DNA of 64,000 nucleotides from Dongia mobilis. Its GTDB lineage: Bacteria; Pseudomonadota; Alphaproteobacteria; Dongiales; Dongiaceae. The stretch lies in contig NZ_SNYW01000011.1 of the NCBI RefSeq assembly GCF_004363235.1, forward strand, positions 62,001-126,000, given 5' to 3'. The notes beneath the pieces are model-generated. The model searched no databases. It was not told the origin of the DNA and saw only the letters and a list, made by a program, of their open reading frames with translations. The position numbers and the translations under genes were made by a program. Position 1 is the first letter of the stretch. Every line of letters starts with the position of its first letter. This document shows positions 1 to 64,000 of this stretch, in pieces.

Positions 1-423
1 GCCGACGCGCCCCAGAAAGGCCAGCAGATCGCTGACCGGCGTGGTCGTGGCGAGGCCGATCAGGCAGGCAAGCGTCGCCAGCACCCGCACGCAGGGCGGC
101 CAGATCGTCGCCCAGGCATCGGGCGCCAGCGCCAGGCGCCAGCCATCCGACCAGTCGAGCGAGACGGCGAGCGTCGCCACGCTGGTCAGCAGGAAGCCGG
201 TCGGCACCGCGACCAGGCCAAGATAGAGCCGTGTCGGCACCCGCGCGAGGCACAGGGAGGCGATGACTGCGACGATGCCGACGCCAATCCCCGCTGCCGG
301 CAGATGCGCCCGGGGTGCCGCCATGACGATGGCAAGGCCGCCCAGATACAGCACCATCTTTTCCGCCGGGTGGCGCCCGGCCCAGCGATTGCCGCGCGCC
401 GCGATGTCGATCGCGCGGATCAT
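1..423 (-). CDS. cbiQ: Cobalt ECF transporter T component CbiQ (partial, C-terminus outside window)
   Basis: This is the N-terminal 141 codons of a CbiQ-type transmembrane (T) component, which couples the substrate-binding subunit to the ATPases in energy-coupling-factor cobalt importers. The translation opens MIRAIDIAARGNRWAGRHP and then runs into hydrophobic helices, as CbiQ proteins do. It starts 10 bases after the cbiN stop on the same strand, giving the canonical order cbiM-cbiN-cbiQ. The ATPase gene cbiO would be expected beyond base 1. Identification rests on the start motif, hydrophobicity and context. The reading frame is open to the window edge. Confidence 0.82.
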   Translation of the reverse strand, partial: MIRAIDIAARGNRWAGRHPAEKMVLYLGGLAIVMAAPRAHLPAAGIGVGIVAVIASLCLARVPTRLYLGLVAVPTGFLLTSVATLAVSLDWSDGWRLALAPDAWATIWPPCVRVLATLACLIGLATTTPVSDLLAFLGRVG

Positions 424-433
424 GCTTGCGGGG

Positions 434-712
434 TCAGGCGGATTTGCGGCCGTGCCGGCGCCCGAGCACATAGCCGAGGATACCGGCACCGATCGCCGCC
501 TGCAGCGCGAAAAGCGCGCTTTCGATCTCGCCCGAGGGCGGTTCCCAGAGCGGCGCCGCCCAGGGTTCATAGGTCGGGTGCAGTTCCTGGATGATGCCCT
601 CCGCCTGGCCATCGGCGCCGCTGAACTCGGCCGAGCCGTCACTGAACATGAACAGCGGCAGAATGGAGATGGCGATCGCCAAGGCGATGAGGATCAGGTT
701 CTGGCGGGTCAT
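434..712 (-). CDS. cbiN: Cobalt ECF transporter accessory subunit CbiN
   Basis: A 92-residue protein with an N-terminal membrane helix (about residues 5-23), a short periplasmic segment with the CbiN-like pattern GADGQAEGIIQELHPTYEPW, and a C-terminal helix followed by a basic tail. CbiN is the small subunit that works with CbiM to load cobalt in the CbiMNQO importer. Its ATG overlaps the cbiM stop codon (ATGA type), indicating translational coupling. Length and two-helix topology fit the family. No alternative start is needed. Confidence 0.88.
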   Translation of the reverse strand: MTRQNLILIALAIAISILPLFMFSDGSAEFSGADGQAEGIIQELHPTYEPWAAPLWEPPSGEIESALFALQAAIGAGILGYVLGRRHGRKSA

Positions 713-1383
713 CACAGCGCACTCCGCGACAGGGTCTGCAGGCTGGCATCCTTGTTGACGCCGCGCTGCAGCAGCAGGTTGACGACGACGACGGTCAGCA
801 GCGCCTCGGTGATGGCGAGCGGCACCTGGGTGATCGCGAACACGCCGAGGAACTTGGTCGCCGCACCGGCAATGCCGCTGGCCGGGTCCGGGAAGGCCAG
901 CGCCAGCTGCAGCGAGGTGACGACATAGGTGCCGAGATCGGCAAAGAAGGCCGCCAGGAAGACGCCGATGCCGATGCCTGCCCCCAGCGCCTTGGCGCCC
1001 TTGAAGACGGCATAGGCGATGAGCGGACCGGCAATGCCCATGGAGAAGATGTTGGCCCCCAAAGTGGTGAGACCGCCATGGGCCAGCAGCAGCGACTGGA
1101 ACAGCAGCACGATGGCGCTCAGCACCGCGACCACCGAGGGGCCGAACAACACGGTGCCGAGACCGGCCCCGGTCGGATGCGAGCAGCTGCCAGTCACCGA
1201 GGGCAGCTTCAAGGCCGAGAGCACGAACAGGAACGCACCGGAGACCGCCAGCATCGGCCGCGCCTCCGGCTGTTCGCGCAGAATTTTCCGAATCCTGTTG
1301 GCGCCGTGCACCAGAAACGGCGCACTGGCGAGACCCCAACCGATGCTGTGCTGCACCGGCAGGAAACCTTCCATGATATGCAT
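712..1383 (-). CDS. cbiM: Cobalt ECF transporter substrate-binding subunit CbiM
   Basis: A 223-residue polytopic membrane protein starting [16 protein letters not shown]. The Met-His-Ile-Met-Glu N-terminus is the family hallmark, and in characterised CbiM/NikM proteins the second residue, histidine, ligates the metal ion. Several hydrophobic helices follow. The start is preceded by GGGGAG eight bases upstream. It is the first gene of the cbiMNQ operon and lies directly downstream of a cobalamin riboswitch, so expression should drop when B12 is plentiful. That context favours cobalt over nickel as the substrate. Confidence 0.92.
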
Positions 1384-1505
1384 GAATCCACTCCCCGAGA
1401 GAACACGCAGTTGCCGAAGCGCGCTGGCGGGAATGGCAGCGGGGCAAGCCGGGCCGGCCCCCTGCTATCCGGTGAAGATACTCCCCCGTATTCTTCCCGT
1501 TTCGC

Positions 1506-1706
1506 GACGCCGGTGGCAGGTCTCCTGGCTCACGGCTCGACGGTCTCTGGCGGCCTTCCCGGCTCGTTATCGAGCCAGTGGCAATGCGCCGGAAACCTCG
1601 CCGCTTACAGTTGCGGGGGCAGCCACGGTATAGGCCCCTTCTGGGTCGTCCGCACCGTGTTCCCTATTAATCCCCTGGACTTCATCCGTCGGGGAACCAC
1701 CGCCGG
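1506..1706 (-). promoter_or_regulatory. Cobalamin (adenosylcobalamin) riboswitch upstream of cbiM
   Basis: Read on the minus strand this segment carries the conserved cobalamin-aptamer elements in order: AATAGGGAA, GGTGCGGACGACCC, GCTGCCCCCGCAACTGTAA, the GCCACTGG box, CCGGGAAGGC and the terminal B12 box GAGCCAGGAGACCTGCC. The ends can pair as a P1 stem (GCCACCGG near 1508-1516 with CGGCGGTGG near 1697-1705). It lies about 120 bases upstream of cbiM and downstream of the ferritin-like gene on the same strand. Ligand binding is expected to repress the cobalt importer. I could not resolve whether the switch acts by termination or by ribosome-site sequestration. Confidence 0.95.
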
Positions 1707-1756
1707 ATCGTCTAGCAGATCGGTCGGGACGGCACAAGCCGGACGGGAAACGGCGC

Positions 1757-2692
1757 CTATTTCATGAAGCGGAGCAGTTGCCCAACGAGGCGGGGCATCA
1801 TCATCGGCCGCAGCAGGCGGGAATCGTAGCCGGCCATGCGGCGGTCGTTCTCGCTGAGGCAGAGCTGGAAGAATTTCTTCTTGGAGAAGCCCCGGGCAAC
1901 CGAACTGGCGCCAGCGGTGAGGAAGTTCGACTTGACCTTGCTGCGCCTGCGCCGGGTCTCGATCGCCATGCCGATCCGGTTGGCGAACTGCTCGGCGATC
2001 GCCACCAGGCATTTGAGGTCGAACCAGAGCCGCGGCAACAGGCCGAGGCGGGCGCGGCGCCAGGCGACATAATTGACGAAGAACATGATATGCCGCGCCT
2101 CTTCCTGGATCACCGGCTCGAAGGTCTCGACCAGAGCCGGCGGGAAGAAGCCGGAACTCCGCGCCATATCGAAAAGGCCGAAGGCGAAGAAGGAATTGAT
2201 GCATTCGCCATAGCCGGTGCGCAGGAAGCCGAATTCCGGCTCCTTCGGCGGCAGATAGACGGGTTCCGGGCCAAGCTCGATCTTGTAGAAGCTCAGCATG
2301 TTGTGGAGCACTTCCTTGTGGCGGCGCTCCTCGGCGGCGTTGAGGGAGAGGGCTGCTGCCACCTGCTTGTCGGCGAGGCGGTCGGCCTGCCATTGCATGC
2401 GCAAGGAAGCGCGCCCCTCGATGGCGACGGCGGTATCCCAGAACGGCAGGGCAGCGAGGCGCGCCAGTTCCTCGTCCGACAGCTTCGGCCAGGGAATGAC
2501 CGCCGGCTTGTAGGGATTGTAGGTGTCGGTCAGCAGGCGACAGAAGGCATCGCGATGGGCATCGGACCCGATTGCCAGGTCGCCCTTGGCCGGATGCGAC
2601 CAGTTGTAATAGGGCGTCGGATCGTAGGCATCCGAATCCTGGCGCCCCAGATCGTACCGGACCATGTCGAGCATGCTGGCCACCATCATCAT
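1757..2692 (-). CDS. Ferritin-like diiron protein of unassigned function
   Basis: A 311-residue soluble protein. A full set of possible carboxylate-bridged diiron ligands can be read across four helices: E92 in AIEGRAS, E122 and H125 in EERRH, E163 in YGECINS, and E198 and H201 in EEARH. This spacing is that of ferritin-like oxidases and oxygenases rather than iron-storage ferritin, which is much shorter. No signal peptide is seen. The start is uncertain: three ATG codons in a row at 2686-2692 lack a good ribosome site, and a later ATG near 2674 is possible. It sits upstream of the B12 riboswitch on the same strand, with no clear link to cobalt uptake. The substrate is unknown. Confidence 0.72.
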   Translation of the reverse strand: MMMVASMLDMVRYDLGRQDSDAYDPTPYYNWSHPAKGDLAIGSDAHRDAFCRLLTDTYNPYKPAVIPWPKLSDEELARLAALPFWDTAVAIEGRASLRMQWQADRLADKQVAAALSLNAAEERRHKEVLHNMLSFYKIELGPEPVYLPPKEPEFGFLRTGYGECINSFFAFGLFDMARSSGFFPPALVETFEPVIQEEARHIMFFVNYVAWRRARLGLLPRLWFDLKCLVAIAEQFANRIGMAIETRRRRSKVKSNFLTAGASSVARGFSKKKFFQLCLSENDRRMAGYDSRLLRPMMMPRLVGQLLRFMK

Positions 2693-2798
2693 TCGAGGAG
2701 AATGACTCGGCGCGCGCCTCGCCCGCGGCGCACCGAAACGGGGGCGGTTATGCCATGGCCCCGCTGGCCTCGCAAGCCGTTAACCCATTAGAACGACA

Positions 2799-2843
2799 CA
2801 AAAATCGCCAAACTGCGACATTTGATCGCGATTTCGTCAGTTT
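2799..2843 (-). terminator. Possible terminator after the sugar-acid operon
   Basis: On the minus strand, directly after the stop at 2844, AAACTG-a-CGA can pair with TCG-CAGTTT (2810-2818 with 2834-2843, one bulged base), followed a few bases later by GATTTTTG. The loop is long and the stem AT-rich, so this is only a plausible factor-independent terminator. It lies at the expected end of the operon. Confidence 0.35.
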
Positions 2844-3740
2844 TTAGACAGGTTTCTGACCGAGAGACAGCAGCGCATCCAGGGTGGTCGGGACATAGCG
2901 CTCGCCATAGCCCATGCCGATGGCGAGCGTATAAAGCTGGTGCGCCGCCGCCGCGACCGGGGTGGGCACTGCCGCCCCTTCCGCCACCTGCAGGCAATAG
3001 CGCAGGTCCTTCTGGGCGTTGGCAAGCGCGAATTGCAGCTGGCTCTTGTCGCCGTCGAGGTGATAGCTGGCGAGGCGCTGGAACATGACGCTGTTGGCCC
3101 CGCCTGCCGTCACGATCTCGCGCAGGGCGTTGAGATCGACGCCACCCTTCTTCGCCACCGCGAATGCTTCCACCGTCACCGCGGCGGCGGCCAGGGCCAG
3201 CAGATTGTTGAGCAGCTTGACCTTGTGGCCGGCGCCAACCGGGCCGCAATGCACCACCGTATCGGCAAAGGCATCGATCACCGGACGGATGCGCGCGAGG
3301 ATGGCGGGATCGCCGCCGGTCATGACGCCGAGCTTGCCGGCCTCGGCCTCGTTCGGCGTGCGGGTCAGCGGCGTGTCGACGAAATGGCCGCCCTTCGCCG
3401 CCGTCTCGGCCGCCAGCGCCTCGGTCGATTGTGGCTGGGCGGTGGTGCAATCGGCGATAATGGTCCCCGGCCGCAGGCCGGCCAGCACACCGTCGGCGCG
3501 GCGCATGATGTCCTCCAGCTGCGGCGAGTTGCCGACGCAGGTGATGACGAGGTCGCTCGCTGCCGCCAGTTCCGCCGGGCTCTTCGCCTCCGTGGCACCG
3601 CGACCGATCAGATCATCGACCGGCTTGCGGTTGCGATGAGCCAGTACGGTGAGCTTGAAGCCCTTCAGCAGGATGTTCTTGCCGATGCCGTGGCCCATCA
3701 GCCCGGCGCCGATGAGGCCCACCTTCTCGATTGCCGCCAT
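2844..3740 (-). CDS. NAD(P)-dependent beta-hydroxyacid dehydrogenase (3-hydroxyisobutyrate dehydrogenase family)
   Basis: A 298-residue protein with an N-terminal Rossmann fold (GLIGAGLMGHGIG, residues 8-20) and a C-terminal all-helical domain. The family's catalytic lysine is visible as K173 in GAGHKVKLLNN. Family members oxidise or reduce beta-hydroxyacids such as 3-hydroxyisobutyrate, tartronate semialdehyde or L-threonate. The substrate-binding segment after the Rossmann fold is DTPLTRTPNEAEAG rather than the common APVSGG form, so specificity cannot be transferred from well-known members. GGGAGG precedes the ATG. It is the last gene of the GntR-led operon and probably handles a 3- or 4-carbon sugar-acid fragment. 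Confidence 0.82.
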   Translation of the reverse strand: MAAIEKVGLIGAGLMGHGIGKNILLKGFKLTVLAHRNRKPVDDLIGRGATEAKSPAELAAASDLVITCVGNSPQLEDIMRRADGVLAGLRPGTIIADCTTAQPQSTEALAAETAAKGGHFVDTPLTRTPNEAEAGKLGVMTGGDPAILARIRPVIDAFADTVVHCGPVGAGHKVKLLNNLLALAAAAVTVEAFAVAKKGGVDLNALREIVTAGGANSVMFQRLASYHLDGDKSQLQFALANAQKDLRYCLQVAEGAAVPTPVAAAAHQLYTLAIGMGYGERYVPTTLDALLSLGQKPV

Positions 3741-3756
3741 CGCGACCTCCCTTTTG

Positions 3757-5719
<1,963 letters not shown>

Positions 5720-5722
5720 CGA

Positions 5723-6637
5723 TCAGGGACGTTGCGCGCCATTGGCGCTGACATAGACGGCATAGAGCGACGAGGTCGCCGTGATGAAGAGGCGGTTGCG
5801 CTTCTCCCCGCCGAAGGTGAGGTTGCTGACCATCTCGGGCAGCTTGATGCGCCCAAGCCTTGTGCCTTCCGGGCTGAGGCAGATGACGCCGTCCTGGGCG
5901 CTGGTCCAGACATTGCCCGCCGTATCGACGCGAAAGCCGTCGGGCACGCCAGGCTCGATCTCGGCGAAGACGCGCGATTTCGCGAGTTTGCCGCCCTCGC
6001 CCACCTCGAAGGCGCGGATATGATGCGGCCCGTTCGCGTCATGGGAGCGGCCGGAATCGGCGACATAGAGGATCTTCTCGTCCGGTGAAAAGGCGAGACC
6101 GTTGGGCTTCACGAAATCGTCGGCGACAATGCTGATGCCACCCGCGGGATCGACACGGAAGACATGGCAGCCGCTCTGTTCCGGCTCGGCGCGCTCGCCC
6201 TCGTAATCGGAAAGGATGCCGTAGCTGGGATCGGTGAACCAGACCGAGCCGTCGGATTTCACCACCACGTCATTGGGCGAATTGAGGCGCTTGCCGGCAT
6301 GGCGATCGGCAATCACGGTGATGCTGCCATCGGCTTCGGTCCGCGTGACGCGGCGGGTCAGATGCTCGCAGGTGACGAGGCGACCCTGGCGGTCGCGGGT
6401 GTTGCCGTTGGAATTGTTGGAATAGGCGCGGAACACGCCCACACCCAGACCCGGCACCCAGCGCAGCATGCGGTTCTCGGCGACATCGCTCCAGACCAGA
6501 AAATTGCCGTCGCCGAACCAGACCGGGCCTTCCGCCCAGCGGCAGCCGTCATAGAGTTTCTCCACCTTGGCAATCGGTACGGTCAGCGACCGGAAGCGCG
6601 GATCATAATATTCGTAGGCATCGCTCACCAGTGACAT
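5723..6637 (-). CDS. SMP-30/gluconolactonase-family sugar lactonase
   Basis: A 304-residue six-bladed beta-propeller protein of the SMP-30/LRE group. Diagnostic features are EGPVWFGDGNFLVWSDV near residue 36 (the first metal-binding glutamate), RLNSPNDVVVKSDGSVWFTDP, and KPNGLAFSPDEKILYVADS carrying the asparagine and aspartate ligands. These enzymes open aldonolactones using a divalent metal. GGGGAGGAC precedes the ATG. The gene follows the ABC permeases of the same operon, as expected if the imported sugar is first oxidised to a lactone. No signal peptide is visible, so it should be cytoplasmic. Confidence 0.88.
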   Translation of the reverse strand: MSLVSDAYEYYDPRFRSLTVPIAKVEKLYDGCRWAEGPVWFGDGNFLVWSDVAENRMLRWVPGLGVGVFRAYSNNSNGNTRDRQGRLVTCEHLTRRVTRTEADGSITVIADRHAGKRLNSPNDVVVKSDGSVWFTDPSYGILSDYEGERAEPEQSGCHVFRVDPAGGISIVADDFVKPNGLAFSPDEKILYVADSGRSHDANGPHHIRAFEVGEGGKLAKSRVFAEIEPGVPDGFRVDTAGNVWTSAQDGVICLSPEGTRLGRIKLPEMVSNLTFGGEKRNRLFITATSSLYAVYVSANGAQRP

Positions 6638-6649
6638 GGCTGTCCTCCC

Positions 6650-7600
6650 CTAGCGTTTCTGCTGCTCGCCACCGCCCGCGAGGGTGATGACGGCGATGAT
6701 GATGAGACCGGTCAGGATGAGGCGCAGGCCGGCACTGGCGCCGAACGTGTTGAGCATCGTGACCAGCAGATAGAGAAAGAGGGCTGCCCCCCAGATGCCC
6801 GGCACGTTGGCGCGGCCGCCGGCGACCGAGGTACCGCCGATGACGACCACCGCGATCGAGGCCAGCAGGTATTCCTCGCCCATGTTGAGGGACGACCCGC
6901 CGGAAAAGCCGGAGAGCAGCAGACCGGCGAGCCCCGCCAGCATGGCGGAGAGCACATAGGTGAAAAGCCGCGTCCGCTCGACATTGATGCCGGCGAGCCA
7001 GGCCGCGCGCATGTTCTGCCCCACCGCCAGCACCGAGCGGCCATAGAGGGTGCGGGCCAGCACCACACCCATGACGACGGTGAAGACGATGCCGCAGGCT
7101 GCCAGCACCGGCACGCCGGCCACCTGGGCCGTGGTGAAATCGGCCAGCAGCGGCGGCGGCTTGATGCGCAGGCCCCGGCCATAGGCGATGGCGGTCGATT
7201 GCACCAGGAAGGAGGCGGAAAGCGTCGCGATGATGGGCGGAATGCGCAGCAGGCGAATGAGCAAGTAGTTGCCGAGCCCGACGCCGATGCCGATGCCGAG
7301 TGCCACGACGACGCCCAGCGCAATCATTTCGTTCTGGGTATCCATCAACTTGGTGGTCACCGCGCCGGAGAGCGCCATGGTGGCCGGAATCGAGAGATCG
7401 ACATTGCCCGGTCCGGTGGTGATGACGAACATCTGGCCGATGCCGACGATCACCGTGAAGATGGCGAAGGAGAGCGCGGCCGTGAGGATCTGCCCGCCAC
7501 CGGTTCCGCCGGTGAAGGCCACGGTCGCCAGCCAGACCAGTGCGGTCGCGATGAAGGACCAGATCCAGGCGCGGCCGCCGAGGAACGCCACGACATTCAT
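6650..7600 (-). CDS. Ribose-type sugar ABC transporter permease (second of pair)
   Basis: A 316-residue membrane protein of the RbsC/BPD_transp_2 family, with about eight hydrophobic helices. Typical motifs are FVITTGPGNVDLSIPATMALSG and LLASIAVVVIGGTSVAGGRANVPG. Paired with the preceding permease it would form the membrane channel of a carbohydrate importer. The start chosen is the ATG at 7600, which overlaps the upstream permease stop by four bases. A longer open frame continues upstream but covers the other permease out of frame. The last residues end near the lactonase ribosome site. Confidence 0.9.
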   Translation of the reverse strand: MNVVAFLGGRAWIWSFIATALVWLATVAFTGGTGGGQILTAALSFAIFTVIVGIGQMFVITTGPGNVDLSIPATMALSGAVTTKLMDTQNEMIALGVVVALGIGIGVGLGNYLLIRLLRIPPIIATLSASFLVQSTAIAYGRGLRIKPPPLLADFTTAQVAGVPVLAACGIVFTVVMGVVLARTLYGRSVLAVGQNMRAAWLAGINVERTRLFTYVLSAMLAGLAGLLLSGFSGGSSLNMGEEYLLASIAVVVIGGTSVAGGRANVPGIWGAALFLYLLVTMLNTFGASAGLRLILTGLIIIAVITLAGGGEQQKR

Positions 7601-8535
7601 CGCACCTCTCCCCGGCTGATGAGGGCACGCAGGGCGAGGACCAGGATAAGGATCGCCCCTTGGGCGCCAATCTGCCAGTCCGGCGAAACGCGCAGGAAGA
7701 TGAGGAACGAGCCGGCCAGGGTCAGCGTCAGCGCGCCGAGGACAGCACCCACCGGCGAAACCCGCCCACCGACGAATTCCGCACCGCCGAGGATTGCCCC
7801 GGCGATGGAATAGAGGGTGTAGCGGTCGGCGATATGCGCATCGCCCGATGTGGTGAGGCCGATCAGCGACAGGCCCGAAAGGACGCCGAAGAAACCGGCG
7901 AGGCCGAACATGATCATCTTGGTCTTCAGCAGCGACCAGCCGGCCCGCGCCACCGCCCTGGGATTGCCGCCGGCACCACGCAGCACCACACCGTAGGAGG
8001 AATACATCAAGGCGACGTGAACGACCACGGCAATCACGATAGCCGCGACGATGGGAAACGGCACCAGCGGCACCTGCAGCGACATCAACGCCTTCAGGTA
8101 TTCCGGCGCCTTGCCGCCGGGCGTGGGCAGGACCAGCACCGCGATCCCCAGCCAGACGAAGGACATGCCGAGCGTCACCACGATCGAGGGCAGGTTGCGC
8201 AGATGAATGAGCGCCCCCATGGCGGCATAGAGCAGGATGCAGCCGAGCAGCATGAGAATGCCCAAGAGCGGCGTCTCGTAGAGGAAGGTGGCGCCGATGC
8301 AGGCGACCAGGCCGACGAAGGGGCCGATGGAAAGGTCGAGATCGTTGACCGTGATGACAAACATCTGGGCGAGCGTCGCCAGCGCGATCGGCACGGCGTA
8401 TTGCAGCATCAGGTTGAGCCCGAAATAGCTCATGGTCCGCGGCTGGGTATAGAAGATGGCGACCAGCAGGATGGCGAAGGACAAGGCCGGCAGGGCCGAG
8501 CGCAGCAGGCGCGGATTGACGAAGCGTTGCAGCAT
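7597..8535 (-). CDS. Ribose-type sugar ABC transporter permease (first of pair)
   Basis: A 312-residue polytopic membrane protein of the same family as its neighbour. Recognisable segments are MFVITVNDLDLSIGPFVGL and ILGGAEFVGGRVSPVGAVLG. The chosen ATG (8535) opens MLQRFVNPRLLRSALP and lies two bases after the ATPase stop. The open frame extends further upstream but only over ATPase coding sequence. Two different permeases imply a heterodimeric channel, unlike the single-permease system at 16757. Confidence 0.88.
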   Translation of the reverse strand: MLQRFVNPRLLRSALPALSFAILLVAIFYTQPRTMSYFGLNLMLQYAVPIALATLAQMFVITVNDLDLSIGPFVGLVACIGATFLYETPLLGILMLLGCILLYAAMGALIHLRNLPSIVVTLGMSFVWLGIAVLVLPTPGGKAPEYLKALMSLQVPLVPFPIVAAIVIAVVVHVALMYSSYGVVLRGAGGNPRAVARAGWSLLKTKMIMFGLAGFFGVLSGLSLIGLTTSGDAHIADRYTLYSIAGAILGGAEFVGGRVSPVGAVLGALTLTLAGSFLIFLRVSPDWQIGAQGAILILVLALRALISRGEVR

Positions 8536-8537
8536 CC

Positions 8538-10010
8538 TCACGCCGCCTCGTGGAAGGAGGCACGCAGCACGCGGGCCTCGGTCAATTCCGCCCGCGGGAA
8601 ATCGTCGACGATGATGCCGTTGCGGAACACATAGACATGATCGCAATGCGCCAACTCGTCCGTTTCAGTGGTGTACCAGAGGAAGGTACGCCCTGCTCCC
8701 GCCTCCTGCCGGATGCGCTCATAGACCTCGAGCTTGGTGCCGACATCGACGCCGCGCATGGGATCATCCATCAACACGATTTCCGCGTCGGAGCCGAGCG
8801 CCCGGGCGAACAGCGCCTTCTGCTGGTTGCCGCCGGAGAGCGAGAGAATGTTGTGGTCCATGTCGGGCGTCTTGATGCGCATCTGGCGGTGCCATTCCGC
8901 GGCCATCGCCCGCGCCGCCGTCTGGTCGATGAGGAAATGCCGCACCATGCGCGGCAGCGAGCGGATGGTGACGTTCTCGCCGATCGACCAGAGCGGAAAG
9001 ATGCCGTCGGTCTGGCGGTCGCCGGCGATGATGGCGATGGGCGCCGCCACCTCGGCGAAGAGATCGCGCCTGGTCGCGGCTGCATAGATCTGCAGCAGCA
9101 TTTTGGTCTGGCCATGACCGGCGAGGCCGGCCAGACCGATGATTTCGCCGCGATGGGCGACGAAGGCACGGTCATCCGGCTGAATCTTCACCCGCGCCTT
9201 GACCATGACGGAGCCCTGGCGTTGGGCCGTCAAGCTCGCCGCCGCCGGGGCATCATGCGCCTCCACCACCGTCCCCATGGCGGCCACCAGGGAATCGCGG
9301 GTGAAGTCGGCGGCCGGCCGGCCTGCCACCACGCCGCCATCCTTCATGACGACGATGCGGCTGCAGGCGCCCAGTACCTCGCCCAGCATGTGGGAAATCA
9401 GGATAACACTGGTGCCACCGGCCACGAGGCGGCGGACGAAGCCCAGCAATTGCCCCGCGGTGACGGCATCCAGCGACGAGGTCGGCTCGTCCAGGATGAC
9501 GAGACCCAGCGGTTCGTCGGTCACGGTGAAGGCGCGCGCGATCTCGACCATCTGGCGGCGACCGATGGAAAGATCACCGACTGTGTCGCCGGGCTGGATG
9601 TCGTGGCCGGGAAAGATCTCGTCGAGTTTCGCAGCAATGAGCCCTGCCGCCCGCCTCTTCCAGCCGAAACCGGTGAGGCTCTTGTGGAAGATGCGGGCGT
9701 TCTCGGCCACCGTCAGATTGGGGCAGAGCGACAATTCCTGGAACACGCAGCGGATGCCATGCTGATGCGCGACACGGACATCATAGCGGCGACCGAGATC
9801 CTTTCCGTCGATGACGATGCTGCCGCTGTCCGGTGCCAGCGTTCCAGCCAGGACATTCATCAGCGTCGACTTGCCGGCACCGTTATGGCCGACCAGACCG
9901 ACGCATTCCCCAGCCGCCACGGCAAGATCGACACCTGCAAGCGCCCGGACGGCGCCGAAGGCCTTGGCGATGTTGCCGAGATTGACGATCTCGCGCGGCG
10001 GCTGGGTCAT
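8538..10010 (-). CDS. Sugar ABC transporter ATP-binding protein with a degenerate second half
   Basis: A 490-residue protein with two fused nucleotide-binding domains, as in RbsA/XylG/MglA. The first has an intact Walker A ([12 protein letters not shown]) and Walker B ([11 protein letters not shown]), but its signature is [14 protein letters not shown]. The second keeps LSGGNQQK. Its P-loop region reads [15 protein letters not shown] and its Walker B is [12 protein letters not shown], i.e. aspartate in place of the catalytic glutamate. Asymmetric ATPase sites are known in this family, where the second domain is often non-hydrolysing. It powers the importer formed with the two permeases and the binding protein. 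Confidence 0.9.
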
Positions 10011-10023
10011 GGCAGTCTTCTCG

Positions 10024-11052
10024 TTACTTGCCGGCGATCACGGCCTTGGCGTCGTCGAGCGAATACTCGACATTGGCGACACCACCCTTCTCCGTGGTCT
10101 CCAGCGACTTCTCGAGATCACCCTGGTTGATCTGCAGAAACGGCACCACGAGATCCTTCGGCACTTCCTGGCCGTCGAGGATCTGCTGCGCCACCCAGAA
10201 GGCCAGCGTCGAGACGCCGGGCGCGATCGAGACCGACATGGTCTCGTAACCATTGGCGTCCTTCTGCTCCTTCCACCAGGCCAGTTCGTCCTGGCGGTTA
10301 CCCATGATGATGAGCGGCGTCGGGCGACCGGCGGCCTTGAAGGCCTGGGCCGCACCGTAGCCGTCGCCACCCTGGGTCACCACCGCCTTCACCTCGGGCA
10401 GCGACGGCAGGATGCCAGCCACGGCCTTCTGCGCCACTTCCTGGGCCCAGTCGCCATGGACCGAGCCGACGATCTTGAACTGGCTGTGCTTGGCCACACC
10501 TTCCTGGATGCCGGCATGGATCTCGTCATCGACGAAGACGCCGGCAAGGCCGCGGATCTCGAGGACATTGCCGCCATCGGGGATCTTCTCGGCCAGGTAG
10601 TCGAGCTGGATGGCGCCCATCTTCTTGAAGTCGACGGCGATGCGCCAGGCGCAGGGCTCGGTGACGATGCCGTCGAAAGAGACGACGACGATGCCGGCAT
10701 CGCAGGCCTGTTTGACGGCGCCGTTGAGCGCATCCGGCGAGGCGGCATTGACGACGATGGCGTCATAGCCCTGCAGGATCAGGTTCTGGATCTGCGCCGC
10801 CTGCTCGGTCACCTGGTTCTCGGAAGTGGTGAAGGCCGAGGCCTCGGCCACGATGCCGTCGGCCACCGCCTGGCCGGTTACCTTTTCCCAGCTCTTCAGC
10901 ATGGCCTGGCGCCAGGAATTGCCGGCATAGTTGTTGGAGAGGGCGATCTTCTTGTCGGCCGTGTCGGCATTGGCCGGCACGGCGGCGACCGAACCCAGGC
11001 CCAGCGCGACGCCCATCGCCGCGAAGGTCAGCAACCAAGTCTTCTTGCGCAT
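10024..11052 (-). CDS. Periplasmic sugar-binding protein of ABC importer
   Basis: A 342-residue type-I periplasmic binding protein (ribose/galactose-like). A Sec signal peptide is clear: [14 protein letters not shown] followed by a hydrophobic stretch and a likely cleavage after PANA near residue 29. The mature part has the alternating alpha/beta pattern with [19 protein letters not shown] and [16 protein letters not shown] chose the ATG at 11052 because GGGAGGAAACA precedes it and it starts the signal peptide; longer in-frame starts add a non-signal extension. It is the first transporter gene of the operon, 86 bases after the regulator. The ligand is unknown, probably a monosaccharide. Confidence 0.9.
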
Positions 11053-11138
11053 TGTTTCCTCCCGTTGCTTCATTTGGTTGTTCGTCATCGTGATGTGATC
11101 CGCGTCGGCAGGATGACGCTGCCGGCGCGCGAGGTAGT

Positions 11139-11966
11139 TCATTGCTTGCGGCGAACCTTTCCGATCCGCACCGGCATCCTGGCGCCGACCGCCGGCACGG
11201 CCTCGACCCCCAGCAAAGCCGCGATATCGGCCCAGGCTTCGTCCAGCAGCAGTTCCATTTCATGCTGCGCCGCCTCGGGATCGTGCGCGGCGATGGTTTC
11301 CAGGACCGCGGCATGGCGCGGCAGCGAATGGGTCCGCGCCCCCCTGTTGCGGCTCGACAGCTTGAAGCTGAAGAGAAGTGCCGATTCGATCACATGTCCG
11401 GTCGAGGCCAGGAAGGCATTGCCGGTCGCCGCCAGGATCGCCTTGTGAAAGGCAAGGTCGCCGGCAAAACTGTCCTCGCTGTCCTCCGCCGCCGACGCCA
11501 TGCGGTCATAGGCGAGGCTGATGCGCTCGATCTGCGCGTCGGTCGCGCGCCTTGCTGCCAGCGCTGCTGCGGCCGGCTCCAGGATGCGGCGCATTTCCGA
11601 GAGCGCGATGGCGTATTGCTCGGCCTCTGGCGAGGCGAAGCCCCAGGCCAGGATGTCGGGGTCGAGCATGTTCCAGTCTTCGCGCGGCTTCACCCGCGTG
11701 CCGATCTTGGGTCGCGAATCGACCAGGCCCTTGGCAGCCAGCACCTTGATCGCCTCGCGCAATACCGGGCGGCTGACCTGCAATTCGTCGGAAAGTGCCG
11801 TTTCGCTGGGCATGATCGCGCCGGAGGCGAAGACACCGCAGAGGATCCGCTCGCCCACTTCGTGCAGCACTTGGGCATGGGTGCTGCGACGCGCAAACGG
11901 CCGACGCGCAGCGTCACTGTCGCGCGCAGCCTGATTCCGCCCGGCCTGGTTCTGCTTGGGCAGCAC
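11139..11966 (-). CDS. GntR-family (FadR subfamily) transcriptional regulator
   Basis: A 275-residue protein with an N-terminal winged helix (SETALSDELQVSRPVLREAI) and a C-terminal helical FCD ligand-binding domain (about residues 105-250). Such regulators sense sugar acids or other carboxylates and usually repress the adjacent catabolic operon. The start is GTG at 11966, supported by GGGAGGATATC just upstream. An ATTGT-CAT-ACAAT operator lies 70-80 bases upstream of the start, so it is probably autoregulated together with the transporter and enzyme genes that follow on the same strand. Confidence 0.9.
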   Translation of the reverse strand: MLPKQNQAGRNQAARDSDAARRPFARRSTHAQVLHEVGERILCGVFASGAIMPSETALSDELQVSRPVLREAIKVLAAKGLVDSRPKIGTRVKPREDWNMLDPDILAWGFASPEAEQYAIALSEMRRILEPAAAALAARRATDAQIERISLAYDRMASAAEDSEDSFAGDLAFHKAILAATGNAFLASTGHVIESALLFSFKLSSRNRGARTHSLPRHAAVLETIAAHDPEAAQHEMELLLDEAWADIAALLGVEAVPAVGARMPVRIGKVRRKQ

Positions 11967-12034
11967 GATATCCTCCCGTGATCGGCCGCGACTTCTTGTC
12001 GATCCGGGTCCGGCGTCGCAGGGCCGGCCCAGTT

Positions 12035-12047
12035 ATTGTCATACAAT
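12035..12047 (-). promoter_or_regulatory. Perfect GntR/FadR-type operator ATTGT-N3-ACAAT
   Basis: A 13-base perfect palindrome, ATTGTCATACAAT, matches the TNGTNNNACNA pattern typical of FadR-subfamily GntR regulators. It is the only such perfect site I saw in the intergenic region ahead of the GntR gene, and it lies between the putative promoter and the GTG start. Repression by the product of the adjacent gene is the natural inference. Confidence 0.7.
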
Positions 12048-12050
12048 ATG

Positions 12051-12077
12051 CTTAAATGCCTGCCGGCGTCTCGTCAA
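12051..12077 (-). promoter_or_regulatory. Candidate sigma-70 promoter of the GntR operon
   Basis: On the minus strand TTGACG (12077-12072) is followed after 15 bases by TTTAAG (12056-12051). The -35 match is good; the -10 match and the spacing are mediocre. The operator palindrome begins just downstream, where a repressor would block initiation, which adds some support. Confidence 0.35.
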
Positions 12078-12199
12078 GACAGCGTTTTCATTTCTTCCAG
12101 CGGGGTTGAACCGCGACACCGACCATGCTCTATCCCGGCGGGACTTTCGCGCTTTTTCAAGGCGCATTTTTCCGGGCACAAGGATCGGGGACAAGGATC

Positions 12200-13813
12200 A
12201 TGGCAACCTGTGGCGAATTGCTGGTTCAGTTGCTCGAGGCCTATGGCGTCGACCTGGTGTTCGGGATCCCCGGTGTGCATACCGTCGAGCTCTATCGCGG
12301 CCTGCCAATGACCCGGATCCGCCATGTGACGCCGCGCCACGAACAGGGTGCGGGCTTCATGGCCGACGGCTATGCCCGCGTCTCCGGCAAACCGGGCGTC
12401 TGCTTCATCATCACCGGCCCCGGCATGACCAATATCCTGACCGCCATGGGCCAGGCCTATGCCGATTCGGTGCCCATGCTGGTGATCTCGAGCGTCAACC
12501 GGACCGAGGAACTGGCGATGGGTGACGGGCGGCTGCATGAACTACCCTCGCAGCGCAACCTGGTGGCCGGCGTCGCCGCTTTCAGCCATACCCTGCTGCG
12601 GCCGGAACAACTGCCCCAGGTATTGGCCCGCGCCTTTGCCATCTTCCGCAGCGGCCGGCCGCGCCCGGTCCACATCGAAATCCCCATCGACGTCATCACC
12701 ATGCAGGTGGCGGCCAGGGACATCGTGGCACCGCGCAACATTCCCCTGGCGCCGGCGCCGCGCCGGGCAGAACTGGAACGGGCCGTCGCCTGGCTGCGCG
12801 ACGCCAAATCGCCGCTGATGGTTTTGGGCGGCGGTGCCGCCGACGCTGCCGAAGCGGCACGGTCACTGGCCGAGCACCTTGACGCGCCGGTGATCCATAC
12901 CGCCAATGCCAAGGGCATCCTGCCGCCGGGCCACCCCTTGCGCGCCGGCGAAAACATGGCCTATCCGCCGATCCATCAGGCGATCCGCGAGGCGGATGTG
13001 GTGCTGGCCGTGGGCTCGGAATTCGGCGAGACCGAAATGTATCCCGATCCGAAGCCCTTCGTGTTCGACGGCAAGCTCATCCGCATCGACATCGACCCCG
13101 AGCAATTGGTGCGCGGCTTCGGTGCCGATCTGCCGATCGTCGCGGATGCCGGCGCGGCGCTGGCCGAGATCAACCGCGCGCTGGGCATCGCCGCCACCGC
13201 GGCCAACGGAGACACGCCCGGCGCCCGGCGCGCGGCGGCAATCCGCCAGGCAGCGAAAAAGCATTGGTGGCCGGCGGTGCATCGCCACCAGAAGATCATC
13301 GAGGCAGTGAGCGCGGCCCTCCCCGACATGATCCTGGTGGGCGATTCCGCCGAGCATGTCTATGCGCTCAACCAGAGCTATGAGGCGCCGCGGCCGCGCT
13401 CCTATTTCAGTTCCTCGACCGGCTATGGCACGCTGGGCTATGGCCTGCCAGCCGGCCTCGGCGCCAAGCTCGCCGCCCCCGACCGCCCGGTGGTGGTACT
13501 GGCCGGCGATGGCGGACTGCAATTCACCATCGGGGAGCTGGCGGCGGCAGTCGAGGCCGAAGTGCCGCTGATCGTCCTGCTGTGGAACAATGACGGCTAT
13601 GGCGAGATCAAGAACTACATGGTCGGGCGCCAGATCCAGCCGATCGGCGTCGACATCTTCACGCCCGATTTCCAGACCATCGCCAAGGGCTTCGGCTGGG
13701 AAGCGCGGCGCCCGGACAGCTATGCGGCGCTCGGCGCGGAGATGAAGTCGGCAGCCGCGCGCAACAGGCCCACCATCATCGAACTGCGCGCCGACGATCC
13801 CTGGATCGCCTGA
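12200..13813 (+). CDS. Thiamine diphosphate-dependent 2-oxoacid decarboxylase (AruI / acetolactate-synthase-like)
   Basis: A 537-residue enzyme with the three-domain ThDP fold. Visible are the activating glutamate in RHEQGAGFMADGYARVSG near residue 50, the central Rossmann-like domain, and the ThDP-Mg motif GDGGLQFTIGELAAAVE ending in WNNDGYGEIKN near residue 460. The N-terminus VFGIPGVHTVELYRGL and PSQRNLVAGVAAFSHTL resemble proteins annotated as 5-guanidino-2-oxopentanoate decarboxylase (arginine transaminase pathway). An acetolactate-synthase-like role is the alternative. The ATG at 12200 was chosen for its AAGGAT site and the conserved start of the fold; a longer frame begins near 12125. 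It stands alone between two sugar operons, transcribed away from the GntR gene. Confidence 0.8.
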   Translation: MATCGELLVQLLEAYGVDLVFGIPGVHTVELYRGLPMTRIRHVTPRHEQGAGFMADGYARVSGKPGVCFIITGPGMTNILTAMGQAYADSVPMLVISSVNRTEELAMGDGRLHELPSQRNLVAGVAAFSHTLLRPEQLPQVLARAFAIFRSGRPRPVHIEIPIDVITMQVAARDIVAPRNIPLAPAPRRAELERAVAWLRDAKSPLMVLGGGAADAAEAARSLAEHLDAPVIHTANAKGILPPGHPLRAGENMAYPPIHQAIREADVVLAVGSEFGETEMYPDPKPFVFDGKLIRIDIDPEQLVRGFGADLPIVADAGAALAEINRALGIAATAANGDTPGARRAAAIRQAAKKHWWPAVHRHQKIIEAVSAALPDMILVGDSAEHVYALNQSYEAPRPRSYFSSSTGYGTLGYGLPAGLGAKLAAPDRPVVVLAGDGGLQFTIGELAAAVEAEVPLIVLLWNNDGYGEIKNYMVGRQIQPIGVDIFTPDFQTIAKGFGWEARRPDSYAALGAEMKSAAARNRPTIIELRADDPWIA

Positions 13814-14134
13814 TCGCCGGACCGCCAGGGACACAAGCGGGGACACAAGCGGCCGGCACGCCCTGCCATAGGCGCCGGCTGGGCCGTCGCGCGCGCAGCC
13901 GGGCAATAGTCCCAAGTCGCTGGGTGGAAACGGCCCCTCGGCCAGAATCCCGTCGCAACTGAAATTTATTTCATTGAACGCAATTTTTGCCATTTCGGTT
14001 GACAGGCGCATTGTTCATTCGCTACTGACTCGCTTGCGCAAGAAAATTTGCGCCATGAAAAATATTGCATCCATGGTCGAGAGTTGCGACGCTCGACAGC
14101 AAGAGCCAACAAAAAGTTCATTCAGGAGGAAACC
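13814..14134 (+). promoter_or_regulatory. Promoter/operator region of the polyol operon
   Basis: This 321-base spacer has no credible gene. Its second half is AT-rich. TTGACA (13999-14004) is followed after 16 bases by GCTACT, a weak -10. Just downstream lies the inverted repeat GCGCAA-GAAAAT-TTGCGC (14036-14053), overlapping the perfect palindrome TTGCGCAA (14034-14041). This is a good operator candidate for the SorC-family regulator encoded at 17808. AGGAGGAAACC (14124-14134) is the strong ribosome site of the binding-protein gene. The first half contains the 12-base duplication. Confidence 0.5.
13829..13852 (+). repeat. Perfect 12-base tandem duplication
   Basis: GGACACAAGCGG occurs twice head to tail, immediately after the ThDP-enzyme gene. 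No function is evident; it looks like a recent slippage duplication in the intergenic spacer. Confidence 0.8.
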
Positions 14135-15154
14135 ATGAGACGGCTTGGATTTGCCGGGGCGATCGCCTCGGCGGTGACGGCGGCGATGCTGGCGACAGCG
14201 GGCGGCGCCGCGGCCAACAGCAAGTTCCAGTGCGAACCGGGCGAAACCTACATCATGAACGTGATGGTCTCGGCCCATCCCTATTGGGTGCCGGTCTATC
14301 AGGGTTTCAAGCAGGCGGCCGAGGCCATGGGCTGCGAGACCATCTTCTCGGGCACGCCGGATTACGACATCACCAAGCAGATCGCCTCCTTCGAGCAGGA
14401 TCTGGTAAAGCAGCCGGCCGGCATCCTGCTGCACCCGATGCAGTCCGATCCCTTCATCGAGCCCATCAACCGGGCCATCGAAAGCGGCGTCGACGTGGTC
14501 ACGTTCGCGGCGGATTCACCGAAATCGAAGCGGACCGCCTATATCACTTCGGACAACCTCGCCGAGGCCAGGTTTGCCGCCGAGGAAATCGTCAAGCAGG
14601 TCGGCGACAGCGCCGAATATGCGGTTCTGGAAAATCCGGGCCAGAGCAACCATGACCTGCGCGTGACGGCTCTCATTGCCTATATGGAACAGAACTACCC
14701 GAACATGAAGCTGGTCGGGCGCCAGGCCACGAACCAGGACACCAGTGCCGCCTATCGGGCAACCGCCTCGATCCTGCAGGCCAATCCCAATCTGGCGGCA
14801 ATCTGGATTCCCGAGGCCGGCTCGGCCGAAGGCGCGGTGGCCGCCATCCTGGAGGCCAAGGCCAAGGTCCTCATCATGCATGCCGACATCACGCCGACCA
14901 CGCTCGAGCACATCAAGGCCGGCAATATCCACATGGCGCTCAACCCGAACCAGGGCGTCCAGGGCTTCATGGGATTCATCGCGACCTACCTGGCGGCGCA
15001 TCCCGACATGTTCGACCCGTTCAACGACTACAAGGTGTCGGGCTATAATCCGATGCAGATTCCGTTCATCGACAACGGGTTCGCGGTGATCACCAAGGAA
15101 AACGCGGATTCCTTCGACCTCAACAAGTACATGGAAGGCCGGGACCCGAATTGA
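14135..15154 (+). CDS. Periplasmic substrate-binding protein of second sugar/polyol ABC importer
   Basis: A 339-residue type-I periplasmic binding protein. The signal peptide is MRRLGFAGAIASAVTAAM with probable cleavage after GGAAA near residue 27. The mature part carries MVSAHPYWVPVYQGFKQAAE, the opening strand-helix of ribose-type binding proteins, and GILLHPMQSDPFIEPINRAI. The ATG was chosen because a consensus AGGAGG precedes it. It opens a nine-gene plus-strand operon. The ligand is not deducible; it differs clearly from the binding protein at 10024, and overall similarity to LsrB is at fold level only. Confidence 0.9.
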   Translation: MRRLGFAGAIASAVTAAMLATAGGAAANSKFQCEPGETYIMNVMVSAHPYWVPVYQGFKQAAEAMGCETIFSGTPDYDITKQIASFEQDLVKQPAGILLHPMQSDPFIEPINRAIESGVDVVTFAADSPKSKRTAYITSDNLAEARFAAEEIVKQVGDSAEYAVLENPGQSNHDLRVTALIAYMEQNYPNMKLVGRQATNQDTSAAYRATASILQANPNLAAIWIPEAGSAEGAVAAILEAKAKVLIMHADITPTTLEHIKAGNIHMALNPNQGVQGFMGFIATYLAAHPDMFDPFNDYKVSGYNPMQIPFIDNGFAVITKENADSFDLNKYMEGRDPN

Positions 15155-15227
15155 GGGCCCGCCGCGCTAATTCCGGTGTCGCCCGCTCCTTTCACGGCCC
15201 GGGCGGCACCGGCGCGGCAAGCAACGC

Positions 15228-16760
15228 ATGAAGACCACCATGGAAAACGATCTCGTCCTGAAACTCTCCGGGGTCAGCAAGTCCTTCGGCCCGGTCCAGG
15301 CCCTGCGCGGGGTCGATTTCGACCTGCGCCGGGGGGAGATCCACGCCATTGCCGGCGAGAACGGCGCCGGAAAGTCCACGCTGATGAACATCGTCGACGG
15401 CATCATCCGGCCCGACAGCGGCGAGATCTACATTGACGACGAATTGGTCGAGATCACGTCGCCGGCAGTGGCGCAACGCCTCGGCATCGGCCTGGTGCAC
15501 CAGGAGATCGCCCTCTGCCCCGACGTCTCGGTGGCGGAGAATATCTGCATGTGCGCGACCAGCATCAGCCGGTCGCTGCTGATGGATTTCCGAGCCATCG
15601 AGGCAAAGGCGAAGGCCGCCCTCGGTACGCTCTGCGACGTACCCCCCACGGCCCTGGTTCGCGACCTCTCGATCTCGCAGCAGCAGTTGGTCGAGATCGC
15701 CAAGGCCCTCACCCTGGATTGCCGCGTGCTGATCCTGGACGAACCCACCGCGGCGCTGACCGAGCGGGAGGCGAAGATCCTGTTCGGCATCATGCGCCGC
15801 CTGGCCGACCAGGGCATCTCCATCATCTACATCACGCACCGCATGGCCGAGATCTTCGAGAACTGCGACCGGGTGACGGTGTTTCGGGACGGCCAATACG
15901 TGATGACCCGCGACATCCGCGAAATCACGCCCGGCGACGTCGTCGCCGCGATGGTCGGGCGCGTCATCGACAACCTCTATCCCGCGAAGCTGGCGGCGCA
16001 CGAACGATCGGACGAAGTCATTCTCGCGGTGCGGAACCTGACCGACCGGGCGCGCTACAGGAACGTGACCTTCGACCTCAAGAAGGGCGAGATCCTGGGC
16101 CTCGCCGGCCTGATCGGCGCCGGGCGCAGCGAAATCGCCAGGGGAATCTGCCGGCTGGAAGGCGAGACCAGCGGCGAGGTCGAACTCTACGGCCGGGCGC
16201 TCCGCCTGCGCCATTATCGCGACAGCATCGACCACGGCATCGTCTATCTATCCGAGGACCGCAAGGGTGACGGGATCTTCCTCGACATGTCGATCGCCGC
16301 GAATGTCTCGGCACTTTCGCTCGAGCTGGTCGCCACCAGATTCGGCATCGTTGACGAGAGGCGCGAGCAGGACCTGGCGACGCGGCTCGGCCGCTCGCTC
16401 AACCTCAGATACGGCGATATCCGCCAGGCGGCCTCGGCATTGTCCGGCGGCAACCAGCAGAAGGTCGCCATCGCCAAGATGCTCTCGGTCAACCCCAAGG
16501 TGATCTTTCTGGACGAGCCGACCCGCGGCGTGGACGTCGGCGCCAAGGCGGAAATCCACCGCATCCTGCGCGCCCTGGCACAAGACGGCGTCGGCATCCT
16601 GGTCATCTCGTCGGAATTGCCGGAGCTGATCGGCCTGTGCGACCGTGTGCTGGTGGTGCGCGAAGGCGAGATCACCGGCGAAGTAGCCGGCGACAGGATG
16701 ACCGAGAACAACATCATGTACCTTGCCTCGATCGAGGCCGGGCGCGCCGCAACGGCATGA
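15228..16760 (+). CDS. Sugar ABC transporter ATP-binding protein
   Basis: A 510-residue protein with two nucleotide-binding domains. The first has Walker [13 protein letters not shown], the signature variant [15 protein letters not shown], and Walker [12 protein letters not shown]. The second has the family-typical degenerate P-loop ([15 protein letters not shown]), signature [15 protein letters not shown], and Walker [17 protein letters not shown]. Unlike the ATPase at 8538, its second Walker B keeps the glutamate. An ATG 12 bases downstream (15240) is an alternative start. The last bases overlap the permease start, indicating coupling. Confidence 0.92.
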
Positions 16761-17785
16761 GGATGGAAATGCGGACCTACGGAGCGGAAGAGACCGGTGC
16801 GGCACAGCGCAAGCCGGCCGGAATCGCAGGCGCCCTGCGGCAGATGCTCGGCATGCGCGAGGTGGGCCTGATCGCCATCATCCTGCTGCTGTTCATCGTC
16901 ATGTCCTTCGCCTCGCCCTATTTCCTGACCTGGGTCAACATGCGGGCCATGGCCATGGCCTTTGCGGTCGAGGGCATCGTCGTCGTCGGCATGACCATCC
17001 TGCTGATATCGGGCGGTATCGACCTGTCCGTTGGCTCGGTCACGGCGCTGGCCATGGTCATCGCCGGCCTGCTCTTCCTCGCCGGATTCGATCCCTGGAC
17101 GGCATCGGCCATTTCGATCCTGGCCTGTCTTGCCATCGGCGCCGCCATGGGATTCTTCGTGACGCGGATCGGCCTCCATCACTTCATCGTCTCGCTGGCG
17201 GTGATGGTGATCGCCCGCGGCATCTGCCTGCTCGGCACGGGCGGGCGACCGCTGGGCCTCTATACCCTGCCGCCGGAATTCAAGTTCATCGGCCAGGGCT
17301 CGCTCGGCGTCGTGCCGGTCGTCATCGTCATCTTCGTCGTGGTCGTCATCGCCTTCGACTTCATGCTGCGCAAGACCACCATGTTCCGCAAGGTGTTCTA
17401 TACCGGCAGCAACGAAAAGGCGGCAGCCTATTCCGGCATCCGCACGAAGAAGGTCGTGTTTCTGACCACCACGCTCTGCTCAGGCCTCTGCGGCGTGGCC
17501 GGGATCATCTATATGGCGCGCTTCGGGTCGGCACAGCCGACCTTCGGCATGGGTATGGAACTCAATGTCATCGCGGCGGCGGTGATCGGCGGCGCCAGTC
17601 TTTCTGGCGGCGTCGGCACGATCTTCGGCGCAATCCTGGGCGCCATCCTGCTGTCGGTCGTCTCGAGCTCGCTGGCGCTCCTCGACGTGTCCGTCTACTG
17701 GCAGGACATCATCCGCGGATCGATCCTGCTGGCGGCGGTCACCATCGACCATTTCATAAACAAGAGGCGGAAGCAGAGGGTGTGA
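16757..17785 (+). CDS. Ribose-type ABC transporter permease
   Basis: A 342-residue RbsC-family membrane protein with about eight to ten hydrophobic helices. Family motifs are [20 protein letters not shown] and [20 protein letters not shown]. Three in-frame ATG codons (16757, 16763, 16769) are close together; the first overlaps the ATPase stop as ATGA. It is the only permease gene in this operon, so the channel is presumably a homodimer. It carries an N-terminal cytoplasmic extension of about 35 residues before the first helix. Confidence 0.9.
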
Positions 17786-17807
17786 CCCACCTTCGCCGGG
17801 CACGAAC

Positions 17808-18788
17808 ATGGCTGCAAAAAAAGAAGATTTCGAGATGATCCGCCAGATCCATACGGTCCTGGTCCTGCATTTCATCGAAGGGATGAAGCAGTCGGACATC
17901 GCGCAGAAGCTCAACCTCTCGACCTCCAAGGTGAATCGCCTGATCACCCAGGGCCGCTCGCTTGGCATGGTGAAGATCGCCATCGAAAGCCCCTATCAGG
18001 GCCTGGTCGACCTGGAGCAGGGCCTGATCGATGCCGCGCATCTGCAGAACGCAATCGTCGCCCCGACCGTTTCCGGCAACCCGGACACGACATTGCAGCA
18101 GGTCGGCCGCGCCGCGGCGAACCATCTGCTGGAGACCATCCGTGACGGCGACGTCATCGCCGTCACCGGCGGCAAGGCCGTAAGTGCCGTGGCGGAGAAC
18201 CTGCAGCCCGAGCGCAAGTTCAAGGTGACGGTGGTGCCGCTGACCGGCGGCGTCCAGGGAAAATATTACACCGATGTCAATCACCTGGCGACGCGGATCG
18301 CCGAGCGGCTGGGCGGCATGGCAATGCAGGTGCATGCGCCGCTTTTCGCCGATAGCCGCGAGCAGCGCGACATGCTGATGGGCATGGGCTCGATCCGGGA
18401 AGTCTTCGACCTCGCCCGCCGGGCAGCCGTTGCGGTGGTCGGGATCGGGTCGATCCTGGCGCCGGGATCGAGCTATTTCGACCTGCACCCGATGCCCAAT
18501 CCCGGCCGCAAGCAACTGGTCAAGAGCGGTGTCATCGGCGAATTCCTGGCCCATCTGATCCGGCGTGACGGGACGCTGGCGGATTATCCGCTCAATTCCA
18601 GGCTGGTCGCCCTGGAGCCCGCGGAACTCAAGGCCTGCCCGCGCACCATCGGTGTCGCCGCCGGCCCGGAAAAGGTCGAGCCGATTCAGGCGGTGCTCAA
18701 CGGACGCCTGCTCAAATCATTGATCGTCGACGAGGAAACCGCCAACAAGGTCCTCGAAACAATTGGAGATTCCAGAAATGTTGCATGA
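17808..18788 (+). CDS. SorC-family (sugar-binding) transcriptional regulator
   Basis: A 326-residue regulator with an N-terminal helix-turn-helix (GMKQSDIAQKLNLSTSKVNR, residues about 26-45) and the large SorC/DeoR-type sugar-phosphate-sensing domain (GDVIAVTGGKAVSAVAENL and VVGIGSILAPGSSYFD). Members include LsrR (phospho-AI-2), EryD (erythritol) and SorC; they usually sense a phosphorylated intermediate made by the operon's kinase, which fits the FGGY kinase at 22439. It sits inside the operon it probably controls. The end overlaps the next gene by 11 bases. The palindrome at 14036-14053 is its likely operator. Confidence 0.9.
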   Translation: MAAKKEDFEMIRQIHTVLVLHFIEGMKQSDIAQKLNLSTSKVNRLITQGRSLGMVKIAIESPYQGLVDLEQGLIDAAHLQNAIVAPTVSGNPDTTLQQVGRAAANHLLETIRDGDVIAVTGGKAVSAVAENLQPERKFKVTVVPLTGGVQGKYYTDVNHLATRIAERLGGMAMQVHAPLFADSREQRDMLMGMGSIREVFDLARRAAVAVVGIGSILAPGSSYFDLHPMPNPGRKQLVKSGVIGEFLAHLIRRDGTLADYPLNSRLVALEPAELKACPRTIGVAAGPEKVEPIQAVLNGRLLKSLIVDEETANKVLETIGDSRNVA

Positions 18789-19785
18789 CATGCTGACCCG
18801 CAAGATCGGCCAGTCCGGCATCGACGCCTCGGTCGTCGGGCTCGGCACCTGGGCGATCGGCGGCTGGATGTGGGGTGGCACGAACGAGGCGGAGTCGATC
18901 GAGGCGATCCGCGCGTCGATCGACGTCGGCGTCTCCCTGATCGATACCGCGCCTGCTTATGGCCAGGGGCTATCCGAGGAGATCGTCGGCAAGGCGATCA
19001 AGGGAAGGCGCGACCAGGTCGTGCTGGCCACAAAATGCGGCCTCGTCTGGCATGTCCGCAAGGGCAACCACTTCTTCGACTATGACAGCGGGCCGGTACA
19101 TCGCCATCTCGGCAGGGACTCCATCCTCTACGAGGTCGAAAAGAGCCTGAATCGCCTCGGCACCGACTATATCGACCTCTACATCACGCATTGGCAGGAT
19201 GCGACCACGCCGATCGCGGAAACGATGGAGGCGCTGGCGCAGCTGAAAAGCCAGGGCAAGATCCGGGCCATCGGCGCCAGCAACGTCTCGCGCGACGATC
19301 TCGACACCTATCTGTCGGTCGCGCAACCAGGCGCGCAACTCGACGCCATCCAGGAAGAGTATTCCATGGTCAAGCGCGATCTCGAACAGACGCTGCTGCC
19401 GACCTGCATCGCCCGGAACGTCGCGACGCTCAGCTATTCCTCGCTCGCCCTCGGCCTGCTCTCGGGCAGGATCGGGCCGGATCGTGCCTTCACCGGCGAC
19501 GATCTGCGCAAGGACAATCCGCGCTTTTCGCTTGCCAACCGCCAGAAGGTACAGCGCCTGATGGATGCCATCGCCCCGATCGCCGCAACGCATGACGCGA
19601 CGCTGGCGCAGATCGTGATTGCCTGGACCCTGCAGCAGCCGGGCATCACGTTTGCGCTGTGCGGCGCGCGCAATGCCGCCCAGGCCCGCGAGAACGCCGC
19701 GGCCGGGCGCATCCGGCTGACGGCGGCCGATCTGGCAGCCATCAGCGACGCCGCGAAAACACATCTGACCAATCTCGACGCCTGA
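18778..19785 (+). CDS. Aldo/keto reductase
   Basis: A 335-residue TIM-barrel NADPH-dependent oxidoreductase. The catalytic tetrad is visible: D and Y in IDTAPAYGQGLSE, K in VLATKCG, H in LYITHWQD. The C-terminal cofactor site region reads FALCGARNAAQARENAAA. The ATG at 18778 was chosen because TTGGAG lies nine bases upstream; it overlaps the regulator's end by 11 bases. In this operon the enzyme may interconvert a polyol and an aldose or ketose, or reduce the aldehyde released by the aldolase. The substrate is unknown. Confidence 0.88.
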   Translation: MLHDMLTRKIGQSGIDASVVGLGTWAIGGWMWGGTNEAESIEAIRASIDVGVSLIDTAPAYGQGLSEEIVGKAIKGRRDQVVLATKCGLVWHVRKGNHFFDYDSGPVHRHLGRDSILYEVEKSLNRLGTDYIDLYITHWQDATTPIAETMEALAQLKSQGKIRAIGASNVSRDDLDTYLSVAQPGAQLDAIQEEYSMVKRDLEQTLLPTCIARNVATLSYSSLALGLLSGRIGPDRAFTGDDLRKDNPRFSLANRQKVQRLMDAIAPIAATHDATLAQIVIAWTLQQPGITFALCGARNAAQARENAAAGRIRLTAADLAAISDAAKTHLTNLDA

Positions 19786-19858
19786 CCAGGCGAACGAAGA
19801 GTCTGGGTCGCCAGCAGAGAGTCAACCGCCGGCCATGTGGCCGGCGAACAGGGAAGTC

Positions 19859-21601
19859 ATGCCTGAACAGCGCAGCAGCAATCTAGCCAGGATGCAGGCC
19901 AGGATGCGGGAGGCCGGCAGCTTCGACGCGATCGTCGTGGGCGGCGGCATCAACGGCATCGGCGTCTTCCGCGAGCTGGCCCTGCAGGGCCTCGCGGTGT
20001 TGCTGGTAGAGCGCAACGATTTCTGCTCCGGCTGCAGCGCCGCCCCGTCGCGGATGATCCATGGCGGCCTGCGTTACCTCGAGAACGGCGAGTTCGGCCT
20101 GGTGAAGGAATCGCTGCGGGAACGGGATGCGCTGCTCCTCAACGCGCCGCATCTGGTCCACCCCCTCCCTACCACGATCCCGATCAAGTCGGTCTTCTCG
20201 GGAACACTGAATGCCGCCATCGGCTTCCTCGGCGGCAGCTCTCGCCCGGCAGAACGCGGGGTGCTGCCGGTGAAGATGGGACTGCTGCTCTATGACTGGG
20301 TGACGCGGCATCGCCGGCTGACGCCGCGTCACGCGCTGCGCAGCGCGGCGGAAACGGCGCGGCAATGGCCGGCGCTCACCCGAGACCTGCGCTACTCCGC
20401 TACCTATTTCGACGCCTGGATCAGCCATCCGGAGCGGCTGGGCGTGGAACTGATCCTGGACGCGCAGCACGAGACACCCGATGCCGTCGCCCTCAACTAT
20501 GCCGAGATCGAACGCCACGGCGATGACTTCGCCATTGTCGACCGGCTGACCGATGCAAGGACCACCGTTTCGACGCGTCTTGTCATCAACGCCACCGGCG
20601 CCTGGCTGGACGAGACCAACCGCCGCCTCGCCGGCCCTGCCTTGCCGGCAGAACCCTTCGTCGCCGGTACCAAGGGATCGCATCTCGTCATCGACCATCG
20701 CGGATTGCATGACGCGCTCAACGGCCACATGATCTTCTTCGAGAATTCCGACGGCCGGATATGCATCGTCTTTCCCTATCTCGGCAATGTGCTGGCCGGC
20801 GCCACCGACATCCGCGTTGCCAAGGCGACGCGGGTGCGCTGCGAGGACCAGGAGCGCGACTATATCCTCGATTCCTTGCGCCTGGTGTTTCCGGAAATCG
20901 AGGTGCGGGCGTCCGATGTGGTGTTCAGCTTCAGCGGCATCCGCCCCCTGCCGAAAAGCGACCATGATTTCACCGGCCGAATTTCACGCGGCCATTCCGT
21001 CGAGAAACTTGCCGGCACGCCACCACAACTCTGCATGGTGGGCGGCAAGTGGACGACCTTCCGCGCCTTTGCCGAAGAGACCGCCGATGCCGCCCTGCGG
21101 GAACTGGGCCGCCCGCGACGCCGGGACAGCCTGGCGCTGCCGATCGGAGGCGGGGTGGATTTTCCGGCCGATCCAGCGGTGCTGGCGCGCGAAATCGCCG
21201 CGAGAGGCGACATGACGCCGCAACGGGCCGCACACCTGGTCGCGGCCTATGGCTCGCGGGCGCGCCTGGTCGCTGAATTCTGCCGCGACTATTCCGGGGA
21301 TGCGCCGCTCGGTTCAAGCACCTGCATATCGACCGGCGAAATCGCCTTCCTGATCCGCCGCGAGTTCGCGGTCACCCTTGCCGATCTGGTACTGCGGCGG
21401 ACGACGCTCGCGATCCGGGGCATACTGTCGGCAGGCCAGATCGACCGCCTTGCCGCAACCGCCGCCGCCGAACTCCGCTGGGATGGCGATCGCTGCAAGC
21501 GCGAGAAAGCCGAACTGATCGCCGAGCTTGACGCCTATCATGGCGTCACACCGGCAATGCTCGTTGAGAGAGACAAAGGAGAGAAAGCATCATGCGGCTG
21601 A
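19859..21601 (+). CDS. FAD-dependent glycerol-3-phosphate dehydrogenase-family protein (GlpD/EryB-like)
   Basis: A 580-residue flavoprotein. The N-terminal dinucleotide-binding motif is DAIVVGGGINGIGVFRELAL (residues about 24-43), followed by MIHGGLRYLENGEFGLV, typical of GlpD, and the late motif VGGKWTTFRAFAEETAD. A C-terminal helical domain (after about residue 400) is present. Family members oxidise sn-glycerol-3-phosphate or, as EryB, erythritol-4-phosphate, passing electrons to quinone at the membrane. With an FGGY kinase and an aldolase in the same operon, a polyol-phosphate substrate is likely. The ATG at 19859 follows AGGGAAG. Confidence 0.85.
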   Translation: MPEQRSSNLARMQARMREAGSFDAIVVGGGINGIGVFRELALQGLAVLLVERNDFCSGCSAAPSRMIHGGLRYLENGEFGLVKESLRERDALLLNAPHLVHPLPTTIPIKSVFSGTLNAAIGFLGGSSRPAERGVLPVKMGLLLYDWVTRHRRLTPRHALRSAAETARQWPALTRDLRYSATYFDAWISHPERLGVELILDAQHETPDAVALNYAEIERHGDDFAIVDRLTDARTTVSTRLVINATGAWLDETNRRLAGPALPAEPFVAGTKGSHLVIDHRGLHDALNGHMIFFENSDGRICIVFPYLGNVLAGATDIRVAKATRVRCEDQERDYILDSLRLVFPEIEVRASDVVFSFSGIRPLPKSDHDFTGRISRGHSVEKLAGTPPQLCMVGGKWTTFRAFAEETADAALRELGRPRRRDSLALPIGGGVDFPADPAVLAREIAARGDMTPQRAAHLVAAYGSRARLVAEFCRDYSGDAPLGSSTCISTGEIAFLIRREFAVTLADLVLRRTTLAIRGILSAGQIDRLAATAAAELRWDGDRCKREKAELIAELDAYHGVTPAMLVERDKGEKASCG

Positions 21602-22434
21602 GCACCAAGGCCCGGATGAACCGGCTGTTCAACAAGGGCGGCTGCCTCGACGTCGCAATCGATCACGGCGTCTGCAATGAGCCCGGTTTCCTGGTAGGGC
21701 TAGAAGACATGGCAAGGGTGGTCGGCACCCTGGTCGAGGCGCGGCCTGATGCCATCCAGATGGCCTATGGCCAGGCCGACCTGCTGCAGGCCCGCCCGGA
21801 ACGCGACAAGCCGGCACTGGTCATGCGCATCGACATGGGCAATCCCTATAACGCACAGCGGCACCGGGTCATGTGGTCGATGCTGCAGAACCACGACGAG
21901 CCCATCATCGGCGCGCTGGAAATGGATGCCGCCTGCGTCGTCGTTAATCTGTTCATGCTGCCGGACGAGCCGGAGCTGTTCCGGCAATGCGTCGAGAACA
22001 TCTCCCGCGTCCGCGCCGCCTGCCACAAGTATGGCATGCCGCTGATGATCGAACCGCTGGTGATGCTGCCCAACGAAGTCAGGGGCGGCTATCAGGTCGA
22101 CGGCAACGCCGAAAAGATCGTGACCCTGGTGCGCCTAGCCGCGGAAATGGGCGCCGACATCATCAAGGCGGACCCGACCGACGACCCGGAGGATTTCCAC
22201 CGCGTGGTCGAGGCGGCGCGCGTGCCGGTGCTGGTCCGGGGCGGCGGCAAGGAGGAGCTGAAGGCCGTGCTCGCCAAGTCTGCTAAATTGATGGCGCAGG
22301 GTGCCAAGGGTATGGTCTACGGCCGCAACATCTACCAGCATGCAAATCCGAAGGCGGTCGTCCGCGCGCTGATGGCGATGATCCATCAGGGCGCCGGCGG
22401 CGACGAGGCCTGGGACATCTATCAGAGGGGCTGA
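21592..22434 (+). CDS. DhnA/LsrF-type class I aldolase
   Basis: A 280-residue (beta/alpha)8 protein of the class I archaeal-type fructose-bisphosphate aldolase group, which includes LsrF. Matches include LSTKARMNRLFNKGGCLDVAIDHG at the N-terminus (fewer than twenty shown identical), the Schiff-base lysine region AAEMGADIIKADP, VPVLVRGGGKEE, and GAKGMVYGRNIYQHANP. It starts inside the last codons of the GlpD-like gene (10-base overlap), so the two are probably translationally coupled. It could cleave a ketose phosphate made by the dehydrogenase, giving DHAP and an aldehyde, or act as an LsrF-like thiolase. The choice cannot be made from sequence. Confidence 0.85.
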   Translation: MRLSTKARMNRLFNKGGCLDVAIDHGVCNEPGFLVGLEDMARVVGTLVEARPDAIQMAYGQADLLQARPERDKPALVMRIDMGNPYNAQRHRVMWSMLQNHDEPIIGALEMDAACVVVNLFMLPDEPELFRQCVENISRVRAACHKYGMPLMIEPLVMLPNEVRGGYQVDGNAEKIVTLVRLAAEMGADIIKADPTDDPEDFHRVVEAARVPVLVRGGGKEELKAVLAKSAKLMAQGAKGMVYGRNIYQHANPKAVVRALMAMIHQGAGGDEAWDIYQRG

Positions 22435-22438
22435 TGCC

Positions 22439-23944
22439 GTGACCTATCTGCTCGGCCTGGACGCGGGGAACACGGTCATCAAGGCGGTTCTCTTCGACCG
22501 CAACGGCCGCCAATGCGCCATGCATGCGATGGACGGACATTCACTGACGCCGCAGCCCGGCCATGTCGAGCGGAACCTCGACGAGCTCTGGCGCAATGCC
22601 GGCGCGGCAATCCGCAGCTGCATCGACAAGGCGGGGGTCGATCCAGCGGAAATCGCCGGCATCGGCTGTGCCGGCCACGGCAACGGCCTCTACCTTCTCG
22701 ACCGGGATGGCGGGTCACTTCTCGGTATCCAGTCACTCGACAGCCGCGCCGCCGCCTTGGCCGGGGAATTGACGGCGGCGGCAGGGGACGAATGCCACGC
22801 CATCTGCCTGCAGAAGCCGTGGCCGGCGCAGACACCGACGCTGCTGGCCTGGGTGAAGCGACAGGCACCCGAGCTTTACAGGCGGGCAGGAACCGCCCTG
22901 CTGTGCAAGGATTTCATCGCCTTCAAGCTGACCGGTGAGATCGTCAGCGATCTGTCCGACATGTCCGGCTGTGGCCTGCTGCGCCTGCCTGAGGGGCGCT
23001 ACGACGATGCATTGCTGGCACTCTACGGCCTGTCGGATGCCAAAGCCATGCTGCCGCGCCTGGCCGATCCGGCGGAGGTAATCGGCCGCGTGACGGCGGA
23101 TGCCGCGGCGGCAACCGGTCTTGCGGTCGGCACGCCGGTCATCGCCGGTTTCTTCGACGTCATCGCCAGCGCCATGGGCTCCGGCGTCGTGGCGCCGGGC
23201 GAGGCCTCGATCATCGCCGGAACCTGGTCGATCAACCAGGTCTTTTCAGAGGCCGCCGTCAGGGATTCCAACATCTTCATGGTGGCGAAATTCGGCGACC
23301 GGCGTTTCGTCACGATTGAATCGAGTGCCACGTCGGCGGCCAACCTGGAATGGTATGTGCGCGAGATCGTGGAGCGGTACGGCGCGACCGCGGATCCCTT
23401 CGCCCTCTGCAATGAAAGGGTCGGCGCCATCCGGCCGGCAGCCGACGATCCCCTCTTCCACCCCTATCTCTTCGGCTCCCGCCTCGGCCCGGAATGCCGC
23501 GCCGGTTTCTATGGCCTGGCGGGCTGGCACGGCGACGGCCATCTGCTGCGGGCGCTGTTCGAGGGAGTGATGTTCGAGCACAAGCGGCATGTCGAGGTCC
23601 TGGCGCAAGCCGGGCTGCCCGTCCGCAAGGCGGTGCTCTCTGGCGGCGGTTCGCGCAGCCCGCACTGGCCGCAGATGTTCGCCGACGGCATCGGCATCCC
23701 GGTCGCGACGGCCGAAGCCCGTGAGACCGGGGCCTTGGGCGCCGCGATCGGCGCCGGTGTCGGTATCGGCTTGTTCGACCGCTATGAAACGGGTATCGCA
23801 GCAATGACCCGGCCGCGCGGCAGCTTCCTGCCGGATTCGGGCATGCGTCCCCATTACGACCGGCGTTATGCGCTGTTCGGCCGGGTGACGGAGGCCATGC
23901 GCGGCATCTGGGCGGATCTGGAACGGGAACCGGCACCACGATGA
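22439..23944 (+). CDS. FGGY-family carbohydrate kinase (L-xylulose kinase LyxK-like)
   Basis: A 501-residue sugar kinase with two actin-like domains. N-terminal phosphate loop LLGLDAGNTVIKAVLFD; substrate-side GIGCAGHGNGLYLLD; central VIAGFFDVIASAMGSGV and IIAGTWSINQV with SATSAANLEWYV; and C-terminal ATP site KAVLSGGGSRSPHWPQMFAD. These central segments resemble LyxK and its relatives more than xylulokinase or glycerol kinase; LsrK and EryA are more distant members. The start is GTG at 22439, four bases after the aldolase stop. It should phosphorylate the imported polyol or ketose and make the SorC-regulator inducer. Confidence 0.88.
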   Translation: MTYLLGLDAGNTVIKAVLFDRNGRQCAMHAMDGHSLTPQPGHVERNLDELWRNAGAAIRSCIDKAGVDPAEIAGIGCAGHGNGLYLLDRDGGSLLGIQSLDSRAAALAGELTAAAGDECHAICLQKPWPAQTPTLLAWVKRQAPELYRRAGTALLCKDFIAFKLTGEIVSDLSDMSGCGLLRLPEGRYDDALLALYGLSDAKAMLPRLADPAEVIGRVTADAAAATGLAVGTPVIAGFFDVIASAMGSGVVAPGEASIIAGTWSINQVFSEAAVRDSNIFMVAKFGDRRFVTIESSATSAANLEWYVREIVERYGATADPFALCNERVGAIRPAADDPLFHPYLFGSRLGPECRAGFYGLAGWHGDGHLLRALFEGVMFEHKRHVEVLAQAGLPVRKAVLSGGGSRSPHWPQMFADGIGIPVATAEARETGALGAAIGAGVGIGLFDRYETGIAAMTRPRGSFLPDSGMRPHYDRRYALFGRVTEAMRGIWADLEREPAPR

Positions 23945-25566
23945 ATGCCACCGCAGAGACAGGCGTGCTGGAGGGCGATTACGACTACATCATCGTCGGC
24001 GCCGGAACCGCCGGCTGCGTCCTCGCCAACCGGCTGAGCGAGAATCCGAAGAACCGCATCCTGCTGCTGGAAGCCGGCGGCAGCGACAACTACCACTGGG
24101 TCAACATCCCGGTCGGCTATCTGTTCTGCATCGGCAATCCGCGCACCGACTGGATGATGAAAACGGAAAGCGAGCCGGGCCTCAACGGCCGCGCCCTGGT
24201 CTATCCGCGCGGCAAGGTCCTGGGCGGCTGTACCTCGGTCAACGGCATGATCTATATGCGCGGCCAGGCGGCGGATTACGACCATTGGCGACAACTCGGC
24301 AATCCCGGCTGGAGCTGGGAGGACGTCCTGCCCTATTTCCTGAAATCGGAAGACCATCATGGCGGCGACAGCACCCATCACCGCAGCGGCGGCGAGTGGA
24401 AGGTGGCGCGCCAGCGCGTTTCCTGGGAGATCCTGCGTGCCTTCCAGGAAGCGGCGGCGGAGTTCGATATCATGCCACGTGCCGATTTCAATGACGGCAA
24501 CAATGAAGGCTCCGGCTTTTTCGAGGTCAACCAGAAGAAGGGCGTGCGCTGGAACACGGCCAAGGGCTTCCTGCGCCCGGCCCTGGGCCGCCCCAACCTT
24601 CGGGTCCTGACCGGCGCCCGGACCGACCGCCTGCAGTTCGACGGCAGGCGCGTCACCGGCGTGAAATTCCATCGGCTGGGCCAGTCATATGTCGCGACGG
24701 CACGCGGCGAAGTCCTGCTGGCAGCCGGTGCCATCAATTCCCCCAAGCTGCTGGAACTCTCAGGAATCGGCCGCGGCGAGTTGCTGCGTCGCCATGGCAT
24801 CGACGTGATCCATGACAGCCCCGGCATCGGCGAAAACCTGCAGGACCATCTGCAGATCCGCACGGTCTATCGGGTCAGCAATGCCCGAACCCTCAACACG
24901 CTGGCCAATTCCTGGTTCGGCAAGGCCGCCATGGCGATGGAATACGCCCTCTTCCGCAGCGGCCCGCTCTCCATGGCACCGAGCCAGTTCGGCATGTTCA
25001 CGAAATCCGACCCGGCCCTGGCGACGCCGGACCTCGAATACCACGTCCAGCCGCTGTCGACCGACCGGCTGGGCGACCCGCTGCATCCCTTTCCCGCCAT
25101 CACGGTCTCGGTCTGCAATTTGCGTCCCGACAGCATCGGCACCTGCCATATCATCGGCCCGGATCCGGACCGGCAGCCGGCGATCCGGCCGAACTACCTG
25201 GCAACCGAGGCCGACCGCGCCGTGGCCCTGCGCGCGGTACAGCAGGTCCGTCAGATCATGACCGCGCAAACCTTGCTGAAATACCGGCCGGCGGAAATCC
25301 TCCCCGGGCCGCAGGTATCGGCCGATTCCGACCTGCTGCATGCCATCGGCAACATCGCCACCACCATTTTTCATCCAGTCGGCACTTGCCGCATGGGGTC
25401 GGATCCGGCCGCCGTGGTCGGGCCGGATTTGCGCCTCCAGGGCCTTGACGGCATTCGTGTCGTCGACGCCTCGATCATGCCCCGCATCGTTTCCGGCAAT
25501 ACCGCCGCGCCGGTGATCATGATCGCGGAAAAGGCCGCGGACATGATCCGGCGCGGCAATGCCTGA
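23941..25566 (+). CDS. GMC-family FAD-dependent oxidoreductase (choline dehydrogenase-like)
   Basis: A 541-residue flavoenzyme. The N-terminal ADP-binding motif is YIIVGAGTAGCVLANRL, with the GMC signature YPRGKVLGGCTSVNGMIYMR, a second signature GAINSPKLLELSGIG, and the C-terminal active-site histidine in HPVGTCRMGSDP with SGNTAAPVIMIAEKAADMI. GMC enzymes oxidise alcohols to aldehydes or ketones. No signal peptide is seen, so it should be cytoplasmic or membrane-peripheral. Its ATG overlaps the kinase stop (ATGA). It ends the operon and faces the RND genes convergently. Its role may be oxidation of a free polyol in parallel with the kinase route. Confidence 0.88.
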   Translation: MNATAETGVLEGDYDYIIVGAGTAGCVLANRLSENPKNRILLLEAGGSDNYHWVNIPVGYLFCIGNPRTDWMMKTESEPGLNGRALVYPRGKVLGGCTSVNGMIYMRGQAADYDHWRQLGNPGWSWEDVLPYFLKSEDHHGGDSTHHRSGGEWKVARQRVSWEILRAFQEAAAEFDIMPRADFNDGNNEGSGFFEVNQKKGVRWNTAKGFLRPALGRPNLRVLTGARTDRLQFDGRRVTGVKFHRLGQSYVATARGEVLLAAGAINSPKLLELSGIGRGELLRRHGIDVIHDSPGIGENLQDHLQIRTVYRVSNARTLNTLANSWFGKAAMAMEYALFRSGPLSMAPSQFGMFTKSDPALATPDLEYHVQPLSTDRLGDPLHPFPAITVSVCNLRPDSIGTCHIIGPDPDRQPAIRPNYLATEADRAVALRAVQQVRQIMTAQTLLKYRPAEILPGPQVSADSDLLHAIGNIATTIFHPVGTCRMGSDPAAVVGPDLRLQGLDGIRVVDASIMPRIVSGNTAAPVIMIAEKAADMIRRGNA

Positions 25567-25603
25567 GTGCTGACGACCAGCACAGCACAATCCAGCGCTG
25601 CGA

Positions 25604-28600
25604 TCAGACCTCCGATGGCGTCACATGGTCCGCCAACCGCCCGGCCCCGGCTCGGCGTTCGACGATGGCGCGGATCACCAGATAGAAGACCGGCGTCAGC
25701 AGCAGGCCGAAGAAGGTGACGCCCAGCATGCCGGCAAAGACCGCGACGCCCATGGCGTGGCGCATCTCGGCGCCGGCGCCGGTCGAGAGCACCAGCGGCA
25801 CCACGCCCATGATGAAGGCGATCGAGGTCATCAGGATCGGCCGCAGGCGCAGGCGGCAGGCCTCCAGCACGGCCTGCAAACGGTCCATGCCCTCCTGCTG
25901 CTTGTCCTTGGCGAACTCGACCAGCAGGATCGCGTTCTTGCAGGCAAGGCCGACCAGCACGATGAGCCCGATCTGGGTGAAGATATTGTTGTCGCTGCCG
26001 GCCTGGATCACACCGATAATGGCGGAGAGCAGTGTCATCGGCACGATCAGGATGACCGCCAGCGGCAGGCTCCAGCTTTCGTATTGCGCTGCCAGCACCA
26101 GGAAGGCGAGCAGCACGCAGAGCGGGAAGACGAAGAGCGCCGTGTTGCCCGCCAGGATCTGCTGGTAGGTCAGCTCAGTCCATTCGAAGGTCATGCCGTT
26201 CGGCAGTTCGCGCTCGAGCAGGGCCGCCATGGCCGCCTCCGCCTGGCCGGAGGAATAACCCGGCGCCGGCCCGCCATTGATCTCGGCAGTCGCGTAGCCG
26301 TTATAGTGCATGACGCGGTCGGGGCCGGCGCTGTCGCTTACCTTGACGAAGGTCGACAGCGGCACCATCTCGCCCGCGGCATTGCGCACCTTCAACTGGC
26401 CGATCTGGGACGCGTCCAGGCGGAATTGCTGGTCGGCCTGGATGTTGACCTGGAAGGTCCGGCCGAAGCGGTTGAAGTCGTTGACATAGAGCGAGCCGAG
26501 ATAGGCCTGCAGCGTTTCGAAGATCGCGCTGATCTCGACGCCATGGGTCTTCGCCTTGTCGCGGTCGATGTCGGCGTCGATCTGCGGCACATTCACCTGG
26601 TAGCTGGAAAAGAGCCCCGCCAGTTCCGGCACCTCCCGGCTCTTGGCCAGGATATTCTGGGTTTCGTGATAGAGCTCCTCGTAGCCGAACCCGCCCCGAT
26701 CCTGGATCTGCAGGCGAAAGCCGCCGATGGTGCCGAGGCCCATCACGGGGGGCGGCGGGAAGATGGCGACGAAGGCGTCCTGGATCGCCGCGAACTCGCC
26801 ATTGAGCGCACCGGCGATGGCGCCGGCCGACATGGCCGGGTCGGCGCGCTCGTCGAAGGGCTTCAGGGTCACGAAGACGATGCCGCTGTTGGGCGCGTTG
26901 GTGAAGCCGTTGATGGAAAGCCCCGGAAAGGCGACCGTGCTCTCGACGCCGGGATGATTGAGGGCGCGGGCCGACATGTCCTTGATCACATCCTCGGTGC
27001 GGTCGAGGGTGGCGGCGTCGGGCAGCTGCGCGAAGGCCACCAGATATTGCTTGTCCTGCTGCGGCACGAAACCGGTCGGCGTCGTGGTGAAGCCGTGATA
27101 GCCGAGCGCCACCAGGCCGACATAGACCGCCAGCGCCACGCCGCTCACCCGCAGGATGCGCCGCACGGTGCCGACATAGCCCCGGCTGGCCCGGTCGAAG
27201 AAGCGGTTGAAGGGGCGGAACAGCCAGGCGCCCAGCAGCCAGTCGAGGCCGCGCGAGAACCAGTCCTTCCTCTCGTCATGGCCTCGCAGCAGCAGGGCGG
27301 CAAGGGCCGGCGACAGGGTCAGTGAATTGAAGGCCGAGATCACCGTCGAGATGGCAATGGTGAGCGCGAACTGCCGGTAGAACTGACCGGTGAGGCCGGA
27401 AATGAAGGCGGTCGGCACGAAGACCGCGCAAAGAACCAGCGCCGTCGCGACGATCGGCCCCGTCACCTCGCGCATGGCGCGCTTGGTCGCTTCGATCGGC
27501 TTCAGGCCAAGGGCAATGTTGCGCTCCACATTCTCCACCACGACGATGGCGTCGTCGACCACGATGCCGATCGCCAGCACGAGGCCAAACAGGGACAGGG
27601 CGTTGAGCGAGAACCCGAATAGGTGCATCACTGCAAAGGTGCCGATCAGCGAAACCGGCACGGCGGCCAGCGGGATGATCGAGGCGCGCCAGGTTTGCAG
27701 GAACAGGATCACCACCAGGACGACCAGAACGATCGCTTCCAGCAGGGTATGGACCACCGCCTCAATCGAGCCGCGCACGAAGATGGTGGGATCATAGACG
27801 ATCGAATAGTCGACCCCCTCCGGGAAAGCCTGCTTCAACTCCGCCATCTTGGCGCGCACCTGGTCCGAAATGGCGATGGCGTTGGACCCGGGACGCTGGA
27901 AGATCGGAATGGCGACGGCCGGCTGGTTGTCGAGCAGCGAACGCAGGGCATACTGGCTGGAGCCCAATTCGATCCGTGCGATGTCGCGCAGGCGGGTGAT
28001 CTCGCCATTTTCGCCGACATGGATGATGACATTGGCGAACTCGTCCTCGGTGACCAGGCGGCCCTGGGTATTGATCGAGAGCTGGAAATCGGATTCGCCC
28101 GGCGCCGGCGGCGCTCCCAGCGCACCCGCCGCCACCTGGCGGTTCTGTTCGCGGATCGCGGCGGCGACATCGGTCGCGGTGAGGCCGCGCGATGCCACCT
28201 TGTTGGGATCCAGCCAGACGCGCAGCGAATACTCGCCAAGGCCGAAGAGCTGCACGTCGCCGACGCCGTCGAGCCGCGCCAGCTCGTCCTTCACGTTGAG
28301 CAGCGCATAGTTCGACAGATAGAGCATGTCATAGCGCTCGTCCGGCGACTTTAAATGCACCACCATGGTGAGGTCCGGCGACGATTTGTCGGTGGTCACG
28401 CCGAGGCGCTGCACCTCCTCCGGCAGTTTCGGCATGGTGCGGGTGACGCGGTTCTGCACCTGGACCTGGGCGATGTCGAGGTCGGTGCCGAGGGCGAAGG
28501 TGATGGTCAGCGTCATCTTGCCGTCGGCGGTCGATTGCGAGGACATGTAGAGCATGTTCTCGACACCGTTGATCGCCTGTTCCAGCGGCGAGGCAACGGT

Positions 28601-28783
28601 CTCGCCGATCACCTTCGGATTGGCCCCCGGATAGGTCGCGCGCACCACGACTGTCGGCGGCACCACCTCCGGATACTCGCTGATGGGGAGCTGGAACAGC
28701 GATATGCCCCCGCCGATCAGGATGAGGAGCGACAGCACCGCCGCGAAGATCGGCCGCTGGATGAAAAACTGCGAGAAGTTCAT
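25604..28783 (-). CDS. RND multidrug efflux permease (HAE-1 family, AcrB/MexF-like)
   Basis: A 1059-residue inner-membrane proton-driven exporter. It begins MNFSQFFIQRPIFAAVLSL, has the periplasmic porter repeats, and carries the proton-relay pair DD in AIGIVVDDAIVVVENVERN near residue 410. Length and twelve-helix layout fit the hydrophobe/amphiphile efflux family. It is encoded 26 bases downstream of its adaptor on the same strand. No outer-membrane channel gene is nearby, so it probably uses a TolC-like protein encoded elsewhere. Substrates cannot be predicted. Confidence 0.95.
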   Translation of the reverse strand: MNFSQFFIQRPIFAAVLSLLILIGGGISLFQLPISEYPEVVPPTVVVRATYPGANPKVIGETVASPLEQAINGVENMLYMSSQSTADGKMTLTITFALGTDLDIAQVQVQNRVTRTMPKLPEEVQRLGVTTDKSSPDLTMVVHLKSPDERYDMLYLSNYALLNVKDELARLDGVGDVQLFGLGEYSLRVWLDPNKVASRGLTATDVAAAIREQNRQVAAGALGAPPAPGESDFQLSINTQGRLVTEDEFANVIIHVGENGEITRLRDIARIELGSSQYALRSLLDNQPAVAIPIFQRPGSNAIAISDQVRAKMAELKQAFPEGVDYSIVYDPTIFVRGSIEAVVHTLLEAIVLVVLVVILFLQTWRASIIPLAAVPVSLIGTFAVMHLFGFSLNALSLFGLVLAIGIVVDDAIVVVENVERNIALGLKPIEATKRAMREVTGPIVATALVLCAVFVPTAFISGLTGQFYRQFALTIAISTVISAFNSLTLSPALAALLLRGHDERKDWFSRGLDWLLGAWLFRPFNRFFDRASRGYVGTVRRILRVSGVALAVYVGLVALGYHGFTTTPTGFVPQQDKQYLVAFAQLPDAATLDRTEDVIKDMSARALNHPGVESTVAFPGLSINGFTNAPNSGIVFVTLKPFDERADPAMSAGAIAGALNGEFAAIQDAFVAIFPPPPVMGLGTIGGFRLQIQDRGGFGYEELYHETQNILAKSREVPELAGLFSSYQVNVPQIDADIDRDKAKTHGVEISAIFETLQAYLGSLYVNDFNRFGRTFQVNIQADQQFRLDASQIGQLKVRNAAGEMVPLSTFVKVSDSAGPDRVMHYNGYATAEINGGPAPGYSSGQAEAAMAALLERELPNGMTFEWTELTYQQILAGNTALFVFPLCVLLAFLVLAAQYESWSLPLAVILIVPMTLLSAIIGVIQAGSDNNIFTQIGLIVLVGLACKNAILLVEFAKDKQQEGMDRLQAVLEACRLRLRPILMTSIAFIMGVVPLVLSTGAGAEMRHAMGVAVFAGMLGVTFFGLLLTPVFYLVIRAIVERRAGAGRLADHVTPSEV

Positions 28784-28809
28784 GGCGGTTGCTTTCCGGA
28801 AGGACGGTG

Positions 28810-30021
28810 TCAGTTGGCGCTGGCGGCACCGGCCGCCGTGGCGAAGCCGGCCAGGGTCGCGGCATCCGCCATGGGCACGATGTCCGGATCGACCGCCATG
28901 CCGGGACGCACGCGCTGCAGGCCGCGCACGACGATCCTGTCGCCGGCCTCGAGACCCTGGCGCACCACACGCAGGCCGTTCTGCCGCGGGCCGATCTCGA
29001 TCGACCGGTAGGCGACCTTGTTGCCCGCATCGAGGACCAGGACGAACTTCTTGCCGAGATCGGTGCCGATCGCGCGCTCGTCGATCAGGCTGGCGACATA
29101 GCCGGCACTGCCGACCAGTTTCAGCCGCGCATAAAGGCCGGGCGTGAACAGGCCGTCGCGATTGTCGAAAACGGCCCGGCCGCGGATCGTGCCGGTGCCG
29201 GGATTGACCTGGTTGTCAAGGAAGTCCATCCGCCCCTCATGCGGGTGGCCTTCCTCGTTGGTGAGACCGAGATAGACCGGCGCCGCCGCGCCCACCTCGC
29301 CCGATTTGGTCAGCGCCGAATATTTGAGATAGACGCTCTCGTCGATGTCGAAATAGGCATAGACCTGGTCGGTCGAGACGATGCTGGAAAGGCGGCTGTC
29401 ATCGGCGCGGACCAGGTTGCCGATGGTCAGTTCGGCCCGGCTCATGCGGCCGTCGATCGGCGCGCGGATCTCGGTGAAGGCGAGATTGAGCTGGGCCGCC
29501 TCCAGCTGGGCCCGGGTGGCGACGACGGCGGCGCGGGCCTCGTCGGCGGTGCTCAGGCGGGCATCCGCCTCCTCCGAGCCGATGATCTTGCCGGCGCGGA
29601 GCTGGTCGCCGCGCTTGGCCTCGGCCTCGGCCCGCTTGGATTGCGCGATCGCCCGGTCGAGCTGGGCCTGCAGGCGCCTCACTTCGGCGGCGAAGGGCCG
29701 CGGGTCGATCTGGAACAGCAGGTCGCCCTTCTGCACCAGCGCCCCCTCCTCGAAGGCCACCTGGTCGATATAGCCGGAGACGCGCGAGCGGATGACGACC
29801 GATTGCGGCGCCTCGAGGCGGCCGGTCACCTCGTCCCATTCATGAATCGGCTGGCGCAGCACCTCGGCGACGCTGACCTTCGGCGGTGGCGGCGGTGTGC
29901 CGATTTCGGCCGAGGCCTGGGGCTTTTCGCAGGCGGCCAGGACCAGAAGGGTGGCGGCGGCCACCAGGCCGATGCCGGCACGGGTGATGGTTTGGCTGGT
30001 AGTCGGCGACGGAAAGGTCAT
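28810..30021 (-). CDS. RND efflux periplasmic adaptor lipoprotein (membrane fusion protein)
   Basis: A 403-residue adaptor. The N-terminus has a hydrophobic stretch ending in the lipobox LLVLAACEKP, so it is likely lipid-anchored at the inner membrane. It then shows the lipoyl half-motif SRVSGYIDQVAFEEGALVQK, a coiled-coil hairpin rich in A/E/R/K (about residues 95-170), the second lipoyl half AQLNLAFTEIRAPIDGRMS, and beta-barrel domains. The ATG at 30021 starts the lipoprotein signal and follows AGGAG; the longer open frame overlaps the LysR gene. It connects the RND pump to an outer-membrane channel. Confidence 0.93.
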   Translation of the reverse strand: MTFPSPTTSQTITRAGIGLVAAATLLVLAACEKPQASAEIGTPPPPPKVSVAEVLRQPIHEWDEVTGRLEAPQSVVIRSRVSGYIDQVAFEEGALVQKGDLLFQIDPRPFAAEVRRLQAQLDRAIAQSKRAEAEAKRGDQLRAGKIIGSEEADARLSTADEARAAVVATRAQLEAAQLNLAFTEIRAPIDGRMSRAELTIGNLVRADDSRLSSIVSTDQVYAYFDIDESVYLKYSALTKSGEVGAAAPVYLGLTNEEGHPHEGRMDFLDNQVNPGTGTIRGRAVFDNRDGLFTPGLYARLKLVGSAGYVASLIDERAIGTDLGKKFVLVLDAGNKVAYRSIEIGPRQNGLRVVRQGLEAGDRIVVRGLQRVRPGMAVDPDIVPMADAATLAGFATAAGAASAN

Positions 30022-30160
30022 GCCCCCACTCCTCGATCTCAAATCGATGCGTTGAATGGGAAGGAATGTGTGCTGTCGCTTGTGCACCTGCGAATAGAAC
30101 GCGGTGAAGGTCACTATCGACCGGGATGATGATTGCCGTTTCCGGCCGGATTCCGGGCGG

Positions 30161-31078
30161 CTAGGCTTGGCCGGCGCCGTCGCCCACGAACATGGCGATG
30201 CGCGAGCGCAGCCATTTTTCGGCCGGGTCTTCATCCTGCGCCGCACGCCAGGCCATCGAAAGTGACCCCACCGGGAGGTCGAGTGGGTGATCCTCGATGC
30301 GCAAGCCGCCGCTCGCGGCGAGGAAGTCGGCGGTATAGTCCGGCACGGTTGTGAGGATATCGGTCCCGGCCAGCAAGGACCCCAGGCCGTTGAATTGCGG
30401 CACCGCCAGCACCACCTTGCGGCTGCGCCCCGACTTCGCCAGTTCGTTGTCGACAAAGCCGTTGAGATCGCCGGCATAGGAAACGATCGCATGCGGCCTG
30501 GCGCAATAGTCGTCGAGCGTCAGCCGGCCAGGCTTGGTATCGGCCCGCAGCAATTTGGGCGTTATCCGGCGCACCACCTTGCGCTTGGCATTGGCCGGAA
30601 GCTCGTCGAGATAGGAAACGGCCACGGAAATTTCGCCCGAGGACAGCATGCCGGGCGCCAGTATGTAGTTGACCCGGCGGACCACCAGGATGACGCCCGG
30701 CGCTTCGGCCCGCAGGCGCCGCAGCAGGGCCGGCAGCAGGGCAAACTCGACATCGTCGGAGAGGCCGATGCGGAACACATTGGCGGCCGTCGCCGGATCG
30801 AAGGGTTGGGCCGTGCTGATCGCGGTCGAGATGGAATCCAGCGCCGGGGTCAGCAGGGCGAAGATCTCATGGGCCCGGGGGGTCGGTTCCATCGCCCGTC
30901 CGGTGCGTACGAAAAGCGGATCGTCGAACAGGGTGCGCAGACGCACCAGCGCGGCGCTGATCGCCGGCTGGCCGAGAAACAGCTTCTCCGCGGTCTTGGT
31001 GACGCTGCGCTCATGCATCAGCGTCTCGAAGACGATCAGCAGGTTGAGATCGACCCGCCTGAGATCGTTCCTGTTCAT
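30161..31078 (-). CDS. LysR-family transcriptional regulator
   Basis: A 305-residue regulator with an N-terminal winged helix (LNLLIVFETLMHERSVTKTAEKLFLGQPAISAALVRL, of which RSVTKTAEKL is the core) and a LysR substrate-binding domain from about residue 90. The start MNRNDLRRVDLN at 31078 is the usual LysR beginning; the open frame upstream has no such features. It lies 139 bases upstream of the adaptor gene on the same strand and may activate the RND pump. It also faces the quinone oxidoreductase gene divergently, which is the more typical position for a LysR target. Confidence 0.9.
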   Translation of the reverse strand: MNRNDLRRVDLNLLIVFETLMHERSVTKTAEKLFLGQPAISAALVRLRTLFDDPLFVRTGRAMEPTPRAHEIFALLTPALDSISTAISTAQPFDPATAANVFRIGLSDDVEFALLPALLRRLRAEAPGVILVVRRVNYILAPGMLSSGEISVAVSYLDELPANAKRKVVRRITPKLLRADTKPGRLTLDDYCARPHAIVSYAGDLNGFVDNELAKSGRSRKVVLAVPQFNGLGSLLAGTDILTTVPDYTADFLAASGGLRIEDHPLDLPVGSLSMAWRAAQDEDPAEKWLRSRIAMFVGDGAGQA

Positions 31079-31379
31079 AAGGTGATCCGGCACCCCATAT
31101 TGTAGGCAATGGCGTATATATGACCGGCAAGTTGATCCCTGCCAACCCGCTTGTCTTGCCGGATCGTCCAAAGTGCTGGGCCTATTCTTTGGAAAACGGG
31201 CGGGAACCGGCGACCGCCTCCATCAGGGCGATGCATGGGCATTATCGACCGCGCTGAATGGCCCTTTCCGAAACGTTTCTATATGGGATAGTTGTACAAA
31301 GGTGTGATTTTGCCCCGCCCGCCAGGCGATGACGGCGGTCGGGTGAAACTGGTGTTCTGGCAATGAAGGCGTCCTCATC
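31079..31379. promoter_or_regulatory. Divergent intergenic region between LysR gene and quinone oxidoreductase
   Basis: About 300 bases with no credible gene. It should hold both promoters and the LysR binding sites. An AT-rich stretch with TATATATG lies near 31113-31121 and another, TCTATATGGGATAGTTGTACAAAG, near 31279-31302 (described here only by its ends and core). I could not single out a convincing T-N11-A operator or promoter pair. Confidence 0.4.
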
Positions 31380-32399
31380 ATGTCACGCGTGATCCGATTC
31401 GACCGGTTCGGGCCGGCGGACGTGCTGCAATGTGTGGACGTCCCGACCCCCAGCCCGGGCAAGGGCGAGGTCCTGGTGCAGGTCGAGGCCATCGGCGTTT
31501 CCTGGGAGGATGTGTTGTGGCGCCAGAACCTGGCCGCGGAACCGGCGCAGCTGCCGGCCGGCATCGGCTCGGAACTGGCCGGCACCGTCGCCGCGCTGGG
31601 CGCCGACATCGGCGATCTGGCTCTCGGCCAGCATGTCGCCAGCTTCAAGGCGCATACGCCCAACTCCTATCCTGCCTATGGCGAAAGCATGGTGATGCCG
31701 CGCGAGGCGCTAACGGCCTATGAGCCGCGCGCGGATTTCGGCGCCGCCGAGGCGGCGACGCATTACACCGCCATGCTCTCGGCCTATCTGGCGCTCACCC
31801 ATATCGCGCGGCTGAAGCCCGGCCAGCGCGTGCTGGTGACGGAATCCGGCCTCTGCATCGGCGGCGCCATGGTGCAGGTCGCCCACGCCCTCGGCGCCGA
31901 GGTGATCGCCGCCACGCGCTTTGCCGGAAAGGAAGAATTGTTGAAGGCGCTGGGCGCCAGCAGCGTGGTGCTGACCGAGGAACAGGATCTGGCGCTCACC
32001 GTGGCGCGCCTCACCGACACGCGCGGCGTCGAGGTCATCGCCGATGGCTGCGGCGGGCATCAGATGGCGGTGCTGGGCGATATCGCGGCACCCTGCGGCA
32101 AGCTCATTCTCTATGGCCTCGACGGCGGCAACGAGGCGGCCTTCCCGGCCTGGACCGCCTTCCGCAAGCATCTGCAATTCGCCCCCTTCTCGCTAGTCGA
32201 CTATACCGGGCAACTGGAGCTCGGCATCCGCTGCAACAAGGAGGCGGTGAAGCCCGCCCTCGACTGGATCAACCGCGAAACGGCGGCCGGCCGGCTGAAG
32301 ACAAAGGTCGCGCGCCGCTTTCCCTTCGCAGATTTCGTCGCCGCGCATGAATATCTCGAGGCCCATCCGGGACTGGGCCGCGTCGTGCTGACCCTCTGA
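31380..32399 (+). CDS. Zinc-independent MDR-family NADPH:quinone oxidoreductase
   Basis: A 339-residue medium-chain dehydrogenase/reductase. It has the quinone-oxidoreductase opening SRVIRFDRFGPADVLQCVDV and the substrate-entry region VEAIGVSWEDVLWRQN. The cofactor domain reads GQRVLVTESGLCIGGAMVQVAHALGAEVIA, where the family's AAGGVG is replaced by ESGLCIGG. No structural or catalytic zinc cysteines are visible. Such enzymes reduce quinones or enones with NADPH. It is divergent from the LysR gene, its most likely regulator. The nucleotide loop variant is unusual and lowers certainty about the exact cofactor. Confidence 0.85.
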   Translation: MSRVIRFDRFGPADVLQCVDVPTPSPGKGEVLVQVEAIGVSWEDVLWRQNLAAEPAQLPAGIGSELAGTVAALGADIGDLALGQHVASFKAHTPNSYPAYGESMVMPREALTAYEPRADFGAAEAATHYTAMLSAYLALTHIARLKPGQRVLVTESGLCIGGAMVQVAHALGAEVIAATRFAGKEELLKALGASSVVLTEEQDLALTVARLTDTRGVEVIADGCGGHQMAVLGDIAAPCGKLILYGLDGGNEAAFPAWTAFRKHLQFAPFSLVDYTGQLELGIRCNKEAVKPALDWINRETAAGRLKTKVARRFPFADFVAAHEYLEAHPGLGRVVLTL

Positions 32400-32526
32400 C
32401 GCGCGGGCGCGCGGCCAGGCGCGGAGATGGCAACCCGGGCAGGTAGCGGCGCGTTATGCGATGTCTCGAAGGCTGCGCACGGCGCGGCGCTGAAGGGCAA
32501 GACCGCCGAATAACATCCTGAAGCGA

Positions 32527-32602
32527 TGGCGTCCCCAACGGGATTTGAACCCGTGTTACCAACGTGAGAGGCTGGTGTCCTAGGCCACTAGACGATGGGG
32601 AC
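32527..32602 (-). tRNA. tRNA-Glu (anticodon CTC)
   Basis: Read on the minus strand the segment folds as a 76-base tRNA with acceptor stem GTCCCCA/TGGGGAC, D-arm with GTCTAGTGGCC, anticodon arm CCAGC-CTCTCAC-GTTGG, T-arm CGGGTTCAAATCCCG, discriminator G and an encoded CCA end. The anticodon CTC reads GAG, glutamate. No integrase gene or attachment-site duplication is seen nearby. Confidence 0.96.
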
Positions 32603-32745
32603 CTGCCGATGGGCGGCCGGGCTGGCCGGCGCCTTTGAAGCGGGCGAACTCTTAGAGGATTGGCGGGCGGCGATCAAGCCCCATCTAACCTGTTGGATTG
32701 ACTTTGGGATTTGGGGGCGCCGCCGGGTTCAGCGCCGGGCCGCGG

Positions 32746-33780
32746 TCAGGCCGCCAGGGCTTTCGCCGTGGCGACGAATTTGGCGACGTCCTCGGCCCGC
32801 GTCGCGAAGCTGGTGACGAGGCGGATGGTGCCGGGCGCCGCCCCCGGCCAGTCGTAGAAATCGAAACCCGCCGCCCGCAAGCCAGCGACGACATTGAGCG
32901 GCAGGCGGATGAAGATCTCGTTCGCCTCAACTGGGTGCAGCAGCTCGACGCCGGGGATCGCCTTGAGGCCGGCAACCAGTGCCGCCGCCTGGTCGTTGGC
33001 GTGGGCGGCGAGGCGCAGCCAGAGATCCCCTTCAAGATAGGCGTCGAGCTGGGCCGAGACGAAGCGCATCTTGGAGATGAGGTGGCCGGCGCGCTTGCGA
33101 CGGAAGGCGAAGCTCTCGGCCAGCGCCTCGTCGAAGAAGATGACGGCTTCCGCCGCCATGGCGCCGTTCTTGGTGGCGCCGAAGGAGAGCACGTCGACGC
33201 CCGCCTTCCAGGTGATGTCGGCGGGGCTCGCATTCATGTGGCGCAGCGCGTTGGCGAAGCGCGCGCCATCCATGTGCAGCTTCACCTGGTGGCGCTTCGC
33301 CACCTCGGCGATCGCCGCCACCTCGTCCGCGCGATAGGCGGTGCCGCATTCGGTCGCCTGGGTAAGGCTGATCGCCGCCGGCTGCACGTGATGCACGTCG
33401 CCGGCGCGGCCGTTCGCCAGCACCGCGGCGACGTCATCGGCGGCGAGCTTGCCATGGGCGCCGGCGATCGGCACCAGCTTGGCGCCGCCCGCATAGAATT
33501 CGGGGGCGCCGCATTCGTCGACCATGATATGCGCCTCCGGGTGGCAATAGATGGCGCCATAGGGCGGCGCCATGACCGAGAGGGCGAGCGCATTGGCGGC
33601 GGTGCCGGTGACGACGGGAAAGGCCAGGACCCGGCGCTCGAAAATCTCCGACAGTTTCGCCTCGACCCGCGCCGTATAGGGATCGGCGCCGTAGGACGAA
33701 GCCGTCCCGTCATTGGCGCTGGCCAGGGCGGCGAGGATTTCGGGCGCCATGCCGGCGACATTGTCGGAACAGAAATTCAT
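32746..33780 (-). CDS. Low-specificity L-threonine aldolase-type PLP enzyme
   Basis: A 344-residue fold-type I PLP enzyme. The Schiff-base lysine is in LSFGATKNGAMAAEAVIF, with the cofactor-binding aspartate in KLHMDGARFANAL. The N-terminus MNFCSDNVAGMAPEIL matches the SDNxxG opening of threonine aldolases, and the glycine-rich PVVTGTAANALAL binds the cofactor phosphate. It would split L-threonine or allo-threonine to glycine and acetaldehyde. It precedes the DUF6476 gene's end by about 40 bases on the same strand. Confidence 0.9.
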   Translation of the reverse strand: MNFCSDNVAGMAPEILAALASANDGTASSYGADPYTARVEAKLSEIFERRVLAFPVVTGTAANALALSVMAPPYGAIYCHPEAHIMVDECGAPEFYAGGAKLVPIAGAHGKLAADDVAAVLANGRAGDVHHVQPAAISLTQATECGTAYRADEVAAIAEVAKRHQVKLHMDGARFANALRHMNASPADITWKAGVDVLSFGATKNGAMAAEAVIFFDEALAESFAFRRKRAGHLISKMRFVSAQLDAYLEGDLWLRLAAHANDQAAALVAGLKAIPGVELLHPVEANEIFIRLPLNVVAGLRAAGFDFYDWPGAAPGTIRLVTSFATRAEDVAKFVATAKALAA

Positions 33781-33820
33781 GGATTCCTCGGGTTAGAAGT
33801 GCAGCGGATTATTCGGCGGG

Positions 33821-34132
33821 TTATTCGGCGGGCGGAAAGGCGAATTCGCCGATGATGGCGCCCGTCTCGAGATCGGCGATGATGATGCGGCGGCAGGCAT
33901 CGTTCCCCGCGACCGGGATGACGAGGCGGTCGCCCGCGGCGGTCACGGCGCCCAGCTGGCAGCCGGGACCGAGCGGGATGCTGGCGGCATCGAAACCGGA
34001 ACGCCCCATGCGGCTGATCCCCACGCCGATCAGGATCAGGGCGGCGAGGACCAGTAGCCCGGCCATGCCGAACACCATGGACTTGAGTGCCAGCAGGTTG
34101 CGGGGTACTTCCGGTGGCTGTTGCGATGACAT
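33821..34132 (-). CDS. Single-pass membrane protein, DUF6476-like
   Basis: A 103-residue protein with a short polar N-terminus, one membrane helix (SMVFGMAGLLVLAALILIGV) and a periplasmic domain with a conserved cysteine pair (GPGCQLG and NDACRRIII) that may form a disulphide. It resembles the alphaproteobacterial DUF6476 family, which is often encoded next to an RluD-like gene, as here. The ATG at 34132 is preferred; a TTG at 34144 would add four residues. It is divergent from the pseudouridine synthase and upstream of the threonine aldolase. Function unknown. Confidence 0.75.
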   Translation of the reverse strand: MSSQQPPEVPRNLLALKSMVFGMAGLLVLAALILIGVGISRMGRSGFDAASIPLGPGCQLGAVTAAGDRLVIPVAGNDACRRIIIADLETGAIIGEFAFPPAE

Positions 34133-34143
34133 GGGAAATTCCA

Positions 34144-35112
34144 ATGACGGGCTTGCACCGGATCGAGATGACAGAAGCCGAGGCCGGCGAGCGGCTCGAC
34201 CGGGCGCTGGCGCGGCACCTGCCGGCGCTCTCCCGCTCGCGCCTCAAGGCCTTGATCGAAAGCGGTAATCTCAAGGACGGATCGGGCGCGACCATAACTG
34301 AGCCGGCGCAGCGGGTCAAACCGGGCGACGCCTTCTACTTGTCCGTGCCGGCGCCGGCAGCGGCCGAACCGGAGGGCCAGGCCATCCCCCTCGATGTGGT
34401 CTATGAGGATGCCGACATCATCGTCATCGACAAGCCGGCCGGCATGGTGGTGCACCCCGCCCCCGGCAATCCCGACCAGACCCTGGTCAACGCCCTCATC
34501 GCCCATTGCGGCGCGAGTCTGTCGGGCATCGGCGGGGTCAGGCGGCCGGGCATCGTGCACCGCATCGACAAGGATACCAGCGGCCTCCTCATCGCCGCCA
34601 AGAACGACGCCGCGCATCATGCCCTATCGACCGCCTTCGCCGCCCATGACATCGAGCGGGCCTATCGCTGCCTGGTCTGGGGCCTGCCCAGCCCCAAGGC
34701 CGGCAGCATCGCGACGCTGATCGGCCGCCATCCCGGCAACAGGCAGAAGATGGCGGTGGTCGCCCGCAACGGGAAGGAGGCGGTGACGCATTACCAGGTC
34801 CTGAAGGCCTTCGGCCTCGGTGCCGCCCTGGTCGAATGCCGGCTGGAGACCGGGCGCACCCACCAGATCCGGGTGCATATGGCCCATATCGGCCACCCGC
34901 TGATCGGCGATCCGGCCTATGGCCGGGCCAGCCCCGCCCGCAAGGCGCAGCTGTCCGAGACCGCGAGGGCGGCCGCCCTCGCCTTCCCGCGCCAGGCGCT
35001 GCATGCCGCGATTCTCGGGATCCACCACCCCCGAACCGGCGTATTCATGTCGTGGGAGAGCCCCGACCCGCGAGATTTCGTCACATTGGAGGCATCACTG
35101 GGAGCGAAGTAA
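34144..35112 (+). CDS. RluA-family 23S rRNA pseudouridine synthase (RluD-like)
   Basis: A 322-residue enzyme with an N-terminal S4 RNA-binding domain (ERLDRALARHLPALSRSRLK) and a pseudouridine synthase catalytic domain. The catalytic aspartate is in GIVHRIDKDTSGLLIAAK; further motifs are DKPAGMVVHPAPGN and ETGRTHQIRVHMAHIGHPL. It would isomerise uridines in helix 69 of 23S rRNA, the RluD role, inferred from domain layout and its place upstream of rpoH. Start at 34144; a longer frame begins at 34087 and overlaps the DUF6476 gene. Confidence 0.9.
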   Translation: MTGLHRIEMTEAEAGERLDRALARHLPALSRSRLKALIESGNLKDGSGATITEPAQRVKPGDAFYLSVPAPAAAEPEGQAIPLDVVYEDADIIVIDKPAGMVVHPAPGNPDQTLVNALIAHCGASLSGIGGVRRPGIVHRIDKDTSGLLIAAKNDAAHHALSTAFAAHDIERAYRCLVWGLPSPKAGSIATLIGRHPGNRQKMAVVARNGKEAVTHYQVLKAFGLGAALVECRLETGRTHQIRVHMAHIGHPLIGDPAYGRASPARKAQLSETARAAALAFPRQALHAAILGIHHPRTGVFMSWESPDPRDFVTLEASLGAK

Positions 35113-35143
35113 CTTATTGTTCCCTTTGATTTGTCGGGAACCC

Positions 35144-35171
35144 TTGAAAGCTGTAATTGTTAACTTATCTT
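35144..35171 (+). promoter_or_regulatory. Candidate rpoH promoter
   Basis: TTGAAA (35144-35149, part of CTTGAAA) and TATCTT (35166-35171) are separated by 16 bases in an otherwise AT-rich patch. They match a housekeeping promoter, and CTTGAAA also fits the -35 of RpoH-type promoters, so autoregulation is conceivable. The leader to the ATG is about 150 bases. Confidence 0.4.
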
Positions 35172-35324
35172 AAGGAATACGATAGCTGACGGTTTCACTA
35201 GGTTTTTACCCGCCCGGCGCCACGAAAGTGCCATGATTGGCGGGCCAGATGGTGGGGTAACGTTGGCCTTCGCGCCTGCGAAACGACTGGCAAGACCCGC
35301 AGGTTCAGGAAAGTGGGGAACAGA

Positions 35325-36221
35325 ATGGCAAGTGGAACGACGACATTACCGGCCTTGGTGGGCGAGAATTCTCTCGGCCGCTATCTCTCGGAAATCCGCA
35401 AGTTCCCGATGCTGGAACCGGACGAGGAATTCATGCTGGCCAAGCGCTGGCAGGAACACCAGGACCCGGACGCGGCGCACCGCATGGTGACCAGCCATCT
35501 CAGGCTCGTCGCCAAGATCGCCATGGGCTATCGCGGCTATGGCCTGCCCATGTCCGAGGTGATTTCCGAGGGCAATGTCGGCCTGATGCAGGCGGTGAAG
35601 CGCTTCGACCCCGACCGCGGCTTCCGCCTCGCCACCTATGCGATGTGGTGGATTCGCGCCGCCATCCAGGAATACATCCTGCACAGCTGGTCGCTGGTGA
35701 AGATCGGCACCACCGCCTCGCAGAAGAAGCTGTTCTTCAACCTCCGCCGCGTCAAGGGCCAGATCAAGGCGCTGGAGGAAGGCGACATGTCGCCGGAGAA
35801 CGTCAAGGAGATCGCGACGCGCCTCAATGTCAGTGAAGAGGAAGTGATCAACATGAACCGCCGCCTGATGGCGCCGGATCACTCGTTGAACGCTCCCTTG
35901 CGCATCGACGGCGAGGGCGAATGGCAGGACTGGCTGGTCGACGAGACCGAAAGCCAGGAAACCCGCGTCGCCGACAACCAGGAATTCAGCCGCAGGAAAA
36001 AGCTGCTCGACAAGGCGATGCTGACGCTGACCCCGCGCGAGCGCAAGATCCTGGTGGAACGCCGCCTCAAGGACGAGCCGACGACGCTCGAGGACCTCTC
36101 GACCGAATTCGGCATCAGCCGCGAACGCGTCCGCCAGATCGAGGTGCGCGCCTTCGACAAGCTGCAACGCTCGATCCGCAAACAGGCGATCGACGAGAAG
36201 CTGATCGGCGAGTTCGCGTAG
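35325..36221 (+). CDS. rpoH: RNA polymerase heat-shock sigma factor RpoH
   Basis: A 298-residue sigma-70 family factor. The RpoH box ASQKKLFFNLRRVKG (from about residue 131) distinguishes RpoH from other group members. Regions 2 (FRLATYAMWWIRAAIQEYI) and 4 (EDLSTEFGISRERVRQIEVRA) are intact. It directs transcription of chaperone and protease genes on heat or misfolding stress. The ATG at 35325 follows GGGGAACAG; a GTG twelve bases earlier is possible. It stands downstream of the RluD-like gene, a common alphaproteobacterial arrangement, and ends in a strong terminator. Confidence 0.96.
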   Translation: MASGTTTLPALVGENSLGRYLSEIRKFPMLEPDEEFMLAKRWQEHQDPDAAHRMVTSHLRLVAKIAMGYRGYGLPMSEVISEGNVGLMQAVKRFDPDRGFRLATYAMWWIRAAIQEYILHSWSLVKIGTTASQKKLFFNLRRVKGQIKALEEGDMSPENVKEIATRLNVSEEEVINMNRRLMAPDHSLNAPLRIDGEGEWQDWLVDETESQETRVADNQEFSRRKKLLDKAMLTLTPRERKILVERRLKDEPTTLEDLSTEFGISRERVRQIEVRAFDKLQRSIRKQAIDEKLIGEFA

Positions 36222-36244
36222 CCTCTCACCGGATACAGAAACGG

Positions 36245-36279
36245 AAAAGGCGAGCCCACACGGCTCGCCTTTTTTGTTT
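36245..36279 (+). terminator. Strong factor-independent terminator of rpoH
   Basis: A 12-base-pair perfect stem, AAAAGGCGAGCC / GGCTCGCCTTTT, with loop CACAC, followed by a further T run ending in GTTTT. It starts 24 bases after the rpoH stop. Confidence 0.93.
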
Positions 36280-36304
36280 TGAGCCCGTATGGGGTCTTAA
36301 CTCC

Positions 36305-36334
36305 CGTCATGCCCGGACTTGTCCCGGGCATCCA
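36305..36334 (+). repeat. REP-like palindromic intergenic element
   Basis: The segment contains the imperfect palindrome TGCCCGG-ACTTG-TCCCGGGCA within the context CGTCAT...TCCA. Elements of this type (read in spurious translations as MPGTSPGMT) are scattered in many alphaproteobacterial genomes. Only one copy is evident in this window. It marks the left edge of the decayed restriction island. Confidence 0.7.
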
Positions 36335-36412
36335 ATCCCGCCATTTATTCCGGTTGAATCCCTCACCCTCGCGCGCCATTCTTGATCGGCATGAAACTGG
36401 GGGGATCGGCGC

Positions 36413-36676
36413 TTGGCTGCCGCAGTGACACAATTCATCGACCGCTGGTCGAAATCGGCGGCAGCGGAGCGGGCCAATTACCAGCTTTTCCTCTCCGAGC
36501 TGCGCAACATTCTCGGCGTCGCCCGGCCGCAGCCCCAGCAGGGCGACGATGCGAAGAACCATTATGTCTTCGAGCGCACCGTTACCTTTCCGGAGGGCAG
36601 AACGGAGCGGATCAAGGAGGCCTTCGCCGCCCTCGGCCAGGCCCGCAAGGTTGGCGAGAGATACGCGGCGCGATGA
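36413..36676 (+). pseudogene. Collapsed remnant of an MmeI/type IIL-like DNA methyltransferase
   Basis: An 87-residue open frame (TTG start). Residues 1-60, with [20 protein letters not shown] and the following YVFERTV, look like the N-terminal domain of large class I DNA methyltransferase/restriction fusions (MmeI_N type). The last 20 residues, with [18 protein letters not shown], look like the extreme C-terminus of the same proteins. The roughly 800-900 residues expected between them, with all catalytic motifs, are missing, which suggests an in-frame internal deletion near residues 62-67. It lies 18 bases upstream of an Mrr-type endonuclease gene. This assignment is from memory of the family, not from a search. 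Confidence 0.6.
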
Positions 36677-36694
36677 CCAAGGGGAGTTGAAACA

Positions 36695-37612
36695 ATGGCA
36701 ATCCCTGACTATCAAACGATCATGCTGCCGCTTCTGCAGACCCTGGCGGGCGGCGAGATCGTCGCCATGCGCGATGCCATCCGTCAGGTTGCAGAGAAGT
36801 TTCAGCTGACAGACGAGGAGCGGGCGGAGCCAATTCCTTCAGGTAAGGAGACGATCCTCAGCAACCGCTCCTACTGGGCACGAACCTATCTGTCGAAGGC
36901 CGGGCTCCTCCAAGGGGTGGCACGCGGGCAAATCCAGATCACCGAACGCGGCAAGCAGGTCCTGGCGGAAAACCCTGATCGCATCGACAACAAGCTCCTC
37001 GACCGTTACCCAGAATTCAAACAGTTCCGAACCGGCAATGCGGCGACCGAAGCGATCGACGAGGTTGTCAGTGCCAGTCCAAAGGCTGAGAGTGCAACGC
37101 CAGAAGAGTTGTTGCGGGCGTCCCACGAAAAGCTCGATGCGGCCCTTGCCCAGGAACTGCTCGACCGCATCACGGCCGCACCGCCCGAATTCTTCGAGCG
37201 GCTCATCGTCTCGCTCCTGGTCGGCATGGGCTATGGCGGCTCGGTCCCCGAGGCGGGCCGTGTCCTCGGTAAGAGCGGCGACAACGGCGTCGATGGCGTC
37301 ATCGACCAGGATGCACTGGGTCTCGACCGGGTCTATATCCAGGCCAAGCGCTATGCCGCCGGCAACAAGGTCGGCTCCGGCGAGATTCGCGATTTCTTTG
37401 GCAGCCTCGACCGGCACAAGGCGGCGAAGGGCCTCTTCGTCACCACGTCGGGTTTTTCGCCCGCCGCCAGGGAGACGGCCGACTATCTGAGCAAGCGCAT
37501 CGTCCTCATCGACGGCCAGCAGTTGGCGCGCCTGATGATCCGGCACAATGTCGGCTGCCGCGTCGAGGAGACGCTCTACCTCAAGCGCATCGACGAGGAT
37601 TTCTTCGAATAG
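36695..37612 (+). CDS. Mrr-type restriction endonuclease
   Basis: A 305-residue protein. The N-terminal winged-helix Mrr_N domain occupies about residues 1-95 (YWARTYLSKAGLLQGVARGQ), and the C-terminal PD-(D/E)xK nuclease domain has catalytic D200 in GDNGVDGVID and Q216-A-K218 in YIQAKRY. Mrr enzymes cleave methylated foreign DNA, usually without a partner methyltransferase. The ATG at 36695 follows GGGGAG. All nuclease residues are present, so it appears functional, in contrast to the truncated methyltransferase remnant just upstream. Confidence 0.9.
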   Translation: MAIPDYQTIMLPLLQTLAGGEIVAMRDAIRQVAEKFQLTDEERAEPIPSGKETILSNRSYWARTYLSKAGLLQGVARGQIQITERGKQVLAENPDRIDNKLLDRYPEFKQFRTGNAATEAIDEVVSASPKAESATPEELLRASHEKLDAALAQELLDRITAAPPEFFERLIVSLLVGMGYGGSVPEAGRVLGKSGDNGVDGVIDQDALGLDRVYIQAKRYAAGNKVGSGEIRDFFGSLDRHKAAKGLFVTTSGFSPAARETADYLSKRIVLIDGQQLARLMIRHNVGCRVEETLYLKRIDEDFFE

Positions 37613-37625
37613 GCGCCAGGCCGCC

Positions 37626-38111
37626 TCACAGGAACCCCACCCACCTCCCCGCCAGCAAGACGCCGAGCCAGAGCAGCATCGACATCGCGGCGTGGAGGCG
37701 GGTGCGGCATGTGCGGGTGATGCGATGGCCGGCAGCGGCGAAGGCTGGGTTGCGGTGCTGCAGGGCGATGTTGAGAAAGGCCAAAGCGAGCAATCCCAGC
37801 TTCCACAGGAAGGCCGCATTGACGAGGTAATCCGCGGGCTTCACCGAGAAGAGCCAGAGGCCGGTCGGGATGGCAAGGACAAGGCCCGTGGCGGCGCAGC
37901 GGATGAGGAAAGGGGCGAGGAGGTCGAGCGGCGCGCGGCGGGCGAGGCCGAGAAGACGGAGATCGAGCGGCAGGATGGCGCCGAGCGCCAGGGCGATGCC
38001 GAGGATGTGCGCGGCATTCACGAAGAGATAGGCGGTGCCGGAGCCGCGCAGCCAGACCGCCCCCGGCCAGCCGCGCAGGGCTTCCAATACCGAGGTAATT
38101 TCCCCGATCAC
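37626..38111 (-). CDS. Small polytopic membrane protein (DUF2214/DUF6644-like)
   Basis: A 161-residue protein with four hydrophobic helices (LFVNAAHILGIALALGAIL, then a basic loop, FLIRCAATGLVLAIPTGLWL, and a C-terminal helix MSMLLWLGVLLAGRWVG). The conserved histidine in NAAHILG and the layout are similar to DUF2214/DUF6644 proteins, which are of unknown function. It follows the DUF6152-like gene by 15 bases on the same strand, so the two probably form an operon. It converges on the Mrr gene. Confidence 0.7.
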   Translation of the reverse strand: MIGEITSVLEALRGWPGAVWLRGSGTAYLFVNAAHILGIALALGAILPLDLRLLGLARRAPLDLLAPFLIRCAATGLVLAIPTGLWLFSVKPADYLVNAAFLWKLGLLALAFLNIALQHRNPAFAAAGHRITRTCRTRLHAAMSMLLWLGVLLAGRWVGFL

Positions 38112-38126
38112 GCACCGGCGCCGGGC

Positions 38127-38552
38127 TCAATCCGCCTTGATGCGCTCCGGATACATGTCGTAATTCTTTCCGCCCACCGTGATGCGCACCGCCTTCATCA
38201 GCATCTCGTTGCTGTCGCGCGAGCGGTTGCCGAGCACGGTGATGGCATCGCCCGGCCGGGCCGTCGCGCCGGTGAAGCCGGAGCGTTCGGTCTGGCGCGG
38301 ATTGCCGAGATCGATCTGCCAATCCGTGCCGTCCGCGGCCGTCACCACGAGGCCGGGATGCGGCGGGTCCATCGAAATCGTTTTGATCGTGCCGGTGAGG
38401 GTCGATTGCTCTGCCTCCGCCCAGGACCAGCCGTGATGGGCCAGGACCGGCCTAGCGGCCACAACCGCCATGGCGGCCGCGACGGCGACGAGGCCGGCAA
38501 AGGCAGGGCCAGCGAAGGCGAGGCGCAGGGGCATCGATCGGGCTGCAGACAT
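38127..38552 (-). CDS. Secreted DUF6152-like protein
   Basis: A 141-residue protein with a signal peptide (hydrophobic AFAGLVAVAAAMAVVAARPV, cleavage near ARPVLA) and a mature beta-rich domain starting HHGWSWAEAEQSTLTGTI. The HHGW...GTI beginning and the late KNYDMYPERI are typical of the DUF6152 family, small periplasmic proteins of unknown role often coded beside DUF6644 membrane proteins. AAGGAACC precedes the ATG at 38552. The longer frame upstream covers other genes. Confidence 0.78.
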   Translation of the reverse strand: MSAARSMPLRLAFAGPAFAGLVAVAAAMAVVAARPVLAHHGWSWAEAEQSTLTGTIKTISMDPPHPGLVVTAADGTDWQIDLGNPRQTERSGFTGATARPGDAITVLGNRSRDSNEMLMKAVRITVGGKNYDMYPERIKAD

Positions 38553-38635
38553 GGTGCGGTTCCTTTCTGCCGGGTGCGCGAGGAGGTCCATTCCATGTAG
38601 GTCCGGCTGCCGGCAGGTCAACCCCGCAGGCGTGG

Positions 38636-39133
38636 CTAGCCCTCGCCCGCGGCCTCCCCTTCCTCGGCCTCGACCCGCATGGCATAGGGGCCGCGCACGG
38701 CTTCGCCCCATTCCGCCACCAGCTTGTCCTGGGCGCCGGCGACGCGGCGCAGGCGCAGCGCCGACTGCGCCCCGGCGAGGCGGGTGACGATGGGCGTCAT
38801 CATGCCGAAGAGGACCCAGCCGGCGCCGGCCCCCGTCAGCGCATAGAGCCAGCCGAAGGAATTGGCCAGCGTCGGCCCGATATCCTCGATTCCGGCGCCC
38901 ACGGCGATGATCTGGTCGAGGAAGTAGAGCGAGCCGAGGAGGTTCATCGCGCCGACGGTGATGGTCAGGCGCCTTCCTGGCGAGGTGTCGACGATGCGCG
39001 CGACGATGGTCGGAACATGGGCGGCCAGCAGCACCACCGAGACCGGCAGGAAAAAGAGGCCGAGCAGGATCACCGGGACCGCGATGGTCCAGGGCTTCAG
39101 CTTGAAGATGCCTTCCTGCGAGGCGGCGGCCAT
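38636..39133 (-). CDS. Hypothetical membrane protein next to pseudokinase
   Basis: A 165-residue protein not recognised as any family. It has three or four hydrophobic helices (WTIAVPVILLGLFFLPVSVV, LLGSLYFLDQIIAVGAG and a third around LYALTGAGAGWVLFGM) and a highly charged C-terminal tail (RVEAEEGEAAGEG). It lies 18 bases downstream of the pseudokinase gene on the same strand and is probably co-transcribed and co-functional with it. No signal peptide is distinguishable from the first helix. Confidence 0.6.
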   Translation of the reverse strand: MAAASQEGIFKLKPWTIAVPVILLGLFFLPVSVVLLAAHVPTIVARIVDTSPGRRLTITVGAMNLLGSLYFLDQIIAVGAGIEDIGPTLANSFGWLYALTGAGAGWVLFGMMTPIVTRLAGAQSALRLRRVAGAQDKLVAEWGEAVRGPYAMRVEAEEGEAAGEG

Positions 39134-39151
39134 GATGCGACGGATCCCCGG

Positions 39152-41230
39152 CTAGAACATGACGGTATAGATGCCATAGCCGGTGACACCGGCGCTGGCG
39201 ATCAGGGTGGCGGTGACGGCGGCGGCGCGCTGGGCCGAGGCGCGCACGCGCGACACCTCGGTCAGGCCGCCATTGCGCAGCCAGGTGCGCTCGCGCTCGA
39301 GATCGGCATATTCCTGCATGGCATTGGCGAAGGCGTTGGAATCGCCCTTGCGCAGCGGCCCCTCGGGGTCGAGCAGCAGCAGCATCTCGTCGAAGCGGCA
39401 ATCGGCGGCGTGCCGCGCCAATTCGTCGGCCGCATGCTGGCGGATCTCGGCATTGTGGAAGGCGGCTACGGCCGGCTGCAGCATCTCGACCAGAGCGGCG
39501 GCGAGGCGCGGCAGATCCTGGGTGGGGTGGGTGCGCTGCAGGATTGCAACGAGCCGCAGGATCGAGACCCGATAGGCGACGTCGTCGGTGCGGTGGGCCA
39601 GCGGTGCCAGTTCGTTGTCGATCGCCCGTTTCATGTTGGCGGCGACGAAGGCGGCAATGTGGCGGTCCATCGGCAGGGTGCCGGGCCCGGCCCCGCCGAT
39701 CGCGGCATCGATCGCCGGCAGCAGATCCTTGAGGTCGGTCACGTAGTAATCCGCCACCAGGGCCGAGCGGCAGGGCGTCCCCTTGGCCAGTTCGTAGAGC
39801 ACGCGTTCCATGCCGTAGCCGGGCCCCGGACGGGAGATCACCTTTTCCACCTGGTCGAGGGCGCGGCGGAACTGCATCTGCTCCGGCGTCAGGTTGAACT
39901 GTTCCTCGAGCCAGACCTGCGGCAGGCGGGCCTGCAGCAATTCACCCACCTGCTGCAACTGGTCGCTGCGCTCGAAATGGTGGGCGAGCAGCGTGCCGAG
40001 GCCGGTCAGATTGCTGACGACATCCTTGTAGGCCAGGGGCAGGCTGACCCCCATCATCACGATATAGCGCGACAGCATGCGGTCGCGGATCGCGGCCGAG
40101 GGGCCGTGATGCGCGGCCAGGCCGGCGATGCGGTTCATCTTCTCGCCCGCCTTGTCGTCGCCAAAACTGCGCTTGAACCAGTTGTCGAAATCGGGACCGG
40201 TGATGATTTCGATGCCGCCCGCCCAGTCGCGCGCAATCGCCTGGGCAAGCGCCGGCTGGCTGAGATAGTCGGTGCCCTTGAACTTGATCGGCCGCGAGGC
40301 GCGGCGCGGCACGCCGGGAAGGACCGGGTTGTAGTGCTGGCCCTGCAGCCAGCCTTCCAGGTGCTTGATGGTCCAGCGGTCAGAGACCTTGTCGCAGAGC
40401 AATCCGCGCAACAATTCGGCGATGCCGGGCGGCAGCTTGTCGCCGCCGGCCAGTGCCGAGAAGCTGCCGCCGTTGATCTTGGCATGGACCAGCTGCTCGT
40501 CATTGAGATGGCCGGCGGGGTTGCGGCCGAGATAGAGCATCAGCACCGTGGCGCCGAGGGCATACATGTCGTCGGCGATAGTGCCGAGGCCGCGCCCGAT
40601 CGGCAGCGCCGTTGCATTCTCGATCGTCTCGAAGGCGGCCGGCTGCAGATAGCCCGGTGGCGAGGCCAGGCAGTCGCCGAACATGACCTCGCCGCTCTTG
40701 CCGCTGAGATAGAACATGTTGGCCGGGTTGATGGCGCGGTGCGGGGCCGACATCAACACCATTTCGCGCAGCATCATAACCGCCGGCTGCAGCACCTGCT
40801 TGACCAGATTGGCCTCGCTGAACTGCGGCAGCGATCCTTCCTCGCGCCCGAAGACCGGCGCCTTGCCGGGACCGGGCTTGACCAGCCGTTCGCCACCCGG
40901 CTGCTGGTAGACGAAGGCCGGCCGGCGTCCCCACAGGATATCGCTGCCATCGGAACCCACCGGCCAGTCGACGATGCCGCTGGCCTGCGGCCACAGCATC
41001 TGCGTGCCGATGGGCTGCCGCTGTGTCGCCAGGGTAAGGCCGCGGCAGGCAAGGTGGCCGGGCGCCATCAGGGCAAAGAGCTTGCGCGCCGGTTCGTTGC
41101 GGTCGGTCGCGGCATAGGCCTCGGCGAGGCCGCTGTCGAATTCCGGCAGGCGGGCGGCGGGCGCGATCTCGTACCGCTCCCCCAGTTCCACCTTCTCGGA
41201 AAATCCAGCTGGCACAGCCAATTGCTTCAC
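39152..41230 (-). CDS. Membrane-anchored serine/threonine pseudokinase-like protein
   Basis: A 692-residue protein. Residues about 100-330 read as a eukaryotic-like kinase domain: HRAINPANMFYL (164-175) takes the place of the catalytic loop, MFGDCLASPPGY (183-194) that of DFG, and DDMYALGATVLMLYLGRNP (from 220) that of the DxWSLG helix. The catalytic aspartate of HRD is alanine, so phosphotransfer is unlikely. Residues 330-660 are helical and unrecognised, and a C-terminal helix (TATLIASAGVTGYGIYTVMF) should anchor it in the membrane. The downstream membrane-protein gene is 18 bases away. Function is unknown; a scaffold or signalling adaptor is conceivable. Confidence 0.68.
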   Translation of the reverse strand: MKQLAVPAGFSEKVELGERYEIAPAARLPEFDSGLAEAYAATDRNEPARKLFALMAPGHLACRGLTLATQRQPIGTQMLWPQASGIVDWPVGSDGSDILWGRRPAFVYQQPGGERLVKPGPGKAPVFGREEGSLPQFSEANLVKQVLQPAVMMLREMVLMSAPHRAINPANMFYLSGKSGEVMFGDCLASPPGYLQPAAFETIENATALPIGRGLGTIADDMYALGATVLMLYLGRNPAGHLNDEQLVHAKINGGSFSALAGGDKLPPGIAELLRGLLCDKVSDRWTIKHLEGWLQGQHYNPVLPGVPRRASRPIKFKGTDYLSQPALAQAIARDWAGGIEIITGPDFDNWFKRSFGDDKAGEKMNRIAGLAAHHGPSAAIRDRMLSRYIVMMGVSLPLAYKDVVSNLTGLGTLLAHHFERSDQLQQVGELLQARLPQVWLEEQFNLTPEQMQFRRALDQVEKVISRPGPGYGMERVLYELAKGTPCRSALVADYYVTDLKDLLPAIDAAIGGAGPGTLPMDRHIAAFVAANMKRAIDNELAPLAHRTDDVAYRVSILRLVAILQRTHPTQDLPRLAAALVEMLQPAVAAFHNAEIRQHAADELARHAADCRFDEMLLLLDPEGPLRKGDSNAFANAMQEYADLERERTWLRNGGLTEVSRVRASAQRAAAVTATLIASAGVTGYGIYTVMF

Positions 41231-41386
41231 CCTGCCTAACCCTCACGCCGATGCGACCCGGCAAAATCGGCCGCCCAGGGCGGGCCGATCCGGGACTCCA
41301 CCAAATCCAATGCAGTTTTGATGCCGGAATGGTTAACAACGAGTAAGGGCGCGGATGCCGGCTCTCCACCTAGGCCAGGGCCAAGG

Positions 41387-42394
41387 CTAGGCGAGGGCCG
41401 GTATGATCTCGCGCGCGACGAGGTCGTGGAGCTGGCGGACATAGCCGCTGCGCCCGGACGGGCTGGCGGGGTCCGAGGTGACCACCACGGTGAGGCCCAG
41501 CTTTGGCACGATATAGAGCATCTGCCCGCCATAGCCCCAGGCGTAATAGACCGGCTGGCCGGCCAGTTCATAGATGAACCAACCATAGCCATAGCCGTGA
41601 CCGGTGAAGCGCGAGGTGGTGCGCAGGCGCCAGGAGGTCTCGACCCATGCCGCCGGCAACACCTGCTTGCCGGCGTAGATGCCATGGCCGCGGAACATGT
41701 CGCCGAAACGCAGCAAGCCCTCGGGCGAGAGCAGCATGTTGTTGCCGCCGAGATAGATCCCCTGCGGGTCCCGTTCCCAGGCCGGAATGGCGATGTCGAG
41801 CGGGGCGCCCAGCCAGGCGCGGGCAAGCTCGAGGGTCGAGCGGCCGCTGGCATCGGTCAGGATCGCCGAGAGCAGATGCGTGCTGCCGGTCGAATATAGC
41901 ATCGGGCCGCCGGGCGGTTCGACGAAGGGGCGCGAGAGGATATGGCGCACCCAGTCGCGGCTCTGCACCCAGGCGCCGTAATTCGGTCCCGAGACGCGCT
42001 CGAGGCCGGCGCGCATGGAGAGCAGATGGTCAAGCGTCACCTGGCGCAGGCGCGGATCGGAATCCGGCGGCAGGCGCGTGCCCAGCAGCGGCACGATCGG
42101 CGCGTCGGGCCCCGGCAGGATGCCCTCGGCGATGGCGCGGCCGACCAGGGCCGCGATCAGCGACTTCGAGACCGATTTGATGTTGACCGGCTGGTCGAGC
42201 CGGGGGCCGCGCAGGGCCTCGGCCAGCAGGGTCTCGCCGCCGCGCGCGACGATCAGGCCGTGCAGCTGCGCCAGCGATCGGGCACGCTCGCGCGCCGCCG
42301 CCAAATGTCCGGCACCGCCCGCGGCACGCAGCGGCAGCGGCGCCGCCAGCGTGGCGGCGGCGACAAGCCCGAGGATGGCGCGGCGCGTCGGCAT
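41387..42394 (-). CDS. Exported serine hydrolase, class C beta-lactamase family
   Basis: A 335-residue protein with an export signal (MPTRRAILGLVAAATLAAPLP; the double arginine allows Tat export) and a beta-lactamase/DD-peptidase fold. The nucleophile motif S-x-x-K is SVSK in NIKSVSKSLIAALVG, and GPNYGAW may hold the second-motif tyrosine. Members include esterases, peptidases and AmpC-like enzymes; the substrate cannot be named and antibiotic resistance should not be assumed. It is followed, after 21 bases on the same strand, by the end of its upstream neighbour, the Crp/Fnr gene. Confidence 0.85.
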   Translation of the reverse strand: MPTRRAILGLVAAATLAAPLPLRAAGGAGHLAAARERARSLAQLHGLIVARGGETLLAEALRGPRLDQPVNIKSVSKSLIAALVGRAIAEGILPGPDAPIVPLLGTRLPPDSDPRLRQVTLDHLLSMRAGLERVSGPNYGAWVQSRDWVRHILSRPFVEPPGGPMLYSTGSTHLLSAILTDASGRSTLELARAWLGAPLDIAIPAWERDPQGIYLGGNNMLLSPEGLLRFGDMFRGHGIYAGKQVLPAAWVETSWRLRTTSRFTGHGYGYGWFIYELAGQPVYYAWGYGGQMLYIVPKLGLTVVVTSDPASPSGRSGYVRQLHDLVAREIIPALA

Positions 42395-42415
42395 GGCAGC
42401 AGCCTAGCCGCTCTC

Positions 42416-43120
42416 TCAGAGGCGTTCCAGCGCCGGCAGATCGTGGATCTCGAACTGGGTGCGGGAAAAGGTCAGCACCCGGTCATCCTTCAACTGGCGC
42501 AGCACGCGGCCGACATGGATGGCGGTGAGGCCGAGGGCATCGGCAATATGCGCCTGGCTGAGCGGCAGGTACCCGACCAGGCCCTGCAACAGTCCCTTGG
42601 CCTGCATGCGGCGCGCCAGCGACAGGATCAGGCGCCCGACCCGTTCATAGGCGGTGCGGCGCCCGATATCGGCCAGCAATTCCTCGGTCGCCGCATTGCT
42701 CTCCACACAGAGCAGCTTGGCATTCTCCGCCAACCGCTGATGGCGGCCGACGAAATCGGCGAAGCTCTCGCGGTCGAAGGTGCACAACGTGCAGTCGGTC
42801 AATGCCTGCACCGAGAAGGCACCCCGGTCCAGGAACAGCATGCGCATCGCCACCGGGTCGCCCGGCAGGGCAAAGGAAATGATCTGCCGGCGGCCGCCGG
42901 TCAGCAGCTTGTAGCGAAAGGCCCAACCGCTGAGGAGGATCTGCATCTCCTTCGCGACATCCCCGGCGCGATAGATGATGCGTTTCGCGGGCACGGCTCG
43001 CGTACCTTCGCGCAGCCGCTCAAATTCGGCTGCGGCGGACTCACTGGTCGGGCCATAAAAGGCCGTCGCAAGGCGCGGGCATTGCGTGCAGCTGGGCGGC
43101 GTGGCGGGACAGATCGGCAT
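42416..43120 (-). CDS. Crp/Fnr-family transcriptional regulator
   Basis: A 234-residue regulator with a cyclic-nucleotide-binding-like beta-roll (about residues 40-150) and a C-terminal helix-turn-helix (LSQAHIADALGLTAIHVGRVLRQL). Near the N-terminus are three cysteines spaced C-x6-C-x2-C (CPATPPSCTQC), and a further pair lies in LTDCTLCTFDR near the position of the fourth FNR cluster ligand. The spacing is not that of canonical FNR. The recognition helix has AIHVGR rather than ExxSR. I chose the ATG at 43120; an in-frame GTG at 43162 lacks a ribosome site and would include part of the regulatory region. Confidence 0.85.
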   Translation of the reverse strand: MPICPATPPSCTQCPRLATAFYGPTSESAAAEFERLREGTRAVPAKRIIYRAGDVAKEMQILLSGWAFRYKLLTGGRRQIISFALPGDPVAMRMLFLDRGAFSVQALTDCTLCTFDRESFADFVGRHQRLAENAKLLCVESNAATEELLADIGRRTAYERVGRLILSLARRMQAKGLLQGLVGYLPLSQAHIADALGLTAIHVGRVLRQLKDDRVLTFSRTQFEIHDLPALERL

Positions 43121-43172
43121 GGGTATTCCATGAACAAGTGCCGATTTATTGTCAATCAACACCAGAAAAACA

Positions 43173-43229
43173 AAGTAAATCTATGTATAAAACCTGAGTC
43201 AAGACTCTGGGTTTTATACCCATTTACTT
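43173..43229. repeat. Large AT-rich dyad between divergent regulator and histidine kinase genes
   Basis: Around a centre at 43201/43202 three arm pairs match: AAGTAAAT / ATTTACTT (43173-43180, 43222-43229), GTATAAAACC / GGTTTTATAC (43185-43194, 43210-43219) and GAGTC / GACTC (43196-43200, 43203-43207). That is 23 paired positions in 57 bases with small mismatched spacers. The genes on either side point away from it, so it is not a terminator. A binding site for a dimeric regulator, or several, is likely. Confidence 0.7.
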
Positions 43230-43326
43230 GAGTTTATTTGTCGTTGTTCTGGCTTTTTAGCACATTTTTACCGATTCTCCTGCACAGTACCGAATGTCGA
43301 GATTGCGACCATTTTCCTATCAATAC

Positions 43327-43369
43327 CGACAGCCTGATGCTGTCGATAGCTCGCCAGCGAGAATTCTCG
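43327..43369 (+). promoter_or_regulatory. Hairpin plus 12-base palindrome in leader of the histidine kinase gene
   Basis: CGACAGC-CTGAT-GCTGTCG (43327-43345) is a perfect 7-bp hairpin, and CGAGAATTCTCG (43358-43369) a perfect palindrome. Both lie between the dyad and the ATG at 43386. They could be operator sites or leader structures affecting translation. Purpose unknown. Confidence 0.45.
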
Positions 43370-43385
43370 GTAGGGATCGCGACAG

Positions 43386-44672
43386 ATGTCGATTGGACAA
43401 AGTGACACAGCATCGATCGATCACGCGGCGCCACCCGCACCGGCGCCGGCCGCAGGATATCGACCACCCCTCCATCAGAGCTTGTGTGACGAGTTGCAGG
43501 CATCGCAGATCCATTTTGCCAAGATCGTCGAATTGTCGACGGACGCCATCATCTCGGTCGACGAGGCCGGGCGTATCACCCTGTTCAATGCCGGCGCCGA
43601 GGCCATGTTCGGATTCCGGGCGACGCAGATCCTGGGCCGCCCGCTGGAACTGCTGATTCCGAAACGCCATCGCGGCCGGCACCGCGACCATATCAATTCC
43701 TTCATCGCCACCGACAAGGGCGGCATGCGCCGGATGGGCCAGCGCGGCAACATTCTGGCACGGCGGCGCGGCGGTGCGGAATTCCCGGCCGAGGCCTCGA
43801 TCATGCATTACGAGGTCAACGGCCACCGCGTGCTGACCGCGATCCTGCGCGACATCTCGGACCGCATGTCGACCGAACGCGCCCGCCAGGACGCAGCCCG
43901 CCAGGCGGAACTTGCCAATCGCGCCAAGTCCGATTTCCTCGCCAATATGAGTCACGAATTGCGCACCCCCCTGAACGCCATCATCGGCTTCACCGAAGTC
44001 ATGGCGCGCGAGACCCTGGGGCCGCTCGGCTGCGAGCGCTACCGCGACTATTGCCGGGATATCGGCGATGCGGGCCGGCACCTTCTCAGCCTCATCAACG
44101 ACGTTCTCGACGTCGCCAAGATCGAGGCAGGACAGATGCGGCCGGTCATGCGGCCGGTGGAGATCGCCGCAGCCATCCGGGCCTGCCTGCGCATGGTGCG
44201 GGAACGGATCGACGCGGCGGGGCTGTCGCTGCGCATCGAGATCGATCACAAGCTGCCGCTGCTGCATTGCGACGAGCGCATGCTGAAGCAGATGCTGCTC
44301 AACCTGCTCTCCAACGCGATCAAGTTCACGCCCGACGGCCGGATCACCGTCAGCGCCGCCCTCGGCGCCGCCGGCGACTGCCGGATCGCCGTCAGCGACA
44401 GCGGCATCGGCATCGCCGGCCACGACATAACGAAGGCGCTGCAGCCCTTCGGCCAGGTCGACAGCAGCATCACGCGGAAATTCGGCGGCACCGGGCTCGG
44501 CCTGCCGCTGGTACGCAACATGATCGAACTGCATGGCGGCCATTTCGACCTCAGCAGCGAGCTCGGCCGCGGCACCACCGCCACCCTGACCTTTCCGGCG
44601 CGGCTGCTGTGCACTGCCGGCGCCGAGCATGTCATGCCAGATTCATCTGCGGAGAAACGGATCCGCGCGTAG
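43386..44672 (+). CDS. PAS-domain sensor histidine kinase
   Basis: A 428-residue soluble kinase. A PAS domain (about residues 43-160: IVELSTDAIISVDEAGRI, then the FLATRRR-type linker ending RDISDR) precedes a HisKA dimerisation domain with the phospho-accepting H190 in NMSHELRTPLNAIIGF, and a HATPase domain with LLNLLSNAIKFTPDG, VSDSGIGI and FGGTGLGLPLVRNM. No membrane helix is seen, so it senses something inside the cell, possibly oxygen or redox through PAS. No response regulator gene adjoins it. It is followed by a globin-coupled chemoreceptor, suggesting a shared aerotaxis/redox role. It is divergent from the Crp/Fnr gene. Confidence 0.92.
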   Translation: MSIGQSDTASIDHAAPPAPAPAAGYRPPLHQSLCDELQASQIHFAKIVELSTDAIISVDEAGRITLFNAGAEAMFGFRATQILGRPLELLIPKRHRGRHRDHINSFIATDKGGMRRMGQRGNILARRRGGAEFPAEASIMHYEVNGHRVLTAILRDISDRMSTERARQDAARQAELANRAKSDFLANMSHELRTPLNAIIGFTEVMARETLGPLGCERYRDYCRDIGDAGRHLLSLINDVLDVAKIEAGQMRPVMRPVEIAAAIRACLRMVRERIDAAGLSLRIEIDHKLPLLHCDERMLKQMLLNLLSNAIKFTPDGRITVSAALGAAGDCRIAVSDSGIGIAGHDITKALQPFGQVDSSITRKFGGTGLGLPLVRNMIELHGGHFDLSSELGRGTTATLTFPARLLCTAGAEHVMPDSSAEKRIRA

Positions 44673-44688
44673 CAAGGGGAGTACGACG

Positions 44689-46047
44689 ATGGATGCGGTA
44701 GCGAAACTCGACAGCATGGGCGGCGAATTGCAGGCACAGCGGCTGCGCTTCGTCGAATTCACCGACCAGTCAGGCGAACGATTGCGACAATTCTGGCCTG
44801 TGGCGGCCAGAACCCTGCCAGCCCTGCTTGACGAATTCTATGACCACCTTGCCGGATTTCCGGAACTGGCACAGCGTATCGGCCCGCATCGCGACCGGCT
44901 CAAAAAGGCGCAGACCGCGCATTGGGCCCAGCTTTTCGCCGCCCGCTTCGACGCCGGCTACGTCGCCAGCGTCGAGGCGATCGGCCATGCACATAACCGC
45001 GTCGGCCTGGCCCCGCGCTGGTATATCGGCGGCTACAGCTTCGTGCTGCAGCGGCTGCTGCGCCTGGCGGCCCGCCAGAAACGCTGGTCGGCGGGGGATT
45101 GCGGCGAGCTGGCCGCGGCGATCAGCAGCGCCGTCCTGCTCGACATCGATTTCGCCATTTCCACCTACCAGACCGAGATGCTGCGCGAGCGGCAGCGACG
45201 GCAGGAGAAGATCACCGCCGCGATCGCCGGGTTCGAGAACATCGCGCTGGCGGCACTCGATTCCGTCGAAAGTGCCGCTGTCGAGTTGCAGCGCACCGCG
45301 ACGCTGCTGGAAGGCAATACCCAGGAGGCGATGGCGCAGAGCGGAAGCGTTCGCGAATCGGCGCAGCTTGCCACCAGCAATGTCAACGCCGTCGCCTCGG
45401 CGGCCGAGCAGCTCTCGGCCTCGATCGCCGAGATCAGCAAGCAGCTCAACCAGTCGAAGGACATCAGCCACAACGCCGCTGCCGAGGCCGCCAATGCGGA
45501 AGTAACCATGCAGGGACTGAGCGAGGTCGCCGGACGCATCGGCAATGTGGTCAAGCTGATCAGCGACATCGCCAGCCAGACCAACCTGCTGGCGCTCAAC
45601 GCCACGATCGAGGCGGCGCGTGCCGGTGATGCCGGCAAGGGCTTTGCCGTGGTGGCCAGCGAGGTGAAGAACCTGGCCGGGCAGACCGGCCGCGCCACGG
45701 AGGAGATCGAAAGCCAGGTCACCGCCATCCAGGCAGAGACCCGGAAGTCGGTCTCGCTGATCGGCAACATTACCCATGTCATCACCCAGGTCAGCAATGT
45801 CTCCGGCGCCATTGCTGGTGCCGTCGACGAGCAGAATGTGGCGACGCGCGAAATCGCCCGCAACGTGCAGGAAGCAGCCGACCGCACCGGCAGCGTCTCG
45901 ACCCTGGTCCGAGGCATGGCCGCCGGCAGCGCCAGCACCCAGGAGGCGGCAGAACAGGTGCTGCGCGCGTCTGACGATTTGGGGCAACAGGCAAGGACCT
46001 TGCGCGCCGAGGTCGAGCAGTTCCTGAAGCGCGTGACGGAGGCCTAG
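44689..46047 (+). CDS. Globin-coupled methyl-accepting chemotaxis protein (HemAT-like)
   Basis: A 452-residue soluble chemoreceptor. The N-terminal protoglobin domain (residues about 15-175) has the globin-coupled-sensor motif HAHNRVGLAPRWYIGGYSF, where H102 is the likely proximal heme ligand. The C-terminal signalling domain has the receptor tip SQTNLLALNATIEAARAGDAG in its usual form (E/Q/A-rich hairpin) and no membrane helix. Such proteins bind oxygen at heme and control aerotaxis through CheA/CheW. The ATG at 44689 follows AGGGGAG; it begins 16 bases after the histidine kinase stop, so they are likely one operon. Confidence 0.93.
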   Translation: MDAVAKLDSMGGELQAQRLRFVEFTDQSGERLRQFWPVAARTLPALLDEFYDHLAGFPELAQRIGPHRDRLKKAQTAHWAQLFAARFDAGYVASVEAIGHAHNRVGLAPRWYIGGYSFVLQRLLRLAARQKRWSAGDCGELAAAISSAVLLDIDFAISTYQTEMLRERQRRQEKITAAIAGFENIALAALDSVESAAVELQRTATLLEGNTQEAMAQSGSVRESAQLATSNVNAVASAAEQLSASIAEISKQLNQSKDISHNAAAEAANAEVTMQGLSEVAGRIGNVVKLISDIASQTNLLALNATIEAARAGDAGKGFAVVASEVKNLAGQTGRATEEIESQVTAIQAETRKSVSLIGNITHVITQVSNVSGAIAGAVDEQNVATREIARNVQEAADRTGSVSTLVRGMAAGSASTQEAAEQVLRASDDLGQQARTLRAEVEQFLKRVTEA

Positions 46048-46063
46048 CGTCGGCGCGGGCGAC

Positions 46064-46527
46064 CTATCTGCCAGCGCGCAGCGTCACGCGGGCGACACCG
46101 GCGGCGACACCCACCCCGAGATTGCCGTTGACACTGACCGGCTGCAAGGCGATCTGGTCGCCGCTGCCGCCGAACAGCGCGTTGGCGCCGAGGCCGAGCC
46201 CCGCCGCGACATCGGCGCCGGCACCGCCATAGGTGCCGGCTAGGGCACCTTGCCGACATCGCCCGGCGCAAAGACGCCCCAATACAGCCAGCGCTCGTCG
46301 GTATAGCCGAGATCGAGGCCGTAGCGGTCGAAGGCGCCGGAATAGCTCTCGCGGCTACCGTCCGACCGCTTGAAGGTGCAGGTCATGTCGCGAGAGGAGC
46401 CGAGGACATAGCCGAAGCCACCCGCCACCTTGCATTCAAGAATCCCCAGATTGACCCCGCCCTCGGCCGCAGCCGGCGTTGCCGCCGCGGCAAGTGCAAG
46501 GAAGAAAGGGGCAAGTCTCGTCAGCAT
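46064..46527 (-). pseudogene. DUF992-family secreted protein, frameshifted
   Basis: Two open frames on the minus strand together make one DUF992 protein. The first (46527 to 46240) has a signal peptide (MLTRLAPFFLALAAAATPAAA) and GGVNLGILECKVAGGFGY, ending GVFAPGDVGKVP then stop. The rest, GALAGTYGGAGADVAAGLG to GVARVTLRAGR, continues in another frame to 46064. Restoring a single G near 46252 (in a GGCAAGG-TGCC context) would join GK to GALAGTY as in intact relatives. This is either a real frameshift mutation or a sequencing error. The family's function is unknown. Confidence 0.78.
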
Positions 46528-46717
46528 GGTAGACCTCGCTGGCCGGATCATGCGGGGGATAGCCGCGCATCGGCGCATATTTGATCCCGCCACCGCCGCC
46601 GCGTTGTGATCTTCCTGAAAGAATCGAGCCACCCGGCCATGGCCAGCCAGGGCGAAAGCCGCTAGCCTGCATGCGGCCCTGCCCAGCCATCGCGAACAGC
46701 CCCGACCGAGCCCATCC

Positions 46718-48175
46718 ATGCTCCTTACCCTCGACACCCGCGCCGATCTGACGCTCGACATCTTCCGCCAAGTGGCCTGGGAAGGTGCCGCGATCCGCTT
46801 CAGCGACGGTGCCATGGCGCGCATGCGCGCCGCACGCGCCGCCTTCATGAAGCTGATCGAGGATCCGGATCTGGTCATCTACGGCGTCACCAGCGGCTAT
46901 GGCCAGAACGCCAGGTTGCGCCTTGACGGCGCGGCGCGGCGCACGCATGCGCGCACACCGCCCTATCCCTGCACGGCGCCCTTCGGCCGGCCGGCGCCGG
47001 ATCGGGTCGCGCGCGGGATCGTACTGGCGCGGCTTGCCAATTTCATCGACGGCCATGCCGCGGTGACGCCGGAACTCGCGGTCGAAGTGGCGGATCTCCT
47101 CCAGGGCGGCAGATTGCCCGAGGTGTCGCTGGAGGGTCAGGGCGGCGCCGGCGAAATCCTGTGGCTGGGGCCCCTCATCATTGCCGTCGCCGAGCGCTTC
47201 CCGCTGGCCGAGAAGGACGCGCTTTCGCTGATCAACGGCGCGCCGGCAGCGAGCGCGCTCATCGCCGATGCCGCCATCGCCATGCGCCGGCGTCTCGACC
47301 TAGCCGAACGCGTGCTTGCCCTCTCCGCCGAGGCCATCCTGGCACCGCTCGAGGCCTATGACCCGGCCCTTGAGGCGCTGTGGGATGACGCGCATGAGGC
47401 TGTCGCCCTGCAGCGCATGCGGCACCTGCTGGAAGGCGGCGCGCCTGCGCGACGACCCTATCAGGCGCCCGTCTCCTATCGCATCCTGCCGCGGGTCCTG
47501 GGCCAGTTCCGCCGCGTCATCGCAGCGGCCGAGGAGATTGCCGCAAGCTCGCTGCGCAGCGTCACCGACAACCCGGTCTTTCTGCCCCCCGATGCCGGGG
47601 CTCCCGATCCCGCGCATCCCTTCGGGCGCGTCTTGAGCAATGGCGGCTATCACAATGCCCGCGCCTATCCGGCACTCGACAATCTGGCCGCTGCCGCGGC
47701 CGATCTCTGCGCCATCGCCGAGCGGCATACGACCAAGCTGCTCGACGGTCGCTATTCGCTGCTGCCCGACCAACTGCAGTCCGATAGCGGCCAACAGGGC
47801 TATCTCGGCATCCTCGGCTTCGTGCAGGTGGGCTATGCCGAGCAGGCGCGGAGGGCGGCGCAGCGCACCTTCCTGCCGGGGTCCGAAGGCGGCGGCTTCG
47901 GCCAGAACGACGTCGCACCCCTCACCGGCCTTGCCTGGATGGCGCAGGAGGAGGCCGGCCGTTGCCTGGAGGCCGCACTCGCCATGCTGGGTGCTGTCGC
48001 CTCGCAGGCCTTGCATGTGACTGCACGCCAGGCGCCGCCGGCCCTGGCCGATCTGCTGGCCGATATCAGGGCCGCCTTCCCGCCCCTCGATGCGCCGCGC
48101 CGCTACGGGCCGGGCCTTGCCGCCCTGGCCGAGGCCTTCCGCGCGGACATCTATGGCGCAATGCCGAGCGCCTGA
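46718..48175 (+). CDS. Aromatic amino acid ammonia-lyase-fold protein lacking the MIO serine
   Basis: A 485-residue homologue of histidine/phenylalanine ammonia-lyases. Shared features are VIYGVTSGYGQNA (catalytic tyrosine near residue 55), KDALSLINGAPAASA, SLRSVTDNPVF, GGYHNARAYPALDN and the glutamine-rich LPDQLQSDSGQQG. The segment that normally contains Ala-Ser-Gly, from which the electrophilic MIO cofactor forms, reads EGQGGAGEILWLGPL (139-153); no ASG triad exists anywhere in the protein. Normal lyase chemistry is therefore doubtful. Its end overlaps the convergent APH-kinase gene by 25 bases. Confidence 0.8.
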   Translation: MLLTLDTRADLTLDIFRQVAWEGAAIRFSDGAMARMRAARAAFMKLIEDPDLVIYGVTSGYGQNARLRLDGAARRTHARTPPYPCTAPFGRPAPDRVARGIVLARLANFIDGHAAVTPELAVEVADLLQGGRLPEVSLEGQGGAGEILWLGPLIIAVAERFPLAEKDALSLINGAPAASALIADAAIAMRRRLDLAERVLALSAEAILAPLEAYDPALEALWDDAHEAVALQRMRHLLEGGAPARRPYQAPVSYRILPRVLGQFRRVIAAAEEIAASSLRSVTDNPVFLPPDAGAPDPAHPFGRVLSNGGYHNARAYPALDNLAAAAADLCAIAERHTTKLLDGRYSLLPDQLQSDSGQQGYLGILGFVQVGYAEQARRAAQRTFLPGSEGGGFGQNDVAPLTGLAWMAQEEAGRCLEAALAMLGAVASQALHVTARQAPPALADLLADIRAAFPPLDAPRRYGPGLAALAEAFRADIYGAMPSA

Positions 48176-49677
48176 CGCGCCGCGGCAACGACTTCTGGCG
48201 GCGAGCCACCGGCATCGATCCGCCGCCAGTCGATGGCGCCTAGGTCATAGCCGAGTTGCTGGCGGAGCACGGCATCATCCGCATCCGAGGCGTCGTTGCG
48301 CCGGGCAGCGATCCGCGCGGCAAGAATGGCGGGATCGCCCTCGAGCCAGAGCCCGGAGAAGGGCACGCCGCACGCGCTTGCCAATGTGGCAAAGGCGGCG
48401 CGCTCGGCCGGCTTCGCCGACACCGCATCGAGGATGACGCTGACGCCGGCGGCCAGAGCCGCGCGTGCCGCCGCCATCAGCGCCTCATAGACGGCGGCGT
48501 TGACCTCCGGCCGATAGGCGTCGGGCGGCAGCTTCTCCTCCGGCGCCAGGCCGAAATGGCGCTTGCGCAACACGTCGCTGCGCAGGAGACGCGCCCCCGG
48601 CGCCTGCCCGATGAGGGGCGCCAGGGCAGCCGCGACGGTCGATTTCCCCGTGCCACTGAGCCCGCCGATGGCGACGAGGCGCGGCGGCACCGGCTGCAGC
48701 AATGCGACGGCCCGGCGCAGATAGGCAGCAGCTTCCGGCGATGGCCCCGCCCCTGCGGCACGCGCCGTCACATGGGCGCGCACGCCCGCGCGCAGCGAGA
48801 GGAAGAGCGGCAGCAAAGGCAGCCCGTCCTCCTCGTCGGTCCGGTCGAGATAGCGGTTGAAGACGATGCTGGCGAAATTGGTGTGCCCACGATGGATCAG
48901 GTCCATCAGCAGGAAGGCGAGGTCATAGAGCACATCGGTGCAGGCGATCTGGTCGCTGAACTCGATGCAATCGAACAATACCGGCCGGCCCTCCAGCAGG
49001 CAGATGTTGCGCAGATGGAGGTCGCCATGGCAGCGGCGTACCCGCCCGTCCAGGCGCCGCCGCTCGAGAAGATCGTGCCCTGCCGCGAAGGCGGCCTCGG
49101 TGGCGTCAATGAGCCGCTCGACCTCGGCCGAGGGCATCATCTCGCGCATGTTCCCGGCATTGATCGCGAGGACGGCGGCGATGCCGTCGGCGCCGCCGAA
49201 TGCCGGCATGATCGCGGCCTCGGCATGAAAGTGCGCGATGGCGTCGGCGGTCGCCCGCAGCAGCGGGGGACTGAGGCCGCCCGTCTCGACCAGATGGCTG
49301 AACAGCGCCTCCTGCGGGAAACGCGCCATCTCCACCACCCAGTCCAGGATCTCGCCCGCCCCGCCCCAGCCGATCCCGCCATCGGCCAGCCGGTGGATGG
49401 CGCGCACGCCCAGGTAAAGCTCGGGCGCCGTGCGGCGGTTGAGCATCAACTCGGCGCGGCAGGCAGCCTCGCGCTGCTGCACCGTGCCGTAATCGAGGAA
49501 GGAATAGGTGACCGCGCGCTTCAGCTTGTAGGCGCGGTCGCCGACCAGGAAGATCACCGAGGCATGGGTGGTGATGGTTTCGACGGGCCCGGCACCCCCA
49601 TGGGCGGCGGGATCGCGCAGGAAGGCGATCACCGCTGCCTGGATGGCATCTGGCTGGTTGTCTTCTTGCCGGGTCAT
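48151..49677 (-). CDS. Fusion of aminoglycoside-phosphotransferase-like domain and P-loop kinase
   Basis: A 508-residue two-domain protein. The N-terminal half is an APH/choline-kinase fold with the catalytic loop RRCHGDLHLRNICLLEG and the DFG-like VLFDCIEFSD. The C-terminal half (from about residue 335) is a P-loop kinase with Walker A AIGGLSGTGKSTVAAAL and the LRSDVLRKRHFGL loop, as in zeta-toxin-like/gluconate-kinase relatives. Such fusions are widespread in proteobacteria and mostly uncharacterised; drug resistance should not be inferred. The ATG at 49677 was chosen; a longer frame begins near 49719. Confidence 0.87.
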   Translation of the reverse strand: MTRQEDNQPDAIQAAVIAFLRDPAAHGGAGPVETITTHASVIFLVGDRAYKLKRAVTYSFLDYGTVQQREAACRAELMLNRRTAPELYLGVRAIHRLADGGIGWGGAGEILDWVVEMARFPQEALFSHLVETGGLSPPLLRATADAIAHFHAEAAIMPAFGGADGIAAVLAINAGNMREMMPSAEVERLIDATEAAFAAGHDLLERRRLDGRVRRCHGDLHLRNICLLEGRPVLFDCIEFSDQIACTDVLYDLAFLLMDLIHRGHTNFASIVFNRYLDRTDEEDGLPLLPLFLSLRAGVRAHVTARAAGAGPSPEAAAYLRRAVALLQPVPPRLVAIGGLSGTGKSTVAAALAPLIGQAPGARLLRSDVLRKRHFGLAPEEKLPPDAYRPEVNAAVYEALMAAARAALAAGVSVILDAVSAKPAERAAFATLASACGVPFSGLWLEGDPAILAARIAARRNDASDADDAVLRQQLGYDLGAIDWRRIDAGGSPPEVVAAARQALGIAP

Positions 49678-49738
49678 GGCGTCAGCATAACGCGGAATGC
49701 CGCCCGGCATTCGCGGCATTCCGCCTCATGCATCACCA

Positions 49739-50368
49739 CTATGGCCGCCGCACCAGCGCAAGGCCGATCCCGGCACCCAGCAGCAGCCCGCCTGAGAGCC
49801 GGTTGCGCCATTTTGCATGCATGCCGAGGAGATGCCGCGCCTTGCCGGCCGCCAGCGCCCAGCAGCTGTCGACCAGCACGGCGATGAGCACGAAACTCAC
49901 CGACAGCAAGGCCACCTGCGGCAGGATCGGTCGGGCTGGATCGATGAATTGCGGGAAGAAGGCCCCGTAGAACAGCAAAGTCTTGGGGTTGCTGAGCGAC
50001 ACCACCAGCGCCCGCACCAGCATGCGCCGCGCCGCCACGGGCTGCGGGCCAACCGCCCTGAGATCGGTGGCCGGCGCGCGCCAGGCACTGATACCAAGAT
50101 AGATCAGATAGGCGACGCCGACCCAACGCAGCCATTCGAACCAGTGGCCGAGCGTACCCAGAAGCTCGGTCAGACCGATCGCCGTCAGGACCAGCTGTAC
50201 GACGATCGCAGCACTGGTCCCGGCCACGGTGAGCAGGCCATAACGCGGACCATACGCCACGGAATTGGCGACGATGAGGGCCACATTGGGGCCGGGCATC
50301 AGGGTCAGCAGCACCACCGCCCCGACATAGGCGAGGTAGAGTGCGGGGTCGATCAGGGATGAAAGCAT
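49739..50368 (-). CDS. LysE/RhtB-family amino acid exporter
   Basis: A 209-residue inner-membrane protein with about six hydrophobic helices. The family signature is visible as VVLLTLMPGPNVALIVANSVAYGPRYGL, together with LIYLGISAWRAP and the late FYGAFFPQFIDP. Such proteins export lysine, homoserine, threonine or related compounds. AAGGAG precedes the ATG at 50368. An attenuator-like hairpin lies 45-70 bases upstream of the start. Confidence 0.92.
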   Translation of the reverse strand: MLSSLIDPALYLAYVGAVVLLTLMPGPNVALIVANSVAYGPRYGLLTVAGTSAAIVVQLVLTAIGLTELLGTLGHWFEWLRWVGVAYLIYLGISAWRAPATDLRAVGPQPVAARRMLVRALVVSLSNPKTLLFYGAFFPQFIDPARPILPQVALLSVSFVLIAVLVDSCWALAAGKARHLLGMHAKWRNRLSGGLLLGAGIGLALVRRP

Positions 50369-50735
50369 TTCCAGGGCTCCTTCTTAGGTAATCGGCAGGA
50401 GCAGAAATGAAGAACCCCCGCCGGGTGATATGCGGGGGTGTTCGAAACGCCGTCCAGGACCGCCGAGGCGACCTATTTCCGGGCAAGCGAAAACCGCGCC
50501 GCTGGGCGACGGTCTTGTTGGTGCTGCGGGATATGGGCGATGCCGGACATGGGCGGATTGAACCGCCGCACCCCTGCCCCTGTCAAGCGCCGGCCCCTCA
50601 AGTGCCCGGCGGATATCGCCGGCAGGGTGCATCATGGCAGCATCCAGCAATCTGCACATCTCGCCGCCGCCGGGGTCGGGTTAGGCTGCCGCCCCGTCCC
50701 TTGCGGCCATGCGCCCGACCAGTTGAGCCAGCCCG
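50369..50735. promoter_or_regulatory. Divergent region between LysE and MFS genes, with a leader hairpin
   Basis: A 367-base stretch without a convincing gene. Read towards lysE, ACCCCCGC (50432-50439) can pair with GCGGGGGT (50413-50421 region), loop ATATCACCCG, and is followed by TCTTCATTTC. This resembles a terminator or attenuator in the lysE leader, although the T run is poor. The rest is GC-rich; a sequence resembling a tRNA T-arm (GCGGTTCAATCCGC on the minus strand, near 50551-50564) occurs but no complete tRNA can be built. An MFS ribosome site is not obvious. Confidence 0.4.
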
Positions 50736-51935
50736 ATGTCCTGTGCCGAAGCCAGCAACCCCGTTCCCGGCAACCTGTTCTCGCCGCGGGCGATGCATGT
50801 CTTCGCGGCGGTGACGCTGGCCGCGATCCTGGGCGGGTCGAGCGCACCGACGCCGCTCTATCACCTCTATCAGCAGAGCTGGCAACTGGCGCCGGTGATG
50901 CTGACCGTGATCTTCTCGGTCTATGCGCTGGTATTGCTGGCGACGCTGCTGACGCTGGGTTCGCTTTCGGACTATGTCGGTCGGCGGCCGATCCTGTTTG
51001 CCGGCCTGGTGCTCAGCGTGCTCTCAATGGCGCTGTTCGCCCTGGCGAGTTCCGCGGAATGGCTGATCGCCGCCCGTGCCGTTCAGGGCCTGGCCGCCGG
51101 CATCCTCAGCAGCACGCTGGGGGCGACCCTGCTCGACACCAACCCGCGCACCGGACCGCTGGTCAACAGCACGACGCCGCTACTTGGCATGTCGGTGGGC
51201 GCTTTGGGCTCCAGCGCCCTCGTCACCTATGCGCCGCGGCCGACCGAGCTCATCTACGAAGTCCTGCTGGCGCTGTTCGTGATCCTGGCGGTCCTGGTCT
51301 GGCGCATGCCGGAGACGGCCCTGCGCAAACCGGGTGCCCTCGCCTCGTTGCGGCCGCAGATCAGCGTACCGCGCCAGGCGCGCGCCGCCCTCCTCTGCAT
51401 CTCGCCCTCCAACATTGCCAACTGGTCGCTGGGCGGCTTCTATCTGTCGCTGATGCCCTCGCTGCTGCGGGTCGCGACCGGGCTCGATTCGCCCTTCGTC
51501 GGCGGCGGGCTGGTCGCGCTGCTGACCTTGAGCGGGGCCACCGGCATCCTCATCGCACGGCATTGGCAGCCCAATCGCATCCTGCTGGCCGGCACCAGCA
51601 CCGTGGCCGTCGGTGTCGCCATCACCCTTGCAGGTGTCGAGCGGCAGGAAGTGGCGCTGATGCTGTTCGGCACCTTCGTGGCCGGCCTCGGCTTCGGCAC
51701 CAGCTTCTACGCCGCGACGCGCACCATCATGCCGCTGGCCCTGCCCAATGAGCGTGCCGGCCTGCTCGCGGCCTTCTTCCTGCAGAGCTATCTCGCCTTC
51801 AGCCTGCCGGTCATCATCCTTGGTTGGCTGATCCCGGTCCTGGGCCTTGTCGCCGCAACGCAGATCTATGGCTCGATCGTCATCGCACTGGCGCTGATGT
51901 CGCTGGTGGCGACGTTGCTGATGGGCCGGCGCTGA
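50736..51935 (+). CDS. Major facilitator superfamily transporter
   Basis: A 399-residue protein with twelve hydrophobic helices in two halves. MFS landmarks are LGSLSDYVGRRPILFAGLV between helices 2 and 3, and a loop rich in positive charge (MPETALRKPGALASLRPQ) between the halves. SSAPTPLYHLYQQSW near the start resembles drug-efflux-type members. The substrate is unknown. It is divergent from the LysE gene and convergent with purA. An ATG nearer the first helix (about residue 20) is a possible alternative start. Confidence 0.9.
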   Translation: MSCAEASNPVPGNLFSPRAMHVFAAVTLAAILGGSSAPTPLYHLYQQSWQLAPVMLTVIFSVYALVLLATLLTLGSLSDYVGRRPILFAGLVLSVLSMALFALASSAEWLIAARAVQGLAAGILSSTLGATLLDTNPRTGPLVNSTTPLLGMSVGALGSSALVTYAPRPTELIYEVLLALFVILAVLVWRMPETALRKPGALASLRPQISVPRQARAALLCISPSNIANWSLGGFYLSLMPSLLRVATGLDSPFVGGGLVALLTLSGATGILIARHWQPNRILLAGTSTVAVGVAITLAGVERQEVALMLFGTFVAGLGFGTSFYAATRTIMPLALPNERAGLLAAFFLQSYLAFSLPVIILGWLIPVLGLVAATQIYGSIVIALALMSLVATLLMGRR

Positions 51936-51947
51936 CGTCGCGACGGC

Positions 51948-53243
51948 TCAATCCGCAAAGGGATCGGTCACCAGGATCGTGTCGTCGCGCTCGGGGCTGG
52001 TGGAGAGCAGTGCCACCGGCACCTCGATCAGTTCCTCGACCCGGCGCACATATTTGATCGCCTGGGCCGGGAGCTGCGCCCAGGAGCGCGCCCCTTGCGT
52101 CGATTCCGACCAGCCCTCGATCGATTCGTAGATGGGCTGCGCCCGAGCCTGCAGGTCCGACGCAGCCGGCAGATAGTCATAGGCCTTGCCGTCGATCGTA
52201 TAGCCCGTGCAGATCTTCAGTTCCTTGAAGCCGTCGAGCACGTCGAGCTTGGTGAGGGCGATGCCGCTGATGCCGGCAACCTTGGCGGCGCGACGCACCA
52301 GGGCGGCGTCGAACCAGCCGCAGCGGCGCTTGCGCCCCGTCACCGTGCCGAATTCGTGGCCGCGTTCGCCCAGCATCTGGCCGATCTCGTCGGTCAGTTC
52401 CGAGGGGAACGGACCGGAGCCGACGCGGGTCGTATAGGCCTTGGTGATGCCGAGCACATAGCCGATCGCCGACGGGCCGAGGCCCGACCCGGTCGCGGCC
52501 TGGCCGGTCACCGTGTTGGACGAGGTGACATAGGGATAGGTGCCGTGGTCGACATCCAGCATGATGCCCTGGGCACCTTCGAACAGGATGCGGTCGCCGC
52601 GCTTGCGCGCCGCATCCAGCATCTCCCAGACCGGCTTCACGAAGGGGGCGATCTGCGGCGCGATGGCCCTCAGTTCGGCGATGAGTGCAGTGCCGTCCAC
52701 CGGCTCCGCCCCCATTCCCTTCAGCAGCGCATTGTGATGCGCCAGTAGATTGGCGACCTTGGCCTCGAGGCCGTTGTCATCGACGATGTCACACACCCGA
52801 ATGGCGCGACGCGCCACCTTGTCCTCATAGGCCGGGCCGATCCCGCGCCCGGTGGTGCCGATCTTGGCGGTGCCCTCGGCAGCGCCCTCGCGCAGGCGGT
52901 CGAGCTGGCCGTGCAGCGGCAGGATGAGCGCCGCATTCTCGGCCAGGACCAGATTGTCCGGCGAGATGGCGACGCCCTGCAGACGCAGCGCATCGATTTC
53001 CTTCACCAGATGCCAGGGATCGACCACCACGCCATTGCCGATGACCGACAGCTTGCCCGGCCGCACGATGCCGGAGGGCAGCAGCGAGAGCTTGTAGGTC
53101 TGGCCGCCGATCACCAGGGTGTGGCCGGCATTGTGGCCGCCCTGGAAACGCACCACGACATCGGCGCGCACCGACAGCCAGTCGACGATCTTGCCCTTGC
53201 CCTCGTCGCCCCATTGCGATCCGACAACCGCTACATTGGCCAT
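51948..53243 (-). CDS. purA: Adenylosuccinate synthetase
   Basis: A 431-residue enzyme that condenses IMP and aspartate with GTP to form adenylosuccinate, the first committed step to AMP. The N-terminal GTP loop [17 protein letters not shown] (residues 6-22) has the catalytic aspartate; the HNAGHT-type loop is [13 protein letters not shown], and the IMP-binding [14 protein letters not shown] is intact. Length is normal. It lies 18 bases downstream of hisZ on the same strand, an arrangement common in alphaproteobacteria. Expression is probably from the hisZ promoter. Confidence 0.97.
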
Positions 53244-53261
53244 GATGATCCTCTGGAAAAC

Positions 53262-54428
53262 TCAACCGTCGACGGCGACCGGACGGCCGCCTTCGAGAAC
53301 ATGCGAACAAAGCAATCTCTTGGCCTCCAGCCGCGCGTCCGCGACGGCGCTGAGGCCCTGTACCGTGACCCAGCCCTCGCGGCGGAGCGTCATGCCGATA
53401 TCGGCCGCCGCACCGAACGGCACGAACACGCGCTTCGGCCTCGCGGGTACCGGCAGCGTCGCCAACAAGGTGTCCAGATAAAGCGAGAAGCCGGTCGCGG
53501 CCTCGCCTGCATGATTGACATAGCGGCCGCCGCGGCCGAACTCGCCGCGCACGCCGCGCCCCAGCAGGGTGAAGGCAAGCCCGCTGTGATACTCGAAACC
53601 GCGCTGGTCGGTGGCATCGATCGTGAGCGTGAGATCGGGCGCCGCCTTGCGGACCAGCGCCACGGTCTCGGCCAGATTGGCACGCTCGATCTCGCCCGCC
53701 GCCGGCAGTTTCAGTGCCAGCAGGGCCGGCAGGGCCGTCTCGACCGGGCCGACCGACCGCAGCAGCCCGAGCAAAGTCTCCTTGTGCCGGCCGGCCCGCT
53801 CGCTCACCCGCGCCGTATCCTTGCGGTCGAGGGCGGCAATCAGTTCCATGCGCGCCTCGGGCGGCAAATCGGCAAGGATGATGGGGGCAAGGCGCGGCAC
53901 GTTGATGTCGACCGCTACATCCGGCGCGCCGAGTTCCCGCAGCGCCTCGACCGGCAGCAGCAGCACCTCGGCATCGGCCGCCGCACCTTCGGCGCCGATC
54001 AACTCGACACCGACCTGGCCCAATTGCCGTTGCAGGCGCATCTGCTCGCCTTTGACGCGCAGGACCTGCCCGGCATAGGAAAGGCGCAAGGGGCGCGGCA
54101 TTTTCCTGAGGCGGCTGGCGGCGATGCGGCCGACCTGCGGCGTCATGTCGGCGCGCAGGCCCATCATGCGCTGCGAGACCGGATCCATCAGGCGGAAGGT
54201 ATGCGCCGCCATCGCCTCGCCGGGACCGGCCAAGAGCGAATCCTCGAATTCCAGCAGCGGCGGCTTGACCCGCTCATAGCCCCAGCGGGCGAAGCTGGCC
54301 ATCAGGCGCTCGACCATGGCCGCCTCGAAGCCGGCTTCCGGCGGCAGGCCATCGGCAAGGCCCGCCGGAAGCAGGAAATTCTCGGCAACAGGCGGCGTCG
54401 CGACTTTGGATGAGGGCGCGCTGGTCAT
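53262..54428 (-). CDS. hisZ: ATP phosphoribosyltransferase regulatory subunit HisZ
   Basis: A 388-residue class II aminoacyl-tRNA synthetase-like protein without a tRNA-binding domain. Features are FARWGYERVKPPLLEF, the motif-2-like LRADMTPQVGRIAASRL, and GFEYHSGLAFTLLGRG with FGRGGRYVN. HisZ activates the short-form HisG in the first step of histidine synthesis and is typical where HisG is short. The ATG at 54428 was chosen; the longer frame adds residues without family match. It leads the hisZ-purA pair. Confidence 0.92.
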   Translation of the reverse strand: MTSAPSSKVATPPVAENFLLPAGLADGLPPEAGFEAAMVERLMASFARWGYERVKPPLLEFEDSLLAGPGEAMAAHTFRLMDPVSQRMMGLRADMTPQVGRIAASRLRKMPRPLRLSYAGQVLRVKGEQMRLQRQLGQVGVELIGAEGAAADAEVLLLPVEALRELGAPDVAVDINVPRLAPIILADLPPEARMELIAALDRKDTARVSERAGRHKETLLGLLRSVGPVETALPALLALKLPAAGEIERANLAETVALVRKAAPDLTLTIDATDQRGFEYHSGLAFTLLGRGVRGEFGRGGRYVNHAGEAATGFSLYLDTLLATLPVPARPKRVFVPFGAAADIGMTLRREGWVTVQGLSAVADARLEAKRLLCSHVLEGGRPVAVDG

Positions 54429-54578
54429 CTTGGCTTGGGCTCGGTCAACAGGTTGTTGCCCAAGCCGGTGGCGGCCGGATCGCCGCATGAGCGCTTGGGC
54501 AAGGGCTATTAGCCCAGACCGGCCCATGACGCAAGTGCGGCATCACTGCCGCACGCCATCGATATCCCCGCTAACCTT

Positions 54579-55391
54579 TTATGATACTTCGATTTCGCCC
54601 GTCAGGACGCAGACCGCATGGCCGGCGATCTTGAGCCGGTCGCCAGCCATGGTCAGCCACAGATCGCCACCCCGCCTGGAGACCTGGCGGGCATGGAACG
54701 ATGTCTTGCCAAGGCGGTCCTTCCAGAAATTCGCCAGCACGCAATGCGAGGAGCCCGTGACCGGGTCCTCCGGAATGCCGTGCAGGGGGGCGAAAAAGCG
54801 GCTGACGAAATCGGCCTCCCCCTCGCCCGGCGCGGTCACGATGAGATCTCGGCCCAGCGCCTCGATGGCCGCGTAATTCGCTGGCACGGCACGGACGGCC
54901 GCCGCATCGGCAAGCCGCGCGATATAGGCGTCATAGGCCTCGCTGACAGCAACTTCGACCGGCACGGCGCCGATGGCCCCGGCAATGCGGCCCGGCATGT
55001 CCGCAGCCACCGCGGCTTCATAGGGAAGCAGCGGGAAATCCAGTTCCAGCCGGTCCCCCTCAACCGCGACGAAGAGGGGGCCGGAGAGGCTCTCGAATTG
55101 CATGCGGGTGAGGCTGGAATCGATGAAGCGGTTGAGCACGAAGGCGCTCGCCAGGGTGGCGTGGCCGCACAGCTTGATCTCGACCGTCGGCGTGAACCAG
55201 CGCAGGTGAAAGGCGCCAGCGCCCGATTCCGGCTGCGGCACGAAAAAGGCGGTTTCAGCCAGGTTCATCTCCGCCGCAATCTGCTGCAGGACCGAATCCG
55301 GCAGCCAGGCCTCAAGCGGCATCACGCCGGCAGGATTGCCGGCAAAGGGCCGGTCGGTGAAGGCGTCGACCTGATAGATCCTGTGGCGCAT
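54579..55391 (-). CDS. PhzF-family isomerase/epimerase-like protein
   Basis: A 270-residue protein with the two-fold hot-dog-like PhzF architecture. It opens YQVDAFTDRPFAGNPAGVM, has the catalytic glutamate in MNLAETAFFVP, the LCGHATLASAFVL motif, and EDPVTGSSHCVLANFW. Most members are of unknown substrate; a phenazine role is not implied, as no phz genes are nearby. It may be co-transcribed with the DUF1127 gene 21 bases upstream. Confidence 0.9.
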   Translation of the reverse strand: MRHRIYQVDAFTDRPFAGNPAGVMPLEAWLPDSVLQQIAAEMNLAETAFFVPQPESGAGAFHLRWFTPTVEIKLCGHATLASAFVLNRFIDSSLTRMQFESLSGPLFVAVEGDRLELDFPLLPYEAAVAADMPGRIAGAIGAVPVEVAVSEAYDAYIARLADAAAVRAVPANYAAIEALGRDLIVTAPGEGEADFVSRFFAPLHGIPEDPVTGSSHCVLANFWKDRLGKTSFHARQVSRRGGDLWLTMAGDRLKIAGHAVCVLTGEIEVS

Positions 55392-55412
55392 GTCCCTGCT
55401 CCTCCGCCCCGG

Positions 55413-55634
55413 CTAACGCCAGAACGGTCGCGATGTCTCGCGCTCGACATCGCAGGCGGTGAGGCCGATATCCTTCAGCAGGTGCTCGTCGAGGCGCGCC
55501 AATGCGTGGCGCTGGCGGCGGCGTTCCATCATGGCAAGTCCTGAGTTTACAACCGCCTCGGCCGTTTCTGCGAAGGCGGCGGTGATAGATCGAAACAGGC
55601 CATAGGGGGCACTCAGCATCTTGTAGGGGTACAT
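55413..55634 (-). CDS. Small DUF1127-domain protein
   Basis: A 73-residue protein. The C-terminal DUF1127 motif LARLDEHLLKDIGLTACDVERE ends in the typical RPFWR. Short DUF1127 proteins of alphaproteobacteria have been linked to RNA turnover and to phosphate and carbon metabolism; here the role is unknown. The ATG at 55634 follows GGAG with 7-base spacing; an upstream in-frame start near 55664 has none. It is divergent from the MocR gene and shares its operator region. Confidence 0.88.
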   Translation of the reverse strand: MYPYKMLSAPYGLFRSITAAFAETAEAVVNSGLAMMERRRQRHALARLDEHLLKDIGLTACDVERETSRPFWR

Positions 55635-55685
55635 TTTGAGCTCCGTGTGGTCGGATTGTTTCAAATTGTCTGCATCGATTACTAC

Positions 55686-55716
55686 ATTGTATCGACAATC
55701 GCATAATTGTATTGAC
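55686..55716 (+). promoter_or_regulatory. Direct-repeat operator ATTGTATYGAC spaced 20 bases, MocR-type
   Basis: ATTGTATCGAC (55686-55696) and ATTGTATTGAC (55706-55716) are direct repeats whose starts are exactly 20 bases apart, two helical turns. A partial inverted copy (CGATACATT, 55733-55741) follows. Direct repeats with this spacing are the known binding pattern of MocR/GabR/PdxR regulators. The next gene on the plus strand is a MocR protein. Confidence 0.7.
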
Positions 55717-55747
55717 TGAAATTGACGTCAATCGATACATTGTCACC

Positions 55748-57145
55748 ATGACAACTTGGCAGCCAGACCTCACCGCCTATAACGGACCGCGCTATCTCGC
55801 AATCGCTGATGCGTTGTCCGACGACATCCGGCAACAGCGCGTGGCGCCGGGGACGCGCCTGCCCACCCATCGCGACCTGGCCTTTCGCCTCGGGGTTACC
55901 GTCGGCACGGTGACCCGCGCCTATGCCGAGGCGGAACGGCGCGGGCTGATCGGCGGCGAGGTCGGGCGCGGCACCTTCGTGCGCGACGACGTCCGGCGCC
56001 GCACCGAGATGCCGCTGGACCGCGAGGCCAAGGTGAAGGCCGGCGAGTTCATCGATTTGTCGGTGAATTTCCCGACGCCGCGCGCCAACGACTCGCTGCT
56101 GGCCAAGGCCCTCATGGACATTGCCCACCGGCCGGGAATCACCTCGCTGCTGGATTATCATCATCATGTCGGCCTGCCGCGGCACCGCGCCGCCGGCGCC
56201 GAATGGCTGGGCTTCCAGCGCTACCACGTGGCGCCGGACCGGGTGATCGTGACGGCCGGCGGCCAGCACGCGATGACGGCGGCCCTCGGCGCCATCACCG
56301 AACCAGGCGACGTCGTGCTGGCGGAAAGCCTGACCTATCCCGGGTTGCGGCGCCTCGCCGATTTCCTGCGCATCCGCCTCCATGGCATCCACATGGATGA
56401 GGAAGGCGTCGACCCGGACGCCTTCGAACAGGCCTGCATGACCATGCGGCCGAAGGCGTTCTACTGCGTCGCCAATATGCACAACCCGACCGGCATGATC
56501 TTTTCGGTCGCGCGGCGCCGGGCCCTGGCCGAGATCGCGCGCAAATACGGCGTCAAGATCGTCGAGGACGATGTCTACGGTTTCCTGCTGGGCACGCGCG
56601 ACATCCCGCCCCTTTCCGCCTTCGCGCCCGAACTCGGCCACTATTTCACCAGCGTCTCGAAGAGCATGGCGCCGGGCCTGCGCGTCGGCTATCTCGCCAT
56701 TCCGGAAGGCGCGCTCGACAGCTTCGCCCAGGTCGTGCGCTCGACCACCTGGATGGCGGCGCCGCTCACCGCCGAGATTGCCACCGACTGGGTCGAGGAC
56801 GGCACCGGCATGGATCTGGCCGAGGCGCATCGCATCGAGGCGATCGCGCGCCAGCGCCTGGCGCGCCGCATTCTCGGCAACACCCAGTTCTGCAGTGACG
56901 AAGCCAGCTACCATACCTGGATCAAACTGCCGGAACCGTGGACGTCGGACAGCTTCGCGCTGGAGGCACGCATGCGCGGTGTCGGCATTTCACCGGCGAC
57001 CATCTTTGCACTCAACCGCAACTCACCGAACGGGGTGCGCCTCTGCCTCTGCGCGCCGGCAGACCGGCACCTCCTGGAAACCGCCCTGATCCGGCTGGCG
57101 GAGATCCTGCAGGACCAGCCCAACAGCAATTTCGGGATCGTCTGA
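55748..57145 (+). CDS. MocR-family GntR/aminotransferase-like transcriptional regulator
   Basis: A 465-residue protein with an N-terminal GntR winged helix (PTHRDLAFRLGVTVGTVTRAYAEAERRGLIGGEVGRGTFV, from about residue 37; LGVTVGTVTRAYAEAE is the core) and a C-terminal fold-type I PLP domain (KIVEDDVYGFLLG; PLP lysine in FTSVSKSMAPGLRVGYL). Such proteins sense PLP or amino acids. The ATG at 55748 follows the direct-repeat operator; a longer frame begins at 55712. It is the first gene of a run including azlCD and a lyase and may regulate them. Confidence 0.93.
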   Translation: MTTWQPDLTAYNGPRYLAIADALSDDIRQQRVAPGTRLPTHRDLAFRLGVTVGTVTRAYAEAERRGLIGGEVGRGTFVRDDVRRRTEMPLDREAKVKAGEFIDLSVNFPTPRANDSLLAKALMDIAHRPGITSLLDYHHHVGLPRHRAAGAEWLGFQRYHVAPDRVIVTAGGQHAMTAALGAITEPGDVVLAESLTYPGLRRLADFLRIRLHGIHMDEEGVDPDAFEQACMTMRPKAFYCVANMHNPTGMIFSVARRRALAEIARKYGVKIVEDDVYGFLLGTRDIPPLSAFAPELGHYFTSVSKSMAPGLRVGYLAIPEGALDSFAQVVRSTTWMAAPLTAEIATDWVEDGTGMDLAEAHRIEAIARQRLARRILGNTQFCSDEASYHTWIKLPEPWTSDSFALEARMRGVGISPATIFALNRNSPNGVRLCLCAPADRHLLETALIRLAEILQDQPNSNFGIV

Positions 57146-57149
57146 CCGC

Positions 57150-57890
57150 ATGACAGGATTGAGGCCGCTACCGACCGGACTCGGCCGCGAAATCGCACGC
57201 GGCCTCGTCGCCACGCTTCCGATGATGATCTCGGCCTTTCCCTTCGGCCTGATCTTCGGCGCCCTCGCCACGGCCAACGGCCTGTCGCCGCTGGCCGTGA
57301 TGGGCATGAGCCTGTTCGTCTTTTCCGGCTCGGCCCAGTTCGTTGCCGTCATCCTGCTGGGAACCGGTTCGGCGCTCGGAGTCATCTGGCTGGCCACTCT
57401 GATCCTCAACCTGCGGCACCTGCTTTATGCGGCGACACTGGTCGACCATGTGCGCCATCTGAACCAGGTCTGGCGCTTCGGACTTGCCGCCTGGCTGACC
57501 GACGAGACCTTCGCCGTGATGGAACGCCGCTATCGCCTGGAGGGCGGCGGCGAGAATGCGCATTGGTACTACCTCGCCTCCTGCCTCGGCATGTATGTCA
57601 ACTGGGCGTTCTGGACCTATGTCGGCGTCATCGTCGGCACCCGGTTCGAGGATATCGGCAATTGGGGGCTGGAATTCGCCATGGTGGTGACCTTCATCGG
57701 CATCGTCATGCCGGCCCTGCGCGCCAGCCCCTATTGGCTGGCGGCAATCACGGCGGGCAGCGTGGCAACACTTGGCTATCAACTGCCCTACAAGCTGGGC
57801 CTGCTGCTGGGCGCCCTGGCCGGCATCGCCGCAGGGCTCGCCCTGCAGGAATGGCAGCGCCGGCGCCGGATCGGAGAGTTAGCATCATGA
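57150..57890 (+). CDS. AzlC-family branched-chain amino acid exporter large subunit
   Basis: A 246-residue inner-membrane protein with about seven hydrophobic helices. The AzlC opening segment is MMISAFPFGLIFGALATANG, and the FSGSAQFVAVILL and LNLRHLLYAATL motifs follow. It starts 4 bases after the MocR stop and its end overlaps the AzlD gene. AzlCD pairs export branched-chain amino acids or analogues. Regulation by the MocR protein is likely from position. Confidence 0.9.
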   Translation: MTGLRPLPTGLGREIARGLVATLPMMISAFPFGLIFGALATANGLSPLAVMGMSLFVFSGSAQFVAVILLGTGSALGVIWLATLILNLRHLLYAATLVDHVRHLNQVWRFGLAAWLTDETFAVMERRYRLEGGGENAHWYYLASCLGMYVNWAFWTYVGVIVGTRFEDIGNWGLEFAMVVTFIGIVMPALRASPYWLAAITAGSVATLGYQLPYKLGLLLGALAGIAAGLALQEWQRRRRIGELAS

Positions 57891-58228
57891 GCGCAGTCGA
57901 GATCGGCCTGATGATCGTCGGCATGGCGCTGATCAACCTGGCCATTCGCTGGCCGGTCTATCTGTTTGCCGACCACGTGCGCTTTCCGCCGCTGATCGAG
58001 CGTGCCCTGGCCTTCGTGCCGGTGACGGTCTTGACGGCGATCATCGTGCCGATGATCCTGCTGCCGGATGGCGAAACGGTGTCGATCGACTGGCGCAACC
58101 CTTATCTGGTGGCCGGCATCGTCGCCGCCGCGATCAGTTGGCGCTGGCACCGCCTGATGCCGACGATCCTCATCGGCATGGCGGTCTTCTTCGCCATGCG
58201 CTGGCTGGTCGAGAGCGGCCGCCTCTAG
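57887..58228 (+). CDS. AzlD-family small transporter subunit
   Basis: A 113-residue membrane protein with three or four hydrophobic helices: LMIVGMALINLAIRWPVYLF and VPVTVLTAIIVPMIL are AzlD-like. Its ATG overlaps the AzlC stop (ATGA), a typical coupled pair. Together they form the two-subunit amino acid exporter. Confidence 0.9.
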   Translation: MSAVEIGLMIVGMALINLAIRWPVYLFADHVRFPPLIERALAFVPVTVLTAIIVPMILLPDGETVSIDWRNPYLVAGIVAAAISWRWHRLMPTILIGMAVFFAMRWLVESGRL

Positions 58229-58243
58229 CATTGGAGACATGCC

Positions 58244-59062
58244 GTGGCCCGCGATTTCACCGCCATCCGCGCCCGCTTCCGTGAATTGCACAAGGTCGGC
58301 TGTTTCGTCATCCCCAATCCGTGGGACGTCGGCAGCGCGCGCCTCTTCCAGCATATGGGGTTCCAGGCACTGGCCTCGACCAGTTCCGGCTTTGCCTGGA
58401 CCACCGGCCGGCCGGATAACGGCGTCAGCTGCGACGATGTGCTGGACCATCTGACGGCGCTGTGTGCAGCGGTCGATCTTCCGGTGAATGCCGATTTCGA
58501 GGCCGGCTTTGCCGACGATCCGGCGGGCGTCGCCGTCAATGTCGCGCGCTGCGTTGCGACCGGCGTCGCCGGCCTCTCGATCGAGGACAATCGCCTCGCT
58601 GCGCCCCACGGCCTGCATGACAAGGCAAGCGCGGTCGCGCGCATCGCGGCCGCCCGCCAGGCGATCGACCGATCCGGCACCGATATCATCCTGGTGGCAC
58701 GCACCGAAATCCTGCTGAGCGATCCCGAGGCCGTGACGCCGGCAATCGACAGGCTGGTCGCCTTTGCCGAAGCGGGGGCCGACTGCCTCTTCGCGCCCGG
58801 CGTGAAGAAGAAGCAAGACATCGCCGCCATGGTGCGCGCCGTAGCGCCGAAACCGCTCAACGTCCTGGTCATGAACCCGGACACGACGGTCGGCGAGTTG
58901 GCCGAACTCGGCGTGCGGCGCATCAGCGTGGGCGGCGCGCTGGCCCGGGCCGCGTGGGGTGGTGCCATCGCCGCAGCGGATAAGATCCTGAAAGACGGCG
59001 ACTTCGCCGGCCTCGCCAAGGCGGCGTCAGGGAAAACGCTCAACGAGATATTCGGCGGCTAG
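58244..59062 (+). CDS. PEP mutase/isocitrate lyase superfamily enzyme
   Basis: A 272-residue (beta/alpha)8 protein. The start region NPWDVGSARLFQHMGFQALA and the metal-site VNADFEAGFADDPAGV, with SIEDN, identify the ICL/PEPM superfamily; the isocitrate lyase KKCGH loop is absent. Relatives include oxaloacetate decarboxylase, methylisocitrate-lyase-like and uncharacterised 2-oxoacid lyases. The start is GTG at 58244, with GGAG 8 bases upstream. It follows azlD by 15 bases and may belong to the MocR-controlled run. It is convergent with fabZ, with no gap. Confidence 0.82.
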   Translation: MARDFTAIRARFRELHKVGCFVIPNPWDVGSARLFQHMGFQALASTSSGFAWTTGRPDNGVSCDDVLDHLTALCAAVDLPVNADFEAGFADDPAGVAVNVARCVATGVAGLSIEDNRLAAPHGLHDKASAVARIAAARQAIDRSGTDIILVARTEILLSDPEAVTPAIDRLVAFAEAGADCLFAPGVKKKQDIAAMVRAVAPKPLNVLVMNPDTTVGELAELGVRRISVGGALARAAWGGAIAAADKILKDGDFAGLAKAASGKTLNEIFGG

Positions 59063-59524
59063 CTATCGGTCGCGGATCATGGCGGCGAAGGTTGCCTCGG
59101 CCACCACTTGACCGTCGACCTTGCCCACCCCCATGAAGCGCCAGACGGGACCGCGGGCGCGGTCCTTCTTCACTTCCAGCATCAGCTGGTCGCCCGGCGT
59201 CACCGGGCGGCGGAAGCGGCAATCGTCGATGCTCATGAACAGCACGATCTTGCCCTCGGCTTCCTTGCCCAGCGCATGGACGGCGATCACGGCCGCAGTC
59301 TGCGCCATGGCCTCGACAATGAGCACGCCAGGCATGACCGGGGCGCCGGGGAAATGGCCCGGAAAGAACGGCTCGTTGACGGTCACGTTCTTGATACCGG
59401 TGGCGCTTTCGCCGGACACCACGTCCACCAGCCGATCGATCAGCAGAAACGGGTAGCGATGCGGAATCATCCGCATGATGGCCGCGATGTCGATCACGGT
59501 TCCCGATGGCACATCTTCCGCCAT
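59063..59524 (-). CDS. fabZ: 3-hydroxyacyl-ACP dehydratase FabZ
   Basis: A 153-residue hot-dog-fold enzyme of fatty acid synthesis. The catalytic histidine is in [16 protein letters not shown] and the catalytic glutamate in [21 protein letters not shown] near the start is typical. I chose the ATG at 59524 because GAGGGGAG lies just upstream and the length matches the family; an earlier in-frame ATG at 59572 adds 16 unsupported residues. It follows ompH, but lpxD, usually upstream, and lpxA, usually downstream, are absent. Confidence 0.94.
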
Positions 59525-59576
59525 TCCGCTCCCCTCACCCACCGACGATTTCTGGCGCTCGCCCTTGTCCATCGGC

Positions 59577-60137
59577 TTACATCTTTACCGATGGCAGGAC
59601 CTTGTTGAGCTGCGCCAGGGCGGAATCGGTGATGTCCCAAGCCTGAGCGCTGACGATTACCACGGATTTGTTAAGAACAAGCGTCAGCTTCCTCTGCACG
59701 GCGATTTCGCCGATCACCTTCTGCAAGGTCTGAAAAATGGTCTTCTGCGCGTCGTTGTAGGATTTCTCGAAGCCCTTGCGCTTCTGCTCGCCCTCCTGCC
59801 GCCAGGCCTTCAGCTTTTCCTGCAGCGCCAGGGCCTGCTTCTGGAAATCGGCTGGTGCCAATTGCGCACGCTGGGCGTTCAACTGATCGCTTTCGGCGCG
59901 CAGCTGCTTTTCCTTGGCGACCAGGTCGTTCTGGATCTGGCTGCGACGCTGTTCCGCCTGCTTTTGCAGCGATTGGCCGGCGGCGGAACTGGCGATGACC
60001 TTCTGCACGTCGACGATGCCGACCAGTACCGGGATCGCCGCGGAATCCTGGGCCGAGCTAGGCAGGGACGGCAGCCAAAGGGCCGCCGCGACGGCCACGG
60101 CGATTGCCACCTTTATGAGGGACTTGATCTTGATCAC
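59577..60137 (-). CDS. OmpH/Skp-family periplasmic chaperone
   Basis: A 186-residue exported protein. The signal peptide SLIKVAIAVAVAAALWLPSL is followed by cleavage near SSAQ. The mature part is a long charged helix rich in K, Q and E (QSLQKQAEQRRSQIQNDL and AWRQEGEQKRKGFEKSYND), the tentacle structure of Skp. Skp escorts outer-membrane proteins to BamA, encoded just upstream. The start is GTG at 60137, preceded by GGAG. Confidence 0.9.
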   Translation of the reverse strand: MIKIKSLIKVAIAVAVAAALWLPSLPSSAQDSAAIPVLVGIVDVQKVIASSAAGQSLQKQAEQRRSQIQNDLVAKEKQLRAESDQLNAQRAQLAPADFQKQALALQEKLKAWRQEGEQKRKGFEKSYNDAQKTIFQTLQKVIGEIAVQRKLTLVLNKSVVIVSAQAWDITDSALAQLNKVLPSVKM

Positions 60138-60176
60138 TGATGTGACTCCGCAATTCTCGATTTTCGTGAACTCTAT

Positions 60177-60202
60177 TGACCTCGGATTGGTGACCTCGGA
60201 TT
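60177..60202. repeat. 12-base direct repeat in the bamA-ompH spacer
   Basis: TGACCTCGGATT occurs at 60177-60188 and again at 60191-60202, separated by two bases. It lies in the 79-base spacer upstream of the ompH start on the minus strand. It may be slippage or a binding site; no further evidence. Confidence 0.6.
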
Positions 60203-60216
60203 AGCGCGCGGTTTCG

Positions 60217-62586
60217 CTAGAACGACGTGCCGACGCTGAACCTGAACCACTCCGTATTGTCGTAATCCTCTTTCATGATCGGGTAGGCGAGATCGACCGC
60301 GATCGGACCAAACGGCGACACCCAGGTCAGGCCGCCACCAACCGACACGCGCAGCGATGCGTCGTCGTCCACGTTCACGTCGTTGTTGTCGAGATCCGTA
60401 CCCGTCAGCGTGCCGAAATCGGTGAAGGCGCGACCACGGATCTGGAATTCCTCCGGCAGGCCGATGGGGAACGTCGCCTGCAGGGTGCCGTCGAAGATGA
60501 ACTGGCCGCCCAGCGAGTCGTTGGTGTCGGCATCGCGCGGACCCACGCCCGAGGATTCAAAGCCGCGCAGATTGCCGCCGCCCAGCGTCCAGGCATCGGT
60601 CACGCGCACATGGTCGCCAAAGATGCCGCTGATGTACCCGACACCGCCCGCGATGCCGATCGAGACGTCATCATTGAGCGGATAGAAATAGCCGCCGCGA
60701 ACCTGGCTTTGCAGGTTGTAGACGTCGCCGCCCAGGCCGATGAAGGTATTGGACAGACTGGCATAGTAGCCGTCGCGCGGATCGAAAGGATCGTCACGCC
60801 GGTCATAGGTGATAGTGGAGCCGATGCTGGAGCGGATCGTGTAGCCCTTCTCGTCGCGGATCGCCTCGGAAATGTCGTCGTCCAGATCATGGACCTTGTC
60901 GACGCTGAGGCGATAGCTGAGGGTCTGACGCGTATATTCCGAGAGCTCATAGCCCATGCGCAGGCCGGCACCGGTCTGCTGCAGGTCGTAGGAATCGCCG
61001 CGCACATCGTTGAAGCGCCGATGGAACAGGTCGAAGCCGGCCGACACATCCTTGTCCAGGAAATAGGGGTCGGTGAAGCTGAGATCGAGCTGCGAGCGCT
61101 TGCCGGAGATCGTGAAGTTGAGGCGGAGGTCCTGGCCCTTGCCGAGCAGGTTGCGCTCGCGCACGCCGATCGAGCCGAGGGGGCCGTCGGCGGTCGAGAA
61201 ACCGGCGCCGAAATTGAGTTCGCCGGTCGATTTCTCGGCAACCTTGACCTTGATGATGGTCTTGTCCGGTGCGCTGCCGGGCGTCGTCTGGATATCGACC
61301 GATTCGAAGAACGTCAGGTTGCGCAGGCGCTGCTCGGTTCGGCGCAGCTTGGCGGTAGAGAAGGCGTCGCCCTCTGCCAGGCGGAATTCGCGGCGAATGA
61401 CCTTGTCCTGCGTACGGACGTTGCCGACGATGTCGATGCGCTCGACATAGACCTTCGGTCCTTCCTGAATGTCATAGGTCAGGTTGAGGACCCGGTTCTC
61501 CGTATCCCGATCGATCCGGGGGCGCACATCGACAAAGGCATAGCCCAGCGTGCCGACCCGGTTGGCGATGGCCTGCACGCTCTTGTCCACCAGATCGGCA
61601 TTGTACCAATCGCCCTCGAAAGTCAGCACGTCGCCCCAGACCGAGGCCGGGTCCAGATCCTTCAGGGTCGCCTTGATGTCGATCTTGCCGAACTTGTAGC
61701 GCTCGCCCTCCTCGACCGTGAAGGTGATGAAGAAGGCCTCCTGATCCGGCGACAATTCGGCCACCGCCGAGAGAACGCGGAAATCGGCATAGCCCTCGGA
61801 CAGGTAGTATTTCCGCAGCGCCTCCTTGTCGACCGTCAGGCGATCAGGGTCATAGGTGTCGGACGAGGTCAGGAATCGGAACCAAGCGCTTTCGCGGGTG
61901 ATGACGACATCGCGCAGATCGCTGTCGCTGAAGATCTTGTTGCCAACGAAATCGATCCGCTCGACCCCGGTATCTTCGCCTTCGGTGATTTCGAACACCA
62001 GATCGACGCGGTTCTGGTCCAGCTTGATGATCTTCGGCTCGACCGCGGCAGCGAAGCGGCCATTGCGGCGATAGAGATCGAGCAGACGCTTCACGTCGGA
62101 CTGGACGCGGCCCTGGGTATAGACGACGCGGGGGCGGAGCTGGATTTCGTTCTGCAGTTCTTCGTCTTCGAGCTTGTCGTTACCTTCGAAGGCGATGCGG
62201 TTGATGATTGGATTTTCGGCCACCTGCACCACCAGCGCGTTCCCCTCGCGCCGGAAATTGACGTCGGCGAACAGACCGGTCGCGAAGAGGTTCTTTAGTG
62301 CCCGGTCGATGGCACGGGCATCGAACGGATCGCCCGGATTGATCGCCATGTAGGAACGGACCGTATCCGGCTCGATGCGCTGGCTGCCCTCGATGCGGAT
62401 CTCCATGATCGGATCGCCGGAGCCGATCGATTGCGCTGCCGCCGGCCGGACGGACCCGCCCTGCACCAGCACCGCCAACATCAAGACCGCAGCCGCCACG
62501 GCCCAGGCCGCAAGGCGCAAGCGGCCAGGCCCCGCGCAGACACTGGCGCCAAATTGCTTACGCACAAGAGCCATATTACGCATCAT
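60217..62586 (-). CDS. bamA: Outer membrane protein assembly factor BamA
   Basis: A 789-residue outer-membrane protein. A signal peptide ends near PAAAQ; five POTRA repeats follow (the first with IEGSQRIEPDTVRSYMAINPGD) and then the 16-strand barrel, with the conserved loop-6 type motif GVGPRDADTNDSLGG / RGFESSGVG and a C-terminal phenylalanine (FRFSVGTSF). BamA inserts beta-barrel proteins in the outer membrane. Start: ATG codons at 62574, 62583 and 62586 are all possible; the last lies four bases after the rseP stop. Confidence 0.95.
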   Translation of the reverse strand: MMRNMALVRKQFGASVCAGPGRLRLAAWAVAAAVLMLAVLVQGGSVRPAAAQSIGSGDPIMEIRIEGSQRIEPDTVRSYMAINPGDPFDARAIDRALKNLFATGLFADVNFRREGNALVVQVAENPIINRIAFEGNDKLEDEELQNEIQLRPRVVYTQGRVQSDVKRLLDLYRRNGRFAAAVEPKIIKLDQNRVDLVFEITEGEDTGVERIDFVGNKIFSDSDLRDVVITRESAWFRFLTSSDTYDPDRLTVDKEALRKYYLSEGYADFRVLSAVAELSPDQEAFFITFTVEEGERYKFGKIDIKATLKDLDPASVWGDVLTFEGDWYNADLVDKSVQAIANRVGTLGYAFVDVRPRIDRDTENRVLNLTYDIQEGPKVYVERIDIVGNVRTQDKVIRREFRLAEGDAFSTAKLRRTEQRLRNLTFFESVDIQTTPGSAPDKTIIKVKVAEKSTGELNFGAGFSTADGPLGSIGVRERNLLGKGQDLRLNFTISGKRSQLDLSFTDPYFLDKDVSAGFDLFHRRFNDVRGDSYDLQQTGAGLRMGYELSEYTRQTLSYRLSVDKVHDLDDDISEAIRDEKGYTIRSSIGSTITYDRRDDPFDPRDGYYASLSNTFIGLGGDVYNLQSQVRGGYFYPLNDDVSIGIAGGVGYISGIFGDHVRVTDAWTLGGGNLRGFESSGVGPRDADTNDSLGGQFIFDGTLQATFPIGLPEEFQIRGRAFTDFGTLTGTDLDNNDVNVDDDASLRVSVGGGLTWVSPFGPIAVDLAYPIMKEDYDNTEWFRFSVGTSF

Positions 62587-62590
62587 CCGG

Positions 62591-63730
62591 TCAATTAAAA
62601 AGCGCGCGGAATTTTTCGCCGACTTCCAAATAAACCAAGTCGTTCCATGTGGCAAACAACATCAGGCTAAGTACCATCGCCAAACCGATTTTCAGCCCCC
62701 ATTCCTGCGCCCCATCACTGAGGGGACGCCCCCTCACCGCCTCGACCACGTAATAGGCCAGATGCCCGCCATCGAGCATGGGGACCGGGAAGAGATTGAT
62801 CAGGCCGAGGTTGATCGACAGCAATACCGCCAGACTGACCAATGACAGGAAGCCGAACTTCGCCACTTCGCCCGACATGTCGGCGATGCTGAGAACGCCC
62901 CGAATCTCGTCGGCCGAGCGCACCCCGGTGATCATCTGCCAGATACCTGTCAGCATGCTGGCGGCGATCCGGTAAGTTTCACCGGCCGCTTCGACCGCAG
63001 CGTCGATCGGGCCGAGTTCGGCCGTGATTCCCTCGCTCTTGCTGACGATGCCAAGGCGGCCGATGCGCTGCTCGTTGCCGAAGATATCCTTCTCCACCAC
63101 GATCTGCGGCTGCACATCGATTGTCAGGTCCGCCTCGCCGCGCCGGATCGAAAGGGTCAGCGGCCGGTCGAGATTGAGCTGGACGACGGCGGCCACGTCC
63201 TCGAACCGGTCCGTCGCCTGGCCGTTGATGGCCGTGATCCGGTCGCCCGGGAGAAGCCCGGCCTCCTGGGCCGCGGACGGCACCACGACTTCGTCGATCG
63301 TCGGCGCCCGGTAGGTCTTGCCATAGCTGACATAGAGGACGCCAAGCACGACCACGGCGAACAGGAAATTGGCGGCGGGACCCGCGGCCACGATGGCGGC
63401 CCGCTGCCAGACCGTCTTGTGGGCAAACGAGACCTTGCGGTCGGCCTCGCTCATGTCCTTGGGCTCGCCCTCGCCGCCCTCCAACTCGTTTGCGGCCATG
63501 CCGAACATGCGGACATAGCCGCCCAAGGGCAGCAGGCTGAACTTCCAGCGGGTGCCGTGCTTGTCGGTGATCCCGAAGATCTCGCGGCCGAAGCCGATGG
63601 AAAACACCTCGACCCGCACGCCGCAGAGCCGCGCCACCAGGAAATGACCCATCTCGTGCACGAAGACCAAGGGCGTCAGCAGCACCAGAAACCAGAAGCC
63701 ATTGCGCGAGATCTCGGCGAAGATATCCAT
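62591..63730 (-). CDS. rseP: Site-2 membrane metalloprotease RseP
   Basis: A 379-residue polytopic protease. The zinc-binding motif is H25-E-M-G-H29 in LVFVHEMGHFLVARL, the third-ligand motif is PMLDGGHLAYY, and a PDZ domain lies between (VPSAAQEAGLLPGDRITAING). RseP cuts anti-sigma factors within the membrane in envelope stress and also clears signal-peptide remnants. It sits between dxr and bamA in the usual order. Confidence 0.95.
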   Translation of the reverse strand: MDIFAEISRNGFWFLVLLTPLVFVHEMGHFLVARLCGVRVEVFSIGFGREIFGITDKHGTRWKFSLLPLGGYVRMFGMAANELEGGEGEPKDMSEADRKVSFAHKTVWQRAAIVAAGPAANFLFAVVVLGVLYVSYGKTYRAPTIDEVVVPSAAQEAGLLPGDRITAINGQATDRFEDVAAVVQLNLDRPLTLSIRRGEADLTIDVQPQIVVEKDIFGNEQRIGRLGIVSKSEGITAELGPIDAAVEAAGETYRIAASMLTGIWQMITGVRSADEIRGVLSIADMSGEVAKFGFLSLVSLAVLLSINLGLINLFPVPMLDGGHLAYYVVEAVRGRPLSDGAQEWGLKIGLAMVLSLMLFATWNDLVYLEVGEKFRALFN

Positions 63731-63775
63731 TCCAATTCCCTGATTTTAAAATTTTTTTTGAAGCGCCGGCGAAGC

Positions 63776-64000
63776 CTATGCCGCGTTGCGGCGGCGTGCG
63801 CTGATTTCCTCGGCGGCCGCTTCGCGGGCGGCGCGGTCGGTCTCGATGACATCGCCGATGCTGCCCAGCCCACCCTGCGGCAGGCGGAGCAGAACCTTTT
63901 CGACCACGGCGGCAATGTCCGTGAAGCGGATTTCGCTGCCGAGGAAGGCCGCCACCGCCACTTCGTTGGCGGCGTTGAGAATGGTCGGCGCCCGACCACC
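63776..64000 (-). CDS. dxr: 1-deoxy-D-xylulose-5-phosphate reductoisomerase, C-terminal part
   Basis: The last 74 codons of Dxr, open to the window edge. GGRAPTILNAANEVAVAAFL is the typical start of the C-terminal helical domain, followed by IRFTDIAAVVEKVL. Dxr makes 2-C-methyl-D-erythritol 4-phosphate in the non-mevalonate isoprenoid pathway. The rest lies beyond base 64000. Confidence 0.92.
   Translation of the reverse strand, partial: GGRAPTILNAANEVAVAAFLGSEIRFTDIAAVVEKVLLRLPQGGLGSIGDVIETDRAAREAAAEEISARRRNAA

Follow-up and report, generated by a model that had tools for sequence, protein, structure and literature searches.

A conserved, unnamed nine-gene operon of Dongia mobilis and other bacteria with a probable role in polyol catabolism

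Results

A Nine-Gene Operon and Its Proposed Pathway

Nine adjacent genes at positions 14135-25566 of the window (the whole 64,000-nucleotide stretch of Dongia mobilis DNA that was analysed) make up one conserved operon, which probably serves, under local regulation, to break down a polyol with at least four carbons. In the proposed pathway, the polyol would be imported by the binding protein (SBP), the ATPase, and the one permease, which by family form a ribose-type ABC importer, and the FGGY kinase would phosphorylate a terminal carbon to give a polyol 1-phosphate. The GlpD-like flavoprotein, in which the GlpD ligand residues are conserved, would then oxidise C2 to yield a 2-ketose 1-phosphate and pass the electrons to the quinone pool, as GlpD does with sn-glycerol 3-phosphate. 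The aldolase, forming a Schiff base through K192, would cleave the ketose 1-phosphate into DHAP, which would go to glycolysis, and an aldehyde of n minus 3 carbons; this aldehyde may then be reduced or oxidised by the aldo/keto reductase (AKR) or, where present, by the GMC oxidoreductase or an extra MDR alcohol dehydrogenase. The SorC regulator would act at the palindrome TGAAATTTATTTCA, a site recognised by its conservation, and we presume by family analogy that its effector is probably a phosphorylated intermediate. The GlpD-like enzyme and the aldolase fit together because the ketone made by a GlpD-type enzyme, lying beside the phosphorylated carbon, is what a DHAP aldolase takes as its substrate. 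An earlier model-made reading of this DNA (the sequence-only reading) had proposed the order import, kinase, GlpD-like oxidation, and aldolase, and this order is the best fit to the folds, the active-site residues, and the linkage of the genes in close loci.

All nine genes named in that reading were found, each at the position it gave (Table 1), but its description of them as having mostly overlapping ends was overstated: only four of the eight junctions overlap (by 4, 11, 10, and 4 bp), the other four being gaps of 73, 22, 49, and 4 bp. Promoter-like sites were about as frequent as expected by chance, and terminator-like sites were less frequent than expected. The curated NCBIfam cut-off was reached by none of the models listed for the nine genes (for the ATPase, 25 of 190 models were listed); the best model for the AKR, YdjG, gave 282.7 bits, below its cut-off of 550.

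Table 1. Features of the operon and its upstream region (positions in the window).
Feature	Position	Strand	Evidence
Palindrome TGAAATTTATTTCA, proposed SorC binding site	13960..13973	.	conservation upstream of SBP gene
Periplasmic sugar/polyol-binding protein, SBP (Peripla_BP_4)	14135..15154	+	PF13407, E 5.6e-51
Sugar ABC transporter ATPase, two ABC domains	15228..16760	+	PF00005, two stretches
Single ribose-type ABC permease	16757..17785	+	PF02653, E 4.1e-36
SorC-family regulator, HTH and sugar-binding domain	17808..18788	+	PF04198, E 1.7e-60
Aldo/keto reductase (AKR), YdjG-like	18778..19785	+	PF00248, E 1.5e-70
GlpD-like FAD dehydrogenase, proposed polyol-1-phosphate 2-dehydrogenase	19835..21601	+	PF01266, PF16901
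DhnA/DeoC-type class I aldolase, proposed ketose-1-phosphate aldolase	21592..22434	+	PF01791, E 1.2e-55
FGGY kinase, own clade	22439..23944	+	PF00370, PF02782
GMC oxidoreductase, accessory	23941..25566	+	PF00732, PF05199

Conservation and Distribution

A genome scan gave at least 521 relatives, the best 80 of which were kept as loci, and a gene was scored as present when it had at least 45% identity, the same strand, and a distance of at most 2.5 kb from its expected place. The recurrence of the nine-gene neighbourhood in other genomes, a check suggested by the sequence-only reading, was borne out: the full span of the operon was available in 72 of the 80 loci, and all nine genes were in place in 55 of these 72. 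The spanned loci are from named genomes, mostly Alphaproteobacteria by title, and the same gene order is found in many bacteria from soil, plant-associated, and marine habitats, with copies on p42b of R. etli CFN 42 and on pSymB of S. meliloti 1021. The neighbourhood is widespread and not rare, but simply lacks a name.

Among the best 80 loci, the AKR (79/79 testable loci), GlpD-like (79/79), and kinase (77/77) genes were always present, followed by those for SorC (78/79), the permease (71/77), and the SBP and ATPase (70/76 each), and the aldolase, GlpD-like, and kinase genes co-occurred in every testable locus. The order and core of the operon were also kept in more distant loci, in which gene content was determined by tblastn, down to 64% aldolase identity. 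The GMC gene is accessory: of 74 testable close loci, 63 have it and 11 lack it, and it is missing from several distant ones as well. The AKR is near-core; it is missing, together with the GMC gene, from two relatives of one genus (L010 and L118), which retain the GlpD-like gene.

Family alignments were made from copies with more than 45% identity and 85-120% of the length in the window, without L009 (the same stretch as L011), and contained 65 (GMC) to 82 (aldolase) sequences.

The Upstream Palindrome and the Importer

The palindrome was evaluated in 71 upstream regions, comprising the window and 70 of the 80 loci, with L010 left out since its SBP gene is on the minus strand. It was found at 12/14 or better upstream of the SBP gene in 71/71 sequences, whereas one shuffle of each reached at most 10/14. 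Matches numbered 96 in 29.4 kb of upstream zones, compared to 6 in 1.40 Mb elsewhere, and by locus the site was present in 70 of 71, the exception being L035, whose contig begins within the SBP gene. The D. mobilis genome has one exact copy of TGAAATTTATTTCA. This palindrome had been missed in the sequence-only reading. No site at 12/14 or better was found in L117, nor was an operator found in L120.

In six loci with another transporter, the operator lies about 94-167 bp before the gene that replaces the SBP gene (6/6), so that the same operator and the same enzymes flank an unrelated importer. Such an exchange is expected if the enzymes, like the operator and the regulator, are dedicated to one substrate. 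The regulator itself scored 204.9 bits for PF04198 (cut-off 27 bits), and is proposed to bind at the conserved palindrome TGAAATTTATTTCA.

The fold of the SBP is closest to those of AraP (6sw4), CbpA (7x0g), and 3g1w. The 50 fold neighbours listed are only 17-29% identical to it, among them proteins for pentoses, for hexoses, and for unknown ligands, and the search pointed to no single ligand. Because these neighbours are distant and their ligands mixed, we use the word polyol as an inference.

The FGGY Kinase and the GlpD-Like Dehydrogenase

The kinase exceeded the cut-offs of FGGY_N and FGGY_C (164.1 and 89.1 bits), and the Asp of its FFDVIASA stretch aligns with the Asp of XylB that we take to be catalytic. 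Its identity is 31.8% to LyxK, the closest of the E. coli references, 27.8% to EryA, 27.4% to XylB, and 26.0% to LsrK. It scored 243.6 bits with the xylulokinase model TIGR01312 (cut-off 380.25) and 197.5 bits with the LsrK model NF008187 (cut-off 528).

The GlpD-like enzyme has the DAO and DAO_C domains, and the equivalents of E. coli GlpD R54, Y55, H233, R317, R332, and K354, which we take to be ligand residues from the E. coli GlpD structures, are invariant in 81/81 operon sequences, as expected for a GlpD fold and substrate site. With the GlpD model NF008899 it scored 270.5 bits, below the required 360, a strict threshold that was passed in 1 of 14 control genomes. Because the D. mobilis genome has a separate canonical GlpD (786.7 bits) and GlpK (703.1 bits), each over its cut-off, the GlpD-like copy is not needed for glycerol. 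A glycerol operon was rejected on the NF008899 score and the presence of the separate GlpD.

Trees were built with the references and 6 operon copies and again with 14. As shown by these trees, the kinase groups with the operon copies in a clade of its own, apart from LsrK and EryA, and the GlpD-like enzyme likewise groups with the operon copies, whereas EryB, which is 28.5% identical to it, groups with E. coli GlpD (support 1.000 and 0.999). The two phylogenies that had been proposed as checks thus set the enzymes apart from LsrK and EryA on the one hand and from EryB and GlpD on the other. In L120, from outside the class and without the operator, the FGGY kinase and GlpD-like enzyme fall outside the operon clades, but in the second trees their frames are overlong (909 and 853 aa) and hence their branches unreliable.

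Some FGGY/GlpD-like pairs on plasmids of A. fabrum, Martelella, Shinella, Paracoccus, and R. tumorigenes have no aldolase gene within 9 kb flanks, so that such a pair can dispense with a nearby aldolase. These pairs would suit a route like that of pentitol loci, in which the kinase and GlpD-like enzyme yield a ketose 5-phosphate for the pentose phosphate pathway, with the aldolase acting on another compound. We regard this route as improbable, given the linkage of aldolase, GlpD-like enzyme, and kinase in every testable locus of the best 80 and the 10 bp overlap of the aldolase and GlpD-like genes in the window.

The Aldolase

The aldolase scored 189.1 bits for PF01791 (cut-off 23.8 bits), and its fold is closest to those of MJ0400, LsrF, and the archaeal FBP aldolase. 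Of the predicted models, that of the aldolase was moderate (pLDDT 72) and the other four were at 47 to 58. D24, E154, K192, and R245 are invariant in 82/82 sequences, and G244-R245 is kept likewise; the Tyr of MJ0400 and the archaeal FBP aldolase is not conserved. E154 is part of an IEP motif, also present in the ketose-1-phosphate aldolase YihT of E. coli, at a position where LsrF has V, and may have a catalytic role; a LacD Glu163 mutant structure was among the fold matches. The comparison with LsrF, which had also been proposed, gave 30.2% identity to the E. coli protein, a different catalytic loop, and 100.9 bits with NF006081 (cut-off 297).

Aldolase relatives at 51-53% identity adjoin a sugar kinase (PfkB in L121 and L122), with a lyxose-type isomerase nearby in L096 and L121, which is again a sugar-phosphate context. 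That these distant cousins work with an isomerase and a PfkB-type kinase is consistent with import of a ketose or aldose, from which the kinase would make a ketose 1-phosphate directly; the aldolase would cleave it, the AKR would reduce the glyceraldehyde-like product, and the GlpD-like enzyme would oxidise a re-phosphorylated glycerol-type side product. The presence of the AKR in all 79 testable close loci and the closeness of the kinase to LyxK, a ketose kinase, also agree with this scheme. However, canonical GlpK and GlpD are already encoded elsewhere in the genome, the GlpD-like clade is distinct from GlpD, and L010 and L118 lack the AKR yet have the GlpD-like gene. We therefore consider import of a ketose or aldose unlikely and favour a polyol.

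Discussion

One form of the polyol pathway, which we put forward tentatively, is for a pentitol: phosphorylation at C1 and quinone-linked oxidation at C2 would give a ketopentose 1-phosphate. Its cleavage would yield DHAP and glycolaldehyde, on which the AKR or GMC enzyme would act, and the route would bypass the pentose phosphate pathway. If this is so, the erythritol-linked FGGY/GlpD-like pairs that have a class II aldolase would represent convergence on such a route.

The S. meliloti 1021 copy may lie at about SMb20496-SMb20504, a guess by numbering. In the accessible part of PMC12542648, SMb20504 is annotated as a sugar-binding protein. Neither SMb20484-20488 (a predicted psicose transporter and isomerase) nor SMb20854-20856 was taken as the operon. 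Our literature search found no paper on the operon, and it is not named in the accessible parts of PMC9007349, PMC11103875, PMC4961836, PMC4581636, PMC11302038, and PMC2597717. Annotated records call its proteins "glycerol-3-phosphate dehydrogenase/oxidase" and "class I fructose-bisphosphate aldolase", names that are unsupported by the evidence here. Model rhizobia and marine members of the Alphaproteobacteria commonly carry the operon, and knowing its substrate would mend the annotation of genomes that probably number in the hundreds (at least 521 relatives, with the best 80 examined); it could also contribute a further pathway that has parallels in biotechnology. For induction assays, the operator TGAAATTTATTTCA offers a direct handle.

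Comparison with Known Systems

The sequence-only reading had framed the gene set as a mixture of lsr and ery parts, which does not hold: the kinase and dehydrogenase stand apart from LsrK, EryA, and EryB, and the aldolase differs from LsrF in identity and catalytic loop. Its remark that LsrG and the ery isomerases are lacking was correct, none being found among the nine genes.

The E. coli lsr operon (lsrK lsrR lsrACDB lsrF lsrG) resembles the operon in its SorC-family regulator, ribose-type importer, FGGY kinase, and DhnA-fold class I aldolase, the features that would speak for uptake and processing of autoinducer-2. It differs in having two permeases and LsrG, whereas the operon here has one permease and no LsrG, for which reason lsr membership was rejected, and has the GlpD-like enzyme, without an lsr counterpart, as well as the AKR and GMC enzymes. 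With the low identities to LsrK and LsrF and the replacement of V by E154, an lsr-like function is extremely unlikely.

The erythritol loci (eryABCD, eryEFG) and the S. meliloti erythritol/adonitol/L-arabitol loci, which are polyol loci according to the accessible part of PMC3599248, share a SorC-type regulator, FGGY kinase, GlpD-fold dehydrogenase, and ABC importer with the operon, as would a variant with EryA/EryB chemistry on a tetritol. We consider such a variant very unlikely. EryA and EryB are of other clades and not orthologues, the nine genes include an aldolase in place of EryC, TpiB, and RpiB, and cleavage of a tetrulose 1-phosphate would yield formaldehyde, for which the set has no enzyme. 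Membership among erythritol operons was rejected on the first two of these points.

Related FGGY/GlpD-like pairs do adjoin rhizobial erythritol genes, with a class II aldolase gene adjacent in R. johnstonii and one R. leguminosarum. The pair beside eryEFG on pRL12 of R. johnstonii 3841 is similar to that of the operon (kinase 37.3%, GlpD-like enzyme 41.1%, aldolase gene adjacent), but has a DeoR regulator, its class II aldolase on the opposite strand, and another transporter.

Of the ketose phosphate aldolases of the sulfoglycolytic YihT and LacD types, YihT has the Schiff-base Lys and the IEP/Glu motif in common with the aldolase, and LacD is represented among the fold matches by the Glu163 mutant. 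YihT is 20.5% identical to the aldolase, and no sulfosugar genes are among the nine. In the L-fucose pathway, FucI isomerises the sugar to a ketose and FucA is a class II aldolase. FucK, FucA, and FucO parallel the proposed route in the sequence of kinase, ketose 1-phosphate, DHAP plus aldehyde, and aldehyde reductase, whereas the operon would rely on a flavoprotein to form the ketone once phosphorylation has taken place.

Gene Content and Surroundings of the Operon

The nine genes of the sequence-only reading were confirmed; they lie on one strand of the window, and protein families could be assigned to all of them. Their order is a Peripla_BP_4 binding protein (SBP), a double ABC ATPase, one BPD_transp_2 permease, a SorC regulator, an AKR, a GlpD-like DAO/DAO_C enzyme, a DeoC/LacD-family aldolase, an FGGY kinase, and a GMC oxidoreductase. 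The ends had been described as mostly overlapping; overlaps were found at four of the eight junctions and were absent from the remaining four. None of the NCBIfam models listed for the nine proteins (25 of 190 models for the ATPase) reached its curated cut-off, and therefore no operon protein shows clear orthology to any named enzyme.

The source genome consists of 14 contigs. The 3′ neighbour of the operon is a convergent RND pump gene that ends 37 bp from it, and the genes upstream perhaps form another sugar- or acid-use cluster.

Coordinates of the operon, its neighbours and features of related loci (L-numbers are loci of other genomes)
Feature	Position	Strand	Content or remark
Nine-gene operon	window 14135-25566	+ (all nine)	family matches
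Exact TGAAATTTATTTCA copy	window 13960-13973		putative operator
Upstream genes	window 8538-13813	− / +	ABC ATPase, Peripla_BP_4 binding protein, GntR/FCD regulator (−); TPP-dependent enzyme (+)
Downstream genes	window 25604-30492	−	AcrB-type RND pump and HlyD-type fusion protein, convergent to the operon
MDR alcohol dehydrogenase	L016:12361-13371		between kinase and GMC
MDR alcohol dehydrogenase	L027:12412-13422		between kinase and GMC
MDR alcohol dehydrogenase	L055:12317-13363		between kinase and GMC
FGGY kinase and GlpD-like pair	L104:18837-22155		R. johnstonii 3841 pRL12

Distribution and Core of the Operon

One genome per species was scanned with a three-sequence aldolase alignment, and the best 80 of at least 521 relatives were retained; among the scan matches listed, a Dongia MAG, with 93% identity in the aldolase, is the nearest named relative. 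These loci were ordered against the window, and only testable loci were counted for each gene. It was found that, in the best 80 of at least 521, the aldolase (80/80), AKR (79/79), GlpD-like (79/79) and kinase (77/77) genes were always in place, followed by SorC (78/79), SBP (70/76), ATPase (70/76), permease (71/77) and GMC (63/74). The nine-gene neighbourhood, which the sequence-only reading had suggested looking for in other genomes, was complete in 55 of the 72 loci of this set that span the whole operon. Among the genera given in the locus titles are Mesorhizobium, Rhizobium, Agrobacterium, Devosia, Roseibium, Ruegeria, Pacificispira and Pelagibius.

The distribution is patchy. Counting the source genome in each case, a match at E 0.001 was present in 5 of 61 relatives (two only 32-33% identical), and within the order 4 of 17 genomes had a match (two of them close orthologues). 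At 1e-40, matches were present in 8 of the 385 genomes from the class and in 10 of the 398 from the phylum, again with the source genome counted. Plasmid-borne copies were found in R. etli, Alloyangia, Qingshengfaniella, R. leguminosarum and S. meliloti. For the S. meliloti copy on CP140948.1, an ISRm12-type IS5 transposase is listed inside the stretch that it covers.

Several loci carry an MDR zinc-type alcohol dehydrogenase gene between kinase and GMC (three were tested; see the table), and the L016 copy exceeded the TIGR02817 cut-off. Among more distant loci, GMC is absent from L116, L123 and L120, both AKR and GMC are absent from L010 and L118, and L117 has just AKR, GlpD-like enzyme, aldolase and kinase. 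Therefore, the operon has a core of three genes (GlpD-like enzyme, aldolase, kinase), which SorC and AKR usually accompany.

Kinase, GlpD-like Enzyme and Aldolase

In enzyme trees of 12 to 31 sequences each, the kinase formed a clade with other operon copies (support 0.998), next to a second FGGY kinase found in the erythritol loci of rhizobia (0.882). Outside this clade fell LyxK, XylB, EryA, LsrK, FucK and GlpK, and so the LyxK, LsrK and EryA types raised in the sequence-only reading are not borne out. The same applies to an EryB/GlpD type for the GlpD-like enzyme, which grouped with operon copies (0.995), EryB pairing with E. coli GlpD. Canonical GlpD and GlpK are encoded by other genes of the source genome. 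In L120, a locus from outside the class, the aldolase and AKR are 70 and 57% identical, and the kinase (31%) and GlpD-like enzyme (45%) fall outside the operon clades.

Equivalents of E. coli GlpD residues R54, Y55, H233, R317, R332 and K354, which we take to be its ligand contacts, are invariant in all 81 operon copies. In all operon copies, Trp follows the conserved lysine, where GlpD has Leu and EryB has Ile.

Aldolase residues D24, E154, K192, G244 and R245 are invariant in 82 of 82 sequences. Position 154 is Val in LsrF, whereas the operon aldolase has Glu and shares an IEP motif with E. coli YihT. MJ0400 and archaeal FBP aldolase have a Tyr in the catalytic loop, for which the alignment shows no equivalent in the operon aldolase. 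A Foldseek search with a model of moderate quality (pLDDT 72) ranked MJ0400, LsrF and archaeal FBP aldolase at the top, with YihT, a sulfohexulose-1-phosphate aldolase and a LacD Glu163Gln mutant lower. On the basis of this alignment and ranking, the aldolase joins the scaffold of DhnA to an acid residue of the LacD/YihT type, and E154 may be the proton shuttle. A subfamily 51-53% identical to this aldolase (L096, L121, L122) lies beside a sugar kinase, which is PfkB in two loci (L121, L122), and a dehydrogenase of the Gfo/Idh/MocA type. In L096 and L121, an ABC importer and a protein of the D-lyxose isomerase type are also present.

A Shared Putative Operator and a Second Importer

The pattern TGAAATTTATTTCA or a near copy was found within 300 bases upstream of the SBP start in all 71 sequences (32 exact, 24 at 13/14, 15 at 12/14), whereas the best score in shuffled controls, one per upstream sequence, was 10. 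Within the loci, there were 96 matches of at least 12 in 29.4 kb of upstream zones versus 6 in 1.40 Mb elsewhere. The source genome has a single exact copy, and two more sites differ from it at two bases; for the reversed pattern, used as a control, the counts there were 0 and 1. The version upstream of the SBP gene in R. etli, R. leguminosarum and S. meliloti is TGAAATATATTTCA.

Six of the 80 loci (L027, L029, L055, L067, L079, L085) have another importer in place of the usual one and retain the SorC regulator and enzymes. This importer is common to all six (relative to L027, 80-89% identity for the binding protein, 73-83% for the ATPase and 78-87% for the two permeases), and the L027 ATPase and permease are 34 and 30% identical to those of the window. 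All six have a site of 12 or 13 of 14, about 94-167 bp upstream of the replacing SBP gene. Thus, two importers appear to be served by one operator and one regulator, as expected if both import the same compound. Counting against this reading, L120 has no site of at least 11/14 and L117 none of at least 12/14.

Proposed Pathway and Comparison with Known Loci

In the proposed pathway, the ABC importer would bring in a compound, presumably a polyol, the kinase would phosphorylate C1, the GlpD-like enzyme would oxidize C2 and pass the electrons to quinone, and the aldolase would perform retro-aldol cleavage to DHAP and an aldehyde, with the SorC regulator predicted to bind the operator. This chain is chemically self-consistent because the ketone of a GlpD-type product adjoins the phosphorylated carbon. 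Based on the observed gene presence, families, conservation, operator and residues, this is a real, widespread and apparently unnamed catabolic operon, and the outline of its chemistry is convincing, with the substrates and reactions predicted.

No paper on this gene set was among the matches listed in literature searches, two long lists being covered to 25 of 1,581 and 20 of 125 matches, which is weak evidence of absence because subscription journals were mostly not covered. Passages of PMC3599248 deal with erythritol, adonitol and L-arabitol loci, some with an FBP aldolase gene, and not with the nine-gene operon.

FGGY/GlpD-like pairs lie beside an ery-type importer in Shinella, Paracoccus and R. 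tumorigenes, with no aldolase gene within the flanks viewed. In A. fabrum and Martelella, such pairs are accompanied by a different importer and a SorC-type gene. S. meliloti Rm41 pRM41A has a GlpD-like gene without an adjoining FGGY kinase; nearby genes encode an aldolase and two sugar kinases as well as an importer and a regulator. On pRL12 of R. johnstonii 3841, the second FGGY kinase and GlpD-like pair adjoins the eryEFG erythritol importer genes, with class II fructose-bisphosphate aldolase and sugar phosphate isomerase genes as neighbours, and one R. leguminosarum has the same arrangement. The pRL12 pair and its class II aldolase may represent a convergent form of the proposed pathway.
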